The notes under the pieces are model-generated. The model saw only the letters and a program-made list of their open reading frames with translations. It had not been told where the DNA came from and searched no databases. The position numbers and the translations under genes are program-made. From Thalassolituus maritimus (GTDB lineage: Bacteria; Pseudomonadota; Gammaproteobacteria; Pseudomonadales; Oceanobacteraceae), in the NCBI GenBank assembly GCA_913019975.1, contig CAJWBH010000021.1, positions 1 through 57,761 on the forward strand: 57,761 nucleotides of DNA, read 5' to 3'. Below, piece after piece: positions 1 through 57,761 of the stretch (position 1 is the first letter of the stretch; the number at the start of each line of letters is the position of its first letter).

Positions 1-44
1 GGTGTGGTCTACAGAGGATTATGTCTTTTTAGAGGGGAAAATCC

Positions 45-1034
45 CTAGAACCCCTGTTTGGAAAGACGTGCGTATAGCGCTTCACGGATACTGGCGAGTT
101 GTTCAATACCCGTATCGCCCAGCGCTTTAACGGCCAACGGTTGCAGCGCGGTTTCGACACGCTCGGCCCATTTGCTCACCCACTGGCTCAGCAGAGCAGC
201 GTTTTCAGAAGATTCTGACGCGGTCACTTTGATCAGTTGATTGCTCCAGCGCTCAGTCTCTTTAAACCACTCCGTCATAAATTGGGTGAGCATTAACAAT
301 GCGTTACCACCTTCAGCCGCCGCTTTATTAACGAAGTGCTGATAAACCAGCGGGAACACCAAGCTATCCATCACGATGTTCTGAGCGACCAGTGTTTCAA
401 ACCAGTCATCCAGCACGAAACTGTCTTCCATCGCATGACGCAGGTCTTGCCACAAAGGACCGGTAAGCCAGGCATCACGCGCTGAATTTAGTGTGGTCTC
501 TTCGTTTTCATCCAGCAGAAGTGCGATACGGGACAGGTACTGCGACATCCCCATGCGATCCAGACCGTTGTAAGAAGCGAGCGAAGTGATAGTTGCGCCA
601 TAGCCGTTATCACAGATCTCCTGATTGTTCATGTTTGCGCCGTACTCGTAGTGGCGCAGCGGAATCATCACCTCACGAATCACCTGACGGACCGCTTCCG
701 GCATCACCGCGAGCAGATGGTTTTCAACCACGTTGAAGTTGTTCTCCATCAGCTCCTGCTGCTTAGCGCGTGTGGTCACGTAGGAGGTGTAGTAGTACTG
801 GCGTGGATCGGTGAAGGTGTACCAATCTGCCATCTTGATCGCGGTGCGTGACTCATCAAATAGTTTGTGTTCCGGGTCCCAGGTCGGTGGGTAGTGGAAG
901 TTTTCAGTCGGTTGAATATCGTAGACCGCCTCCTGATAGCGGGTAGCCGCTTTGGTATCACCGATCCTACGGGCGATATGGGAATAGTTCACGCGCAAGG
1001 GCTCAACCTGCTTAGCGCTGATATTGATCGACAT
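45..1034 (-). CDS. dmpL: Phenol hydroxylase oxygenase beta subunit (DmpL/P1)
   Basis: Encodes the beta subunit of the multicomponent phenol 2-monooxygenase, the soluble diiron enzyme that turns phenol into catechol; it pairs with the alpha subunit DmpN. The protein resembles DmpL/PhyB proteins along its length and, at 329 residues, matches the usual ~330. I place the start at the ATG at 1034 because an AAGGAGA ribosome site lies 8 bases upstream and the protein then begins MSINISAKQ; a longer reading (to 1118) would overlap dmpK and adds an unrelated lysine/arginine-rich leader. It follows dmpK by 31 bases in one operon. The remaining subunits (M, N, O, P) should lie beyond the left edge. Family assignment is firm; substrate range is inferred. 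Confidence 0.93.
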   Translation of the reverse strand: MSINISAKQVEPLRVNYSHIARRIGDTKAATRYQEAVYDIQPTENFHYPPTWDPEHKLFDESRTAIKMADWYTFTDPRQYYYTSYVTTRAKQQELMENNFNVVENHLLAVMPEAVRQVIREVMIPLRHYEYGANMNNQEICDNGYGATITSLASYNGLDRMGMSQYLSRIALLLDENEETTLNSARDAWLTGPLWQDLRHAMEDSFVLDDWFETLVAQNIVMDSLVFPLVYQHFVNKAAAEGGNALLMLTQFMTEWFKETERWSNQLIKVTASESSENAALLSQWVSKWAERVETALQPLAVKALGDTGIEQLASIREALYARLSKQGF

Positions 1035-1065
1035 AGAGTGTCTCCTTTTTAGTCGTTTTTTGTTG

Positions 1066-1323
1066 TTATTGATGTACACCTGGCTGACCAAAACGCCATT
1101 TGAGGCTGTCGTAATCAACCTGTGCTTCTTGCTCGGGGGTTAGCTCTTTCGCATTCTGGCGTGCGCAGAATATGCGGTACTGGTCATAGGGAAGAACCAG
1201 TTCAACGTTCAGTGTTGGATCTCCGATGGAGAATTCAAATTCGACAAGATTATCGCTGCGCACATTGGTGATGCGCACATAGCGTTGCTGGAGGCAGGGC
1301 TCAATAGTTGGCTGGACAGACAT
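1066..1323 (-). CDS. dmpK: Phenol hydroxylase assembly protein (DmpK/P0)
   Basis: Small 85-residue protein of the DmpK/PoxA/PhhK family, the first gene of phenol hydroxylase operons. In characterised systems it helps assemble the active oxygenase (iron loading) and is not a catalytic subunit. Recognised by its size, its position ahead of dmpL and family-typical segments such as RYVRITN and LVLPYDQYRIFCARQN. A GGAG ribosome site lies 8 bases before the ATG. It is the first gene downstream of the sigma-54 promoter at 1370-1388, so it should be induced with the whole hydroxylase operon by the activator encoded at 1536-3206. Confidence 0.93.
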   Translation of the reverse strand: MSVQPTIEPCLQQRYVRITNVRSDNLVEFEFSIGDPTLNVELVLPYDQYRIFCARQNAKELTPEQEAQVDYDSLKWRFGQPGVHQ

Positions 1324-1369
1324 GGTACCACTCCGCTTGTTTGATTATTTATTATTAGTAATCATTAAA

Positions 1370-1388
1370 TAGCAAAGATCGTGCCAGT
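1370..1388 (-). promoter_or_regulatory. Sigma-54 (-24/-12) promoter of the phenol hydroxylase operon
   Basis: Read on the minus strand the site is CTGGCACGATCTTTGCTAT. The -24 element is TGGCAC and the -12 element TTGC, with exactly ten bases between the GG and GC pairs, which is essentially the sigma-54 consensus. It lies about 50 bases upstream of the dmpK start and just below two activator-type palindromes, as in the Po promoter of the dmp system. The transcription start would be near 1360. Confidence 0.85.
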
Positions 1389-1462
1389 TGTTAAAATTAT
1401 AGTATTTTCAATTGGTTGTTGAGTTTTATGGAGCCGCTTTCAGTTGAAGTGATTAATTTGAG

Positions 1463-1508
1463 TTGATCATATGATCAGCTTAATGATTGGGGGTGATGAT
1501 TTGATCAC
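1463..1508 (-). promoter_or_regulatory. Upstream activator sequences for the DmpR-type regulator
   Basis: A perfect palindrome TGATCATATGATCA sits within 1463-1478 and a second, imperfect copy (TGATGATTTGATCA) at 1494-1507. Both resemble the TTGATCAATTGATCAA sites bound by DmpR. They lie roughly 110 and 140 bases upstream of the predicted start of transcription, the expected enhancer distance for a sigma-54 activator acting through DNA looping. The sites are seen in the sequence; binding by the neighbouring activator is inferred. Confidence 0.7.
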
Positions 1509-1535
1509 TCCGAGCTCGCCTATTCGAAGTGTAAG

Positions 1536-3206
1536 CTAAGAAAGCAGCCCAAACTTCTTCAGCCGGTAGCGACACTGCGGTGCGCTCAATCCGGTTAATC
1601 GCGCCGTTTCAGCCACGCATTGGTTAGTGCGTGAGTAAGCCTGTTGCAGCACTTCCGCTTCCAGTTGTTCAAGACTTAACTTGCCGGTTTCCATGCTGTC
1701 TAGCAGATTGGTTTGGGAAGGGGGTTGCCCTTTGCTCAGGTTACCCGCGGCATTGAGTGACATTTTGCAGTCCAACTCGTTGGGCATGCCGATGCAGACA
1801 TGCTGGGACTCTATTCGGTGGTTATCGTCGGTCAATATCACGCCGCGTTCGATAATGTTTTCCAGCTCACGGATGTTCCCCGGCCATTCGTAGGCGAGGA
1901 AGCGGTTCAGGGTTTCATCGGTGATCCCTAACACCTGTTTGGCATATTTGGCGTTGTAGACGGTGATAAATTTTTTCACCAGACCGGGTATATCGGTGAG
2001 TCGATCCCGCAGTGGTGGGATACTGATCGGGAACACATTCAGTCGATAGTAGAGGTCCGCACGGAAGGTTCCCTGCTTAACGCGTTGAGCAAGATCGGCA
2101 TTGGTTGCGGCGATTAGGCGTACATCGACCTTGATCTTTTTACTGCCGCCAACGCGTTCAAATTCACCGGTTTGAATCGCTCTTAGCAGCTTGGCCTGAG
2201 CCGGTTCTGTGAGTTCGCCGAGTTCATCGAGGAACAGGGTACCACCATCGGCACGCTCAAAGCGTCCGGGGCGGGATTGATGCGCACCGGAGAAGCCCCC
2301 TTTTTCGACGCCAAAGAGTTCCGCTTCAATCAGCTCCTGCGGTAGAGCCGCGCAGTTCACCGCGATAAAAGGCCCCGGTGCCAGTTCGCCCATCTGGTGA
2401 AGCGCCTGAGAGAATACCTCTTTCCCCACGCCGGTTTCGCCGAGCATTAGCACTGTGACGTTGGTCTTTGCGGCTTTTTCTAGCAGGAACATCACTTCGC
2501 GAATCGACACTGATTCCGCGATAATCTTATCGGGATCGCCTGCCGCGATAATCTCGTGGCGAAGAAACTTAACCTCCTCCTCCAGTGAGTTAACCTTGCA
2601 GGCCATCGACTGGAGCGAGAGAATCTTTTCAAACTCCTCCACCTCGTCCCACTCCTCAGCGGGTTTGCCGATAATCCGGCAGCGGCTATCGCCCTTAGCG
2701 ACACACTCTACCTCTTTGAAATAGATAGGTTTCCCCATAAAAGCGCTGGTGTAGCCGGTTGCATAGCCAAGCAGATTCCAGCAACAGGGCTTATCGGAGA
2801 CACCGTACAGGCGCAGATGTTCGGCGGCTTCAAAGGAGTTGGACCAGCTAAACTCACCGTAAAAATGGTGTGTGTCGGGATCGATCTCAACGCTGAGCGG
2901 TTCAACACCAACGATCCCTTCGATTGAGTGGAGCTGAGGGCCAACCAGAAACGCATCCATCATCGAGTCAGGACGTGTGCTATGCGCGAGTTGGGCATCA
3001 TACTGAGCGGCGTTATAGCCCATACGCATCAGCACTCCGCGCGCATACTCCTCACCGAAGGAGTCGATCAGCTCACTGCGCATCGAGCCAAAGGCGGTCG
3101 CATGGGTCAGAATCATGCGCTGCTGACCCAGCCAGATACAGCCCGATTCGCTATCAAAACGGATCATGGCGCGCAAGTCTGCATCTGAGGGGTAATCGAT
3201 CTTCAT
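1536..3206 (-). CDS. dmpR: Sigma-54-dependent phenol-sensing activator (DmpR/MopR family)
   Basis: 556-residue enhancer-binding protein that should sense phenols directly and activate the dmpK promoter. The N-terminal XylR_N/V4R sensory domain (about 1-185) keeps residues matching the MopR phenol pocket (His93, Trp121) and its zinc site (Cys141/142, Glu165, Cys168, Cys176). A B-linker follows, then an AAA+ domain with Walker A GETGVGK (256-262) and Walker B GGTLFLDE (321-328). The C-terminal helix-turn-helix lies near 525-550. The loop that contacts sigma-54, usually GAFTGA, reads GGFSGA (303-308). The gene lies upstream of dmpK in the same orientation, whereas in pVI150 dmpR is divergent. 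A long gap with its own promoter separates them, so it is probably transcribed separately. Confidence 0.9.
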   Translation of the reverse strand: MKIDYPSDADLRAMIRFDSESGCIWLGQQRMILTHATAFGSMRSELIDSFGEEYARGVLMRMGYNAAQYDAQLAHSTRPDSMMDAFLVGPQLHSIEGIVGVEPLSVEIDPDTHHFYGEFSWSNSFEAAEHLRLYGVSDKPCCWNLLGYATGYTSAFMGKPIYFKEVECVAKGDSRCRIIGKPAEEWDEVEEFEKILSLQSMACKVNSLEEEVKFLRHEIIAAGDPDKIIAESVSIREVMFLLEKAAKTNVTVLMLGETGVGKEVFSQALHQMGELAPGPFIAVNCAALPQELIEAELFGVEKGGFSGAHQSRPGRFERADGGTLFLDELGELTEPAQAKLLRAIQTGEFERVGGSKKIKVDVRLIAATNADLAQRVKQGTFRADLYYRLNVFPISIPPLRDRLTDIPGLVKKFITVYNAKYAKQVLGITDETLNRFLAYEWPGNIRELENIIERGVILTDDNHRIESQHVCIGMPNELDCKMSLNAAGNLSKGQPPSQTNLLDSMETGKLSLEQLEAEVLQQAYSRTNQCVAETARLTGLSAPQCRYRLKKFGLLS

Positions 3207-3257
3207 ATCAAGCTCTGAGTTATTTTTGTACTTATTCGTAGGCTTCGTAGCTTAAAA

Positions 3258-3295
3258 CGCAAAAAACGGCAGATGGGATTTTACCTATCTGCCGT
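3258..3295 (-). terminator. Rho-independent terminator after the ABC transporter operon
   Basis: The arms ACGGCAGAT (3266-3274) and ATCTGCCGT (3287-3295) form a perfect 9-bp stem with a 12-base loop. On the minus strand the hairpin is followed by a T-rich run (complement of the A-rich 3255-3266). It lies 22 bases past the stop of the substrate-binding protein gene and separates the importer operon from the activator gene. Confidence 0.8.
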
Positions 3296-3316
3296 ATCCT
3301 ACACAGACGAGACTGA

Positions 3317-4621
3317 TTATACCAGAGAGCGCAGTTCAGCCTGTTTTGCGATCATCGGTGCCTGAGAGTTTTCAACGATCTCAAGTTCCAGTCGGTCGCC
3401 TTGTTTGCGCCATTGTCCCGATACCAGCGGCGTTTTCGAGATGTTAGGCACTGGGCCAGTCTGGAAGTTCACCGGACCGACAATCGAGTTGTAGTTGGTC
3501 GATGCGATTGCGTCACGAATCGATTCCAGACGGCCTGGACCCTCAGAGCGTTTCAGTGCATCAATCGCAACCTCAAACAGTGAGTGTTTGAAGCCCAGTG
3601 GCATGGTCCACTGGCGACCGGTTTTCGCTTCATACTCAGCGGCCAGTTCTGCTGAGGTCTGGCCTGTCAGGCCGGAAACGAACGGGTGAGTAGGTGACCA
3701 CCAAACCTCAACGGTCAGACCATCAGCGCGATCACCGAAAGGTGCGATCGCTGCTGGGAACTCGGTCGCTTTCGCCATGGTGCAGATCATAGGATTGAAC
3801 CCCTGCTGACCCGCCTGTGACCAGAAGGTACCAAAGTCCGGTGGCGGAATCACTCCGCTAATGATCTCAACACCCTGCTTTTTGAACTCATTGATATAGG
3901 CGCTGAAATCATCCGATGGTGACTGATAACGTCCCAGATCAACCAGCTCAAATCCCTTCTCTTTTAACAGCGGCGGGAAGCCCATTTTCGGATCACCGAA
4001 GGCGTTACCATCGGAATCATTTGGCCAGAGCGTACCGATCACCTTGTTGGTTGGGATCTGTTCCCAGAGTGCCAGTGAGGTACCGATGATATCTTCAGCG
4101 CCCCAGAAGAAGTGGTAGGTCCACTCGAAACCAACTTTCGGATCACCGCCGCGGCCAAAGAAGTGTGGCTGCCAAGGAGTGTCGTTGGTGACGCAAGGAA
4201 TACCGTTGATTTCACACTGGTCAGCAACCGGGTTAGTGGTTTCTGGCGTATTAGCCGCGACCATAATGTCGATCTCGTCATTCAGAATCAGCTCTGCTGC
4301 AACATCTGCTGCACGGTTTGAGCTGGATTGACTATCTTTGACGATAATCTCTACTGGGTGATGCGTACCATCGATCACTATACCGTCACGCGTCGCAGCC
4401 TTAACCTGCTCCAGTACGAACTGGTCGGGCTCGGCAAAGATCGCCAGAGGGCCACTTGCTGGCGTGACAAAACCGATCTTAAAGGGTTTGCCGGTCTTAG
4501 CTGCAAAAACTCGACTGGGTGAAAGTCCCAGAGCCGCAGCACCCGAAGAGGCCGCCAGGACCTTCATTAGATTGCGGCGGGAGATGCCGTGCATATCGAA
4601 CTTGTTATTCTTAGTGTTCAT
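3317..4621 (-). CDS. ABC transporter substrate-binding protein, branched-chain amino acid type
   Basis: 434-residue periplasmic-binding protein of the Leu/Ile/Val-binding (Peripla_BP_6) family, last gene of a five-gene importer operon. A twin-arginine signal is visible: SRRNLMK near residue 15, an alanine-rich hydrophobic stretch and a likely cleavage after SRVFA, so it is probably exported folded. The mature part begins FKIGFVTPASGPLAIFAEPD, typical of binding proteins for amino acids, amides or aromatic acids. The ligand cannot be read from sequence; the position between phenol hydroxylase and meta-pathway genes suggests an aromatic substrate or intermediate. It is followed by a strong terminator. 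Confidence 0.85.
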   Translation of the reverse strand: MNTKNNKFDMHGISRRNLMKVLAASSGAAALGLSPSRVFAAKTGKPFKIGFVTPASGPLAIFAEPDQFVLEQVKAATRDGIVIDGTHHPVEIIVKDSQSSSNRAADVAAELILNDEIDIMVAANTPETTNPVADQCEINGIPCVTNDTPWQPHFFGRGGDPKVGFEWTYHFFWGAEDIIGTSLALWEQIPTNKVIGTLWPNDSDGNAFGDPKMGFPPLLKEKGFELVDLGRYQSPSDDFSAYINEFKKQGVEIISGVIPPPDFGTFWSQAGQQGFNPMICTMAKATEFPAAIAPFGDRADGLTVEVWWSPTHPFVSGLTGQTSAELAAEYEAKTGRQWTMPLGFKHSLFEVAIDALKRSEGPGRLESIRDAIASTNYNSIVGPVNFQTGPVPNISKTPLVSGQWRKQGDRLELEIVENSQAPMIAKQAELRSLV

Positions 4622-4640
4622 AGGTACCTCTGTAGGTTGG

Positions 4641-5654
4641 TTATTTCCACGTAACCCGTCGGTTTACTGGGAAGAGTTGTAGATCGAACTTCTGAGTAAT
4701 CAATCCCCAGACCCCCTTGGGTGCCCAGAGCATCATCACCACGGCGACACAGCCGAGTACGATCATGTAGATGGAGCCGTAATCAGATAGCAGCGAACGC
4801 AGACCGAAATAGATCAGCGTGCCGATAATCGGTCCCTCAATGGTGCCAATGCCGCCGATCACCACAATAAAGATCACCGCAGCGGTCCAGTCCTGTAGGC
4901 TGAATGCGACATCGGGCGAGATGCGCAGCTTCTGCAGAAAGATAAGCGCACCAACGACACCGGTCACTGCTGCACTGGCAACATAGATGGTGAGTTTGGT
5001 CTTAAAGATATTCACGCCCAGACTATCAGAAGCGGGTTCTGAGTCGCGGATCGCGGTTAGCGCCAGGCCATATTTCGAGCGCATCAACAGGTAGACCATC
5101 GCGGTACCTGCGACTAGAATCACCAGCGCGGTAAAGTAGATCAGCATGTCTCGCTCGGTGCGGCCACTGGCAATCTCTTTGACGATCTTTGCTGGGATAC
5201 TCATCCCTGAGCCGCCACCGAGCGAACTGATCTGCGCGAACAGTAAGCGGAACACCTCAGCCACGACCCAAGTGCCGATCGCGAAATAGGCGCCGCGTAA
5301 ACGGAACACTACGAACGCGGTCGGGATAGAGATAAGAGCAATTAGTACCCCTGCAATCGGAATCGCAATGACCGGATGGATGCCAAAGTAAACGGACGCT
5401 GCAAATAGCATATAACCCCCGAGCCCAACAAACGCCTGTTGGCCGACAGAGACCAGACCGGCGTAACCGGCGAGCAGATTCCACATCTGCGCTAGCGTCA
5501 GGTAATAAGCGAACTCGATCAGAAAACGCATATCACCGCGTCCCGCCCAGAAAGGTACACTGATCAATACACCCAGAATGACGATCCAGCCAACCAGCGC
5601 GACCTTGCTGGCGCGAGTGCTGCGGCTAACTTCAAAACTGCTAATACGAGACAT
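4641..5654 (-). CDS. ABC transporter permease, LivM type
   Basis: 337-residue inner-membrane permease of the branched-chain amino acid transporter family (LivM half), with many hydrophobic segments and the family-typical run GYAGLVSVGQQAFVGLGGY near residue 63-81. It should form the membrane channel with the LivH-type protein encoded just upstream. Its ATG overlaps the stop of that gene by one base (TAATG at 5654), which indicates translational coupling, and the binding-protein gene follows 19 bases later. The cargo is unknown. Confidence 0.85.
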   Translation of the reverse strand: MSRISSFEVSRSTRASKVALVGWIVILGVLISVPFWAGRGDMRFLIEFAYYLTLAQMWNLLAGYAGLVSVGQQAFVGLGGYMLFAASVYFGIHPVIAIPIAGVLIALISIPTAFVVFRLRGAYFAIGTWVVAEVFRLLFAQISSLGGGSGMSIPAKIVKEIASGRTERDMLIYFTALVILVAGTAMVYLLMRSKYGLALTAIRDSEPASDSLGVNIFKTKLTIYVASAAVTGVVGALIFLQKLRISPDVAFSLQDWTAAVIFIVVIGGIGTIEGPIIGTLIYFGLRSLLSDYGSIYMIVLGCVAVVMMLWAPKGVWGLITQKFDLQLFPVNRRVTWK

Positions 5655-6520
5655 TAATCAACACTCCTAGGGAAGAGGCCGCGGGGACGAACAACAAGAA
5701 TCGCGAGGAACATCAGATGGCCCATCAGAATCTGCCAGCCGGGATCGATCTTCGCGCCGATCGCCTGAGAGATCCCCAGAATCAACCCGCCTGCGAGTGT
5801 GCCCCAAAGGCTCCCCAGCCCACCGATAATCACCGCTTCAAAGCCATAGAGCAGACGACTCGGGCCTATCGCCGGATCGAAGTTGGTACGCATCGCTAGC
5901 AGTACGCCAGCAATAGCGACAACCGCCATCGCTACCGCCATCGCCAAACCGAAAATATGTTTGTTGCTGATCCCCATCAGACGTGCGATATCTTGATCAT
6001 CCGAGGTGGCGCGAAAAGCTCGCCCCAGCCCAGTTTTGTAGAATAGAAACTGCAGCGCGAAGATCACCAAAATCGCTAATATCAGGACGATCAGCGGCAT
6101 TACGCCGATGGAGATCTGATCGTTGATCGTAATGCTAGCGACATCCAGCTCCCCGACATTGATTCGGCGGCTATCGGCAGAGAAGATCTCCAACAGCAGG
6201 TTCTGAATGATGATCGACAGACCAAAGGTGACCAGCAGTGGTGGCAGAATATCGCTGCCCAGAGTACGGTTGAGTAGGGCGCGTTGTAGCAGATAACCCA
6301 GACCGGCCATGATCGGCACTACAATAATGAGCCCAACAACGGGGTGAACGCCGAGGGTTTCAACCACTACCAGGCCCACATAGGCGGCCAGTACGATCAG
6401 GTCGCCGTGCGCGATATTGACCAGACGCATAATGCCGAACATCAGCGACAGGCCGGTGGCGAACAGCGCGTAGAGCCCGCCCAACAGCACGCCCTGAATA
6501 ATTGTATTTATCCATTCCAT
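5654..6520 (-). CDS. ABC transporter permease, LivH type
   Basis: 288-residue permease of the LivH family with about eight hydrophobic segments. Typical signatures are GLSLMFGIMRLVNIAHGDL near the N-terminus and YGFEAVIIGGLGSLWGTLAGG near the C-terminus. It should pair with the LivM-type permease and the two ATPases of the same operon to import an organic solute. The gene starts 18 bases after the LivF-type ATPase gene ends. Assignment to the family is firm; the substrate is not known. Confidence 0.86.
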   Translation of the reverse strand: MEWINTIIQGVLLGGLYALFATGLSLMFGIMRLVNIAHGDLIVLAAYVGLVVVETLGVHPVVGLIIVVPIMAGLGYLLQRALLNRTLGSDILPPLLVTFGLSIIIQNLLLEIFSADSRRINVGELDVASITINDQISIGVMPLIVLILAILVIFALQFLFYKTGLGRAFRATSDDQDIARLMGISNKHIFGLAMAVAMAVVAIAGVLLAMRTNFDPAIGPSRLLYGFEAVIIGGLGSLWGTLAGGLILGISQAIGAKIDPGWQILMGHLMFLAILVVRPRGLFPRSVD

Positions 6521-6538
6521 ATTGATTAGCGTCCGCTC

Positions 6539-7237
6539 TTAAAGACCAAAGTAGGCTGATTTAATGGCATCGCGAGAAACCTCACCCGGTTTGCCGGTCA
6601 GTGAAGTGCGCCCCTCCTGAAAGCAGTAGAAGCGATCCGCGACCGATAGCGCCTGATTGATATCCTGCTCAACGACCAGCACCGCAGTGCCGTTGGATTG
6701 AATCTCCGGCAGTGCGGCGTAGATATCCTTGATGGTGGTTGGTGCCAGACCCAGACTGATCTCATCGCAGAGCAGCACTTCGGGATTCGACATCAGAGCA
6801 CGACCGATAGCGACCATCTGCTGCTGACCACCTGAGAGTGCGGTACCTGGGTTGTTTCTGCGTTCACCCAGAATGGGGAACAGCTCGTAGATACGTTTCA
6901 GATTCCAATCACCGGCGCGCTTTGAGTAGTTACCGAGGATCAGGTTCTCCTCTACCGAAAGTGAGGGGAAAAGCCGGCGACCTTCAGGCACCATCGCGAT
7001 CCCCAGTTTTACAATCTCGTCAGCAGGCCGATCACCTATAGCTTCACCCTTAAACTGAATCTGGTCTGAAGCATTGTTGATCAGGCCGACGATGCTGCGT
7101 AGAAAGGTCGATTTACCTGCACCGTTTGATCCGATAATCGCCACCGTCTCTTTACTGCTGATTGCAAAATCCAGACCGTAGAGCGCCTGAAAATCACCAT
7201 AATGGGAGACCAGTCCCTGAGTCGTTAACAGGCTCAT
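6539..7237 (-). CDS. ABC transporter ATP-binding protein, LivF type
   Basis: 232-residue ATPase with Walker A GSNGAGKST (about 36-44), a full ABC signature SGGQQQM and Walker B LLCDEISLGL. Short LivF-type proteins of this kind couple ATP hydrolysis to transport on the cytoplasmic face of LivH/LivM permeases. The gene overlaps the end of the LivG-type gene by four bases, so the two ATPases are translated in a coupled way. Confidence 0.87.
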   Translation of the reverse strand: MSLLTTQGLVSHYGDFQALYGLDFAISSKETVAIIGSNGAGKSTFLRSIVGLINNASDQIQFKGEAIGDRPADEIVKLGIAMVPEGRRLFPSLSVEENLILGNYSKRAGDWNLKRIYELFPILGERRNNPGTALSGGQQQMVAIGRALMSNPEVLLCDEISLGLAPTTIKDIYAALPEIQSNGTAVLVVEQDINQALSVADRFYCFQEGRTSLTGKPGEVSRDAIKSAYFGL

Positions 7238-7959
7238 TCTGCGCTAATCCCCATATAGATCTCCTGCACTTTCGGGTTGTTCATCACCGCATGGGGTTCC
7301 CCCTCATCCAGCTTTACACCAAAGTCAATCACCAGAAGGCGATCTACAACGGATACCAGTGCATGGACGATATGTTCGATCCAGATCAGCGTGATCCCCT
7401 CTTTACGCAGGCTGTTGATTAGCTCGACCAGCTCGTGACACTCATGTTCGGTCAGGCCACCGGCGATCTCATCAAGCAGCAGCAGAGCGGGTTGAGTCGA
7501 CAGGGCTTTAGCCAGTTCTAGACGTTTGCGCTCCAGTAGTGTCAGTTCACCGGCGGGTCTATTGGCTTTCTCTAACAAGCCGGTACGATCCAATACATCG
7601 ATCGCCAGCGCTTCGGCATCCTGACCTTTAAGCTTGGCGCTGAAGCTGGCACCGACCAGCAGGTTTTCAAATACGGTCATGCCGCCAAAAGGGTGTGGAA
7701 TCTGGAATGAGCGACCTATCCCTTTGATAGAGCGCTCATGCAGATGAAAGTTGGTTACATCCAGTCCGTTAAACAGCACGGTTCCGGAGTCGGGGCGAAT
7801 GCCGCCCGCGATCAAATTGAACAGCGTGCTTTTCCCCGCGCCGTTGGGACCGATCACACCCAAGGCTTCACCCCGGTTGATCGAGAAGGAGATATCCTCA
7901 GTAACCTTTAGGCTACCGTAGCTCTTATGAAGGTTTTGAACTTCGAGTAACGCCGTCAT
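7234..7959 (-). CDS. ABC transporter ATP-binding protein, LivG type
   Basis: 241-residue ATPase, first gene of the five-gene importer operon. Walker A is GPNGAGKST and Walker B LLLLDEIAGGL. The signature region reads LTLLERKRLELAKAL and not LSGGQ, as is common in LivG-type subunits. The start region is odd: no good ribosome site is visible, and a perfect 9-bp inverted repeat (7968-7976 / 7993-8001) ends eight bases before the ATG. That may act as an operator or as mRNA structure limiting initiation. Confidence 0.86.
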   Translation of the reverse strand: MTALLEVQNLHKSYGSLKVTEDISFSINRGEALGVIGPNGAGKSTLFNLIAGGIRPDSGTVLFNGLDVTNFHLHERSIKGIGRSFQIPHPFGGMTVFENLLVGASFSAKLKGQDAEALAIDVLDRTGLLEKANRPAGELTLLERKRLELAKALSTQPALLLLDEIAGGLTEHECHELVELINSLRKEGITLIWIEHIVHALVSVVDRLLVIDFGVKLDEGEPHAVMNNPKVQEIYMGISAE

Positions 7960-7967
7960 TATTTCTA

Positions 7968-8001
7968 TTCTTAGTAAGGCTATTTAAATTCATACTAAGA
8001 A
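7968..8001. promoter_or_regulatory. Inverted repeat ahead of the ABC importer operon
   Basis: TTCTTAGTA (7968-7976) and TACTAAGAA (7993-8001) are perfect 9-bp inverted arms around a 16-base spacer that itself contains the palindrome ATTTAAAT. The element lies just upstream of the LivG-type start codon, in the 181-base divergent region shared with the PanE-like gene. It could be a repressor operator or a hairpin in the leader. No regulator can be assigned. Confidence 0.4.
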
Positions 8002-8140
8002 GAATTGTGCGGCTTTTCGCTAACAAAATGGGGAATATAAGATCCCAAAAATGGGCGCAAGATTTGTGAATGCGAATAAAATTACCGGTTAGACTGGGCC
8101 TCGTATACATAAAATAGTGGTTTTAGAGGAGGTTGTCTTG

Positions 8141-9061
8141 ATGAAGGTGCTGATTTGGGGTGCGGGAGGAATCGGTTGCTACTATGCAATGCGGCTGCAG
8201 CAAGCAGGACACCAGGTTAGTATGGTAGCGCGCGGGGATCATTTGACGGCTTTAAAAACCGCCCCGCTGAGGGTGGTCCATAATGACGAAGCGTCAACGT
8301 TTAAATTCGATGCTTTGAGTGAGCAGGAACTTCTAAATGAGCATGATTCGTCGGATTTTGATCTGATTATTTTCGCGTTTAAGTCAAGTTCTTCGCAGTC
8401 AGTGCTGAATGATGCAAAAGCCTGGTTGCAGAAGAGCGACGTGCCAGTACTGTCACTGCAAAATGGTGTGGATAATGAACCACTGATTGCTGAGGTGGTG
8501 GGCGCTGGTCGCACTCTGGGAGGGCTGGCTGTCAGAATTGGTGCGCATATTCTGGAACCGGGTGTTGTTGAATCGCGAGGACCTGCGCAGGTGGTGCTGG
8601 GCTGGTGGCAGGCGAATCCAGGCCAATCACAAATAGCCTTTTCGGATCAGTTGTGTGAGCAGATGAACGAGGCGGGTATTCCGACTCGCTACTCTGACCA
8701 GATCCAGGTAGAGTTGTGGCGAAAGTTGTTGATCAATAACGGTGTAAACGCGCTATCCGCCTTGACGCGCCTGGATACGGGGCAACTGACCACAGATCCT
8801 GTCTATACAGAGATTGTCTACCGTTTGATGAAGGAGGCTGCGAGAGCCGCGGCTGCTGATGGTGTTGAAATTGGTTTGGGCGATATCGAAGATATGTATG
8901 CGTTGATCTGCAATTTCGATCCGATTAAGACATCAATGCTGGTTGATTTGGAAAAGGGGCGTACCCTTGAGCTAGATGCGATTACCGGTGCAGTATTGAG
9001 CCGTCTTAGTGTGCAGCAAGCGCCTGTTACAGCGTTGATTCAGCGACAGCTTAAAGATTGA
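8141..9061 (+). CDS. PanE/ApbA-family 2-dehydropantoate 2-reductase-like protein
   Basis: 306-residue NADPH-dependent reductase of the ketopantoate reductase family. The Rossmann motif GAGGIG appears at the N-terminus, and the C-terminal helical region carries the family-like ELWRKLLINNGVNALSAL. I choose the ATG at 8141 because AGAGGAGG lies 8 bases upstream; the in-frame start at 8117 has no such site. Family members outside pantothenate synthesis reduce assorted 2-oxo acids, and 2-oxo acids are intermediates of the adjacent meta pathway, so a catabolic side role is possible but unproven. Its 3' end overlaps the convergent LysR gene by 11 bases. Confidence 0.82.
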   Translation: MKVLIWGAGGIGCYYAMRLQQAGHQVSMVARGDHLTALKTAPLRVVHNDEASTFKFDALSEQELLNEHDSSDFDLIIFAFKSSSSQSVLNDAKAWLQKSDVPVLSLQNGVDNEPLIAEVVGAGRTLGGLAVRIGAHILEPGVVESRGPAQVVLGWWQANPGQSQIAFSDQLCEQMNEAGIPTRYSDQIQVELWRKLLINNGVNALSALTRLDTGQLTTDPVYTEIVYRLMKEAARAAAADGVEIGLGDIEDMYALICNFDPIKTSMLVDLEKGRTLELDAITGAVLSRLSVQQAPVTALIQRQLKD

Positions 9062-9932
9062 TCAATTTCGCTTTTTCCATCACAAAGTCGATAAAGACCC
9101 TGTTTTTGTTGGAGATATTATCGCGGCGTGGATAGAGCGCGCGCAGCGGTTTGCGTTTAGCTTCCCAGTCGTTTAACACTTCGACCAGATTGCCCGCTTC
9201 ACGATGTTTGGTAACCGCGAACCTCGGTAGTAGACAGATCCCGATTCCCGCCACCGCCGCATCTACACAAGCACTAACTACATTACTTTTATAGCGGCTA
9301 TGTGGGTGAACAGTGATTTCGCCTTCGGGTCCGGTCAACCGCCATAAGGGCGTCGTGGATGTGGTTATTGTTGGCAGGCTCTCAAGTTCTTTCGGGTGTG
9401 ACAGCGGACCATGCTTTTCGAGGTATTTGGGGCTGGCAACCAGTGTGTATCGAATCTCGCCAAGTTCGCGCCCGACCCAGTCGCTGATACCGATAGCGCC
9501 AAGCCTTAATGCCAGATCAATGCCGTTTTTAACCAGATCTATTGGCTGGTTGCTGAGCAGAACTTCAACGGAGATGTTCGGGTGTAAGTCCATAAACTCC
9601 ACAACCCATTTATTAACGATATGTCGACCGAAAGACAAGGGGGCTGAAACCTTGATATCACCCGTGAGCCCGGAAAGTTCGGACATCACGTTTTCTGTCT
9701 CAAACTCAATTTCATTAAATTGGGTCTTTAATCGGTCATAAAACCGTCTACCGGCATCCGTTAGACCAAAGGCTCTTGAATTACGGTGGAGCAATTGGAA
9801 GCCGATGCTCTTTTCGAGCGCCATCAAGCGCCTTGAGAGTGTGGAGGTGGGAATATCCATCTTATCTGCGGTAGAAGCCAAAGTGCCGTTCTCAACGACT
9901 TTTATGAAATAGAACAGGTCTTGATAGTTCAT
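9051..9932 (-). CDS. LysR-family transcriptional regulator
   Basis: 293-residue LysR-type regulator: winged helix-turn-helix in the first 60 residues (TLASTADKMDIPTSTLSRRL) followed by a substrate-binding domain. The sequence resembles the CrgA/DhcR-like branch more than the CatR/NahR branch. It is transcribed away from the lower-pathway operon that starts at 10140, with a T-N11-A dyad between them, the usual layout for a LysR protein controlling its divergent neighbour. The inducer cannot be read; a pathway intermediate is likely. Confidence 0.85.
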   Translation of the reverse strand: MNYQDLFYFIKVVENGTLASTADKMDIPTSTLSRRLMALEKSIGFQLLHRNSRAFGLTDAGRRFYDRLKTQFNEIEFETENVMSELSGLTGDIKVSAPLSFGRHIVNKWVVEFMDLHPNISVEVLLSNQPIDLVKNGIDLALRLGAIGISDWVGRELGEIRYTLVASPKYLEKHGPLSHPKELESLPTITTSTTPLWRLTGPEGEITVHPHSRYKSNVVSACVDAAVAGIGICLLPRFAVTKHREAGNLVEVLNDWEAKRKPLRALYPRRDNISNKNRVFIDFVMEKAKLINL

Positions 9933-10016
9933 TGTTCAGTGCTCTGCAGCGGTCCGTAATCGGCCCATTTGGACTGGTCATGCTAATCCCTATCAGATGC
10001 CCAATTCAAGCTTAAT

Positions 10017-10029
10017 TCCATATATGGGA
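10017..10029. promoter_or_regulatory. Candidate LysR-type binding box
   Basis: TCCATATATGGGA fits the T-N11-A LysR box and contains the perfect palindrome CCATATATGG (10018-10027). It lies in the divergent region between the LysR gene and the lower-pathway operon. The pattern is seen; binding is inferred. Confidence 0.35.
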
Positions 10030-10083
10030 TCTCAATGACCCATTAACGCTCTGTTTAATCGATAGCTGATTGATTATTGTTTT

Positions 10084-10098
10084 TGGACACCTGAGTGC
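10084..10098 (+). promoter_or_regulatory. Possible sigma-54 promoter of the lower-pathway operon
   Basis: TGGACACCTGAGTGC has GG and GC pairs separated by exactly ten bases, as sigma-54 promoters require, and lies 42 bases before the acetaldehyde dehydrogenase start. The -24 box deviates (TGGACA for TGGCAC), so this is a weaker match than the dmpK promoter. If real, the DmpR-type activator could drive both operons. Confidence 0.3.
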
Positions 10099-10139
10099 GC
10101 TGCGACTGGCGTTTGAAATAGGTTTTGGGGAAATAATAA

Positions 10140-11051
10140 ATGACACAAAAATTGAAGGCGGCGATTATTGGGCCGGGCAATATCGGCACCGATCTGCTGA
10201 TGAAAATGAAACGCTCAGACTGGATTGAACCGGTCTGGATGGTCGGTATTGATCCAACCTCTGAAGGGCTGAAACGCGCAGAGGAGATGGGGATTAAAAC
10301 CACCTCTGAAGGTGTGGATGGACTGGCACCGCACGTTATTGAAGATGATATCCGCATCGCCTTTGATGCAACCTCCGCTTATGTTCATGCTGAGAACAGC
10401 CGTAAACTGAACGAACTGGGTGTGATCATGGTCGACCTGACGCCTGCAGCGATCGGTCCTTTTTGTGTGCCGCCCGTAAATCTGGCAGACCATGCGCGAA
10501 ACCTGGAGATGAACGTCAATATGGTGACCTGCGGTGGTCAGGCGACTGTGCCGATGGTGGCAGCGGTTTCACGCGTTCAGCCGGTTAGCTATGGCGAGAT
10601 TATCGCGACCGTTTCCTCTAAATCGGTTGGTCCTGGTACACGTCAGAATATCGATGAGTTTACACGCACCACCGCTGGTGCTGTTGAGAAGGTCGGCGGT
10701 GCAAAACAAGGTAAGGCGATTATCATCATCAACCCCGCTGAGCCGCCGCTGATGATGCGTGACACAGTGCACTGCCTGACCGAAGGCGAGCCAGATCAAG
10801 CCGCTATTACAGAGTCGGTTGAGCAGATGGTGGCTGAGGTGCAGAAGTATGTACCAGGCTACAAACTGGTTAATGGCCCTGTATTTGATGGCAACCGTGT
10901 CTCCATGTTTATGGAGGTTGAGGGGCTAGGTGACTTCCTGCCGAAATACGCGGGCAACCTGGACATTATGACTGCTGCGGCTCTGCGCACGGCAGAGATG
11001 TTTGCCGAGGAAGTTGATAAGAACGTAATCAGTCTGCCAGCACGCGGTTGA
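10140..11051 (+). CDS. dmpF: Acetaldehyde dehydrogenase (acylating), DmpF/MhpF family
   Basis: 303-residue CoA-acylating aldehyde dehydrogenase that converts acetaldehyde to acetyl-CoA with NAD and CoA, the last step of meta cleavage. Visible are the Rossmann motif GPGNIG near the start and the catalytic cysteine in MVTCGGQAT (near residue 130). It forms a channelling complex with the aldolase encoded 10 bases downstream. Here it is the first gene of the lower operon, whereas in canonical dmp and xyl operons it follows the hydratase gene. The product of 49877-50812 is a second, slightly longer version. Confidence 0.94.
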
Positions 11052-11061
11052 GGTAAGAGTT

Positions 11062-12090
11062 ATGGATTTAAAAGGTAAGAAGGTTCGCCTTCACGATATG
11101 AGTCTGCGTGATGGTATGCACGCAAAACGTCATCAGATCTCACTCAATCAGATGGTGGAGGTCGCTAGCGCGATGGATGAAGCGGGTATGCCGCTGATCG
11201 AAGTGACCCACGGTGATGGTCTAGGTGGTGCATCGGTTAACTACGGCTTTCCCGCGCATACTGATGAGGAGTACCTCAGCGCGGTAGTGCCGAAGATGAA
11301 GCAGGCCAAAGTATCAGCACTGCTACTGCCCGGTATCGGTACCGTTGATCATCTCAAGATGGCGGCGGATTGCGGTGTATCGACCATTCGCGTCGCTACT
11401 CACTGCACCGAAGCGGATGTGTCGCAGCAGCATATCGGTATGGCGTCCAAAATGGGAATGGATACCGTTGGCTTCCTGATGATGGCGCATATGGCTTCGC
11501 CCGAGAAAATTCTGGAGCAGGCGCAGTTGATGGTTAGCTATGGCGCAAACTGCATCTACGCAACTGATTCCGCAGGTTACATGCTGCCGGATGAGGTCAG
11601 CAGCAAGATCGGCCTGTTACGCGCTGAACTCCCCGCGAATATCGAGATTGGCTTTCACGGCCACCACAACCTGGGGATGGGTATCGCTAATTCTCTGGCG
11701 GCGATTGATGCGGGCGCGGCTCGTATCGATGGTTCAGTTGCTGGCTTAGGTGCTGGCGCGGGTAATACGCCACTGGAGGTGTTCTGCGCGGTGTTGGATC
11801 GCATGGATGTTGAGACCGGCGTGGATCTCTACAAGATAATGGATGTCGCGGAGGATCTGGTGGTGCCGCTAATGGATCATCCGATTCGCGTAGACCGTGA
11901 TGCACTGACACTGGGTTATGCTGGTGTCTACTCCTCCTTCCTGCTGTTTGCGCAGCGCGCTGCCGCGAAGTACGGCGTGCAGGCGCGCGACATTCTGGTC
12001 GAACTGGGGCGCCGCGGTACCGTAGGTGGTCAGGAAGATATGATTGAAGACCTGGCACTCACCATGGCAAAACAAAAAGGAAAAGGCTGA
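11062..12090 (+). CDS. dmpG: 4-hydroxy-2-oxovalerate aldolase
   Basis: 342-residue class II aldolase that cleaves 4-hydroxy-2-oxopentanoate to pyruvate and acetaldehyde, handing the latter to DmpF. The metal and catalytic motifs of the HMG-CoA-lyase-like barrel are visible: [11 protein letters not shown] at the N-terminus (Arg and Asp) and [11 protein letters not shown] in the middle (metal-binding histidines). The stop overlaps the ATG of the next gene by one base (TGATG), so translation is coupled. Confidence 0.94.
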
Positions 12091-12881
12091 TGGGAAATCT
12101 GACGAGAGAAGAGATCGAAAAGCTCGCGGAACATTGCGAAAACGCTGAACTTCAAGCGTATGAGATCAGCAAAATTACCGACGATTATCCACAGATGGAT
12201 TACGAAGATGCCTTTGATATCCAGTGGGAGATTCGTCGCCGTAAAGAGGCACGCGGTAACAAGGTCGTCGGCATGAAGATGGGGTTGACCTCTTGGGCGA
12301 AGATGTCGCAGATGGGTGTGGAGCATCCCTGCTACGGTTTCCTTGCGGATTATTTCAGTGTTGATGATGGCGGCGAGCTGAAGGTCGATGAGTTGATCCA
12401 TCCGAAGATCGAAGCGGAACTGGCCTTTGTTCTGAAAGAGGACCTGAATGGGCCGGGTGTGCATATTGGTGATGTGCTTAAAGCGACAGATCTAGTGATG
12501 CCGGCGGTAGAGGTAATCGATTCACGCTATAAAGATTTTAAGTTCGACCTGAAAAGCGTAATTGCGGATAACTCCAGCTCTTCTCGCTTCCTGACTGGCG
12601 GTGTGGCTAAGCCGGTTTCAGAGTTGGATCTGAAAACCCTGGGTGTGGTGATGATGATCAACGGCGAAGTGGTTCAGACTGGAGCGGGTGCCGCTGTTCT
12701 GGGACACCCTGCCTCTTCTGTGGCGATGTTGGCTAACATGTTGGCGGAGCGCGGTGAGATGTTGAAAGCGGGTACTTTCATCATGATCGGTGCAATCACC
12801 GCAGCGGTTTCGGTCAATAAAGGTGACAGCTTCACAGTGCTCTTTGATGGACTGGGTTCGATCAGCGGACGTTGCGTCTAA
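12090..12881 (+). CDS. dmpH: 4-oxalocrotonate (2-oxo-3-hexenedioate) decarboxylase
   Basis: 263-residue member of the hydratase/decarboxylase family. It decarboxylates 2-oxo-3-hexenedioate to 2-hydroxypenta-2,4-dienoate in the dehydrogenase branch. It groups with DmpH and not with the DmpE-type hydratase at 15923 because of the N-terminal [22 protein letters not shown] pattern (shown in part) and its neighbours aldolase and tautomerase. DmpH normally acts in a complex with the hydratase, encoded 3 kb downstream in the same operon. Confidence 0.91.
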
Positions 12882-12891
12882 GGAGGCCTCT

Positions 12892-13083
12892 ATGCCAATT
12901 ATGGTCGTACATATGATGGAAGGGCGAAGCGAGGAGCAGAAGGCCGCACTGATTAAAGCGCTGACTGATGCAGCGGTTGAGTCGATCGGCGCCCCAATCG
13001 AGTCGGTCCGGGTGATGATTCAGGAGTTACCGAAAGAAAACTTCGGCATCGCAGGCGAGTCTGCCAAAAAGTTAGGACGTTAG
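12892..13083 (+). CDS. dmpI: 4-oxalocrotonate tautomerase
   Basis: 63-residue tautomerase that isomerises 2-hydroxymuconate to 2-oxo-3-hexenedioate. After loss of the initiator Met, Pro1 is the catalytic base (start MPIMVVHMMEGR), with Arg11 and the C-terminal GESAKKLGR typical of the family. The ATG at 12892 is preceded by AAGGAGG 6 bases away, and an upstream in-frame reading is ruled out because Pro1 must be exposed. It belongs to the dehydrogenase branch. Confidence 0.94.
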   Translation: MPIMVVHMMEGRSEEQKAALIKALTDAAVESIGAPIESVRVMIQELPKENFGIAGESAKKLGR

Positions 13084-13096
13084 GGTGGAGGCTAAG

Positions 13097-13414
13097 GTGA
13101 CAAGCTTGAATGTAACGGTGGTCGATAAAGCCAAAGATACTGAGGTCGCCTTCGATGCTAAGTCTGATCAGCCCGTTCTGCTTTCAATTCGCAGTGTCGT
13201 CGGATCGCCCATCCCCGTCGGTTGTAAAGGTGGTGGTTGTGGCGTGTGTAAGGTACGTGTGTTGGAGGGTAACTTCAGCGCGAAGCGGATGAGTAAAGCG
13301 CATATTTCAGAACAGGATCTTGAGGAGAATGTCGTGCTAGCCTGCCGAATCATTCCCGAGACGGATCTAAAAGTAGAAATTTTGGCTGAAACGCCGGAAG
13401 AAGATAAAAGCTAG
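13097..13414 (+). CDS. dmpQ: XylT/DmpQ-type [2Fe-2S] ferredoxin
   Basis: Plant-type ferredoxin of about 105 residues that re-reduces the active-site iron of catechol 2,3-dioxygenase after oxidative inactivation, mainly by methylcatechols. The cluster ligands lie in VGCKGGGCGVCKV plus a distal cysteine in LACRI. The start is uncertain: GTG at 13097 has GGAGG 5 bases upstream and gives MTSLNVTV; a GTG at 13085 (four extra residues) is possible but has poorer spacing. It sits directly ahead of the dioxygenase gene, as in dmp and xyl operons. Confidence 0.9.
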   Translation: MTSLNVTVVDKAKDTEVAFDAKSDQPVLLSIRSVVGSPIPVGCKGGGCGVCKVRVLEGNFSAKRMSKAHISEQDLEENVVLACRIIPETDLKVEILAETPEEDKS

Positions 13415-13447
13415 ACAATAAAGTACAAAATAACACTGGAGAAGATG

Positions 13448-14371
13448 ATGAAAAAAGGTGTAATGCGTCCAGGGCACGTGCAGATTCGTGTTTTGGATCT
13501 TGATGAAGCGGTTAAACACTATGCTGATCTGATGGGTCTGATTGAGATGGATCGTGATGATCAGGGGCGGGTCTACCTGAAAGGCTGGACCGAAGTTGAT
13601 AAATTTTCTGTTGTGCTGCGAGAAGCCGATGAAGCCGGCATGGATTTTATGGCCTTTAAAGTGGCTGATGAGGCCACACTGGATAGCCTGGCTCAGGACC
13701 TGCGTGACTACGGCCTAGAGCTGACTGAATTGCCAGCGGGCGATCTGAAAGATTGTGGTCGCCGTATTCAATTTACTGCCCCTACAGGTCACCATTTTGA
13801 GCTGTTTGCGACTAAAGAGCAGACCGGCAAATGGGGTGTGTCGAACCGCAATCCTGAAGCTTGGCCGCGTGATGCTAAGGGTATGAAAGCGACCCGCTTC
13901 GACCACTGTCTGCTCTATGGTGACGATATTGATGGCGTACTGGATATCTTCACTAATGTGCTGGGCTTCCAGTTGGTTGAACAGGTCGTTGAGCCGGATG
14001 GCAACAAGATCGCTATCTTCATGGCCTGCTCAATGAAGGAGCACGATATCGCCTTTATCCGTCAGCCGATGAAAGATAAGTTCCACCATGCATCTTTCTT
14101 CCTAGAGTCTTGGGAAGATGTGTTGAAAGCGGGAGATCTGTTGAGTATGACCGATACACCTATCGATATCGGTCCAACACGTCACGGTCTGACACACGGT
14201 ACGACGATCTACTTCTTCGATCCTTCAGGTAACCGCTGCGAAGTGTTTTCTGGCGGCGACTACACCTATCCGGATCACCCAGTTATTACCTGGGATGCTG
14301 AACAGCTAGGTAAGGCGATCTTCTATCACGATCGCGAGCTGAACGAACGCTTCCTGACGGTCGTGACCTGA
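13448..14371 (+). CDS. dmpB: Catechol 2,3-dioxygenase
   Basis: 307-residue extradiol dioxygenase (two-domain, XylE/DmpB type) that opens catechol to 2-hydroxymuconic semialdehyde with Fe(II) and O2. The start [12 protein letters not shown] matches the family; ATGATG at 13445 offers a second Met three bases earlier. Iron ligands correspond to His in [10 protein letters not shown], His in KFHHASFF and Glu in [10 protein letters not shown]. The second-shell stretch [16 protein letters not shown] is intact. The product of 45763-46686 is a close second copy with different codon usage. Confidence 0.96.
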
Positions 14372-14446
14372 TTAGCGACTAATCTTTGGGGCGGCTTAGG
14401 TTAAGTTTCTGGCTGCCCATTTTCCTTTCTAAGTGGTATAGAAAAT

Positions 14447-15907
14447 ATGAAAGAGTTTAAGCACTTTATTAACGGTGAATATCAGGCATCCAAAGCCGGA
14501 AAAACCTTTGAGAACCGTTCGCCGGTCGATAACAGCTTGATCGGGATGGTGCATGAAGCGGGTCGTGATGAAGTTGATGCAGCGGTTCAGGCTGCTCGCG
14601 CCGCACTGAAAGGCCCCTGGGGTAAGTTGACTCAGGCGAAACGTATCGAGTTGCTGAATAGAGTGGCCGATCGTATCAACGAGCGTTTTGATGAGTTCCT
14701 TGAAGCAGAGTGTCTGGATACCGGTAAGCCTCGCTCAATTGCTAGTCATATCGATATACCGCGTGGTGCAGCGAACTTCAAAGCTTTCTCTGAAACGCTG
14801 GCTAATCACCCGACCGAGTCATTCAATCTGGATACCCCAGATGGTAAGAGTGCAATGAACGTCGGTCACCGTACACCCAAGGGTGTGATCGCGGTGATCT
14901 CGCCCTGGAATCTGCCGCTGCTGCTGATGACCTGGAAAGTAGGTCCGGCATTGGCCTGTGGAAATACTGTGGTGGTTAAACCCTCGGAAGAAACGCCGGC
15001 GACCACCACCCTGCTCGGAGAGGTGATGAACGAGTGTGGTGTACCGCCTGGCGTCTTCAACGTGGTACATGGTTTTGGTCCCGATTCAGCCGGTGCTTAT
15101 CTGACCGAGCACAAAGGCATAGATGCGATAACCTTCACTGGCGAAACGCGGACGGGTGAGATCATTATGCAGGCCGCTGCGGTAGGTTTGCGCAACATCT
15201 CACTGGAATGTGGCGGTAAAAACCCCGGTATCGTGTTTGATGACTGCGATATAGAAAAAGCGGTTGAAGGCACTATGCGCTCGGTATTCGTGAACTGCGG
15301 TCAAGTTTGTCTTGGGACCGAGCGCGTTTATGTTCAGCGTGGCGTATTTGACAAGTTCCTCGCGCGCATGAAAGAGGAGACCGCCAAACTGAAGCTGGGT
15401 CGCCCTGAAGATCCAGACGCGAACTTTGGTCCGCTGATTAGTTTGGAGCACCGCGATAAGGTTGCTAGCTACTACAAACTGGCGATTGAAGAGGGCGCAA
15501 CTATAGAGATCGGTGGTGGTATTCCCGATATGGGTGACGAGCTTAACGGCGGCGCTTGGGTTGAGCCGACTATTTGGACCGGTCTATCTGATGATGCGCG
15601 TGTGGTGCGTGAAGAGATCTTCGGCCCCTGCTGCCACATTCGTCCCTTTGATACCGAAGAGGAGGTGATCGAATTGGCTAACGATACCGACTATGGTTTG
15701 GCTGCAGCGATCTGGACGGAAAATACTTCGCGAGCAGTACGTGTTGGTCAGCAGTTGGAAGCAGGTCTGGTCTGGGTTAACTCCTGGTTCCTGCGTGATC
15801 TGCGTACTGCGTTCGGTGGTGCAAAACAGTCCGGTATCGGTCGTGAGGGCGGTGTGCATGGCCTTGAATTCTACACCGAACTGAAAAATATCTGCATTAA
15901 GTTGTGA
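14447..15907 (+). CDS. dmpC: 2-hydroxymuconic semialdehyde dehydrogenase
   Basis: 486-residue NAD-dependent aldehyde dehydrogenase that oxidises the ring-cleavage product to 2-hydroxymuconate, opening the oxalocrotonate branch. Family marks are ISPWNLPLLLMTWK, the catalytic Glu in SLECGGKNPG and the catalytic Cys in NCGQVCLGTE. This cluster has no semialdehyde hydrolase gene, so all flux must go through this enzyme unless the hydrolase at 48186 assists. It starts 75 bases after the dioxygenase and ends 15 bases before the hydratase. Confidence 0.95.
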   Translation: MKEFKHFINGEYQASKAGKTFENRSPVDNSLIGMVHEAGRDEVDAAVQAARAALKGPWGKLTQAKRIELLNRVADRINERFDEFLEAECLDTGKPRSIASHIDIPRGAANFKAFSETLANHPTESFNLDTPDGKSAMNVGHRTPKGVIAVISPWNLPLLLMTWKVGPALACGNTVVVKPSEETPATTTLLGEVMNECGVPPGVFNVVHGFGPDSAGAYLTEHKGIDAITFTGETRTGEIIMQAAAVGLRNISLECGGKNPGIVFDDCDIEKAVEGTMRSVFVNCGQVCLGTERVYVQRGVFDKFLARMKEETAKLKLGRPEDPDANFGPLISLEHRDKVASYYKLAIEEGATIEIGGGIPDMGDELNGGAWVEPTIWTGLSDDARVVREEIFGPCCHIRPFDTEEEVIELANDTDYGLAAAIWTENTSRAVRVGQQLEAGLVWVNSWFLRDLRTAFGGAKQSGIGREGGVHGLEFYTELKNICIKL

Positions 15908-15922
15908 CCGGAGACAAACCCT

Positions 15923-16708
15923 ATGGATCAACAACAGATTAAAGCGCTTGGCGATGAACTCTATAACTCGCTGGTTAACCGCATTACGGTTAAACCGCTG
16001 ACTGAGCGTTTCCCCGATATTAAAGTGGAAGACTCTTATGAGATCTCCAAAGTGATGACTGAGAATCGCGTGGCTGCGGGCGAGAAAGTGATCGGTAAGA
16101 AAATAGGCCTGACCTCTAAGGTTGTGCAGAACATGCTCGGTGTTGGTCAGCCAGATTTTGGATTCCTGACCGACGGTATGGCCTACAGTCAGGGTGAAGA
16201 GATGCCGATCTCTGAAAAACTGATTCAGCCTAAGGCTGAGGGTGAGATCGCCTTCATTATGAAGAGAGACGTGATGGGTCCCGGTTTGACCGTTGCCGAT
16301 ATCATGGCGGCGACCGAGTGCGTGATGCCCTGTTTTGAGGTGGTTGATTCACGCGTCGAGAACTGGAAGATCAAAATTCAGGATACGGTTGCTGATAACG
16401 CCTCCTGCGGACTGTTTGTGCTCGGTGATCAGGCGGTTAGCCCACGCAGTATCGACCTGCGCACCGTGGGCATGGTAGTTGAGAAGAACGGCTCGGTTAT
16501 CTCTACCGGTGCAGGCGCAGCAGCCTTGGGTTCTCCAGTGAACTGCGTAACCTGGCTGGCAAATATGATGGGCCAGTTTGGTATTCCTTTGAAAGCGGGT
16601 GAAGTGATTCTGTCAGGCTCTCTGGTGCCGATGGAACCGGTGGTTGCCGGCGACTATATGAGCGTCTCTATTGGTGGTATTGGCAACGCGTCAGTTCGTT
16701 TTGTATAG
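15923..16708 (+). CDS. dmpE: 2-hydroxypenta-2,4-dienoate (2-oxopent-4-enoate) hydratase
   Basis: 261-residue hydratase of the DmpE/XylJ/MhpD family that adds water to 2-hydroxypenta-2,4-dienoate to give 4-hydroxy-2-oxopentanoate. Its sequence closely matches the product at 49055-49840, and motifs such as GKKIGLTSKVVQNML, EGEIAF and IQDTVADNASCG identify the group. The product feeds the aldolase encoded earlier in the operon, so the operon is functionally complete for the dehydrogenase branch despite its unusual order. Confidence 0.93.
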   Translation: MDQQQIKALGDELYNSLVNRITVKPLTERFPDIKVEDSYEISKVMTENRVAAGEKVIGKKIGLTSKVVQNMLGVGQPDFGFLTDGMAYSQGEEMPISEKLIQPKAEGEIAFIMKRDVMGPGLTVADIMAATECVMPCFEVVDSRVENWKIKIQDTVADNASCGLFVLGDQAVSPRSIDLRTVGMVVEKNGSVISTGAGAAALGSPVNCVTWLANMMGQFGIPLKAGEVILSGSLVPMEPVVAGDYMSVSIGGIGNASVRFV

Positions 16709-16722
16709 ATTGGAGGTTTAAT

Positions 16723-17286
16723 GTGGTTGATCTGGATCGCGCTGTTACCGTTGTTGTCTCGCGTCGGGTAACACCGGGTAACGAAGAGGCTTTTGAGCGG
16801 TTGAGTGTTCAACTCACTCAATGTGCCGCAGAATTTGCCGGTTACTTAGGAGCGACCATGCTCAAACCTGCCTCAGCCATAGACCCTGAATATCGAATTA
16901 TATTCCGATTCAAAGATCAGGACGATCTGGAAAAGTGGAATCAGTCCGACGCGAGGCAGCGACTAATTGCACAGATTCAACCCTTGATTCTTGAACAGAG
17001 TCGCACCGAATCTCTGGATGGTATTGCAACCTGGTTTAGCTTGCCGGTCGCCCCTACGGCGCCGGCTCCAAACCGATTGCGGATGACACTGGTCAGTTGG
17101 TTGGCGCTTTATCCGACCGTTACTCTGATCTTCGCGTTGTTGGCTGACCTGCTCGCACCCTTGCCCTTGCCGGTGCGTACCTTGATCATTACCGGTATTG
17201 TGATGTTTGCCATGTCCTATCTGCTGATGCCCAGATTTACCAGTTGGTTTCGTCCTTGGATATTCCAGAGCCGTGGGCTGCGTTGA
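16723..17286 (+). CDS. ABM-domain protein with C-terminal membrane helices (COG3224-like)
   Basis: 187-residue protein with an N-terminal antibiotic-biosynthesis-monooxygenase fold (dimeric alpha-beta barrel, about 8-105) and two hydrophobic helices (about 122-142 and 150-170), so it is probably an inner-membrane protein with its ABM domain in the cytoplasm. A GTG start at 16723 fits the upstream GGAGG. An overlapping ATG at 16721 is in another frame. It follows the hydratase by 14 bases and appears to be part of the operon. ABM domains include quinol monooxygenases and heme-degrading enzymes, so a role in removing toxic quinones is conceivable; nothing in the sequence proves it. Confidence 0.7.
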   Translation: MVDLDRAVTVVVSRRVTPGNEEAFERLSVQLTQCAAEFAGYLGATMLKPASAIDPEYRIIFRFKDQDDLEKWNQSDARQRLIAQIQPLILEQSRTESLDGIATWFSLPVAPTAPAPNRLRMTLVSWLALYPTVTLIFALLADLLAPLPLPVRTLIITGIVMFAMSYLLMPRFTSWFRPWIFQSRGLR

Positions 17287-17313
17287 GGGGCATTGGAATG
17301 AAAGAGGTTCTAT

Positions 17314-18354
17314 TTGTTTGATTTTAAGTTAAGCGTCGTTGATCAGGTTCCTGTTCACAATGGCAAAACGCAGGCGCAGGCGCTTGATGATGCTCTGAAA
17401 CTGGCTCAGAGTTGCGATGCGTCAGGGTACTACCGTTACTGGTTTGCCGAGCACCATGCGACTCTCTGTTATGCCTGTTCTGCGCCGGAGCTGATGATAT
17501 CCCGAGTTGCTGCGGCTACAGAAAACCTTCGTGTAGGCAGCGGCGGTGTAATGCTGTCTCACTACAGTCCGTACAAAGTCGCTGAGCTGTTCAGAACGCT
17601 GGACGCGCTCTACCCGGGTCGCATTGATCTGGGTATTGGTCGCGCACCGGGTGGTGCTGAGTTACCCAGTCGTGGCCTAGCTTATCCGCATTCATACCAG
17701 AATGCCGAGGGTTTTTTGGAGCGTGTAGCGGTGTTGGCCGAGTGTCTTACCCACGACCAACTCAACCAGGGAGCTTTGCGAGGGCTGGTAACGACCCCGC
17801 TTGGAGGTCAGGGACCAGAACGCTGGATGTTGGGATCAAGTGACGGCAGTATTGAAAATGCGGCACTGACGGGCTGGAATTTCGTTCTGGCGCTGTTTAT
17901 TGGCAACCATGAGCGTCCGGCCGATATTATAGAACGCTACAAAGCGATGTATCGGCAACGTCAGGGATCCGAAGGCAAAGCGATGATCGCGGTGGCTTCA
18001 ATTGCCGCAGATAGCCGGGAAGAGGCTGAGTTTCTTGCATCAACGCACACCTTCTGGAAGCTTCAGTCACAGTTAAGAGGAGTACGTGAAGGTTTACGTT
18101 CTCCTAAGGAGTGCATGAGTCTTTATAAGCAGTTATCAGTCAGTGAAAGAGCCTTCTTCGACCAAACCCGGGGCAACATGATCGTTGATACCGCTGAAAA
18201 CTGCCTGCAACGCATGGAAGACCTTACGCGATACTACGGCGTTAATGAGGTGATGGTTGTTGCAGTAACTCACGATTTTCAAGCGCGCAAACAAAGCTAT
18301 ATACGACTAGCTGAGACCAAAATGGATAGTATCTTATGCACGAGCTCAATCTAA
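17314..18354 (+). CDS. Luciferase-like (LLM class) flavin-dependent oxidoreductase
   Basis: 346-residue bacterial luciferase-like monooxygenase, a TIM barrel that uses reduced FMN. Recognised from the N-terminal family pattern (SVVDQVPV, RYWFAEHH), LRVGSGGVMLSHYSPYKVAE and GIGRAPGG. The best start is TTG at 17314 with AAAGAGG 7 bases upstream; no ATG fits. It lies 27 bases after the ABM gene, apparently the last gene of the lower-pathway operon. The substrate is unknown and it is not a standard meta-pathway member. Confidence 0.78.
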   Translation: MFDFKLSVVDQVPVHNGKTQAQALDDALKLAQSCDASGYYRYWFAEHHATLCYACSAPELMISRVAAATENLRVGSGGVMLSHYSPYKVAELFRTLDALYPGRIDLGIGRAPGGAELPSRGLAYPHSYQNAEGFLERVAVLAECLTHDQLNQGALRGLVTTPLGGQGPERWMLGSSDGSIENAALTGWNFVLALFIGNHERPADIIERYKAMYRQRQGSEGKAMIAVASIAADSREEAEFLASTHTFWKLQSQLRGVREGLRSPKECMSLYKQLSVSERAFFDQTRGNMIVDTAENCLQRMEDLTRYYGVNEVMVVAVTHDFQARKQSYIRLAETKMDSILCTSSI

Positions 18355-19189
18355 AATCTTTGCCGGACTTGACCTATCAAGGATTCGCCTGTGCCACCCG
18401 ACTGCGGCGTCAAAGTATCGAATCCCTCATCAGCGAAATTCTGGATAAAGCGATCGCGCGGAAAAACAGATTTGAAGCAATATCTAATCCCCCAAAAAGC
18501 AATTCGACTGAGGCTCTCAATACGGATAACAAAATGCGCTTGGATATGTTGCGGGCAAATTAAAGCTTGGCTTGCATCTACGAAAACCCTAGACTCGAGC
18601 TTGGTTGCGTGCTCCAAAATCTGTCGGCTTGGAGGTGGTAAGGGTCTATGACCGGAACATACTTTTGGCAGAAGGCTGAGAGCAGCAGGAATGAACTTTG
18701 AGGGTCGACAGGATTTGCCTTTCGGTAAAACCTGACTTCTTCAAATTGAGCTACTGATTCATAGATCATAAAACGCTTAACTTAACACCCCGATTAATTT
18801 TCGGGGAGACTACATATGTGCCGACCCCAGAAAATCTTAAGGGTTATGACAATAGTCCGCTTCAGGAAAATTTCTCCGATCGTGCAAGGGCTGAAATGTG
18901 CGCTTAACCGCCATCTGGCGTTCCGTTGCAAATGACGCCTAAGTGCCGTTCTGAGACGGTGAACCAGATAATTACGGCGCGAAGATACAACCGCAAAAAT
19001 CGGTCTATAACTTCGTTACTTCGGCCGTGGCACCGCAAGGTTAAACAGCAGGTGAGGGCAGTGCCCTCACGGACTCATATGTTTAAAAATTACCGGAGCC
19101 GCCTGTGGCGGGCAACGCCCACCGACTGTAACCGTTCTGAAAAAGTCCGAGTGTGGGCTATGCCTTCGGCCTGATGGGCACCACATCCG
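18355..19189. other. Hairpin-rich non-coding stretch
   Basis: About 835 bases with no convincing gene. It contains a run of short perfect dyads: CCCCGA/TCGGGG (18788-18806), CGCCATCTGGCG (18909-18920), CCGT/ACGG (18946-18959), GTGAGGGC/GCCCTCAC (19052-19070), GGGC/GCCC (19110-19120), TGTGG/CCACA (19153-19185) enclosing GCCTTCGGC, and CCGTTAGAACGG (19187-19198). The last overlaps the stop of the small recombinase-associated gene. They could be terminators, recombination or replication sites, or a structured RNA. A small reading frame at 18336-18563 is probably chance. Confidence 0.5.
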
Positions 19190-19612
19190 TTAGAACGGTA
19201 CATCGGTACTTTTAGGGTCGATGCTGATGTCCGTCACGCCACCAAATCGCGGCACATCACCGCCGAGCCTGCGTATGGTTTTCGCCATTTCAGCATTGAG
19301 GTACAGCAATGACATGTAGCGACTCCGTGCTACGTCGAGGTCACGCTTTAGCAATTCGATCTCGGCTGTTTGCTTAGGGTTCACTGCGACGCGCTTTTTA
19401 GCCTCAGGGCGCGGCTGTGCGCCTGCCTGGTCAATCGCTTCGAGGAGTGGCTCAAAACCAGGTCGGTTACGGATCGAACCACGTTTACGACCCGCCTCCA
19501 GGGCAACTGTGTCCTTGTTAATCGGACTACCTTTCTCGATAACTTGCGGCTTGTTCTGCTTGAGGCGCTCAAGCGCAGCGAAGTACTCCTTCACCGTTGC
19601 ACTCATAGTCAT
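19190..19612 (-). CDS. Small protein of the integrative element (SRAP/TnpC-like position)
   Basis: 140-residue protein, last gene of a four-gene recombination module. It has a basic central segment (INKDTVALEAGRKRGSIRNR) and a probable coiled coil toward the C-terminus (about 85-115). No enzyme motif is seen. Its ATG overlaps the stop of the second recombinase by four bases, so it is made together with it. By position it corresponds to the small auxiliary protein of strand-biased circularizing integrative elements or to TnpC of Tn554; that equivalence is inferred from layout only. Confidence 0.65.
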   Translation of the reverse strand: MTMSATVKEYFAALERLKQNKPQVIEKGSPINKDTVALEAGRKRGSIRNRPGFEPLLEAIDQAGAQPRPEAKKRVAVNPKQTAEIELLKRDLDVARSRYMSLLYLNAEMAKTIRRLGGDVPRFGGVTDISIDPKSTDVPF

Positions 19613-21708
19613 GCGTCCATCTCCTCAGGTTCTAAATAAGTTTTTGTGACGTGATCAATCTCGGCAGCAATGAGCTTATAGGGGCGGCTATTCGGTGAAT
19701 GCGCCTCCATCTCATACTGAAGACTGTCGACGTACGTTTTAAGCTTCTCGGGCATGAGGATCGCGTCTTTACAGTCCGAGGTGCAGGGAAGTACCACATC
19801 CACCGCGAAATGCGGGCAACTGCCCTTCAGCGCGCACCCGCCCACAGGGGTCTCTTTGTAGGCTAATTTCCCTTGTTTGACGGCTTTCTGAGTCTCTTCA
19901 CGACTCTCAAACATCTTAGGTAGAGCACCCGACTCTTTTGCACGCTGGAACTCTGCGCCCCGAGGGCCATAGAGTGGGGTTTGAGACTCAATCACTTGCT
20001 CATGAAACCGTACACTCACGTTGAATGCGACCGACTCTCTGAAGTTGAAAAGCACCGAGCCGTCGTCAATCGGCTTACCCTCCCCATCCATCAAGAAGTT
20101 CTCAGCAAAGGAACACCCCTCAGCGTACACGGCAGTCATGACCTCAGAGAGGTGTTTGAAGTGGGTTTTCAGCGTGGGGAGCGACACCATACCCGAGCGG
20201 CTGGCGTAGACCGCTACGGAGCGACGTAACTGGTGCGACGCAAGCGGCCACAGTTTGCCGACAGCAAATTCAGGCTTCTCGTCCCAGCCCCGAAACGCAT
20301 CAAACACGGCCAACTCCTCCATGTCTTCATCCTCAATCACCAACTCCAAGGAAGCCGCAAGAGAGCGCCAATTGCTTGTTTCTGAAATCCGTGTGGCTAT
20401 TGGGATTGGATAGTGGCCTCTGTTGTCGATTCGGTTGATGCGCGGTGCAATAAACAACGGCAGATTACTGGGAAGCGGCGCATCCGCTGGACGGTTGCGA
20501 AACCAATTCAAACGGGCAATCTGTTGAGCGATTTTAACAGCGTATAGACCCTGCTCTGCAGTCGCCCATACCAACGGTTTGCTATAGTTGCCCTTGTCCG
20601 TGAATTTCTTCAAGTGCGACACCACCACTGGCAAGTCCCCAAACCCTTTTGCAAACCCATGCACAACGGGCTCGTGGGGCATAACCCGCACCTCGCTTGT
20701 ACGCATCCCGGTAAACGCGTGAATGAGCAGTACACAGAGTCCTTGCAGGTGGCTGATATGCTCCTCGATATCTCTAAAATCTTCAAACTGCATGTGTTGT
20801 TCGGCATAGTCCGTCAGCCCAAACCGCGCAAGCACACCTTCGGGGCTCGTTGGCTCATTAGCGCGTTTGCTCCAAGCAGGAAAGACTTTGTCTGGATAAA
20901 CCCTCTTCACCCGCTTAAGGCCTACCATATACGAATGACTATCGCACACCCAGAGCAACGGGTCGGCGTACACGGCCTGAATAAGCGCCTCTAGACGCGG
21001 CAAATACGGCTGGGCCGCCTCCATCTGTGCCAAAGCACCACCAATCAACTTACCGAATAAGCGGGTCGGCACTAATGGCGTTGGGTCTCTACGTTCAAGC
21101 TTACGGTTATGCGATTTTTTGCATAGCGCGAGAACATCGGAAAGGTCCGCTTCCGGTACGATACGCGGAACATTGCAGGTGATTTTTTCAACGCCCTGCC
21201 AGTAATTCAGGTCTTTCAGTAAACCATCCAATCGTATTGAATCTTTGAAACCCTCACGCGCATTTGCGATGGATGTGCGCAAACCCACTTGAAAATGAGG
21301 ACTGTGCTCAGCCTCGGCCAACGAAATTCCAAGTAGATGGCACATTTTGGCGATTGCGCGCAACGGTTGTATTATGCCTGCTAGGTAAGCCAATCCCCGC
21401 GAGCGACCCGCATTGCTCGTCGTCTCGAAGCCACTAAGCCAGTGAAGGGTTTTAATCTCATCCGTGAGTGTGCGGGCCAGCCCATCCATCGGACCTTTCT
21501 CGCTACTCCACCACGAATCAAACCAAATCTTGCTCAACGCCCCGTAAGGGGTGTAATCCCATGAGTCATCCTTGAATCGGCTTATCACCTTTCTTTCGGT
21601 ATTGCGAGCGATTACGAATTCAGGATCAATTCCCGTGCTCTTTATCTCTCCAGTGCTATCGGGACTGTAGTCAAGTTTTTCGTCGATACAGCGGAAGTCG
21701 AAATCCAT
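19609..21708 (-). CDS. Large tyrosine recombinase (IntB-like)
   Basis: 699-residue site-specific recombinase. The catalytic domain (about 330-600) shows the first arginine in HAFTGMRTSEVR, the HxxR box in SHQLRRSVAVY and a candidate nucleophile in LSEVMTAVYAEG. A cysteine-rich patch (GGCALKGSCPHF...CTSDC) near residues 640-665 may bind zinc. The ATG at 21708 is chosen because AGGAGG stands 6 bases upstream; a longer reading to 21795 would run into the preceding gene. It belongs to a tightly packed operon with the genes on both sides. Confidence 0.8.
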   Translation of the reverse strand: MDFDFRCIDEKLDYSPDSTGEIKSTGIDPEFVIARNTERKVISRFKDDSWDYTPYGALSKIWFDSWWSSEKGPMDGLARTLTDEIKTLHWLSGFETTSNAGRSRGLAYLAGIIQPLRAIAKMCHLLGISLAEAEHSPHFQVGLRTSIANAREGFKDSIRLDGLLKDLNYWQGVEKITCNVPRIVPEADLSDVLALCKKSHNRKLERRDPTPLVPTRLFGKLIGGALAQMEAAQPYLPRLEALIQAVYADPLLWVCDSHSYMVGLKRVKRVYPDKVFPAWSKRANEPTSPEGVLARFGLTDYAEQHMQFEDFRDIEEHISHLQGLCVLLIHAFTGMRTSEVRVMPHEPVVHGFAKGFGDLPVVVSHLKKFTDKGNYSKPLVWATAEQGLYAVKIAQQIARLNWFRNRPADAPLPSNLPLFIAPRINRIDNRGHYPIPIATRISETSNWRSLAASLELVIEDEDMEELAVFDAFRGWDEKPEFAVGKLWPLASHQLRRSVAVYASRSGMVSLPTLKTHFKHLSEVMTAVYAEGCSFAENFLMDGEGKPIDDGSVLFNFRESVAFNVSVRFHEQVIESQTPLYGPRGAEFQRAKESGALPKMFESREETQKAVKQGKLAYKETPVGGCALKGSCPHFAVDVVLPCTSDCKDAILMPEKLKTYVDSLQYEMEAHSPNSRPYKLIAAEIDHVTKTYLEPEEMDA

Positions 21709-21709
21709 C

Positions 21710-23683
21710 TTAAACCTCCTGTATATCGAGCAACGCGTTGATTTTTGAACCCCAGTAATGATCTTGCTCACCTCGCTCAAACCGCGCTTTTGCATCTTTC
21801 AGGCGCTGTGAAAAACCGTCACTGTAGTCATGAACATCCGCCAAAATTTGATCAATACGATTCTGATAGGGCGCAAACTTAACGAAGTATTCATCAATTG
21901 AGCTTGAGAACTGTCGGCTCTGCACTTCAATCCAACGTTTCATTGTGAGTAGCTGTATTAGATCCGTGTCGTCAGCGTGCAGGCCAAAGTGAATGCAGAA
22001 GATGCAGGTGACGGGCGCACCGCAACGCGGCTGCAAGCTAGGATCTACAACGCCGTCAATCGCTTTGGGGCCGCTCAGTTCATTCTCATCACAGATGCCT
22101 GAGCTGATTGTCTTGCCACCATCAATGACTCGCACAGGTGCCACACCGTTATAGCGATGCTGTGCTGACTCCGCTTGCAGTTTAAAATATTCACTCATTG
22201 CTTTGGCCGCTTCTAGGTAGCTTTCATAGGCGTAGTGGGATTCGATGGTTTGAGGGGTTGCGGATTGAAGCGCGGAGACCAATGCAACGTTGTTTCCCGA
22301 GGCCTTCTTCAGATTAACCGTCCGATGCTTGCGAGATGCACGTGTTGCCTTTGTAGGCGCACCTTCTGGCCACAGCGCAAGCGCGGACATCTCGGAGTGC
22401 TTCAAAAATCGGTAGGGCTCCAAATTTTTTCTATTAGGTATAAGGAAAACGCCCCGTTTGGGTGGATGCGCTAGTTTCGCACTCATCCATTGGCGCAACC
22501 TAAGATATTTTTTCCAGGTTGTTTGAGCAAAACGAACATCGACATATTGGCTTTGATTTTCGTACCCTGCACGGCCCTTGATTGCACGCATTTGGGCAAG
22601 CCCAAGTGCTTTGTTTAAACGTATCTGACTACAATCCACACTGGCGAGGTGCGCGGCATTGTTGCCTGCCTCCGCCAGCAAAAGATAACCAAAATGCCGA
22701 GCCGCTTCGTTGGCTATTCTAATCAGTTGCCCTTCACTAAACTGGCGATTCTCATCCTGCTTACGTTTAAAGTTCTTGGTACCAATAGGCTCAATGCTAT
22801 GCTGCACCAACAGCGCATTGAAATCTTTTGACGTTCCCTCGAACACCCCCTCGCGACGGTAGAAATAGGGCATCCAGTCGGTACGCCCATTGTTTGTCCA
22901 ACCGTTGTGGTTGTTGGCCGCCTGCGAGTAGTAAATCAGGTCATCAAACCCCAGATCCTGTAGCTCAATCACAACTGGCGGTGCAGTTTGGTTTACTATC
23001 GCGTCGGCCAGACCGTCAAAGATTCGCGCATGCATCGCATGGGCTAAGTTGTGATCGTCCGAAGTCGAGGCGGGCGCAGGCACTTCCTTGTCAGATTGTT
23101 TTTTCTGAGGGATCTTAATTGCCCATCCTTCCACAACAGCATTATCAGTACTCAGCGCTAACGCGCACAGATAGCGCAACGCTCTCTGGTAAATGCTAGC
23201 GGTCGGATAGCATATAGAACCCTCGGCCTCTGTTTTCATTTGCCCGACGTTCGATAGACGCAATCGATATCGAAGGTGCTCGGTGTAGTCAATGTAGAGC
23301 TGTCGTGCCGCCTCTTGCTCAGATAGATCGTGACTACGACCTTTCGTATCAATCCAATTGAGTGCTTTCTCAATATGAATGAAGCTAGGCATATTCGAGT
23401 GACCTTCAAGCAGCGCTTTGCACACCTTGGCCATCAACGTAGTGCGCTGTGAGCACAGGCTCAGCAGATTGACCTTCTGAAGCTCTTTTGTACTGGACAC
23501 CGTTGCATCAAGGTTACGACGGTCGAGATAACAGACGCGGTAAGGGCGTGCGTAACGAGTTGAACCTCTAGTCTTCTGATCAATTACCAAAGTATCAGGC
23601 GTGAATTCTGGAGCCACATCGAATTCACCTAATGGGAGTGTTTGCAAATCAGGCAGCGTGTACACAGCGGGATTAGATATCAT
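21710..23683 (-). CDS. Large protein between two recombinases (CDS2-like), function unknown
   Basis: 657-residue protein encoded between two tyrosine recombinase genes with one-base spacing on each side. I see no clear Arg-HxxR-Tyr catalytic set. A candidate zinc-binding patch lies in CGAPVTCIFCIHFG (about 564-577) and a basic stretch in RKHRTVNLKKASG (about 455-467). Size and place match the unnamed second gene of SE-type integrative elements and recall the large recombinases of Tn554. It probably acts in the recombination complex, but that is inference. Confidence 0.6.
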   Translation of the reverse strand: MISNPAVYTLPDLQTLPLGEFDVAPEFTPDTLVIDQKTRGSTRYARPYRVCYLDRRNLDATVSSTKELQKVNLLSLCSQRTTLMAKVCKALLEGHSNMPSFIHIEKALNWIDTKGRSHDLSEQEAARQLYIDYTEHLRYRLRLSNVGQMKTEAEGSICYPTASIYQRALRYLCALALSTDNAVVEGWAIKIPQKKQSDKEVPAPASTSDDHNLAHAMHARIFDGLADAIVNQTAPPVVIELQDLGFDDLIYYSQAANNHNGWTNNGRTDWMPYFYRREGVFEGTSKDFNALLVQHSIEPIGTKNFKRKQDENRQFSEGQLIRIANEAARHFGYLLLAEAGNNAAHLASVDCSQIRLNKALGLAQMRAIKGRAGYENQSQYVDVRFAQTTWKKYLRLRQWMSAKLAHPPKRGVFLIPNRKNLEPYRFLKHSEMSALALWPEGAPTKATRASRKHRTVNLKKASGNNVALVSALQSATPQTIESHYAYESYLEAAKAMSEYFKLQAESAQHRYNGVAPVRVIDGGKTISSGICDENELSGPKAIDGVVDPSLQPRCGAPVTCIFCIHFGLHADDTDLIQLLTMKRWIEVQSRQFSSSIDEYFVKFAPYQNRIDQILADVHDYSDGFSQRLKDAKARFERGEQDHYWGSKINALLDIQEV

Positions 23684-25161
23684 TAGTTAAAATCCTTTAG
23701 ACGGCTGTTGATGCGGTCATGGTGATAAGCGATGGCCTCTTTTACAGACTCGTTCTCCTCATCGAATTTGAGGTAGGCTTGCGTTGTCTCGAAATTCGAG
23801 TGACCCATGCGCGCTTTGAGTTCGTGACGCACGTCCTTCACGCCCGCCGTATCCGCATCCCTTACGAAGTTCATTCCGTATGTGGCACGGAAATCATGGA
23901 ATCTAAACGCGTTAAAGTCAGGATGATCGCGGCGGATATCACGGATCAGACGACCTAGGTAGTTCCGTACCGCATTGCCCTCCTGAACAGTGAAAGTCAC
24001 ACGGTCTTTGGCAGTTATACGCTGGCTGTACTTGCTGTCCTGACGATCAGATTGCTCCTTTAGGCTCGTATAAAAAGGCGACCCGTTCCTGGCGAGAAAT
24101 AAATAGTTGTCGCGTGAGTCGCCGTAGAAGCTGAGGGATCTGCGCTCCTGATGCTCTTCTGACTCCATGTAATCACGTAGCATATCGCGTAACTGGATAG
24201 GCACATGCAGGCGGTATTTCTTCTGATTCTTAGTATCGACGCCTGTGCCCTCGCCGATATTGAGTAGTACCTCGCCGTTACGAGAGCGCTGCTCCATCAA
24301 ACTGTCAATGTCACGCATGCGCAGTGTGCATACCGTCTGTATACGCGCACCTGTGTAGAGCGCAACAAGACACATCAACTGAAAGACTCGATTATCCGAT
24401 TTCGCCAGATACTCCAAAATGAGCGTCTGATCCTCTTCGCTCAATGGTCTTAAATTACCGCCGTCTTTGAGGGTGCCGATTTGATCACGTCTGGAAACAC
24501 GAAAGGCAAAGTTCGTTGTCTCTACCGCTTTCATGAACTGAACGCCCGAAGAATTCACAACCGGAATACCGACTAGTTTGCCTTCATAAGGCGGGTTTTC
24601 TAGGGCTGTTTCCGCCACTAATTCATAAAGAGAAAGGCCGCGATAGAAACCGACCACCGCTTGCATTCGTGCTTTTGCAACACCTACTGAGATTGGAGAG
24701 TCCTGCCCCATGCGCAACAATTTTCTGAGGTAGCGGTAGTACGACCAGGTGCAGCGCTGCTCCGCTTCTTTTGGAAGGAACAGTTCATGCATGGCACGAC
24801 CTTCAGACTGCTGGTGCTCGATCCAGCGCAAATACATCGTTAGGTGCTTAGCGATAGACTGAATAGTTGAAACACTCGGCGGCTCAACCTTGGCCATCTC
24901 TGTAAATTTGCGTATCAGATACAGATTGCCCAGATCCCATGGCTCTCTGTCACCGCGCAGGATAATTGGGAACTTGCGGACGACCCCGTCTTCAATGGGT
25001 GACAATTGGATGGAGAGGTCGTGGTAACGAAACGGCGAGAAGTGACCAACCTGCTTGCTGCCTTCGCTCTCTAGTGAGACCTCGGACGGGACAAACACAT
25101 CAATGTATGAGAGATGTGCGCTTGAGTTTAACGCTTCTTTTGATCGCTTGTCTGATCGCAT
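23683..25161 (-). CDS. Tyrosine recombinase / integrase (IntA-like)
   Basis: 492-residue tyrosine recombinase, first gene of the recombination operon. An N-terminal core-binding domain (about 80-200) is followed by a catalytic domain with Arg in TGARIQTVCTLRMRDID, the HxxR box HDFRATYG and MGHSNFETTQAYLKF carrying the nucleophilic tyrosine. It is transcribed leftward from the short region 25162-25241, which holds paired direct repeats and palindromes that could be its binding sites or promoter operators. Its 3' end overlaps the next start by one base. Confidence 0.88.
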   Translation of the reverse strand: MRSDKRSKEALNSSAHLSYIDVFVPSEVSLESEGSKQVGHFSPFRYHDLSIQLSPIEDGVVRKFPIILRGDREPWDLGNLYLIRKFTEMAKVEPPSVSTIQSIAKHLTMYLRWIEHQQSEGRAMHELFLPKEAEQRCTWSYYRYLRKLLRMGQDSPISVGVAKARMQAVVGFYRGLSLYELVAETALENPPYEGKLVGIPVVNSSGVQFMKAVETTNFAFRVSRRDQIGTLKDGGNLRPLSEEDQTLILEYLAKSDNRVFQLMCLVALYTGARIQTVCTLRMRDIDSLMEQRSRNGEVLLNIGEGTGVDTKNQKKYRLHVPIQLRDMLRDYMESEEHQERRSLSFYGDSRDNYLFLARNGSPFYTSLKEQSDRQDSKYSQRITAKDRVTFTVQEGNAVRNYLGRLIRDIRRDHPDFNAFRFHDFRATYGMNFVRDADTAGVKDVRHELKARMGHSNFETTQAYLKFDEENESVKEAIAYHHDRINSRLKDFN

Positions 25162-25175
25162 TGATGTAATAGCCC

Positions 25176-25195
25176 ATATGTATTATGTACATATA
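25176..25195. promoter_or_regulatory. Palindromic site upstream of the integrase
   Basis: TATGTACATA (25184-25193) is a perfect palindrome nested in a wider near-inverted pair CATATGTA (25176-25183) / TACATATA (25188-25195). It lies 15-34 bases before the integrase start and could be an operator or recombinase-binding site. Confidence 0.35.
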
Positions 25196-25201
25196 GACTA
25201 T

Positions 25202-25241
25202 CACGTTAGGTGTTCTATTTTTATGTGTACACGTTAGGTGT
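25202..25241. repeat. Direct repeats CACGTTAGGTGT at the element/DUF2130 junction
   Basis: The 12-base sequence CACGTTAGGTGT occurs at 25202-25213 and again at 25230-25241, 28 bases apart. The second copy ends exactly where DUF2130 coding homology begins. This is the likely terminal region of the integrative element, and the repeats may be recombinase-binding sites. Confidence 0.5.
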
Positions 25242-25820
25242 ATGTTTGAGATGAAGAACGAGAACGATACAACGGCCACAAAGAAAAAGAACGAAGACTT
25301 TTTCAAAGAACTCGATAAAGACCGTAATGAGAAAGGCTGTGAGTACGCAGTACTTGTCTCTCTGCTCGAGCCAGACAATGAGCTATACAACTCGGGGATA
25401 GTGGACGTCTCTCACCGCTATCCAAAGATGTATGTCATCCGTCCGCAGTTTTTCATACCGATGATTACACTGCTACGTAACGCCGCAACCAATGCGTTGC
25501 AGTACAAACAGGAGCTGGCACTCGTTAGAGCTCAGAATATCGATGTAACCAACTTCGAAAGCGATTTGAATAAGTTCAAAGATGCATTCTCACGCAATTA
25601 CGACTTGGCATCGCGTCAGTTCCAGACCGCGATTGAAGAGATCGATAAGTCTATCAATCACTTGCAGAAGACCCGTGAAGCGCTGCTGAAATCTGACAAC
25701 AATTTACGCTTAGCGAACGATAAAGCGCAGGATGTGACGGTCAAAAAACTAACCCGAAAGAATCCTACAATGGCCGCAAAATTTGCGGAGCTCGATAGCC
25801 CTGATACGGAGAATGATTAA
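25242..25820 (+). pseudogene. DUF2130-family protein, C-terminal fragment
   Basis: 192 residues that match the conserved C-terminal domain of DUF2130 proteins from [16 protein letters not shown] onward, with [19 protein letters not shown]-like and LQKTREALL segments. Full-length members are roughly 400 residues or more with a long N-terminal coiled coil, so about half the protein is missing. Upstream there is only the integrase promoter region, so the 5' half was removed or displaced by insertion of the element. The frame is intact, and an ATG happens to stand at the junction. The function of the family is not established. Confidence 0.8.
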
Positions 25821-26320
25821 TGCCTGTTCTCCCATCAGGCTTGAAGGTCGCTATCTACAAGGACCATATTCTGCCACCCGACAAAAATTGGTTTAAAGCA
25901 CCTGAGAATCATTTTTGGTACTGGACACCTGCACCGGAGAATCCACCGCCATTCAAACCATCAGACGTTTGGGAAGCGACGCCTGCAACCGCTCCGATCC
26001 CAAAAACGCGAGAGGAGATGAAACAATACATCCGCGTTGTCATCAGCCTCCCAGATGGAAAAATGTATTGGGAGGGCGACTTCATGACGGATTTCCCCTT
26101 CTTCAGGGAACTCTCGGATGAGGACATTGCGGCTTGGAAAACCTGGACTGAGCGCGAGGACGTGGGTGATTTTCTTGACCACGGTATCGCTCAGTGTGTC
26201 GAGCAATACATTGCCAACCAGCAGGCTCAAGGCTTTGTCGTAAGCACCGTGCGCGATGGCGAGGTGGATTATGCGGAGAAAGAAATAGTCCCACCCGATG
26301 CTGGATTCAAAAGGCAGTAA
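25820..26320 (+). CDS. Hypothetical protein, 166 residues
   Basis: Not recognised. The ATG overlaps the stop of the DUF2130 fragment by one base (TAATG), so it was probably translated together with the intact DUF2130 gene. The protein is soluble, proline- and tryptophan-rich in its first third (WYWTPAPENPPP) and acidic overall, with no signal peptide or membrane helix. Its upstream partner is broken, so its own expression may now depend on the integrase-side region. Confidence 0.55.
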   Translation: MPVLPSGLKVAIYKDHILPPDKNWFKAPENHFWYWTPAPENPPPFKPSDVWEATPATAPIPKTREEMKQYIRVVISLPDGKMYWEGDFMTDFPFFRELSDEDIAAWKTWTEREDVGDFLDHGIAQCVEQYIANQQAQGFVVSTVRDGEVDYAEKEIVPPDAGFKRQ

Positions 26321-26341
26321 TAAAGACCTCTACCAGTTAAA

Positions 26342-27694
26342 TCACAGTCGACTGACATCGTTAAAAATCGCGATCACCATGAGGCATCCTACAACTACCA
26401 AACCGATCTTCATGGCGAAGGCCTGCAGGCGCTCCGATAGTGGTCTACCGCGCGCCCACTCCGCGGCATAAAATGCCAGATGCCCACCGTCGAGCATAGG
26501 AATCGGCAACAGGTTAAGCACACCGAGAGAGACAGAAATAAAGGCGAGAAAGTTAATAAACGATTCAATTCCAGAACTTGCCGAGGCACTCGCTACCTTA
26601 GCGATTGTGATAGGGCCGGATAAGTTATCAAGGGACACCACGCCCGTGAAAAGTTTGCCGATTGATGTGAGGGTTAGCCACGACATCTGAAGCATCTTTT
26701 CACCGCCGGCTACAATAGAGGCGAGCGGATTCATCTGTACTGTCACTTGCTTATCTGCAGGCCATACAGAGTTTGCAACATTGGCTCCCAGATACCCTAT
26801 CGTTTCACCATTCACGATTTTTCTATCTAACGTAACCGGAATCTCTAACAGGTTCGGCCCACGTTGAACCAGTAAGGTCAGTTGCTTGCCAGGCGACACG
26901 CGAAGCACCGTAACGACCTCGCTCCATAGTGTCACCGGCTGATTGTTCAATGTTTTGATGAGGTCACCTGGCTGTAAGCCAGCCTTTGATGCCGCCGATC
27001 CGAGCTGGATCTGAGATAAGATGGGTTCCATCGGTGGAACCCATGGCGAAATACCAAATGCTCTGATAGGGGAGATCTCGTCGAACTGAAAGCGCCAGTC
27101 ATTCAGCGAAGTACTTAAGCGAGATACCTCATTTCCCTTGGCAACGACCATATCTATTTCAGAAAGACTACCAACTCGGGCAGCCAACGCGAGGTTGATA
27201 TCCTCCCATGTGCGAACCGGGCGACCGTCGATTTCAATGAGATCCATTCCGGACTGAATACCAATGGAGTCAGCCAGGGAACCAGATTCTACCACCCCTA
27301 CAATCGGCTTAGGATAAGTCACTCCATAGGCAAACAGTGCAGCATAAGCGATCGCGGCAAAGGCCAGATTAACGAGTGGTCCGGCCGCTACAATCGCGAC
27401 GCGCTGCCCTAGGGTTTTATAGAAAAATGACTGATGCCGCTCTTCTGGCGCAACGCTGGCGTTATTTTCACCAAACATCTTCACATAACCACCGAGCGGA
27501 ATTGAGGCCAGTACATACTCTGTACCGTCAGCGCCCGTGCGTTTCCAAATGGGCGCACCGAACCCAATAGAGAAGCGAAGCACTTTTACGCCACACTTTC
27601 GCGCAACCCAAAAGTGACCGTACTCGTGAATCGTCACCAGTATGCCGATGGTCAGTATCAATGATGTGATTGTTTGAAGCAGTTCCAATTCCAT
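26342..27694 (-). CDS. rseP: RseP-type site-2 protease (RIP metalloprotease)
   Basis: About 450-residue inner-membrane zinc protease that cleaves membrane anti-sigma factors such as RseA in envelope stress. Seen are the zinc motif HEYGH in the first helix (about residues 22-26), PDZ regions (for example GLQPGDLIKTLNNQPV) and the third-ligand motif NLLPIPMLDGGHL near the C-terminus. The usual neighbours (dxr, bamA) are absent, so this is likely an extra copy carried with mobile DNA. The ATG at 27694 has its G-rich site directly against it; a TTG at 27688 would have better spacing. The length is normal. Confidence 0.85.
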   Translation of the reverse strand: MELELLQTITSLILTIGILVTIHEYGHFWVARKCGVKVLRFSIGFGAPIWKRTGADGTEYVLASIPLGGYVKMFGENNASVAPEERHQSFFYKTLGQRVAIVAAGPLVNLAFAAIAYAALFAYGVTYPKPIVGVVESGSLADSIGIQSGMDLIEIDGRPVRTWEDINLALAARVGSLSEIDMVVAKGNEVSRLSTSLNDWRFQFDEISPIRAFGISPWVPPMEPILSQIQLGSAASKAGLQPGDLIKTLNNQPVTLWSEVVTVLRVSPGKQLTLLVQRGPNLLEIPVTLDRKIVNGETIGYLGANVANSVWPADKQVTVQMNPLASIVAGGEKMLQMSWLTLTSIGKLFTGVVSLDNLSGPITIAKVASASASSGIESFINFLAFISVSLGVLNLLPIPMLDGGHLAFYAAEWARGRPLSERLQAFAMKIGLVVVGCLMVIAIFNDVSRL

Positions 27695-27785
27695 CCCCCT
27701 GTTTGTAGAGCATAGAAGTTTGGTTTCGGATTGCACTTCGAGAATTGAGGTGCATGAGTGCACCCCATTATTTAAAGGCCAATCA

Positions 27786-28364
27786 TCACAGTAGTTTGTC
27801 GGGCTGGTTCTTCTCCATCCATGCATACCACTCTGTGTAACCTTCCGTATTGATAATAGAAAGGCCAAGAGAGTCGTCAGATGTATCGTCTAGCCAACGC
27901 TCATAATCAGAGGAGATTTGCTCAAAATTAGGGATCTCAAGGGGGCTTCTAACTGGGATAATCCCGCAGTTCTTGCAGTTCAGAGCGTATTTGCGGTTTT
28001 TAGGGTTGGCAGTGTGCATGCTAACAGGCGCGAGTGCTTTACACCTTGGACATTGATCCTCGTAACAATACGGCTGCCCCCACTTTAAGTAGAAATCAGG
28101 ATCCTTATCTTGATAGCCAGACAGTCCACACTGGCCATTTTGAACGCTATCACGCGCATACAAAATCCAATGATCTGGCAAACCCATACCGATGTTCACC
28201 CAAACTAGTTGGTCATTTGCAACGCCTAAGGTGGATCCACATTCAGCACAAGCGCTGTCCTGCACGTGAGGAAGCGAAGGTACCGGGGTTTTATTCGGCC
28301 AGCCTTCCCACGTTTGGAAAGCCTTATTCGCACATACTCTGCAATACTCTAAGGTTCGCTGCAT
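27786..28364 (-). CDS. Hypothetical protein with several zinc-ribbon-like CxxC pairs
   Basis: 192-residue protein of unknown function. Four cysteine pairs are spread over it (CRVC, CAEC, CPRC, CKNC), suggesting one or two zinc ribbons. The C-terminus is acidic and tryptophan-rich. No signal peptide or membrane helix is seen. It stands upstream of the rseP-like gene with a 91-base gap, same strand, and might share its transcript. Confidence 0.5.
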   Translation of the reverse strand: MQRTLEYCRVCANKAFQTWEGWPNKTPVPSLPHVQDSACAECGSTLGVANDQLVWVNIGMGLPDHWILYARDSVQNGQCGLSGYQDKDPDFYLKWGQPYCYEDQCPRCKALAPVSMHTANPKNRKYALNCKNCGIIPVRSPLEIPNFEQISSDYERWLDDTSDDSLGLSIINTEGYTEWYAWMEKNQPDKLL

Positions 28365-28656
28365 ACCCTGATACCTCTGTGGTCAACGCGTATTCAATAC
28401 GAATACAAAGCCCGCTCCTGAAGCCTTCTTCTGAACCGTGGCACAACATCTAAACCATAGTATACTGCTTTTATGGATGAGCATATTCTCGTCCAGGCGA
28501 CTAGTGATCGCGGGAATCTCAGCCTAAAGCTCACCGTAACAACCATAGAATATTTTCCGTGCAAGACGTAAATAGCCTATACACACTGACGCCGTCGCAT
28601 ATGCACTAGGCACAGTTGTTCGACTGAGATAGCAACGAGCCGACGAGGAATGTTGC

Positions 28657-29609
28657 ATGAGCGATCAGAATCCGCCGAGAGCGCTCGGCCAAATCAACCC
28701 TTCGATTTTTGACGACTTGTTAGTGCTGCCCAGCGGCCAGACGGTTAGCGAGATCAAGGCCATCGCCCGATCCGTGGTGAATGCCAATCCCAAAATCAAG
28801 CTGACGCACGCCGTTACAGCACTGCTTAACGGTGCAGGTCTTGCCGTGCGGGACATCTCTCAGGCCTATCCGGTGATGCTCGGGGATGCGTTTAACGTCG
28901 ACCGAGTAGACGCGATCAATGCGTACATTGCGCCCAACGGTGAAGATTCAGTTTGGCTTGGCCCCAAAGAGGGACAAGGGATACAGATAAGCTTTGGATC
29001 TCACATATCACTGAAATCCAATCCACCTCGAGAGCTCACTGACGCCGAACGAATTGCTAAAATTGAATCACGCCTGAGATCTCATATAGAGCTGTCACCT
29101 CAGCACGACCCTAATGCCCGAGATAAGTACAAAGCTGCGCTAGAGAAACTGGTGAAAGCCACTGTCCATGGCGGATCGGGATCACGCGCTGCAGCGCAGA
29201 TATTGCTTAGTCTTTACAACGGCAGCGATTGGCAGATGGATTTGACCGACCTTCGCTTGCTCGATCCAGAGAGCCGTGAGGCTGCAATAACCGCACTCAA
29301 GTTCGACGCTCAGGTAGACGAGGAACCCCATACCGTCCTCGACGATGGCAACGCCATCTACGACCGGTTAAAACATGCGTGGCCAACGCTCTACAATCCG
29401 ATTCGCCATCACGACGACTGTTTAGACAATATTGTTGAATATTGGAAATGCCCGGAATGTAACCAGGGACTTGAGCGCCCTCAATATCCAGACTGGATTA
29501 TGAACGATGATCTCATCCCAACCTGCTGCGGTGATGCTGACCACGACGAAGTCGATATGTATGTGGGGTTCTGGGGACATTCCGTCCTGAAGTGACACTT
29601 ATTGCTATA
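28657..29609 (+). pseudogene. Hypothetical gene truncated by a Tn3-family element
   Basis: Reads as 312 residues (stop at 29593-29595) from an ATG preceded by GAGGAA. The middle segment (SRAAAQILLSLYNGSDWQMD) resembles a small uncharacterised domain common in plasmid and ICE genes, possibly DUF7673; the rest is not recognised. The CxxC pair (CPEC) followed by CCG could bind metal. The last nine residues (GFWGHSVLK) are encoded by the inverted repeat of the Tn3-family element that begins at 29565, so the native C-terminus is lost. The 292 bases before it hold no gene. Confidence 0.55.
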
Positions 29610-29640
29610 GCCCTCGCCTCATAAGGCCTACAGAGGCACC
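29565..29640. repeat. Left terminal inverted repeat of Tn3 element 1
   Basis: A 76-base terminal repeat whose inner end abuts the transposase stop codon. The outer ~38 bases are the usual Tn3-type end; an inner block (AAGGCCTACAGAGGCACC) is also conserved in the other ends at 32706 and 35797. Confidence 0.8.
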
Positions 29641-32600
29641 TTAATTTTCATTCTGCACGATTGATTGCATAATCTCATCCAAATTGAGTGTATTTTGTTC
29701 AAAGCTAAAGCTATAAGTCCCGTTCAAATTGATGTTGTGCCAGGCCACTGGTGAAACCTGCTTGATGATTTCGAGCTTCTTATCGTCACCTTCCGCTTCA
29801 AAATGCTCGAGTAATCGCGTCAGTATCAGCGAGTTAAAATAAATAATGGCGTTGGTTAACAGCCTAGCGCATTCATTCCACAAAACGATTTCGTCGTCTG
29901 ATTTCCCTCTGAATCGATTACCATTCACATGAGCAATGGCACGGCGTAGTTGATGATAAGCCTCTCCGCGATTCAATGCTCGCTGCACATAAGCTCTTAA
30001 GCTGGCATCATCAATATAATCCAGTAAGTACATGGCCTTGAGCATACGGTTGTACTCAGTTAAAGCTTTCAGCAAGGGATGGTTTTGACTATAGCCAGAC
30101 AGCTTTCTAACAAGTGTTGCCTGCGTTATCGTCTTTTGCTGCAGCGATATAATAATGCGTTGAATAGTATCCCACTCATCGATAATTAGTGCTGTATTGA
30201 TAGGCTTTTTCAATGAGAGCGTCGTCTTATTATCGTCTCCCTCACTCACATCAAAAAGGTCTGATATCACCGTTCCAAACTGAGCATAGCGCGGCGCAAA
30301 GGTATAGCCAAACAGGTTCAGCAAGGCAAAGTTCACATGATTAACCCCGTGTGTATCCGTTGACAATATATCCGGCTTAATTTCAGAGGTGTTGTTATGA
30401 AGCAGATCCAAAATAAAGTGTGATTCATGTTCATTAGCACCGATAATTCGGGCATTCAATGCCACATGATTGGCAATCAGGTTCATCGATGTCAGTCCTT
30501 TGTTTGTGCCAAAATATTTCGATGAATAACGGGTTTTAAAAGTATCTAACCGTGATTCGAATTTCTGCCCATCGGCACTGGCATGAATGAGTCCTTCTTG
30601 GATATTGTAATGCTTGAAGATTGATAATTTTGCTGTTGCATCGTTAATGGCATCATTGCCGAGGTTTAGCGTTTCTGGTCGCAAATAATTGGCTTGTACT
30701 GTGCGCAAATGGTCGTATGAACGATCAGAGATGCTGGCCATACCATGTAAGCCGTAATACGTTCCATTGCCAATGAGGGCCGCCAATAAATCATTCAGAT
30801 GATCACTCTGCCCAGACTGTACCTGACGAACATGCTCAAAGTACTTTAAAAAATCTGTCTCCTGGTGAACGAAGCGTAATACGTCAGCAACGTTGATGGG
30901 TTTCATGCGATCAAAAAAAGGATTGTTTAGCGCAGTTTTAGCACCGGAATACGGCAGCCGCCATTGGGTTTTACCCGAACGATTACGTAATATCACATTT
31001 CGATTGTCGCCTTCATCAATACGCTGGCAGACCCGCTGCAGCTTATCGCTCATCTCTTGTTCCATTGACTTGACCAGCTGGGCAGGATTGGTATTCATAC
31101 TGTCTAACAGGGAGTCTTTGAGTAATTTGTCTTTCTCTTCCCAAGGGATATCCCCAACCAGATCATCGTGTAATGCGCGATATTTGATGGCCGTGGGTAT
31201 AAAAAGTTGACCATCCAGCTTATTTTGGGCTACTAAATACAGCATGATCTCGTAACGTTCAGAGACTACTTTGTTATCCGCATCGATCACATACAATTGA
31301 TGTTTGGACAAAATTAATCGCCGGTCTGCAGACTCCAACTGCCCGGTATCTAACAACTCCTTTTGCATTCCATTTAGTTGTGCTGCTAATGCCTGCGTAT
31401 TGTCTGACCCTTCAAACGTCAGACATAAAAAGATGGGGCGTATCAACTGCCGAATCAGATCCTGATGTTGATCATAATATTCCCAAATATAATCATTTTT
31501 CGTGCGTTTTTGCTTTTTCAGATACAGGCACAGTGATTCTATTTCCCGTGCTCCAAGTAAGTTTTGTACCCGTTGTTTTATTTGTTTAAATGACACTTGA
31601 TCATCAATGGTATCGTCAATAAAAAAATATAGTAATTCGGCTGCTTTACTGATATTTGCTGCCGCACCTTCCCAGTCTTTATAGGCCATCTCCTTAGCAT
31701 ACGCTTTTGCCTTTTCACGCAATTTTCGAACATGGTAGATAAAGCCATCGGCCAAACGCTCAATATTGATTTGTGCTCGTTCTTGAAGATAACAAAGTAA
31801 ATATAGTTGCTGGGTAGATCGATCGAAGCGTTTCAGTTTGGTAATGGAATAGTAATCGACCATCGTCGCATAGTGAAGCTGGTTCTGTTGCGATAGTGAC
31901 AAAGCAGATACAACTTGATTTACTTCATTCATCCAAGGCTGAATGAGCTTGTTGACGTTCAATTCTTTTCCCAATTCGGGGGCATTAAAACTTTTGGCTG
32001 CCTGCTTAAGTTCTTTAACCGTTAGCGTGCTTTCCCCATCGATTAAATCACCCAGATCAGAAGATAATTCATTCGATATGACTGTTGTTAATGTGTCAGA
32101 AAGCCGTTTGCGTTCCTGCTTAATTACCTGACTGATAATCCGCTGAAGTACGGTATATTTCGGGATAGTTATATGATTTCGAGCCAGATACTCGGTGCAG
32201 GCATCAAATAAAAAGCGTGGATCAATCCAGGATTTGGCAATCTGTTGTAAATAATATCTGAGAGGATCCTGATGTTGCTCTACTTCCCATACTTCAAAGT
32301 TCAACAGGCTAAGAATCTTGTCGTAGATGCGTGTTTTCTGCTTACTGCTAATACTGAAGCGAGGGACTTTAAATCTAGGGAAATATTCTTCAGCAATAAA
32401 GGCTAAGTCTTCCTTCAATTCCTTGTAAGCAGGATTGAGCTGTATGGGCTTAATCTTAAAGTAGCCCAGTAAAGCAATGGCATAGCATTTATGATTACGA
32501 TTTCTGAAGGATTTAATAACATCCAGTTCTAGGTCATTCAGGGCAAAGCTGACACGTTTTTCTTCCAATGACAGGCTGGGAAGACAATATAAATCGTTTA

Positions 32601-32643
32601 TTTCTGCTTCATGGAGTATCGTCAGGCGTTCTTTGTAAGACAT
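29641..32643 (-). CDS. tnpA: Tn3-family transposase TnpA (element 1)
   Basis: 1000-residue DDE transposase of the Tn3 family, full length, starting MSYKERLTILHEAEINDLY. The C-terminal catalytic half includes HASADGQKFESR, ILSTDTHGVNHVNF and the ECARLLTNAIIYFNSLIL region typical of these enzymes. It drives replicative transposition between the long inverted repeats. It resembles the transposase at 32785-35796 throughout but is clearly diverged. No resolvase gene is present, so cointegrates would need host recombination. Confidence 0.92.
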   Translation of the reverse strand: MSYKERLTILHEAEINDLYCLPSLSLEEKRVSFALNDLELDVIKSFRNRNHKCYAIALLGYFKIKPIQLNPAYKELKEDLAFIAEEYFPRFKVPRFSISSKQKTRIYDKILSLLNFEVWEVEQHQDPLRYYLQQIAKSWIDPRFLFDACTEYLARNHITIPKYTVLQRIISQVIKQERKRLSDTLTTVISNELSSDLGDLIDGESTLTVKELKQAAKSFNAPELGKELNVNKLIQPWMNEVNQVVSALSLSQQNQLHYATMVDYYSITKLKRFDRSTQQLYLLCYLQERAQINIERLADGFIYHVRKLREKAKAYAKEMAYKDWEGAAANISKAAELLYFFIDDTIDDQVSFKQIKQRVQNLLGAREIESLCLYLKKQKRTKNDYIWEYYDQHQDLIRQLIRPIFLCLTFEGSDNTQALAAQLNGMQKELLDTGQLESADRRLILSKHQLYVIDADNKVVSERYEIMLYLVAQNKLDGQLFIPTAIKYRALHDDLVGDIPWEEKDKLLKDSLLDSMNTNPAQLVKSMEQEMSDKLQRVCQRIDEGDNRNVILRNRSGKTQWRLPYSGAKTALNNPFFDRMKPINVADVLRFVHQETDFLKYFEHVRQVQSGQSDHLNDLLAALIGNGTYYGLHGMASISDRSYDHLRTVQANYLRPETLNLGNDAINDATAKLSIFKHYNIQEGLIHASADGQKFESRLDTFKTRYSSKYFGTNKGLTSMNLIANHVALNARIIGANEHESHFILDLLHNNTSEIKPDILSTDTHGVNHVNFALLNLFGYTFAPRYAQFGTVISDLFDVSEGDDNKTTLSLKKPINTALIIDEWDTIQRIIISLQQKTITQATLVRKLSGYSQNHPLLKALTEYNRMLKAMYLLDYIDDASLRAYVQRALNRGEAYHQLRRAIAHVNGNRFRGKSDDEIVLWNECARLLTNAIIYFNSLILTRLLEHFEAEGDDKKLEIIKQVSPVAWHNINLNGTYSFSFEQNTLNLDEIMQSIVQNEN

Positions 32644-32705
32644 GGGCTTCTCGCAAACCCCAAATACTACTATGAATTGAATTTTACAGCGATTTTGAAA
32701 ATTAG

Positions 32706-32781
32706 GGCCCCGCTGTAGGCCTTATGATGTAAGGGCTACAGCGATAAGTGTCACTTCAGGACGGAATGTCCCCAGAACCCC
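32706..32781. repeat. Right terminal inverted repeat of Tn3 element 1
   Basis: Inverted copy of 29565-29640 with a few mismatches. Its outer end lies only three bases before the start codon of the second transposase, so it occupies the place where that element's own left end and promoter should be. Confidence 0.8.
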
Positions 32782-32784
32782 CAA

Positions 32785-35700
32785 ATGAAGCCCTCTCGCA
32801 AGCGCCTGACGATTCTACATCAGCCAGAAATCCAAGACCTGTTTGGTCCGCCAAAGCTCACCGTTGAGGAGAAGAGGCTCTACTTTGCACTCAATGACCC
32901 GGAAATCGAAGCCTTTCATTCGATCCGTGACCGGCAGCAGCGCTGCTATTTTGTCTTGCTTCTGGGGTACTTCAAAGTAAAACCCGTCATGCTTAGCCTG
33001 GGTTATTCTGATGTGCAGGATGATCTGGCATTTATCGCCAGCGAGTACTTTCCAGGGACAAAGCCAAAAAGAAAAAACCTAACAAAGTCTCAACGCTCTC
33101 GTCTCTATCAGCGCATCCTTGGTCTTCTTGATTACAGGCTCTATAACAATGATTGCCGTTCAAGTTTGATAGCGCACGCGGGCAAGACAGCTTTGGCGAG
33201 TATTGATGCTCGATATCTATTCGATAGTTGCAGTGATTATTTGGCACAGAATCGAATAGCCATCCCCAAGTATTATCTTCTCCAAGAACTCATCAGCTCA
33301 ACAATAAATAATGAAAGGCAGAGGTTGAGTGAAGTGCTTAAAAATTCGATGTCGGTGTCTTTGGTATCAAGCCTGGATAGCCTGCTCAGTACCGAAGCAT
33401 CAACCACTCTGAGTGAAATCCGCAAATCGGCCAAGAACTTCTCTACATCCGAGCTGGAAAAGGAGTTGAAGATACATCAACGCATTGAGCCGTTTATTTC
33501 CGATATTGATGAGGTTGTCCAGCGGTTGGGGCTATCATTGAGCAATCTGAAACACTTTGCGTCACTGGTCGAGTATTACACTGTAACCAAGCTCCGTCGC
33601 TTCGAACGGGTTGTCCGATACCTGTACCTCACCTGCTATCTCCACGTTCGACATCGACAGGTGGTTGAGCACATGGCAGATGCGTTTGTGTATCACTGCC
33701 GGAAGCTGAAAGAAAACGGTAAGGCCTATGCCAAAGATGCCGCCTACCGTGAGTGGCATGAGGCCGCTGGCAATGTCAGCAAAGCCTCTGATCTGTTGCG
33801 CTTCTTTATTGATGACTCCATCGATGAGTCAGTGCCTTTTGGCGAAATACGACAGAAAGCGGCAGGCCTGATCCGTCCGCAGGATATTGAATCGCTGTGT
33901 CTTTATCTCTCAGATCAGAAGCGGTCTTTGGGGCACTACACCTGGGAATACTATGATCAACAACGGGAGCTGATTGAAAAGACTCTGCGTCCAATCTTCC
34001 TGTCCCTACAATTTCAAGCGTCAGAGAGAACTCGCGCACTGGGCTTGCAGATCAAACAAAGTCAATTAGACCTTCAGGAGTACGGCACCGTCAAAGACGC
34101 CGATCGGCGCTTGATCAAACCCCGTCATCAACACTTTGTTCTCCAGGGTGGGGCCCTCAACCCTTATCGCTACGAAGTACTGCTTTATTTGCTTATTCCG
34201 GGAAAGTTAGATGGGCATCTGTACATTCCAAAATCGCTTAAACACCGGTGTTTAAGCGATGATCTGGTAAATGACAAGGCCTGGAAACAGAGAAAGAAGC
34301 TCATGCAGGAATCACTGCTGAGCCGTATCACTACTCCACCAAATAAGTTGATGCAAGCCTTGGAGAAGGAGCTGATGGATAAGCTTGCTCATGTCGGCGA
34401 GAGAATCCAGAACGGCGACAACCAAAACGTGGTGTTGCGTTCTCGAACCGGAAAAACTCAGTGGCGGCTTCCATCAACAGGCGTTAAACGTATGCTCAAT
34501 AATCCTTTCTTCGAACAATTAAAACAGGTAAACGTGGCCGATCTCCTGCGGTTCGTAGATGAGGAAACCCAGTTCTTGGCCGACTTTGAACATGTCAGGC
34601 AAGTACAGTCAAAACAAGTGGTGAACCCTAATAACCTAATCGCTGCTATCATCGCCAACGGCACCAATTACGGCCTTTACCGTATGGCGCATATCTCAGA
34701 TCGTTCCTATGAAGAGCTGCGTTCCACCCAAGCCAATTATCTGCGCATGGAAACCCTGAATCAGGCTAACGACACGATTAGTAACGCGATAGCCAAGTTG
34801 GAAATTTTTAAATACTACAATATTCAAGAAGGAGCCCTGCATGCCAGTGTCGATGGGCAGAAGTTTGAATCCAGGCTTCATACTTTCAAAACTCGATTCT
34901 CCTCAAAATACTTCGGCACTAACAAAGGGGTATCTGCTATGACTCTGGTGGCCAATCATGTGCCGATCAATGCCCGAGTTATCGGTGCCAACGAGCATGA
35001 ATCCCATTATGTTTTCGACCTGCTGTTCAACAATACATCAGATATTAAGCCGGATATCTTGTCGACAGATACGCACGGTGTGAACCATGTAAACTTCGCG
35101 CTGCTGGATCTCTTTGGTTATACCTTTGCGCCACGCTATGCGCAGTTCAGCCGGGTAATTGAAGACCTGTTTAGCATCAATTATCACGATAATGAAAAGC
35201 CGATGTTGTCGCTAAAAAAACCAATCCGAGCAGGCTTGATCGTGCAGGAATGGGAAACTATCCAGCGTATCGTTATCTCACTCCAGCAGAAAACCACAAC
35301 ACAGGCATCTTTGACCCGAAAATTATCGACTTATAGCAAAAATCACCCGTTGTTACAGGCACTGACGGAGTATGATCGAATGATTAAAGCCATGTATATC
35401 TTGGAGTACATAGACGATGCGAGTCTACGCAGCTATGTTCAACGTGCCCTCAACCGAGGGGAAGCCTACCACCAGCTGCGTAGAGCAGTTGCCTCGGTTA
35501 ACGGCAATCGGTTCCGTGGCTCATCCGACCAGGAAATCGATATTTGGAATGAATGCGCTAGGCTGCTCACCAATGCCATTATCTATTTTAACTCGCTGAT
35601 TTTGAGTAAGCTGCTGGGACACTTTACCGCCACTGGCGATAAGGAAAAGCTTGAGCTGGTTAAACAAGTATCGCCAGTGGCCTGGTTGAATGTGAATCTC

Positions 35701-35796
35701 AATGGCACTTACAGCTTCAGCTTTGAGCAGAATATGATCAACATGGAAGAAGTTTTAAGCCCTCTGACGGACGGAAACCAAGAAGTTGAAAAGTAG
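32785..35796 (+). CDS. tnpA: Tn3-family transposase TnpA (element 2)
   Basis: 1003-residue Tn3-family transposase, apparently complete: its N-terminus MKPSRKRLTILHQPEIQDLF aligns with that of element 1, and the catalytic motifs (HASVDGQKFESR, ILSTDTHGVNHVNF) are intact. Its upstream region is gone; three bases before the ATG lies the right end of element 1. Any expression must come from that end or from read-through. The ribosome site is not obvious. It keeps its right-hand terminal repeat (35797-35872). Confidence 0.9.
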   Translation: MKPSRKRLTILHQPEIQDLFGPPKLTVEEKRLYFALNDPEIEAFHSIRDRQQRCYFVLLLGYFKVKPVMLSLGYSDVQDDLAFIASEYFPGTKPKRKNLTKSQRSRLYQRILGLLDYRLYNNDCRSSLIAHAGKTALASIDARYLFDSCSDYLAQNRIAIPKYYLLQELISSTINNERQRLSEVLKNSMSVSLVSSLDSLLSTEASTTLSEIRKSAKNFSTSELEKELKIHQRIEPFISDIDEVVQRLGLSLSNLKHFASLVEYYTVTKLRRFERVVRYLYLTCYLHVRHRQVVEHMADAFVYHCRKLKENGKAYAKDAAYREWHEAAGNVSKASDLLRFFIDDSIDESVPFGEIRQKAAGLIRPQDIESLCLYLSDQKRSLGHYTWEYYDQQRELIEKTLRPIFLSLQFQASERTRALGLQIKQSQLDLQEYGTVKDADRRLIKPRHQHFVLQGGALNPYRYEVLLYLLIPGKLDGHLYIPKSLKHRCLSDDLVNDKAWKQRKKLMQESLLSRITTPPNKLMQALEKELMDKLAHVGERIQNGDNQNVVLRSRTGKTQWRLPSTGVKRMLNNPFFEQLKQVNVADLLRFVDEETQFLADFEHVRQVQSKQVVNPNNLIAAIIANGTNYGLYRMAHISDRSYEELRSTQANYLRMETLNQANDTISNAIAKLEIFKYYNIQEGALHASVDGQKFESRLHTFKTRFSSKYFGTNKGVSAMTLVANHVPINARVIGANEHESHYVFDLLFNNTSDIKPDILSTDTHGVNHVNFALLDLFGYTFAPRYAQFSRVIEDLFSINYHDNEKPMLSLKKPIRAGLIVQEWETIQRIVISLQQKTTTQASLTRKLSTYSKNHPLLQALTEYDRMIKAMYILEYIDDASLRSYVQRALNRGEAYHQLRRAVASVNGNRFRGSSDQEIDIWNECARLLTNAIIYFNSLILSKLLGHFTATGDKEKLELVKQVSPVAWLNVNLNGTYSFSFEQNMINMEEVLSPLTDGNQEVEK

Positions 35797-35872
35797 GGCG
35801 CCTCTGTAGGGCTTGGTATCCGTGAGATTCAGGGAGTTATGCGACTGTTTGCGGGGATGTCCCCGGTACCCC
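35797..35872. repeat. Right terminal repeat of Tn3 element 2
   Basis: Read inward on the minus strand it begins GGGGTACCGGGGACATCCCC and ends in AAGCCCTACAGAGGCGCCC next to the tnpA stop. The outer 20 bases and inner 20 bases resemble the ends of element 1, while the middle differs. The outer end interrupts an istA gene. No matching left copy is seen in the window. Confidence 0.75.
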
Positions 35873-37118
35873 ACTTCAGTAGCCGTTCCGGCGACCACTC
35901 CCCCGCCTGGCGGTGGGACTCCGGCATGTGCGCGGATACCGTGGTGTGGCGCCCCTTCAGATTGGAACGCTGATGACTGGCCACCCGTTCGCCGCGGTGG
36001 AAACACTCGATCGTGTTGTGGGTCATGCGCACATCGACTTCGCGCTTGATCAGGGCATGGGGTACCGAGTAGTAATGCCCGTCGACAGCCACGTGGTAAT
36101 CGATGTGAACCCGGGCCTTCTTCCACTCGGCATAGACGTAGGGCTCTGCCGGCAGGGGTTGAAGCACCGGCCGATCCAGTTGCTCGAAGTGCTCCCGGCG
36201 GCAACCGGGCAGCTTGCGGAAGGGACGATTGTTGAGCTTCACCAGCAGTTCGCTGATGGCGGCATTGAGTTCGCGCAGGGAGAAGAACTGCCGGTGGCGC
36301 AGTGCCGCCAGAATCCACCGTTCCACCACCAGCACTCCGCCCTCTACCTTGGCTTTGTCGCGCGGGCGACGAACCCGCGTTGGCAACACCGCGATCCCGT
36401 AGTGGGAGGCCATATCCTGGTAAGTGGGATTGGTATCGGGCTCGTAGCGGTGAGCCTTGCTCACCCCGGACCGAAGGTTGTCGGGCACCACCAGTTCCGG
36501 CACGCCACCCAGGAACCGGAGGGCGCGCTGATGGGAGCCAATCCAGTCCGGTAAACCCTGGGTCCAGGTGGCTTCGGCGTAGGTGTAGTTGGAAGCACCC
36601 AGCACCGCCACAAAGATCTGCGCTCCGTGGATCTCCCCGCTGACGCGGTCGATCACCGGCACCGTCTGACCCGCATAATCGACAAACAGCTTCTCTCCGG
36701 CCCTGTGGTCCTGGCGCATGACCATATCCAGCTTGCCTTGCCAGGCGCGGTAGTGCTCGCAGAACCAGCTGTACTGGTAGCCATCAGGATGGGCGGTACG
36801 GTATTCCTGCCAGAGCAGGAACAGGGTGACGTGCTTGTGTCTGAGCTCCTTGTGGATAGCCAGCCAGTCGGGGATGCCCCGGAGCTGGGCCGGCATATCC
36901 GGTGGCGGCGGAAACAACATCCGTTCCAGCCGCGTGTCGTCCAGATCCGCGGGCAGGGGCCAGCTCACTCCGGCTTCCTGAGCCCGGCGCAGGTACTCAG
37001 CGACGGTGGGGCGGCCAATGCCGCAACTCGTCGCAATCTGGCGATTGCTCATACCCTTGCCCCATTTGAGGCGCAGGACTTCCTTGATTTTACGCATGGA
37101 TAACCTCTTGGCAGGCAT
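35873..37118 (-). pseudogene. istA: IS21-family transposase IstA, C-terminally truncated
   Basis: About 415 residues of IstA: N-terminal helix-turn-helix (MRKIKEVLRLKWGKGMSNRQ), then the DDE integrase core with LFVDYAGQTVPV and LVVPDNLRSGVSK. Native sequence stops at LLKW, after which the frame reads 13 residues from the Tn3 end. The missing ~95 C-terminal residues can be read in the other copy. It is probably inactive, and its ATPase partner IstB is absent here. Confidence 0.85.
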
Positions 37119-37290
37119 CTGATCCCCTCCGGTTGGAAAGGGCCAGAATACCGGTTAGTTATCCCGCGTCGGTTGGCTCCTGATGGGATGCCAAGGCGCG
37201 CTGCCAGGGTGGCAGCTTTGCCGTGGAATCAGTGGCAGCATTCGCGTGGAATGGGTGGCAGGCTTCGTCTGGAATCAGTGGCAGGCTTGG
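35873..37290 (-). mobile_element. IS21-family element, left copy, truncated
   Basis: Holds most of istA and one terminus; istB and the other terminus are missing because Tn3 element 2 interrupts istA at 35872/35873. The terminus (about 37200-37290) shows repeated AAGCCTGCCAC-type motifs as in IS21 ends. Its first ~545 bases (35873-36417) match the right-hand copy (56342-56886) apparently base for base, and both copies face the same way. The exact outer end, near 37290, is uncertain by about ten bases. Confidence 0.8.
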
Positions 37291-37610
37291 TCTGGAATAC
37301 GCAGTGTGTGAGCAAGATGCCTATCAACAGTACCGCGTGAAGCACCAGCAGCCCCGCACTTGGGGCACGGCTCAGGTGCTTTGGTGAAACGGCATTCGAT
37401 GACGGCGCGTTCTGCACAAAGATGTTGTCCAGTGGCAGTCAGGCCGAGGTTATTGAGTTGGCAAAAGCTGGAAAGATCAGGGCTAGAAAAGGTAAGATTG
37501 TTCACGTCGGGGGCTTGGTTTTTGTTGGTGTAGGAGCTTACATTTTCTAAGATCCCCGACTCCTTTTCCAGCCGGTCAGATTTTTTCTACACCCTTAAAT
37601 GCGAAGAGCC
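37284..37610 (-). mobile_element. ISL3-family element remnant
   Basis: Contains the N-terminal ~65 residues of an ISL3-type transposase (GTG at 37505) with the zinc-finger-like CPKCGAAGASRG and VDRHLAH, cut off by the end of the IS21 copy near 37290. The upstream terminal repeat reads GGCTCTTCGCATTTAAGGGTG on the minus strand, ending at 37610, typical of ISL3 ends. It shows that IS21 jumped into an older ISL3 element. Confidence 0.7.
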
Positions 37611-37967
37611 TGATTACTTGATGCCAACCCCGTTATCTCAATGGCGGAAAATTGCCGTGGCCCGAACACTTGGGCTTTGATTGAAAGCTGGTCAGTTCAT
37701 CGCCGTTGTCACAGATAAAATCACGCACCAACCCTAAAAGTAGCCAGGGTAAGTTCAACAAGCGGTTTGGCTTGGATCAGCACGGGCGCTGCCGGCTATA
37801 TCGAGACAAAGCCAAAGATCCACGAGAAAGCTTTTGTGCCACAGGTGAACTGCTGCCAGTATCCTCCGGGCTAACCCCCAATTGCACCCGTAGATACGTG
37901 GCTTTCGATATGACGAACTTTGCTAAGTCCGGAAAACAATGGAATTTCCGAACCCTTCGAATCCGAC
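37611..37967. other. Intergenic remnant between ISL3 and IS3-family elements
   Basis: About 357 bases with no recognisable gene. A TTG-started frame (37706-37987) runs into the next insertion sequence and has no ribosome site or known relative, so it is probably chance or debris. Confidence 0.5.
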
Positions 37968-38015
37968 TGACCTTTCCCCTGAATTAGCACCACCGGCTCG
38001 ATGAGATTTCTCACG

Positions 38016-38834
38016 TTACGCCGCTCGTCGAGCGTATTCAACTGGCGGCAAATAGTTTAGTGAGCTGTGCGGTCGAACATGGTTGTAATGCTCCCTCCAT
38101 GAATCGATTTCTACACGCGCCTCGTCCATCGTTCTGAACCAGGATCGATTCAGACATTCATTCCGGAATTTCCCATTCAAGCTCTCCACGAACGCGTTTT
38201 GGGTAGGTTTGCCGGGTTGAATGAAGCCCAGAGTTACGCTGGTTTCTTTGCTCCAAAAAAACATCGCCTTGCTGGTGAATTCTGTACCGTTATCACAGAT
38301 TATTTTTCGCGGTTGACCTCTGTGCTCGCAAAGCTGCGCCAGGAAGCGCGCTACCTGGCACCCGCTGATCGATACTGCCACTAACTGTCCAACCATTTCG
38401 CGAGAGAAATCATCCACCACGTTCAGCACCCGGAAACGGCGACCATTAGCCAACTGATCAGAAACAAAGTCCATAGACCAACGCTCGTTGACGGCCCCAG
38501 GAACTTCGAGTGGTTGCCGAGGGCGCTGTAGCTTCTTACGTCGCTTGGTACGCACCTGAAGCCTTTCTTCGGTATATATCCGATACGTGCGCTTGCGGTT
38601 GATCACCAAGCCCTCGGTCTTCAGCAAGCTGTGCAAAAACAGGTAGCCATAGGCAGACTGCTGCGCAGCAAGCTCTCTGAGCCGCTCTCTCAAGACGTGG
38701 TCGTTCCTAGCCCGGGCTTGATACCGAAACGCGCTACGAGAAATGCCTACAAGCTGGCAGGCGCTCCGTTCACTGATTCGATGCTGCTCAATCAAGTGCC
38801 GGGCGGCTGTCTTTCGGCCTGCAGGCGTCACCAC
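38016..38834 (-). CDS. IS3-family transposase OrfB (DDE domain)
   Basis: 272-residue integrase-like part of the transposase with DDE residues in WSMDFVSDQL, IICDNGTEF and NAFVESLNGKFRNECL. It is normally made as an OrfAB fusion: the orfA end carries the slippery heptamer A AAA AAG (minus strand, 38834-38840) in the right phase for a -1 shift into this frame. Confidence 0.9.
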   Translation of the reverse strand: MVTPAGRKTAARHLIEQHRISERSACQLVGISRSAFRYQARARNDHVLRERLRELAAQQSAYGYLFLHSLLKTEGLVINRKRTYRIYTEERLQVRTKRRKKLQRPRQPLEVPGAVNERWSMDFVSDQLANGRRFRVLNVVDDFSREMVGQLVAVSISGCQVARFLAQLCEHRGQPRKIICDNGTEFTSKAMFFWSKETSVTLGFIQPGKPTQNAFVESLNGKFRNECLNRSWFRTMDEARVEIDSWREHYNHVRPHSSLNYLPPVEYARRAA

Positions 38835-39094
38835 TTTTTTGAGAGCACGTCCTTCATCGCTTCAACTTCGAGCAGCTTGTCTGCCAACAGCTTTTTGAGC
38901 TTGTTGTTCTCTGATTCCAGCTCGCGCAAGCGCTTGGCTTCGTTCACCTCCAAGCCAGCGTACTTGCTACGCCAGTTGTAGAACGTGCCGCTGGATATGC
39001 TGAGCTTGCGGCAAATATCGTCGACCTTGGCTCCGGCTTCATGCTCCTTGATGGCGCCAATGATCTGTTCTTCGGTGTATCGCGTCTTCTTCAT
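38828..39094 (-). CDS. IS3-family transposase OrfA (helix-turn-helix)
   Basis: 88-residue DNA-binding part: MKKTRYTEEQIIGAIKEHEAG followed by a leucine-zipper-like region (ESENNKLKKLLADKLLEVEA). It overlaps orfB by seven bases at the frameshift site and ends LSKKW. On its own it would act as a repressor and terminal-repeat binder. Confidence 0.9.
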   Translation of the reverse strand: MKKTRYTEEQIIGAIKEHEAGAKVDDICRKLSISSGTFYNWRSKYAGLEVNEAKRLRELESENNKLKKLLADKLLEVEAMKDVLSKKW

Positions 39095-39220
39095 ATCGAG
39101 ATCTCCATCGTGCTAGGTTAGCGGGAAATCTCATCGAATTCATGGTGCGGAATTTGGGGGAAAGGTCACGACTACCCTCCCCGCGCAGCATTTTTGCAAA
39201 ACGGTTTTGCACAGATGTTA

Positions 39221-39249
39221 TTGAACGGGGTGTAAAAACTAACTAATGT
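39221..39249 (+). promoter_or_regulatory. Candidate sigma-70 promoter of the aniline operon
   Basis: TTGAAC (39221-39226) and TAATGT (39244-39249) are separated by 17 bases and lie 56 bases before the tdnQ start, which itself has AAGGA upstream. The spacing is ideal and both boxes are fair. Control by the LysR protein encoded in the operon is expected but its site is not clear. Confidence 0.35.
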
Positions 39250-39304
39250 CGAAATATTAACATGCGTCAACAAGTGCTCGAAAAATCATAAAAAGGAATG
39301 TCCC

Positions 39305-40792
39305 ATGAGTGAGAAATTCGATTTTATAACGAAAAATAATCTTTGGACAGATAAGCAGCGAGATGCTGCAGATAAAGTTCTGGCAGAAGTAGATGCTTTA
39401 GGGCTTGAAGTAATTAGGCTCTCCTGGGCTGATCAGTATGGTCTCTTGCGAGGTAAGGCGCTGTCGGTAGCAGCCCTCAAGGCGGCATTCTCAGAAGGGT
39501 CAGAAATAACGATGGCTCCTTTCTTCTTTGATTTGGTCAACTCTATTGTTTTCAATCCATTCACACCCGGTGGAGGATTCGGGATTGAGGAGTTGAGTGG
39601 CAGCCCAAGTGTTGTGATGGTTCCCGACCCAACCACTTTTAAAGTATTGCCTTGGGCTGATAAAACCGGGTGGATGATAGCAGACTTGCATTGGAAGTCA
39701 GGTGAGCCATTTCCTCTGTGCCCCCGTGGAATCATGAAACAGTCCCTTACAGCGTTAAGTAATGAAGGGTTTAAGTTTAAATGTGGTATCGAGTTAGAGT
39801 GGTACCTGACGAAAATCGTCGACCGCTCACTTGACCCAGATGATTTAGGCGCACCTGGTATTCAGCCTGAAGCTATCAAGGTACAGCCTGTAGCCCAAGG
39901 GTATTCCTATCTGCTTGAGCAGCACTTGGACCAAGTGGATGACATCGTTTCGAAAATTCGAAAAGGACTTCTCGAGCTTGGCCTGCCTTTGCGCTCTATA
40001 GAAGATGAGTGGGCTCCAAGCCAAATGGAGACTACCTTCGATGTCATGGAAGGGTTGCAAGCCGCTGATGCAGTGTTACTTATAAAATCAGCAATCAAGC
40101 AAATATGTTCTCGGCATGATTATCACGCAACATTTATGTGCAAGCCGGCGATCAATGGGTTCTTTGCTTCCGGTTGGCACATGCATCAGTCGTTAGTTGA
40201 TAACCATACCGAAGAAAACCTTTTTATACCCTCAGAGGGAGAAGCCCTGTCTCCGCTGGGCCGGGCTTATGCTGGCGGGTTGCTCGCAAATGGCAGTGCC
40301 GCTTCCAGTTTCACAACACCAACTGTAAACGGGTATCGCAGACGACAACCCTACTCGCTTGCGCCCGACCGAAAAGCATGGGCAAAAGATAACAGGGCAG
40401 CAATGATTCGGGTAATTTCGGGCACGGGGGATCCAGCAAGCCGCGTAGAAAATCGTATCGGCGAACCAGCCGCCAATCCTTATCTGTATATGGCCTCACA
40501 AATTGTCTCCGGACTTGATGGCATCAAAAATAGTAAGGATCCCGGAGAGCTTCAAGAGTCTCCCTATGACGCTCAAGTACCGCTTTTGCCTGCTACTTTG
40601 GCTGAGGCGCTTGATGACCTAGAAAACTCTGAGCTCTTCAATGCATGTTTCGGGGAGACCTTTATCAATTACTGGCTCCAGCTAAGAAGGCATGAATGGT
40701 CAAGGTTTATAACGGCCGAAGGAGAAGAGGCTGCTAAGCCGGAAGGCCCTGTGACCGAGTGGGAACACAAAGAATATTTCAATTTGCTGTAA
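39305..40792 (+). CDS. tdnQ: Gamma-glutamylanilide synthetase (TdnQ/AtdA1)
   Basis: 495-residue glutamine-synthetase-like ligase that attaches glutamate to aniline using ATP, giving gamma-glutamylanilide, the true first step of aniline oxidation. Glutamine synthetase fold marks are visible: GIELEWYL (metal ligands), GWHMHQSL, and the ATP-site segment RVENRIGEPAANPYLYMA. The sequence and the next five genes match the tdn/atd aniline clusters. It is the first gene of the operon and visibly more AT-rich than the downstream lower pathway. Confidence 0.93.
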   Translation: MSEKFDFITKNNLWTDKQRDAADKVLAEVDALGLEVIRLSWADQYGLLRGKALSVAALKAAFSEGSEITMAPFFFDLVNSIVFNPFTPGGGFGIEELSGSPSVVMVPDPTTFKVLPWADKTGWMIADLHWKSGEPFPLCPRGIMKQSLTALSNEGFKFKCGIELEWYLTKIVDRSLDPDDLGAPGIQPEAIKVQPVAQGYSYLLEQHLDQVDDIVSKIRKGLLELGLPLRSIEDEWAPSQMETTFDVMEGLQAADAVLLIKSAIKQICSRHDYHATFMCKPAINGFFASGWHMHQSLVDNHTEENLFIPSEGEALSPLGRAYAGGLLANGSAASSFTTPTVNGYRRRQPYSLAPDRKAWAKDNRAAMIRVISGTGDPASRVENRIGEPAANPYLYMASQIVSGLDGIKNSKDPGELQESPYDAQVPLLPATLAEALDDLENSELFNACFGETFINYWLQLRRHEWSRFITAEGEEAAKPEGPVTEWEHKEYFNLL

Positions 40793-40798
40793 TGTCGA

Positions 40799-41524
40799 GT
40801 GTCTAATATGTCTAAACGTTTCGCGTTATTGTGGTGCTCTGAAGAGGAGCGCTTTGACTATAGGGAAGAAATGATAAGCGCTTTTAAAACAGAAGATTCC
40901 GAATGGGATGTTATAAGTGGATTTTCAGATCTAAGCAATATCATTGATAATTATGATGGGTTTGTTGTAAGTGGGAGCGAGTATTCAGTAAATGAGGACC
41001 GAAATCGGTTCTCGGGATTGTTTCAATTTATTCGAACTGCATATGATCAAAGGAAACCCATCGTAGGTATCTGTTTTGGCTGCCAAGCGCTCGCAGTGGC
41101 GCTTGGAGGGGTCGTGGGTCTGAATCCTAGCCAACAATTTAGATTTGGGGTTGACGAGATAAGGTTTTTGAATGATGTGAATGGCAAAATTGGAGTCACC
41201 GAAACAAATGTCAAACTTGTTGAGAGTCATGGGGAATGTGTACTTGAATGCCCTCCAGGAGCAGTTTTACTCGGAAATTCAGAATCCACTGAAGTGGAAA
41301 TATTCAGTTTTGGAAGCCATGTTATTGGGTTTCAGGGGCACCCGGAATTAAGCAGAGATACAGTTGAGAACGAATTCTTAAAATTTCACCTCGAAGACGG
41401 AAATCTGCAAGAAGACCAAGTCCATGGATTCAATAAAGAATTAAAGGGTTACGAACCTCCTGAATCAATACGGCAGTTGATAAAGGACGTTTTGCACAAG
41501 AATGTTGACTTCCAGAACCTTTGA
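40799..41524 (+). CDS. tdnT: Glutamine amidotransferase-like protein (TdnT/AtdA2)
   Basis: 241-residue class I amidotransferase-like hydrolase. The nucleophile motif GICFGCQ (Cys92) and the GFQGHPE His-Glu pair are intact. In aniline clusters it is thought to hydrolyse gamma-glutamylanilide and so buffer the toxic intermediate. The start is GTG at 40799 or the ATG at 40808; neither has a strong ribosome site, and coupling to the tdnQ stop six bases away is likely. Confidence 0.9.
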
Positions 41525-41532
41525 GGTGATGC

Positions 41533-42810
41533 ATGAAAAATATAAACAAGCTTATCCAGCCGGGACGTGTACATAGGTCAGTTTATACTGATTCTGAAAT
41601 ATATGATGCGGAAATGGAGAATATATTCAGAGCTAACTGGGTGTTCTTGCTGCATGAAAGTCAAATTCCAAATGTTAACGACTTTCAGACCATTCGAGTT
41701 GGTGGGCGACCTTTGATAGTTGTGAGAAAGGGTGATGATGATTTTCAAGTACTATTGAACCGATGCCCCCATAGAGGCGCAAAAGTCTGCCGAAACAGTT
41801 CCGGAAACTCAAAGACATTTACTTGTCCTTACCATGGCTGGAAATTCAAAAACTCCGGGAAAGCATTTGTCATCCCAGGACAGGATGCTTATGGAGATTG
41901 CTTCGATAAAGACAGTTTTTCTATGACAGCACTTCCTAGAGTTGAAAGTTATAGAGGTTTTATATTCGGATCTGGTAATGAAAGTGCTGTTAGTCTAGAA
42001 GAACATCTCGGAAACGCGCGTAAGTACCTTGATGAATGGCTAAATCAAGGTGGTGACATAAGAGTTTCTAACTCAGTTCAACGTTATGAAATCAACTGCA
42101 ATTGGAAATTGATTTTTGACAATGCCGGGGATGGATATCACGTTCCGTTCTCCCACCAATCTCTAATACAGATGACCACGCTTAGACACGGTGGCGGAGA
42201 TATGCAGTATTTTGGGAGCGCTGATGAGACCGAAATGAAGGTTTATTCATTGGGAAATGGCCACTCAGTAATAGATCAGCGGCCTGAGATGTATAAAACC
42301 TCCGCATGGAATCAACAACGCCCTCAACCCGGACGGGAAAGTTTCGAAAGTAACGTCCGAAGCCATCATAGCGAACCAGAAAAGACTTTGGATATGGCAG
42401 TTGGAGCGGGTATGAATTTAAATATATTCCCTAACTTGCTGTTGATCGGAAACCAAATTCAAGTAATCGATCCACTCTCGGTTAATAAAACGGTTTTACA
42501 TTGGTATGCAACTTTACTTGATGATGAGGATGAAGAGCTAAATGCTATTCGGATGCGCACCCAAGAAGATTTTCCAATTATGGGTGAGGTCGATGATGCG
42601 GAAAATTTTGAGTCCTGCCAAGAAGGTCTTGAATCTATGCCGGAGATTGAATGGGTTGACATCAGTCGACACATGAATGATGCAGAAGGTGCTGGTTACG
42701 ATAATATTTTGACGAACAAACCGACGTCTGAGATTCATAGTCGTAGTTATTTTGATACCTGGAAACGACTAATGACTGAGGAACCTGATAGCGAAAACTT
42801 GGAGGTATAA
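41533..42810 (+). CDS. tdnA1: Aniline dioxygenase alpha subunit (TdnA1/AtdA3)
   Basis: 425-residue Rieske non-heme iron oxygenase large subunit, the catalytic part of aniline dioxygenase that yields catechol with loss of ammonia. The [2Fe-2S] ligands are Cys78/His80 (CPHR) and Cys98/His101 (CPYHGW). The mononuclear iron site is in NAGDGYHVPFSHQ (His203, His208). Length and motifs fit the family. It is followed after one base by the beta subunit gene. Confidence 0.93.
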   Translation: MKNINKLIQPGRVHRSVYTDSEIYDAEMENIFRANWVFLLHESQIPNVNDFQTIRVGGRPLIVVRKGDDDFQVLLNRCPHRGAKVCRNSSGNSKTFTCPYHGWKFKNSGKAFVIPGQDAYGDCFDKDSFSMTALPRVESYRGFIFGSGNESAVSLEEHLGNARKYLDEWLNQGGDIRVSNSVQRYEINCNWKLIFDNAGDGYHVPFSHQSLIQMTTLRHGGGDMQYFGSADETEMKVYSLGNGHSVIDQRPEMYKTSAWNQQRPQPGRESFESNVRSHHSEPEKTLDMAVGAGMNLNIFPNLLLIGNQIQVIDPLSVNKTVLHWYATLLDDEDEELNAIRMRTQEDFPIMGEVDDAENFESCQEGLESMPEIEWVDISRHMNDAEGAGYDNILTNKPTSEIHSRSYFDTWKRLMTEEPDSENLEV

Positions 42811-42811
42811 A

Positions 42812-43408
42812 ATGACTAATAATAGTGAACTTCCTATGAAAATTGCGGATTCAAGTGTGGTGGATCTATCTTATTACAAAGAAGTTAAGAGCTACTCTGA
42901 TTTTTTCTGGAACATTTCGAATCTTGGAGATCCTATACACGACAATAAGATAGAAATGTTAGTGGCAAAAGAAGCCCGGCTTTTAGACCAGCAGAGCTTT
43001 GATGAATGGCTTTCACTATTCCTTGAAAGTGGTTGCTACTGGATTCCTGGGAGCTCTCCTGCTGAGTCACCTGCTGAGGAAGTCACCCTGGAGTTTCACG
43101 ATATCAGACGGCTTAAGGACAGGATTGTAAGGATACAAACAGGTTTCGCGTATTCGCAGATACCGATCTCGAGCACTAGTAGGGTAACTGGGATTCCAGA
43201 AATATGGAAGGTACCGGGGTCAAGCGAGGGGTTTTTGGTTAGAACAAGCTTTATTGTGTTTGAAAGCCGAGATGGCAAGTCTCAAGTTTTAAGTGGTTGG
43301 TATGGTTATGTAATTATTAAGGATAATGATGAGCTGAAAATAAAGATGAAGCAGATAAATTTGAACGACTGCCTTTCGCCGCAAGGCAATAATTCCTTTT
43401 TTCTATAG
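42812..43408 (+). CDS. tdnA2: Aniline dioxygenase beta subunit (TdnA2/AtdA4)
   Basis: 198-residue ring-hydroxylating dioxygenase small subunit, structural partner of the alpha subunit in an alpha-beta multimer. The stretch DEWLSLFLESGCYWIPG is typical of the beta-subunit fold. It starts one base after the alpha gene ends and precedes the reductase by 10 bases. Confidence 0.9.
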   Translation: MTNNSELPMKIADSSVVDLSYYKEVKSYSDFFWNISNLGDPIHDNKIEMLVAKEARLLDQQSFDEWLSLFLESGCYWIPGSSPAESPAEEVTLEFHDIRRLKDRIVRIQTGFAYSQIPISSTSRVTGIPEIWKVPGSSEGFLVRTSFIVFESRDGKSQVLSGWYGYVIIKDNDELKIKMKQINLNDCLSPQGNNSFFL

Positions 43409-43418
43409 TAGGTCTTAA

Positions 43419-44426
43419 ATGAATATATTAAAGTTTCGAGTTATTAATAAGATAGCGGAAACGAAGGAGTCGTTTTCATTTGTATTAAAGCCTTTGTGCG
43501 AGGTTCCTCCTGAGCACGTGCCAGGCAAGTACCTACCAATAAAAATTCGTACTGGTAAAAGTCTATTATTCCGATCTTACTCATTATCTTCTGCGGCTGC
43601 GGCCAATGAGGACTTTAAGATCACGGTCAAGCGAGAAAATGGCGGTAGAGGGTCGAACTGGCTGTGTGATAATGTTAATGTTGGCGATTTGGTCGAGACA
43701 CTCCCTCCTGCGGGCGAGTTTTACCCGCAGAACTGGGAAAGAGACTTTATTTTTTTTGCAGGGGGTAGTGGTATAACTCCTGTTATTTCTATTATAAAAA
43801 CAGCACTAATTAAATATAACAATAGGATGAAATTGTTTTATGCTAACTCATCTAAGGATTCTGTTATATTTCGTGAAGAGTTGAAGGAGCTCTCTTTGGC
43901 TCATCCAGAGCGATTTGACATTGAATTCTGGTCAGATGATGAGAAGGGCATCCCGACATCGAGTGCGTTTGAACAATATGTTGACGATACTTCCGAGGTT
44001 GAATATTTTTTATGTGGACCTGCCCCCTTCATGGGAGGTGTAGAGAATTTTTTGATCGAGTCTAAAGTCCCACCTGGACTGATAACCAAGGAGTCTTTTG
44101 CTGGGAGTGTTTCTGATGATAATGGCGATAAAAATGAAAGCAAAGAAAAGAATTTTGCCGTTTCTGTTCTTTTAAATGGCAGTCGGACAGAAGTTATGTG
44201 CTCTGAAGATAACTTTATTTTAAAAGAGATAATAAATGCCGGAGTTAACGTGCCCAATTCCTGTGGTGCAGGAAATTGTGGATCCTGCATGTGCAGTCTG
44301 CTAAGTGGCGATGTAGTTCTGGAGGAAAATACGGTTTTGGATCCCTCTGATGAAGAGGATGGCTGGATATTAGCGTGTCGCTCTAAGCCCAAGTCAAGGT
44401 TTATAGAGATATCTTTTGACGAATAA
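43419..44426 (+). CDS. tdnB: Aniline dioxygenase reductase (TdnB/AtdA5)
   Basis: 335-residue electron-transfer protein that passes electrons from NADH to the oxygenase. Domain order: FAD-binding (RSYSLSS, about 51-57), NAD-binding (AGGSGITPV, about 115-123), C-terminal plant-type [2Fe-2S] domain (CGAGNCGSCMC plus LACRS). Ferredoxin at the C-terminus is the arrangement known for class IA-like and aniline reductases, so no separate ferredoxin is needed for the oxygenase. Confidence 0.92.
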   Translation: MNILKFRVINKIAETKESFSFVLKPLCEVPPEHVPGKYLPIKIRTGKSLLFRSYSLSSAAAANEDFKITVKRENGGRGSNWLCDNVNVGDLVETLPPAGEFYPQNWERDFIFFAGGSGITPVISIIKTALIKYNNRMKLFYANSSKDSVIFREELKELSLAHPERFDIEFWSDDEKGIPTSSAFEQYVDDTSEVEYFLCGPAPFMGGVENFLIESKVPPGLITKESFAGSVSDDNGDKNESKEKNFAVSVLLNGSRTEVMCSEDNFILKEIINAGVNVPNSCGAGNCGSCMCSLLSGDVVLEENTVLDPSDEEDGWILACRSKPKSRFIEISFDE

Positions 44427-44444
44427 AGCCAAGTGAGGGGTGCT

Positions 44445-45359
44445 ATGCCTCAAAATCTGAGTTATGACAGCGCTAATTGGGATAATGTTAAGGCATTTTT
44501 GGCCCTATATAGAGAGCGGGACTATCAGGCCGCTGCCGAAAGCCTAGGGATCGACGGTTCTACGTTACGAAGAAAGATGCAAAGTTTAGAGGCCTTTTTA
44601 GGATATTCGTTATTCGTCAGAGAAAATAATCGGTGGGCTTTGGCGCCAGGGACGGAAGATGTGCTAAAAGCTGCATTAGATATGGAAAGCGCAACGCGTC
44701 TTTTCTTTGGTCTGACTCCGGGGGATAAGGGTGGAGTGATTAAAGTTTCTATCCCCTTTGTACTGGTAAATCAGTTTTCAGATGTGCTGATAGCATTTAG
44801 AAAAATCTACCCAGAGTTTACATTCGATATTTCTAGTGATGCGCGTTTTGTTGACTTGGAGCGTGAGGGTTTCGATTTTGCAATACGGTTGGCGCGTCCC
44901 ATTTCCAATATGAATAGTTTAAAGATAAAACGGCTTGGTACATTCGGTCTTGGGGTTTTTGGTTCGGCTTCATATATAGATGATATTGTTGATGAATTTG
45001 GTAAGGACGCGTTAAGAGATAAGTCTGATCTTATAAAGACGGGCATTGGCTTCTCATATAAGACTCATGATTTTGTTTTTGGCCTGTTAGATTGGGAACA
45101 GCTTGGTTTTTATGGAAATATAAAGATTATGTGTGATGATTTGGAGTCTTGCGCTAGATTTTGTGATAAAGGTGCCGGCCTTGCGATACTCCCGAAATTT
45201 TTGGCACATCGCTATCCGAATATGTCCTGTGTTTATGACGCGTCGGATACGCTTATGGCTGAGCTTTGGCTAATAAGCCGGCTCGATATGAAAAGCGATT
45301 GGCAAGTTGTTCTTGGAAATATGCTGTCTGCGAAAAGTAAAGAGATGGAAGTATCTTAG
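44445..45359 (+). CDS. tdnR: LysR-family regulator of the aniline operon (TdnR/AtdR)
   Basis: 304-residue LysR-type protein with the helix-turn-helix in NVKAFLALYRERDYQAAAESLG and following residues. In tdn/atd clusters the regulator sits at this place and controls the operon in response to aniline. The ATG at 44445 lies just after GAGGGG; a GTG at 44433 is the alternative. It is in the same orientation as, and seven bases or so from, the reductase gene, so it is probably part of the operon. AT-rich composition ends with this gene. Confidence 0.85.
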   Translation: MPQNLSYDSANWDNVKAFLALYRERDYQAAAESLGIDGSTLRRKMQSLEAFLGYSLFVRENNRWALAPGTEDVLKAALDMESATRLFFGLTPGDKGGVIKVSIPFVLVNQFSDVLIAFRKIYPEFTFDISSDARFVDLEREGFDFAIRLARPISNMNSLKIKRLGTFGLGVFGSASYIDDIVDEFGKDALRDKSDLIKTGIGFSYKTHDFVFGLLDWEQLGFYGNIKIMCDDLESCARFCDKGAGLAILPKFLAHRYPNMSCVYDASDTLMAELWLISRLDMKSDWQVVLGNMLSAKSKEMEVS

Positions 45360-45418
45360 GTTGTTTATAAATAGTCAATGAAACCTATCGTTGAATATTG
45401 ATTTGGAGAGACTGCGCT

Positions 45419-45757
45419 ATGGGTGAGTCGTATCAGATCACCGAACAATGCAGCGGACAAAGGTTTCCCTGCAAGGCCGGCCAGAGTGTTCTCAAAGCTA
45501 TGGAGCAGCAGGGGCTGGAGTGTGTGCCGGTAGGCTGCAGGGGGGGTGGTTGTGGCTTATGCAAAGTCACTGTACGCGAAGGTGATTACGAATGTGGAAA
45601 GATGAGCCGGGTTCATGCGCCTCCGGAAGCCCTCGCACAGGGTGAGGTGCTGGCCTGTCGCATCTATCCATTAAGCGATCTGATTATTGAATGCCGGCCC
45701 CGGCAATCTGCCGCCGGGCATGCGAATGAGTACACAACAACAAAAGCAATGAGGTAA
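45419..45757 (+). CDS. tdnD: XylT/TdnD-type [2Fe-2S] ferredoxin
   Basis: 112-residue ferredoxin that reactivates catechol 2,3-dioxygenase. The cluster ligands are in [13 protein letters not shown] and LACRI. The ATG at 45419 has GGAG about 10 bases upstream and fits relatives that start M-x-E-x-Y. Its stop overlaps the region of the dioxygenase start (TAATG at 45755). The first gene of the GC-rich lower-pathway part; only one ferredoxin/dioxygenase pair is present where Delftia-type tdn clusters have two. Confidence 0.9.
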
Positions 45758-45762
45758 TGATT

Positions 45763-46686
45763 ATGAAAAAGGGTGTAATGCGTCCCGGCCACGTTCAGAT
45801 CCGTGTTCTCGATATGGATGAAGCCGTCAAACACTACAAGGACCTTTTGGGTCTGATTGAAATGGATCGCGATGACCAGGGCCGCGTGTATTTAAAAGCT
45901 TGGACCGAGGTGGACAAGTTCTCTGTCGTGCTTCGCGAAGCAGATGAGCCTGGTATGGATTTCATGGGGTTCAAATGCCTCAGTGAAGAAGTGGTGGATC
46001 AGTTGCGTGGCGAACTCGCCGCGTTTGGCTGCGAGATCGAGGACGTTCCCGAGGATGAATTGAAGGACTGCGGGCGCCGGGTACGCTTTATCGCCCCCAC
46101 CGGACATTCCTTTGAGATTTATGCTACGAAGAAACAGACCGGTAAATGGGGCGTGGGCAATCACAACCCGGAAGCCTGGCCGCGCGGGCTTGAAGGTATG
46201 AAGGCAACGCGTTTTGACCATTGCCTGCTCTATGGTCCTAACCTGGATGAAACTCTGAATTTGTTCCGTGATGTGCTCGGTTTTGACCTCGCTGAGCAGG
46301 TGATGGCTCCGGACGGCAAACGGGTTGCACAGTTCCTGACGGTCAGCACCAAGGCTCACGATATCGCCTTTATTCACCATGAAGAACCGGGCAAGTTCCA
46401 CCACGCTTCGTTCTTCCTGGAGACCTGGCAGGATGTTCTAAAGGCTGCGGATCTGTTGTCCATGACCGATACGTCCATTGATATAGGCCCTACCCGTCAC
46501 GGCCTTACTCACGGCCAAACTATTTACTTCTTTGATCCGTCCGGTAACCGGAACGAAGTGTTTGCCGGTGGCGATTACCACTATCCGGATCATGAACCAG
46601 TGACGTGGGATGCCGAAGAGCTGGGCAAGGCGATCTTCTACCACGACCGGGCACTGAACGAACGTTTCATGACGGTACTGACATGA
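45763..46686 (+). CDS. tdnC: Catechol 2,3-dioxygenase (aniline cluster)
   Basis: 307-residue extradiol dioxygenase, a close relative of the product at 13448-14371, cleaving catechol made from aniline. Iron ligands: His in [10 protein letters not shown], His in KFHHASFF, Glu in [10 protein letters not shown]. The ATG at 45763 has GAGG 9 bases upstream and gives [10 protein letters not shown]; a Met two codons earlier is possible. Between the two copies the protein is well conserved while codon choice differs, so they come from different backgrounds and not from recent duplication. Confidence 0.95.
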
Positions 46687-46717
46687 TCCTGAACGAATGA
46701 AGCAGGGATTAGCAGCA

Positions 46718-48178
46718 ATGAAAGACATCAAGCACTACATCAACGGGCAGTACGTTGGCTCGGCCAGCGGCAAACTGTTCGACAACGTCAACCCGGCCAA
46801 CGGCAAGCTGATCAGCAAGGTTCACGAAGCTGGCCGGGAAGAGGTAGACGCCGCGGTGAATGCTGCGAAAGCGGCCCTGCGCGGCCCCTGGGGCAAGATG
46901 ACCCTGGAGGAACGCACCAGCATCCTGCACAAGGTGGCCGACGGCATCAACGCCCGGTTTGACGAGTTCCTCAAAGCGGAGTGCCTCGATACCGGCAAGC
47001 CAAAATCCATGGCGAGCCATATCGACATCCCCCGGGGCGCGGCCAACTTCAAGGTATTCGCGGACATGATCAAGAATGTGCCCACGGAATCCTTTGAAAT
47101 GCCGACTCCGGATGGCACCGGTGCGCTGAACTATGCGGTACGTCGCCCCAAAGGTGTGATTGGTGTGATCAGTCCATGGAACCTCCCATTGTTGCTGATG
47201 ACATGGAAAGTTGGCCCCGCACTTGCCTGTGGCAACACCGTGGTGGTCAAGCCTTCCGAGGAGACCCCCACGACCACAGCGCTACTGGGCGAAGTCATGA
47301 AAGAAGCCGGCATACCGGACGGCGTTTATAACGTGGTGCATGGTTTCGGTGGTGACTCAGCGGGTGCCTTCCTGACCGAACATCCTCAGGTGGACGGGTT
47401 TACCTTTACCGGTGAAACCGGTACCGGCGAGGTCATCATGAAAGCCGCCGCCAAGGGTATCCGGGACATCTCCCTGGAGCTGGGCGGCAAGAATGCCGGC
47501 CTGGTGTTTGCCGACTGTGACATGGACAAGGCGATCGAGGGCACCATGCGCTCGGCCTTTGCCAACTGTGGCCAGGTATGCCTGGGCACCGAGCGGGTTT
47601 ATGTCGAGCGCTCCATCTTCGACGAGTTTGTGGGACGGCTGAAGGAAGCCGCGGAAGGCCTTAAGATCGGTCCGCCGGATGATGCCGAAGCGAACCTGGG
47701 TCCGCTGGTCAGTCTCAAACATCGCGAGAAAGTCCTTTCCTACTATCAGAAGGCGGTTGATGACGGCGCCACCGTTGTGACCGGTGGTGGTGTTCCGGAG
47801 ATGCCGGAAGAACTGGCCGGTGGTGCCTGGGTCCAGCCCACAATCTGGACCGGTTTGCCGGAAGATTCTGCGGTGATTACCGATGAGATTTTTGGCCCCT
47901 GTGTTCACGTCTGTCCGTTCGATACGGAAGAAGAGGCCATTGAGTTGGCCAACAGTCTTCCTTACGGCCTGGCCTCGGCAATCTGGAGCGAGAATATTAC
48001 CCGCGCCCACCGGGTAGCTGGCCAGATTGAAGCCGGCATTATCTGGGTCAACAGCTGGTTCTTGCGGGACCTGCGCACACCCTTTGGTGGCAGCAAGCAG
48101 TCCGGTATTGGCCGTGAGGGTGGTGTGCACTCCTTGGAGTTCTACACCGAAATGAAGAATATCTGCGTGAAATTGTGA
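46718..48178 (+). CDS. tdnE: 2-hydroxymuconic semialdehyde dehydrogenase (aniline cluster)
   Basis: 486-residue NAD-dependent dehydrogenase like the product at 14447-15907, with ISPWNLPLLLMTWK, SLELGGKNAG and NCGQVCLGTE. I use the ATG at 46718 because MKDIKHYINGQ matches relatives and an AGGGA site is upstream; the reading from 46697 adds seven residues without such a site. It directs the ring-cleavage product into the oxalocrotonate branch. Confidence 0.94.
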   Translation: MKDIKHYINGQYVGSASGKLFDNVNPANGKLISKVHEAGREEVDAAVNAAKAALRGPWGKMTLEERTSILHKVADGINARFDEFLKAECLDTGKPKSMASHIDIPRGAANFKVFADMIKNVPTESFEMPTPDGTGALNYAVRRPKGVIGVISPWNLPLLLMTWKVGPALACGNTVVVKPSEETPTTTALLGEVMKEAGIPDGVYNVVHGFGGDSAGAFLTEHPQVDGFTFTGETGTGEVIMKAAAKGIRDISLELGGKNAGLVFADCDMDKAIEGTMRSAFANCGQVCLGTERVYVERSIFDEFVGRLKEAAEGLKIGPPDDAEANLGPLVSLKHREKVLSYYQKAVDDGATVVTGGGVPEMPEELAGGAWVQPTIWTGLPEDSAVITDEIFGPCVHVCPFDTEEEAIELANSLPYGLASAIWSENITRAHRVAGQIEAGIIWVNSWFLRDLRTPFGGSKQSGIGREGGVHSLEFYTEMKNICVKL

Positions 48179-48185
48179 GCTGACC

Positions 48186-49055
48186 ATGACTGCACCTCAG
48201 AATAGCCCGGAAATCGGGCGTGAGATAACCGCTGCCGGCTACCGCACCAACGTGCATGACCATGGTGCCGACAATGCTAAGAGTGATGTCGCGGTAATGA
48301 TGATCCACGGCTCCGGGCCAGGTGTTACTGCCTGGGCCAACTGGCGGCTGGTGATTCCGGAGCTGGCGAAGAACCGCCGTGTGTTGGCGCCTGACATGCT
48401 CGGCTTCGGTTACACCGAACGCCCGGAAGATAATACCTACAACCGTGAACGCTGGGTTAAACATGCCGTCGGGGTGATGGACGAGCTGGGGCTCGAACAG
48501 GTCGACCTGGTGGGCAATTCCTTCGGTGGCGGCCTGGCACTGGCGTTGGCCATTGAACACCCGCAACGGGTGCGCCGCCTGGTGTTGATGGGCTCGGTGG
48601 GTGTGAGCTTTCCGATCACCAAAGGCCTGGATGAGGTCTGGGGCTATGAGCCTTCCATTGAGAATATGCGCCGGCTGATGGATGTGTTCGCTTACAACAA
48701 AAATCTGTTGACCGACGAGCTGGCGGAAATGCGCTACCAGGCCAGTGTGCGCCCTGGCTTCCAGGAATCCTTTGCCGCCATGTTCCCGGCGCCGCGCCAG
48801 CGCTGGGTGGACAATCTGGCCAGTCCGGAAGAGGACATCCGCAAACTGCCTCACGAAACCCTGATTCTGCACGGCCGGGAAGACGAAGTGATTCCGCTGG
48901 AAGCGTCTTACAAGCTCGCCGAATTGATTGACCGGGCGCAGCTCCATGTCTTCGGCCGTTGCGGCCATTGGACCCAGATTGAACACGCCGGCCGTTTTGC
49001 ACGGCTGGTGAACGATTTCCTGCACGAAGCGGATCAAGCCGCCGGAGGTAAATAA
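48186..49055 (+). CDS. tdnF: 2-hydroxymuconic semialdehyde hydrolase
   Basis: 289-residue alpha/beta hydrolase (DmpD/XylF family) that removes formate or acetate from the ring-cleavage product, the branch used for ketones from 3-methylcatechol. Seen: oxyanion loop MIHGSGPGVTAW, nucleophile Ser in GNSFGGGLAL, acid in LHGREDEVIP and His in FGRCGHWTQIEH. This is the only copy in the window; the phenol cluster lacks one. Its last base is shared with the next start (TAATG at 49053-49057). Confidence 0.94.
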   Translation: MTAPQNSPEIGREITAAGYRTNVHDHGADNAKSDVAVMMIHGSGPGVTAWANWRLVIPELAKNRRVLAPDMLGFGYTERPEDNTYNRERWVKHAVGVMDELGLEQVDLVGNSFGGGLALALAIEHPQRVRRLVLMGSVGVSFPITKGLDEVWGYEPSIENMRRLMDVFAYNKNLLTDELAEMRYQASVRPGFQESFAAMFPAPRQRWVDNLASPEEDIRKLPHETLILHGREDEVIPLEASYKLAELIDRAQLHVFGRCGHWTQIEHAGRFARLVNDFLHEADQAAGGK

Positions 49056-49840
49056 TGGAACAGGCAAAGATCCAGGCGTTTGGCGATGAACTTTACGAGG
49101 CGCTGGTAAACCGAGAAGCGGTACCACCGCTGACCAGCCGCGCTGACGACATCACCATCGAGGACGCCTACCACATCTCCCTGCGCATGCTGGAGCGCCG
49201 GCAGCAGGCCGGTGCCCGCATCATCGGCAAGAAGATCGGTGTTACCAGCAAAGCCGTGATGAACATGCTGAACGTGCACCAGCCTGATTTTGGTTACCTG
49301 ACCGACGACATGGTGTTCAACAGCGGCGAGGAAGTGAACATCAGTGACCGCCTGATTGCCCCCCGCGCTGAGGGCGAGATTGCGTTCATTCTCAAGAAGG
49401 ATCTGACGGGCCCGGGCGTCACCAATGCCGACGTGCTGGCAGCCACCGAGTGCGTGATGCCGTGCTTCGAAATTGTCGATTCCCGCATCAAGGACTGGAA
49501 GATCGCCATTCAGGACACCATCGCCGACAACGCCTCCTGCGGTTTATTTGTGTTGGGCGACAAAGCCGTTTCACCGCGTGAGGTGGATCTGGTGACCTGC
49601 GGCATGGTGGTGGAAAAGAACGGCTCGATTATCAGCACCGGCGCCGGTGCGGCGGCTCTGGCGTCGCCGGTGAACTGCGTTACCTGGCTGGCCAACACTC
49701 TCGGTGAGTTCGGTATTTCACTGAAAGCCGGAGAGGTGATTCTGTCCGGTTCGCTGGTGCCACTGGAGCCGGTGAAAGCCGGTGATCACATGCGAGTTGA
49801 CATCGGTGGCATTGGCAGTGCGTCGGTCTGTTTCTCATGA
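49055..49840 (+). CDS. tdnG: 2-oxopent-4-enoate hydratase (aniline cluster)
   Basis: 261-residue DmpE-type hydratase; same role as the product at 15923-16708, which it resembles along its full length (GKKIGVTSKAVMNML, IQDTIADNASCG). Both branches of the lower pathway meet at its substrate, 2-hydroxypenta-2,4-dienoate. Translationally coupled to the hydrolase by a one-base overlap. Confidence 0.93.
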   Translation: MEQAKIQAFGDELYEALVNREAVPPLTSRADDITIEDAYHISLRMLERRQQAGARIIGKKIGVTSKAVMNMLNVHQPDFGYLTDDMVFNSGEEVNISDRLIAPRAEGEIAFILKKDLTGPGVTNADVLAATECVMPCFEIVDSRIKDWKIAIQDTIADNASCGLFVLGDKAVSPREVDLVTCGMVVEKNGSIISTGAGAAALASPVNCVTWLANTLGEFGISLKAGEVILSGSLVPLEPVKAGDHMRVDIGGIGSASVCFS

Positions 49841-49876
49841 CCCCTGGCTGGCGACAAGAACAAAGAGGACATTGCT

Positions 49877-50812
49877 ATGAGTAAGAAAATCAAAGCCGCC
49901 ATCATCGGCTCGGGCAACATCGGCACCGATTTAATGATCAAGATTCTGCGCAACGGCCAGAACATCGAGATGGGCGTGATGGTCGGTATCGACGAAAAAT
50001 CCGACGGCCTGGCTCGTGCCAACCGTATGGGCGTGGCCACTACCGCCGAAGGCGTGGAAGGCCTGGTGAAGATGCCGGAGTTTGCCGACATCGATGTGGT
50101 ATTCGATGCCACCTCCGCCGGCGCCCACCGTCATAACGATGTGTTCCTGCGTGGTTACAAGGAAGGCATCAAGATGATCGACCTGACGCCAGCGGCCATC
50201 GGCCCGTACTGCGTCCCGGTGGTGAACCTGGAGAAGCACCTGAAAGAAGGCAACGTCAACATGGTCACCTGCGGTGGCCAGGCCACCATTCCCATGGTGG
50301 CGGCCGTGTCCAACGTGGCCAAGGTACATTACGCGGAGATCGTTGCGTCGATCTCCAGCAAGTCTGCCGGCCCCGGTACCCGGGCCAACATCGACGAGTT
50401 TACCGAAACCACCTCCAAGGCCATCGAAGTGGTCGGTGGTGCCGAAAGGGGAAAGGCGATCATCATCCTCAACCCGGCCGAGCCGCCGCTGCTCATGCGC
50501 GACACCGTCTATGTGCTGTCCGACAAAGCCGACCAGGCGAAGGTAGAGCAGTCCGTGGAAGAAATGGCCGCGGCCGTGGCCAGTTATGTGCCCGGCTATC
50601 GCCTGAAGCAGAAAGTCCAGTTCGACGAAATTCCCGAAGACCAGCCCATGAACGTCCCGGGCCTGGGCCGCTTCAGCGGCCTGAAGACCTCCATCTTCCT
50701 GGAGATCGAAGGGGCTGCCCATTACCTGCCGGCGTATGCGGGCAACCTGGACATCATGACCTCCGCCGCGCTGGGCACCGCCGAGCGTATCGCTGAATCG
50801 CTGGTCAACTGA
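49877..50812 (+). CDS. tdnI: Acetaldehyde dehydrogenase (acylating), aniline cluster
   Basis: 311-residue CoA-acylating dehydrogenase with [12 protein letters not shown] and the catalytic cysteine in MVTCGGQAT. Same step as the product at 10140-11051, but slightly longer through an insert ([19 protein letters not shown], near residue 253). It partners with the aldolase encoded 13 bases downstream. The 36-base gap upstream contains a clear AGAGGA ribosome site. Confidence 0.94.
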
Positions 50813-50825
50813 GGAGGAACGAACA

Positions 50826-51863
50826 ATGACTCATAACCCCGGTAAAAAACTCTACATCTCCGACGTGACCCTGCGCGACGGCAGCCACGCGATTCGCCAC
50901 CAGTACTCCATCAAGAACGTGCAGGACATTGCCCGTGCCCTGGACAAGGCGAAAGTCGATTCCATCGAAGTGGCCCACGGCGATGGCCTGCAGGGTTCCA
51001 GCTTCAACTACGGCTTTGGTGCCCACACCGATCTGGAGTGGATCGAAGCGGTCGCTGAAGTGGTGGAACACTCGCAAATTGCCACCCTGCTGCTGCCTGG
51101 TATCGGCACCGTGCATGACCTGGAAAACGCCTATCAGGCCGGCGCCCGCATTGTGCGCGTGGCCACTCACTGCACCGAAGCGGACGTTTCCCGACAGCAC
51201 ATCGAACACGCCCGCAAGCTGGGCATGGACACCGTTGGCTTCCTGATGATGAGCCACATGCAGACCCCGCAGGGCCTGGCGGAACAGGCCAAGATGATGG
51301 AGGACTACGGGGCCACCTGCCTGTACGTGGTCGACTCCGGCGGTGCCATGAACATGAACGATATTCGGGACCGCTTCCGCGCCCTGAAAGACGTGCTCAA
51401 ACCGGAAACCCAAACCGGCATTCATGCCCACCACAACCTGGCCTTGGGTGTGGCCAACTCCATCGTCGCGGTGGAAGAGGGCTGTGACCGCGTTGATGCC
51501 AGCCTGTCCGGCATGGGCGCCGGTGCCGGCAATGCGCCGCTGGAAGTGTGCATCGCCGCTTTCGACAAGATGGGTTGGGATCACGGCACCGACGTGTACG
51601 CCCTGATGGACGCCGCCGACGACATCGTTCGCCCGCTGCAGGATCGTCCGGTCCGGGTGGACCGTGAAACCCTGGCGCTGGGCTATGCCGGTGTGTACTC
51701 CAGCTTCCTGCGCCATTCGGAAGTGGCGGCCAAGAAATACGGCCTTAAGACCGTGGATATTCTGGTTGAGCTGGGCAAGCGCCGCATGGTGGGTGGCCAG
51801 GAAGACATGATTGTGGACGTGGCGCTGGATCTGTTGAAAGCGCAAGAGGAGCAAAAGGCATGA
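50826..51863 (+). CDS. tdnJ: 4-hydroxy-2-oxovalerate aldolase (aniline cluster)
   Basis: 345-residue aldolase with [11 protein letters not shown] and [11 protein letters not shown] motifs. It splits 4-hydroxy-2-oxopentanoate into pyruvate and acetaldehyde. GGAGG lies 7 bases before the start; the stop overlaps the next ATG by four bases (ATGA). Long frames on the opposite strand here are by-products of GC-rich codon bias. Confidence 0.94.
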
Positions 51864-52654
51864 GCAAGACACTGAGCAACGAACAGATGCTGGCGCTGGC
51901 CGAGCACGTGGAAAATGCAGAGCTACAGGCCCACGACATCACCAAGGTCACCAACGACTACCCGGACATGAACTTCGAGGACGCCTACGACGTGCAGTGG
52001 GAAATCCGCCGTCGCAAAGAGGAACGGGGCAACAAGGTCGTGGGCATGAAAATGGGCCTGACTTCCTGGGCCAAGATGGCGCAAATGGGCGTGGATACTC
52101 CCATCTACGGCTTCCTGGCGGATTATTTCAGTGTGCCAGACGGTGGTGTGGTTAACACCAAAGAGCTGATCCATCCGAAGATCGAAGCGGAAGTGGCCTT
52201 TGTTACCAAGAAGCCACTGCACGGTCCGGGTTGCCACATTGGTGATGTGCTGGCGGCCACCGACTTCGTTATTCCCGCCGTGGAAGTGATCGATTCACGC
52301 TATGAAAACTTCAAGTTCGATCTGGTGAGTGTGGTGGCGGACAACGCCAGTTCCACCCGCTTTATCACCGGGGGCCAGATGGTTGATGTCTCGGACGTGG
52401 ACCTCAAAACCCTGGGCGTGGTGGTCGAGAAAAACGGGGAAGTGGTGGACGTTGGCGCCGGCGCCGCCGTGCTTGGCCATCCTGCTTCCAGTGTTGCCAT
52501 GTTGGCCAACCTGCTGGCGGAACGAGGTGAACACATCCCGGCCGGCACCTTCATCATGACCGGAGGCATTACCGCCGCGATCGCCGTGGAAGCCGGCGAC
52601 AACATCACCGTTCGTTACCAGGGTCTGGGTACCGTCTCGGCCCGCTTCGAATAA
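51860..52654 (+). CDS. tdnK: 4-oxalocrotonate decarboxylase (aniline cluster)
   Basis: 264-residue DmpH-type decarboxylase ([26 protein letters not shown]), equivalent to the product at 12090-12881. Acts after the tautomerase encoded next and normally in complex with the hydratase. Translation is coupled to the aldolase gene. Confidence 0.92.
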
Positions 52655-52663
52655 GGAGGCTCT

Positions 52664-52855
52664 ATGCCGATTGCGCAGATCAACATTCTGGAAGGCCGGA
52701 CCGATGAGCAAAAGGAAGCGCTGATCAAGGAAGTCAGCGAGGCTATCGTGCGTTCGCTGGATGCGCCGATCGAAAGTGTGCGGGTGATCATCAACGAAAT
52801 GCCCAAGCAGCACTTCGGCATTGGCGGGCGATCGGCGGAAAAACTCGGGCGTTGA
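52664..52855 (+). CDS. tdnL: 4-oxalocrotonate tautomerase (aniline cluster)
   Basis: 63-residue tautomerase starting [12 protein letters not shown], with catalytic Pro1 and Arg11, and ending SAEKLGR like the copy at 12892. AAGGAGG precedes the ATG. It completes the dehydrogenase branch and is the last classical pathway gene of the cluster. Confidence 0.94.
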
Positions 52856-52919
52856 CGTCCACTCGGGGCCGGCAGGCCCCTCACTCAAAACCACTACAAA
52901 TACAAAAATGGAGAACATT

Positions 52920-53813
52920 ATGAGAACGACCAAACTGCTTGCTGCCGCCGGTACGCTCGGCCTTGCTCTTTCTGCAACCCCGGCCCTGGCTGTGAACGGC
53001 CATTACGTGGGTGGTGTTGAAGGGACCAAGGGGGCCTCCGTTCCGCCGGAGGGGCTGTATTATCGCGGTTACCTGGTGCAGTACGAGATTGATAGTATCC
53101 AGGATGACGACAGTAATGACGTGCCTTTGGACAACGAGGGTTCGGTCACGGCTTTGGCCAACCGCTTCGTCTATGTAACCGACAAGAAGTTCCTCGGTGC
53201 GGATTACGGCATGGAAGGCATCGTTACTGTCCAGCGCAATGACTTTGATTTTGAGGCTCTTGGCGCTGATGAAACAGAATCCGGCATTGGCGACGTATAT
53301 CTGGCGCCGTTGCTTCTGGCCTGGCATGGACAGCAATGGGATGCTGTGTTTGAAGTCGGCCACTGGTTTGATACCGGCGATTACGATTCCAAAAATCCTG
53401 CTTCCATCGGTAAGGGTTTCGGCACTACTATGCTGACGCTGGGCAGTACCTGGTATTTCGATGAAGCCAAAGACTGGTCGTTCTCCGCCTTGTCCCGCTA
53501 TGAAATCAAAACCAAGCAGGAAGACACTGACGTAACGCCGGGCGATAGCTTGATTGTCGAATGGGCGCTTAGCAAAGCCTTGAACAACGGCGTGGAAGTT
53601 GCCCTGGCCGGATATGACGGCTGGCAGCTGGAATCAGACAGCGGCCCGCAAACCACTAGCGCAAAGGTTGAAGTGCATGCCATCGGCACCGAAGTCACCT
53701 TCCCGGTAAAAGCCATTGGTGCCCAGCTTAGAGGTGCGGTATATACCGAGTACGCCAACAAGAACCGCCCCGAAGGCAACCTGTTCCGACTGCAGTTAAC
53801 CAAAGCCTTTTAA
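52920..53813 (+). CDS. Outer-membrane MetA-pathway protein (Phenol_MetA_deg family)
   Basis: 297-residue protein with a clear Sec signal peptide (about 1-23, cleaved after TPALA) and alternating beta-strand sequence ending in aromatic F, as in outer-membrane beta-barrels. It matches the uncharacterised family often found at the end of phenol/meta-cleavage operons. A role in uptake of aromatics is commonly assumed, not shown. The ATG at 52920 has GGAGAA 5 bases upstream, and the signal peptide fits only this start. Confidence 0.85.
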   Translation: MRTTKLLAAAGTLGLALSATPALAVNGHYVGGVEGTKGASVPPEGLYYRGYLVQYEIDSIQDDDSNDVPLDNEGSVTALANRFVYVTDKKFLGADYGMEGIVTVQRNDFDFEALGADETESGIGDVYLAPLLLAWHGQQWDAVFEVGHWFDTGDYDSKNPASIGKGFGTTMLTLGSTWYFDEAKDWSFSALSRYEIKTKQEDTDVTPGDSLIVEWALSKALNNGVEVALAGYDGWQLESDSGPQTTSAKVEVHAIGTEVTFPVKAIGAQLRGAVYTEYANKNRPEGNLFRLQLTKAF

Positions 53814-53852
53814 ACCCGACAGGTTATCGCGATCGGCAAACAGACAACCCGT

Positions 53853-53873
53853 GCCGGCGTATTTTGCGCCGGC
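53853..53873 (+). terminator. GC-rich hairpin after the MetA-pathway gene
   Basis: GCCGGCG (53853-53859) and CGCCGGC (53867-53873) form a perfect 7-bp stem with a 7-base loop, 40 bases after the stop. No run of T follows, so it may only attenuate transcription into the next two genes. Confidence 0.45.
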
Positions 53874-53911
53874 TCAGGGTTGATGGTCGTAACAAAGGCA
53901 ATGGGTGCATT

Positions 53912-54370
53912 ATGTCGGAATCACGCCAACACGAATTTCTCCAAACAACTTCCAGACTGACTGAAACAGCTGTTCTGACCATGCTCCAGGCAGCAGTGGG
54001 TAAGGCTGAAGATTTAGGCATTCGCGCGACTATAGCTGTCACGGATTCGTCCGGACGTTTGCTGGGTTACCTGAAAATGACGGACTCATTTCTGGTGTCC
54101 TCCGAGCTTGCCCGCAAAAAAGCGATTACGGCTGCCGGAATGGCCACCGAAACGGTGGAGCTGGAAGGCCTGCTGGCATCAGCCCCTGACCGGGTATTGA
54201 ATGGTCTTACCTCAACCGAGGACTTTACTGTCGTCGGCGGCGGAGTGCCCCTGTTTCGGGACCAGATGCTGGTTGGCGGTATTGGTGTATCCGGAGGTTC
54301 GGAAGATCAGGATGTTGAGTGTGCCCGTGTAGCGGCTCAGGCAATCCAACTGTTACGGAACACGAAATGA
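53912..54370 (+). CDS. GlcG/HbpS (DUF336) family protein
   Basis: 152-residue small domain protein. Typical family segments are AVTDSSGRLLGYLKM, ARKKAITAA and GGGVPLFRDQMLVGGIGVSGG. Relatives bind heme or are found beside aromatic-degradation genes, but their function is unsettled. The ATG at 53912 gives the family N-terminus. It overlaps the amidase start by four bases (ATGA). Confidence 0.8.
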   Translation: MSESRQHEFLQTTSRLTETAVLTMLQAAVGKAEDLGIRATIAVTDSSGRLLGYLKMTDSFLVSSELARKKAITAAGMATETVELEGLLASAPDRVLNGLTSTEDFTVVGGGVPLFRDQMLVGGIGVSGGSEDQDVECARVAAQAIQLLRNTK

Positions 54371-55188
54371 CAGCGGCCCCATTACTGGCAAGTCCTTTAA
54401 GTGAACTGGCACAGGCGTTGGAGGCTGGAAATCTCACCAGCGAGAAGCTGGTCGCCTCCGCCATCGAGGCTTATCGCGCCAGTGACGACAACTCCTACAT
54501 TCAATGGTGCCCGGAGCAGGCACTGGCGCTGGCAAAAGCCAGTGACCGGGCCCGGAAGGCCGGTGCCTTTACCGGCCCTTTGATGGGCTTGCCGGTATCG
54601 GTGAAAGACCTGTTCGGTGTGCCGGGACTGCCCATTCACGCCGGCTGTGCCCGGCCATTACCGGAAAGATGGCAGGCAGCAGGGCCTGTGATCAAAGCGC
54701 TAAGCGCCCAGCTGGCACCGGTGATGGGGAAAACCCATTGTGTGGAACTGGCGTTCGGCGGGCTTGGTACCAACAGCCACTGGGGAACGCCGGCAAACCC
54801 CTGGGACAAACAGGTTCACCGTGTGCCGGGTGGTTCCAGTTCGGGTGCCGGGGTGTCGCTGGTTAACGGAACAGCGGCGCTGGCGTTGGGGACCGACACC
54901 GCCGGGTCCATCCGGGTGCCAGCCAGCATGACAGGCGTAGCAGGGTTGAAGCTGACAGCCGGGCGCTGGCCCACCCAACAGATTGTTCCGCTGTCCCACA
55001 CGCTGGATACACCGGGATTAATGGCCCGGCGGGTTGATGATCTGGACTATGCTTTTCGCGCTCTTGATCCGGTTGTCAGCAAGCAGCGGGTGGTGCACAC
55101 AAGCGCTTCCGAGTTGGCTGACCTGACATTCGGCGTACCAGCTGCATTCTTTTGGGAAAACTGCAGCCCCGGTTGCGTAAACCGCTGA
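54367..55188 (+). pseudogene. Amidase-signature family hydrolase, truncated by IS21
   Basis: First ~270 residues of an amidase-signature enzyme (normally 450-500). The catalytic Lys80 (SVKDLFG), the cis-Ser region GGSSSGAG and the nucleophile region DTAGSIRVPAS are all present, but the C-terminal part is lost where the IS21 end starts at 55186; the stop codon TGA is the first three bases of the insertion sequence. Aryl acylamidases of this family release anilines from anilides, so the intact gene may once have fed the aniline pathway; that is inference. Confidence 0.85.
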
Positions 55189-55277
55189 AGCCTGCCACCC
55201 ATTCCACGTGAAGCCTGCCACCCAAACCGGAGCAAAGCTGCCACCCATCGGAGCGTAGCGACGCGGGGTTTGCATTG

Positions 55278-56033
55278 TTACTCGGAACCGGTGGTGCTCG
55301 TCAACTTGGCCTGGCGTTTTCTCATGGATTCTCCCCTGAGATTGATCTTGTAGGCGTTGTGGACCAGGCGATCCAGGATGGCGTCAGCGAGCGTCGGATC
55401 GCCAATCACAGCATGCCACTCCTCAATGGGCAGTTGACTGGTGGCGATGGTCGAACGCCTGCCGTGGCGGTCCTCCAGCACTTCCAGCAGGTCACGCCGA
55501 TTCTCGGCGTTCAGTTTCATCAAGCCCCAGTCATCCAGAAGCAGAACATCGACCTTGGCGAGGTTGGCCAGCAGCTTGGGATAACGGCCGTCGCCCTTGG
55601 CGATCATCAGGTCTCGCAACAGTCGGGTTAAGCGCAGGTACTGGACCGTGTAACCCTCGCGGCAGGCCTTGTGTGCGAGGGCGCAGGCCAACCAGGTTTT
55701 GCCCACACCGGTGGGTCCGATGATGAGGATGTTGAGGTGCTCCTTTGCCCACTGGCAGGTCGCCAGTGACTGGATCAGCCCTTTGTCCAATCCGCGGGGA
55801 TTGCGGTAGTCGATGTCTTCCAGTGCGGCAGCGTGCCTGAGTCTCGCACGGCGCAAACGACTGGTCAGCCGCCGGTTCTCCCGCTCGGTGATTTCGCGGT
55901 CCACCAGCAGACCGAGGCGCTCCTCGAAGGCCAGTTCATCGATGTCCGGGGTGGCCATCTGGTCGGCCAGTGCCGCCACCATGCCGCTCAGTTTGAGGGT
56001 CTGGAGTCCGTCCAGGGTAGGATGCTTCAACAT
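55278..56033 (-). CDS. istB: IS21-family helper ATPase IstB
   Basis: 251-residue AAA+ ATPase that helps IstA choose and capture target DNA. Walker A is GPTGVGKTW and Walker B VLLLDDWGLM; the C-terminal ATSQLP and DRLVHNAYKINLRGESMRK motifs are typical. It appears complete and 12 bases from the istA fragment, but without a full IstA in either copy it probably cannot act here. Confidence 0.92.
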   Translation of the reverse strand: MLKHPTLDGLQTLKLSGMVAALADQMATPDIDELAFEERLGLLVDREITERENRRLTSRLRRARLRHAAALEDIDYRNPRGLDKGLIQSLATCQWAKEHLNILIIGPTGVGKTWLACALAHKACREGYTVQYLRLTRLLRDLMIAKGDGRYPKLLANLAKVDVLLLDDWGLMKLNAENRRDLLEVLEDRHGRRSTIATSQLPIEEWHAVIGDPTLADAILDRLVHNAYKINLRGESMRKRQAKLTSTTGSE

Positions 56034-56045
56034 GGTGTTCTCCTG

Positions 56046-56886
56046 TCAGTGGTAGTAGGCGGGGCCGCGGATGTTGCCGTGTGTTTCAGGCAAGGCCAGC
56101 TCCTGCTGCTCCTCCAGTGGTTGCTCGTCCAGACGGTGCTTGAGGATGGATTCAATGCTCTTGTAGCGGCAGCTGCCCAACATCAGTGCCCGCCGGCAGG
56201 CCGCCTCCAGGCGCTCGTCCCCATAAGCGTTGCCCAGGCGCAATATGCCCAGGCAGGACCGATAGGCCTGCTGCGGGTGTTTGCGGGACGCCATCACAGT
56301 CCGGATGAGCTTCTCCGTTGCCGGCCCGGTTTTGGCGGCCCACTTCAGTAGCCGTTCCGGCGACCACTCCCCCGCCTGGCGGTGGGACTCCGGCATGTGC
56401 GCGGATACCGTGGTGTGGCGCCCCTTCAGATTGGAACGCTGATGACTGGCCACCCGTTCGCCGCGGTGGAAACACTCGATCGTGTTGTGGGTCATGCGCA
56501 CATCGACTTCGCGCTTGATCAGGGCATGGGGTACCGAGTAGTAATGCCCGTCGACAGCCACGTGGTAATCGATGTGAACCCGGGCCTTCTTCCACTCGGC
56601 ATAGACGTAGGGCTCTGCCGGCAGGGGTTGAAGCACCGGCCGATCCAGTTGCTCGAAGTGCTCCCGGCGGCAACCGGGCAGCTTGCGGAAGGGACGATTG
56701 TTGAGCTTCACCAGCAGTTCGCTGATGGCGGCATTGAGTTCGCGCAGGGAGAAGAACTGCCGGTGGCGCAGTGCCGCCAGAATCCACCGTTCCACCACCA
56801 GCACTCCGCCCTCTACCTTGGCTTTGTCGCGCGGGCGACGAACCCGCGTTGGCAACACCGCGATCCCGTAGTGGGAGGCCATATCC
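56046..56886 (-). pseudogene. istA: IS21-family transposase IstA, N-terminally truncated
   Basis: About 280 C-terminal residues of IstA, from [20 protein letters not shown] to the stop. The N-terminal DNA-binding part and first catalytic Asp are replaced by IS26. The frame runs 47 bases into IS26, giving a chance fusion start. It supplies the C-terminus missing from the left copy. Confidence 0.88.
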
Positions 56887-57706
56887 GGCACTGTTGCAAA
56901 GTTAGCGATGAGGCAGCCTTTTGTCTTATTCAAAGGCCTTACATTTCAAAAACTCTGCTTACCAGGCGCATTTCGCCCAGGGGATCACCATAATAAAATG
57001 CTGAGGCCTGGCCTTTGCGTAGTGCACGCATCACCTCAATACCTTTGATGGTGGCGTAAGCCGTCTTCATGGATTTAAATCCCAGCGTGGCGCCGATTAT
57101 CCGTTTCAGTTTGCCATGATCGCATTCAATCACGTTGTTCCGGTACTTAATCTGTCGGTGTTCAACGTCAGACGGGCACCGGCCTTCGCGTTTGAGCAGA
57201 GCAAGCGCGCGACCATAGGCGGGCGCTTTATCCGTGTTGATGAATCGCGGGATCTGCCACTTCTTCACGTTGTTGAGGATTTTACCCAGAAACCGGTATG
57301 CAGCTTTGCTGTTACGACGGGAGGAGAGATAAAAATCGACAGTGCGGCCCCGGCTGTCGACGGCCCGGTACAGATACGCCCAGCGGCCATTGACCTTCAC
57401 GTAGGTTTCATCCATGTGCCACGGGCAAAGATCGGAAGGGTTACGCCAGTACCAGCGCAGCCGTTTTTCCATTTCAGGCGCATAACGCTGAACCCAGCGG
57501 TAAATCGTGGAGTGATCGACATTCACTCCGCGTTCAGCCAGCATCTCCTGCAGCTCACGGTAACTGATGCCGTATTTGCAGTACCAGCGTACGGCCCACA
57601 GAATGATGTCACGCTGAAAATGCCGGCCTTTGAATGGGTTCATGTGCAGCTCCATCAGCAAAAGGGGATGATAAGTTTATCACCACCGACTATTTGCAAC
57701 AGTGCC
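56887..57706 (-). mobile_element. IS26: IS26 (complete, 820 bp)
   Basis: Exactly 820 bp between GGCACTGTTGCAAA (56887) and the inverted TTTGCAACAGTGCC (ending 57706), with the IS26 transposase inside. The flanking octamers CCATATCC and GGCAACAT differ, so there is no target duplication; the copy arrived by replicative transposition with deletion or by recombination. Confidence 0.95.
56939..57643 (-). CDS. tnpA26: IS26 (IS6 family) transposase
   Basis: 234-residue DDE transposase beginning [20 protein letters not shown], which I recognise as that of IS26. The DDE core ([33 protein letters not shown]) is intact. The ATG at 57643 is the established start; a longer reading from 57661 is not needed. 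The enzyme makes cointegrates and can join to existing IS26 copies. Confidence 0.95.
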
Positions 57707-57761
57707 GGCAACATTACGATGAACAATGCAATCTCCTGGAGCAACTGTTAAGGCAGGTGTT
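57707..57761 (+). other. Sequence beyond IS26, partial open frame
   Basis: The last 55 bases form an open frame (reading RQHYDEQCNLLEQLLRQV) that leaves the window. It does not continue the istA sequence, so IS26 joins two unrelated regions. The frame is too short to identify. Confidence 0.3.

Follow-up and report, generated by a model that had tools for sequence, protein, structure and literature searches.

A probable SE core and left end inserted in a DUF2130 gene beside phenol/meta-cleavage genes in Thalassolituus maritimus

The locus and its four-gene core

The window analysed in this work is contig C21 at its full length (57,761 b), which belongs to a draft genome of 3.49 Mb in 34 contigs and is a mosaic: it also contains a second catabolic operon, two transposases of the Tn3 family and IS21-type genes in which 300 bp are repeated exactly. 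Four genes, intA, tfp, intB and srap (Table 1), follow one another in this order on one strand in the ORF listing of the window. The earlier note had described four coupled genes at this place, and all four open reading frames were confirmed on the minus strand between 19190 and 25161, where the junctions read TAATG, TAAGATG and ATGA, in agreement with the overlapping or abutting arrangement that it had claimed. IntB is taken to start at the ATG that directly follows the stop codon of Tfp, within a mechanical ORF of 728 aa that is open to 21795.

IntA is the sole core protein with a Pfam match (Phage_integrase, PF00589, 3e-10), and an NCBIfam search of the four window proteins and of 14 proteins from four other loci resembling strand-biased circularizing integrative elements (SEs) returned nothing above the cut-offs. 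IntA, IntB and Srap are 65%, 54% and 74% identical, respectively, to their counterparts in an SE of a Zhongshania metagenome-assembled genome (MAG). The AlphaFold model of Srap (pLDDT 82, pTM 0.43) places a helix at residues 79–115. No Rfam match was obtained for 17500–26500, no tRNA was found in a scan of the whole window, and no close relative of the module was found among the viral contigs searched. A separate assembly (MAG UBA11143, L062) contains the same 22,184 bases, spanning the DUF2130 junction, with 99.995% identity, which argues against a chimeric junction, although both assemblies may share reads.

Table 1. Positions, strands and properties of the features at the locus (window coordinates)
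Feature	Position	Strand	Remarks
Candidate cargo (unproven)	45..18354	.	Pfam and plasmid matches
srap-to-catabolic gap, 835 bp	18355..19189	.	no ORF >88 aa, no srkA
srap	19190..19612	-	140-aa auxiliary protein, helical, long C-terminal helix
intB	19609..21708	-	long tyrosine recombinase, 699 aa from coupled ATG
tfp	21710..23683	-	657 aa, tyrosine-recombinase-fold-like protein; no Pfam match
intA	23683..25161	-	tyrosine recombinase, 492 aa, R273/H422/R425/H454/Y463
Internal motif C core copy	25202..25213	-	ACACCTAACGTG, 28 bp further in
Motif C (left, intA-proximal terminus)	25223..25242	-	outside-to-inside TACACCTAACGTGTACACAT
DUF2130 3' remnant	25242..25820	+	last 192 codons of gene cut by insertion
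Predicted 6-bp target-derived spacer CAAACA	25243..25248	-	may be off by 1–2 bases

Active sites and the Tfp protein

Tyrosine recombinases contain the canonical motif HxxR. Each of the five catalytic residues R-H-R-H-Y of IntA is kept in 78–80 of 80 sequences, while the R, H, R and Y of IntB are kept in all 79 sequences and its second histidine in 77 of them. Tfp is without Arg-I and the conserved histidine residues, so that RHRY is absent as a set, but Arg 451 and Tyr 484 are invariant in 81 of 81 sequences, that of pAQU1 included; four cysteine residues (531, 554, 560 and 563) are invariant too. From the motif context (for example TPSKLRQT in pAQU1, set against HxxR), our reading is that Arg 451 may be equivalent to Arg-II and Tyr 484 to the nucleophile; the profile–profile comparison of Tfp with IntA and IntB, made on small alignments, was uninformative and did not show this assignment.

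The AlphaFold model of Tfp has a pLDDT of 83 and a pTM of 0.65. As searched with Foldseek against the PDB, its 16 best matches are all tyrosine recombinases, none of them significant (best E 0.055). Going by the aligned active-site residues and this predicted structure, the large protein formerly described as unknown seems to have a tyrosine-recombinase fold in which the active site is degenerate.

Relationship to a validated SE

SE-Pda04Ya311 on pAQU1 is described as an experimentally active SE (PMC10214605), and was placed in pAQU1 by the present analysis as the four-gene block beside blaGMA-1. The earlier note had proposed aligning the four proteins to SE core proteins, and such a comparison recovered the pAQU1 core on all four. 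The profiles comprised the window and four close relatives and were grown on ORFs of related loci and plasmid loci, the pAQU1 element being excluded; in the final round the best matches in pAQU1 had E-values of 4e-46 for IntA, 4e-40 for Tfp, 3e-59 for IntB and 2e-10, the weakest, for Srap. First-round profiles, made from the close clade only, matched pAQU1 clearly with IntB (1.5e-13), reached only 0.18 with Srap and gave no match with IntA or Tfp. As close-clade profiles mostly miss pAQU1, the relation is distant and rests on intermediates.

Among 128 candidate stretches from a genome scan for related loci, 83 could be confirmed, and 80 of them were retained. The order IntA-Tfp-IntB-Srap on one strand is present in 70 of these 80 loci (one of them L062, the window's own locus), and one or two core genes are missing in the stretch examined for the other ten. 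The IntB tree groups the window with elements of Cellvibrio, Zhongshania and Thalassobium (six rows including L062, SH-aLRT 100); the program warns of long branches, pAQU1 among them, and the deep order of the tree is unusable.

Relatives inserted in srkA

The nearest relatives (IntB 53–55% identical) are inserted in srkA, and are found in a Zhongshania MAG (G066/L064), Thalassobium NORP79 (L065), Cellvibrio OA-2007 and Cellvibrio sp. 79 (L063, L066) and Oceanobacter (L067). Both element ends lie on one contig in Thalassobium NORP79 and Cellvibrio sp. 79, and these two elements measure 17,537 and 52,943 b; in Cellvibrio OA-2007, Zhongshania and Oceanobacter attR is on a different contig and is presumed to belong to the same element. 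The Oceanobacter contig is too short to show the left junction. In the four readable relatives attL splits srkA within the NSYENR codons, and motif C directly follows the NSYE codons at all four intA-side junctions. A C' motif of the form YAHCCTTAA is present at all five attR sites read, which are those of these four relatives and of Oceanobacter.

When the srkA flanks are joined with the 6 bp of attL, an open, conserved SrkA frame of 331–374 aa results in four of four cases. The 6 bp of attR give instead NSRANR, NRYKNR and NRSENR in three of the four, with conserved residues altered, and differ by one silent base in Zhongshania; the 6 bp beside motif C are native in all four relatives and those beside C' clearly foreign in three. 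Read in this way, the junctions appear to fit the fingerprint/footprint rule given for SEs in PMC10214605, where the 6 bp of the target stand beside C and the carried 6 bp beside C'. The hexamer TGTACA is enriched at the right ends of the relatives (17 copies in 5 x 200 bp, namely 3, 2, 2, 5 and 5, versus 11 in 98,432 bp inside the elements). A copy of srkA accompanies all five elements, and directly follows srap in both Cellvibrio elements, whereas the other three have it immediately within their right end; in two relatives it begins within 30 bp of srap. The right-hand piece of Zhongshania contains BREX genes (PglX, PglZ, BrxL) and further defence-family matches.

The left end and the interrupted DUF2130 gene

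The cut that the earlier note had placed at 25241/25242 was borne out, as DNA homology to an intact DUF2130 gene starts exactly at 25242. The PF09903 (DUF2130) match of the remnant begins only at profile position 84–87 of 255, and intact homologues have 247–276 codons more than the remnant: in the 470-aa homologue of Bradyrhizobium pBsp27S5b homology starts after 276 codons, and in the 458-aa copy on a Mitsuaria plasmid the junction codon is number 248. The remnant has a match in only one of 44 genomes of the family, the present one, and the interrupted gene thus seems to be accessory DNA itself. No second DUF2130 copy was seen in the window.

The exact length and first base of motif C (Table 1) are estimates from alignment with the clade motif YACCCYTAACG, which four relatives have at their srkA junctions and from which the window's own TACACCTAACG departs. 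A 12-bp direct repeat, CACGTTAGGTGT, occurs at 25202–25213 and 25230–25241, where at least two matches with at most one mismatch were given by 2 of 100 shuffles of the window, and the four relatives with a left junction read have a similar layout with a second motif C copy about 26–28 bp in. The spacer CAAACA is predicted from alignments to the relatives and to intact DUF2130. Since motif C stands at the DUF2130 junction, this end of the module is very probably an SE left end.

The window element sits away from srkA, the target of its clade. The srkA homologue of the host is intact and empty, with an open frame of 342 aa that is 50% identical to the query and a site that holds AACAGCTATGAAAACCG. 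The srkA copy that accompanies the five relatives was not seen in the window.

The right end and the phenol/meta-cleavage genes

As the intA-proximal end cuts DUF2130, the element would run leftward by SE convention. The earlier note had named the absence of the DUF2130 5' half, or of a matching end to the left, as counting against its reading, and as far as this assembly goes neither came to light: no such end was recognised in the window and the 5' half was not found in the assembly. Whole-genome searches with DUF2130 and with an N-terminal query (the latter run without a control) found no 5' half. Nor was one present in the 1,120,884 b read from the remaining 33 contigs (C22–C34 in full, and the outer 20 kb on either side of C1–C20); the query used matched a known homologue at E 4e-115.

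Ungapped inverted-repeat matching recognised no C' end in the window, and an IUPAC pattern for C' gave 38 matches in it versus 41 expected by chance. With a weight matrix made from nine sites of relatives and the window's own C, the best plus-strand matches left of srap (7045 and 4396) lie inside ABC-transporter genes, lack TGTACA repeats and were rejected. The same 1,120,884 b contain no C'-like motif with a TGTACA repeat under a strict pattern that misses the window's own C, and a test for clusters of three TGTACA would miss two of the five right ends of the relatives, so a diverged C' end could escape both. A TGTACA cluster at G000 C8:5071-5141 was judged unrelated; the genes on both sides look chromosomal by eye, and it lies upstream of a MerR-like and a photolyase-like gene. 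The gap next to srap has no recognised C' end and no similar sequence in the plasmid collection.

On the far side of this gap, the candidate cargo comprises one Phenol_Hydrox subunit gene at the contig end, a XylR/DmpR-type regulator, a branched-chain-type ABC transporter, meta-cleavage genes and a luciferase-like monooxygenase. Only 44 bases separate the phenol hydroxylase subunit gene from the point where the contig stops, at base 1; bases 1–80 have no second good copy in the assembly, and the contig end is thus no obvious repeat. This gene gives the single Phenol_Hydrox (PF02332) match in the genome. The catalytic alpha subunit of phenol hydroxylase belongs to the same family, and the phenol operon therefore appears to be cut at the contig end.

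Clusters carried on plasmids share about 70% identity with the meta-cleavage genes, and no such four-gene module is annotated in the 24.8 kb of pLIB119 examined. In 79 related loci (at most 10 kb on each side of the match, the window's own locus excluded) and in nine others, aldehyde dehydrogenases gave the only matches to the catabolic proteins, and no phenol genes were found. Within the papers open to searching, no SE with phenol cargo was found, phenol being a reagent in the one paper that mentions both, and no SE with srkA (yihE) as target.

Discussion

The SE-like core that the earlier note had proposed is supported by the order of the genes, by their homology to a validated SE, by the residues of the active sites, by the terminal motif C and by the signature of integration in the nearest relatives. 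The module is very probably (about 0.88) an SE core with an SE left end inserted in a DUF2130 gene, and its placement as a new member of an already known kind of element is well supported. Of the imperfect inverted repeats C and C' which have a 6-bp spacer in the attS of SEs, C alone was recognised in the window, and of the split target gene that SEs retain at both borders only the attL side was found. The window element may be mobile and strand-biased like its relatives and published SEs, which circularize without an empty site, but it may also be incomplete, given that neither a C' end nor the 5' half of DUF2130 came to light in the window or in the other contig sequence read.

SE-Pda04Ya311 has the same four-gene order as the window, the full R-H-R-H-Y in IntA and IntB, and a similarly degenerate Tfp with the same invariant arginine and tyrosine. 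It differs in its target, in carrying blaGMA-1 as cargo and in sequence, with 15–24% identity in Tfp, Srap and IntA. SE-6283 (Tn6283), as described in PMC9345347, is inserted in bcp and carries a bcp copy, a gene insertion with a carried copy of that gene like that of the five srkA relatives; the window element, likened to it by description, lies in DUF2130 and has neither srkA nor a second DUF2130 copy. The srkA relatives share a similar motif C at the four left junctions read, but have srkA as target and right ends that could be found, and the Zhongshania relative differs further in defence cargo such as the BREX genes. RIT elements, which according to Table 1 of PMC10214605 have three recombinases of 315–410 aa, all with a catalytic tyrosine, and 34-bp terminal repeats, do not fit the sizes of 492, 657 and 699 aa and the fourth gene of the window. 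Tn554-related elements, described in the same source as TnpA-TnpB-TnpC without a Tfp counterpart, do not fit either, as the window has a tfp gene.

It is very improbable that the module belongs to the GInts instead of the SEs. GInts, as described in PMC5385486, also have three recombinase-like proteins and a small fourth one encoded at one end, with cargo downstream of the fourth gene, but their genes are ordered differently, and the degenerate member has another place: in ginABCD it is GinC, the third protein, whereas in the window it is the second and the third is fully catalytic. All four window genes moreover reach a validated SE, GInts being set apart here by their published description. 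Words starting in catabol, degrad, aromatic or phenol are absent from the available part of PMC5385486.

Given an SE core, the question is what became of its right side. There is a nearly even chance that the SE has decayed, its cargo side and right end having been deleted or replaced by recombination within a transposon patchwork, and that the phenol block is an independent neighbour. The mosaic nature of the contig, the lack of an srkA copy and of a recognised C', and the srap-to-block gap without a sizeable ORF all point this way, but the four core genes and motif C are intact, and the stretch from srap to the block is free of transposase genes. Somewhat less probably, the SE exceeds 25 kb and runs left past the contig end, with the phenol/meta-cleavage block as cargo. 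Between srap and base 1 no end motif was recognised; a short element left undisturbed would have the 5' half of DUF2130 next to its srap end, which is not the case here, and related elements are up to 53 kb long. The assembly lacks the right end, the 5' half of DUF2130 and a second Phenol_Hydrox subunit, as if all three lay on one unassembled piece beyond base 1; this fits a longer element, though it is no proof. Against cargo stand the lack of phenol genes in the searched stretches of the relatives and the 835 bp without a sizeable ORF between srap and the block, where two relatives have srkA within 30 bp. No attR was seen, and the phenol genes were for this reason rejected as proven cargo; as the contig stops at base 1, a right end further out may have escaped the search. 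GC content does not discriminate (0.519 in the block, 0.509 in the core and 0.516 in the rest of the genome read). The phenol/meta-cleavage genes adjoin the cargo side of the core and are candidate cargo, with about one chance in three.

In the proposed mechanism, motif C would be connected with C' via a one-strand exchange by IntA and IntB, with Tfp and Srap as helpers, and the circle then copied out would include 6 bp from the left flank. Upon integration of this circle, the central 6 bp of the target would stay beside C and the carried 6 bp beside C'. The window element would have landed in the DUF2130 gene in this way, and its right end may lie beyond the contig, be lost or be too diverged to recognise.

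The SE class is young, and the ends are known for few of its members; the srkA clade adds readable ones. The published 6-bp rule fits this new clade, judging from sequence alone, and one member of the clade was found away from the srkA target. The invariant arginine and tyrosine in the supposedly inactive Tfp pose a concrete question that is testable by mutation. The SE cargo of known function described so far consists mainly of resistance genes; if the catabolic block is cargo, SEs carry degradation pathways as well. It is tentatively suggested, as a possibility that we still hold in some doubt, that an srkA-clade SE carries a phenol/meta-cleavage block of more than 18 kb into an accessory DUF2130 gene and so spreads aromatic degradation. 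If this is true, aromatic degradation would spread via a copy-out/copy-in tyrosine-recombinase route.

Taxonomic distribution and srkA-inserted relatives

Among the 70 loci with a complete four-gene block in the order typical of strand-biased circularizing integrative elements (SEs), six (L090, L092, L102, L104, L110 and L140) come from records labelled as Betaproteobacteria, whereas PMC10214605 reports no homologues of Srap or of Tfp, the probable degenerate tyrosine-recombinase-fold protein of the core, for this class.

Two Cellvibrio loci (L063 and L066), the Thalassobium locus L065, the Zhongshania locus L060 and locus L156 form a clade of SE-like elements inserted in srkA, each of which is accompanied by a copy of srkA located either directly after srap or immediately inside the right end. 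The BREX genes of L060 are joined by matches to the MkoA and HEC-01 families.

Other mobile and catabolic genes

Features of the window and of the related locus L060
Feature	Location	Remarks
M50 protease gene with PDZ domains	window 26342-27868	near DUF2130 remnant
Two divergent Tn3-family transposase genes	window 29641-35796	inverted stretches 72% and 90% alike
300-bp exact repeat	window 35870-36169 and 56339-56638	in IS21-type genes
Second catabolic operon	window 39305-54370	glutamine-synthetase-like and glutamine amidotransferase genes, Rieske dioxygenase with reductase; second meta-cleavage set follows
BREX genes PglX, PglZ and BrxL	L060:3906-17995	right-hand piece of SE-like element, Zhongshania MAG

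The open frame of the M50 protease reaches far upstream of the protease domain, an extension that may simply reflect the start chosen by the ORF caller. The UBA11143 contig, which carries the same locus as the window, ends at about window position 35893 (by arithmetic from the contig range), adjoining the first copy of the 300-bp repeat.

The second catabolic operon appears to be of the aniline dioxygenase type. The phenol hydroxylase operon (window 1-1118) is apparently interrupted by the contig end, and Phenol_Hydrox has a single match across the whole assembly.

Conserved residues of Tfp

One arginine and one tyrosine are invariant in all 81 Tfp sequences of alignment A5, which includes that of the window (21710-23683), and cysteine residues are also invariant among 50 sequences compared. 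The RHRY set is described as absent from Tfp in PMC10214605. As judged from residue conservation, Tfp may not be catalytically idle.
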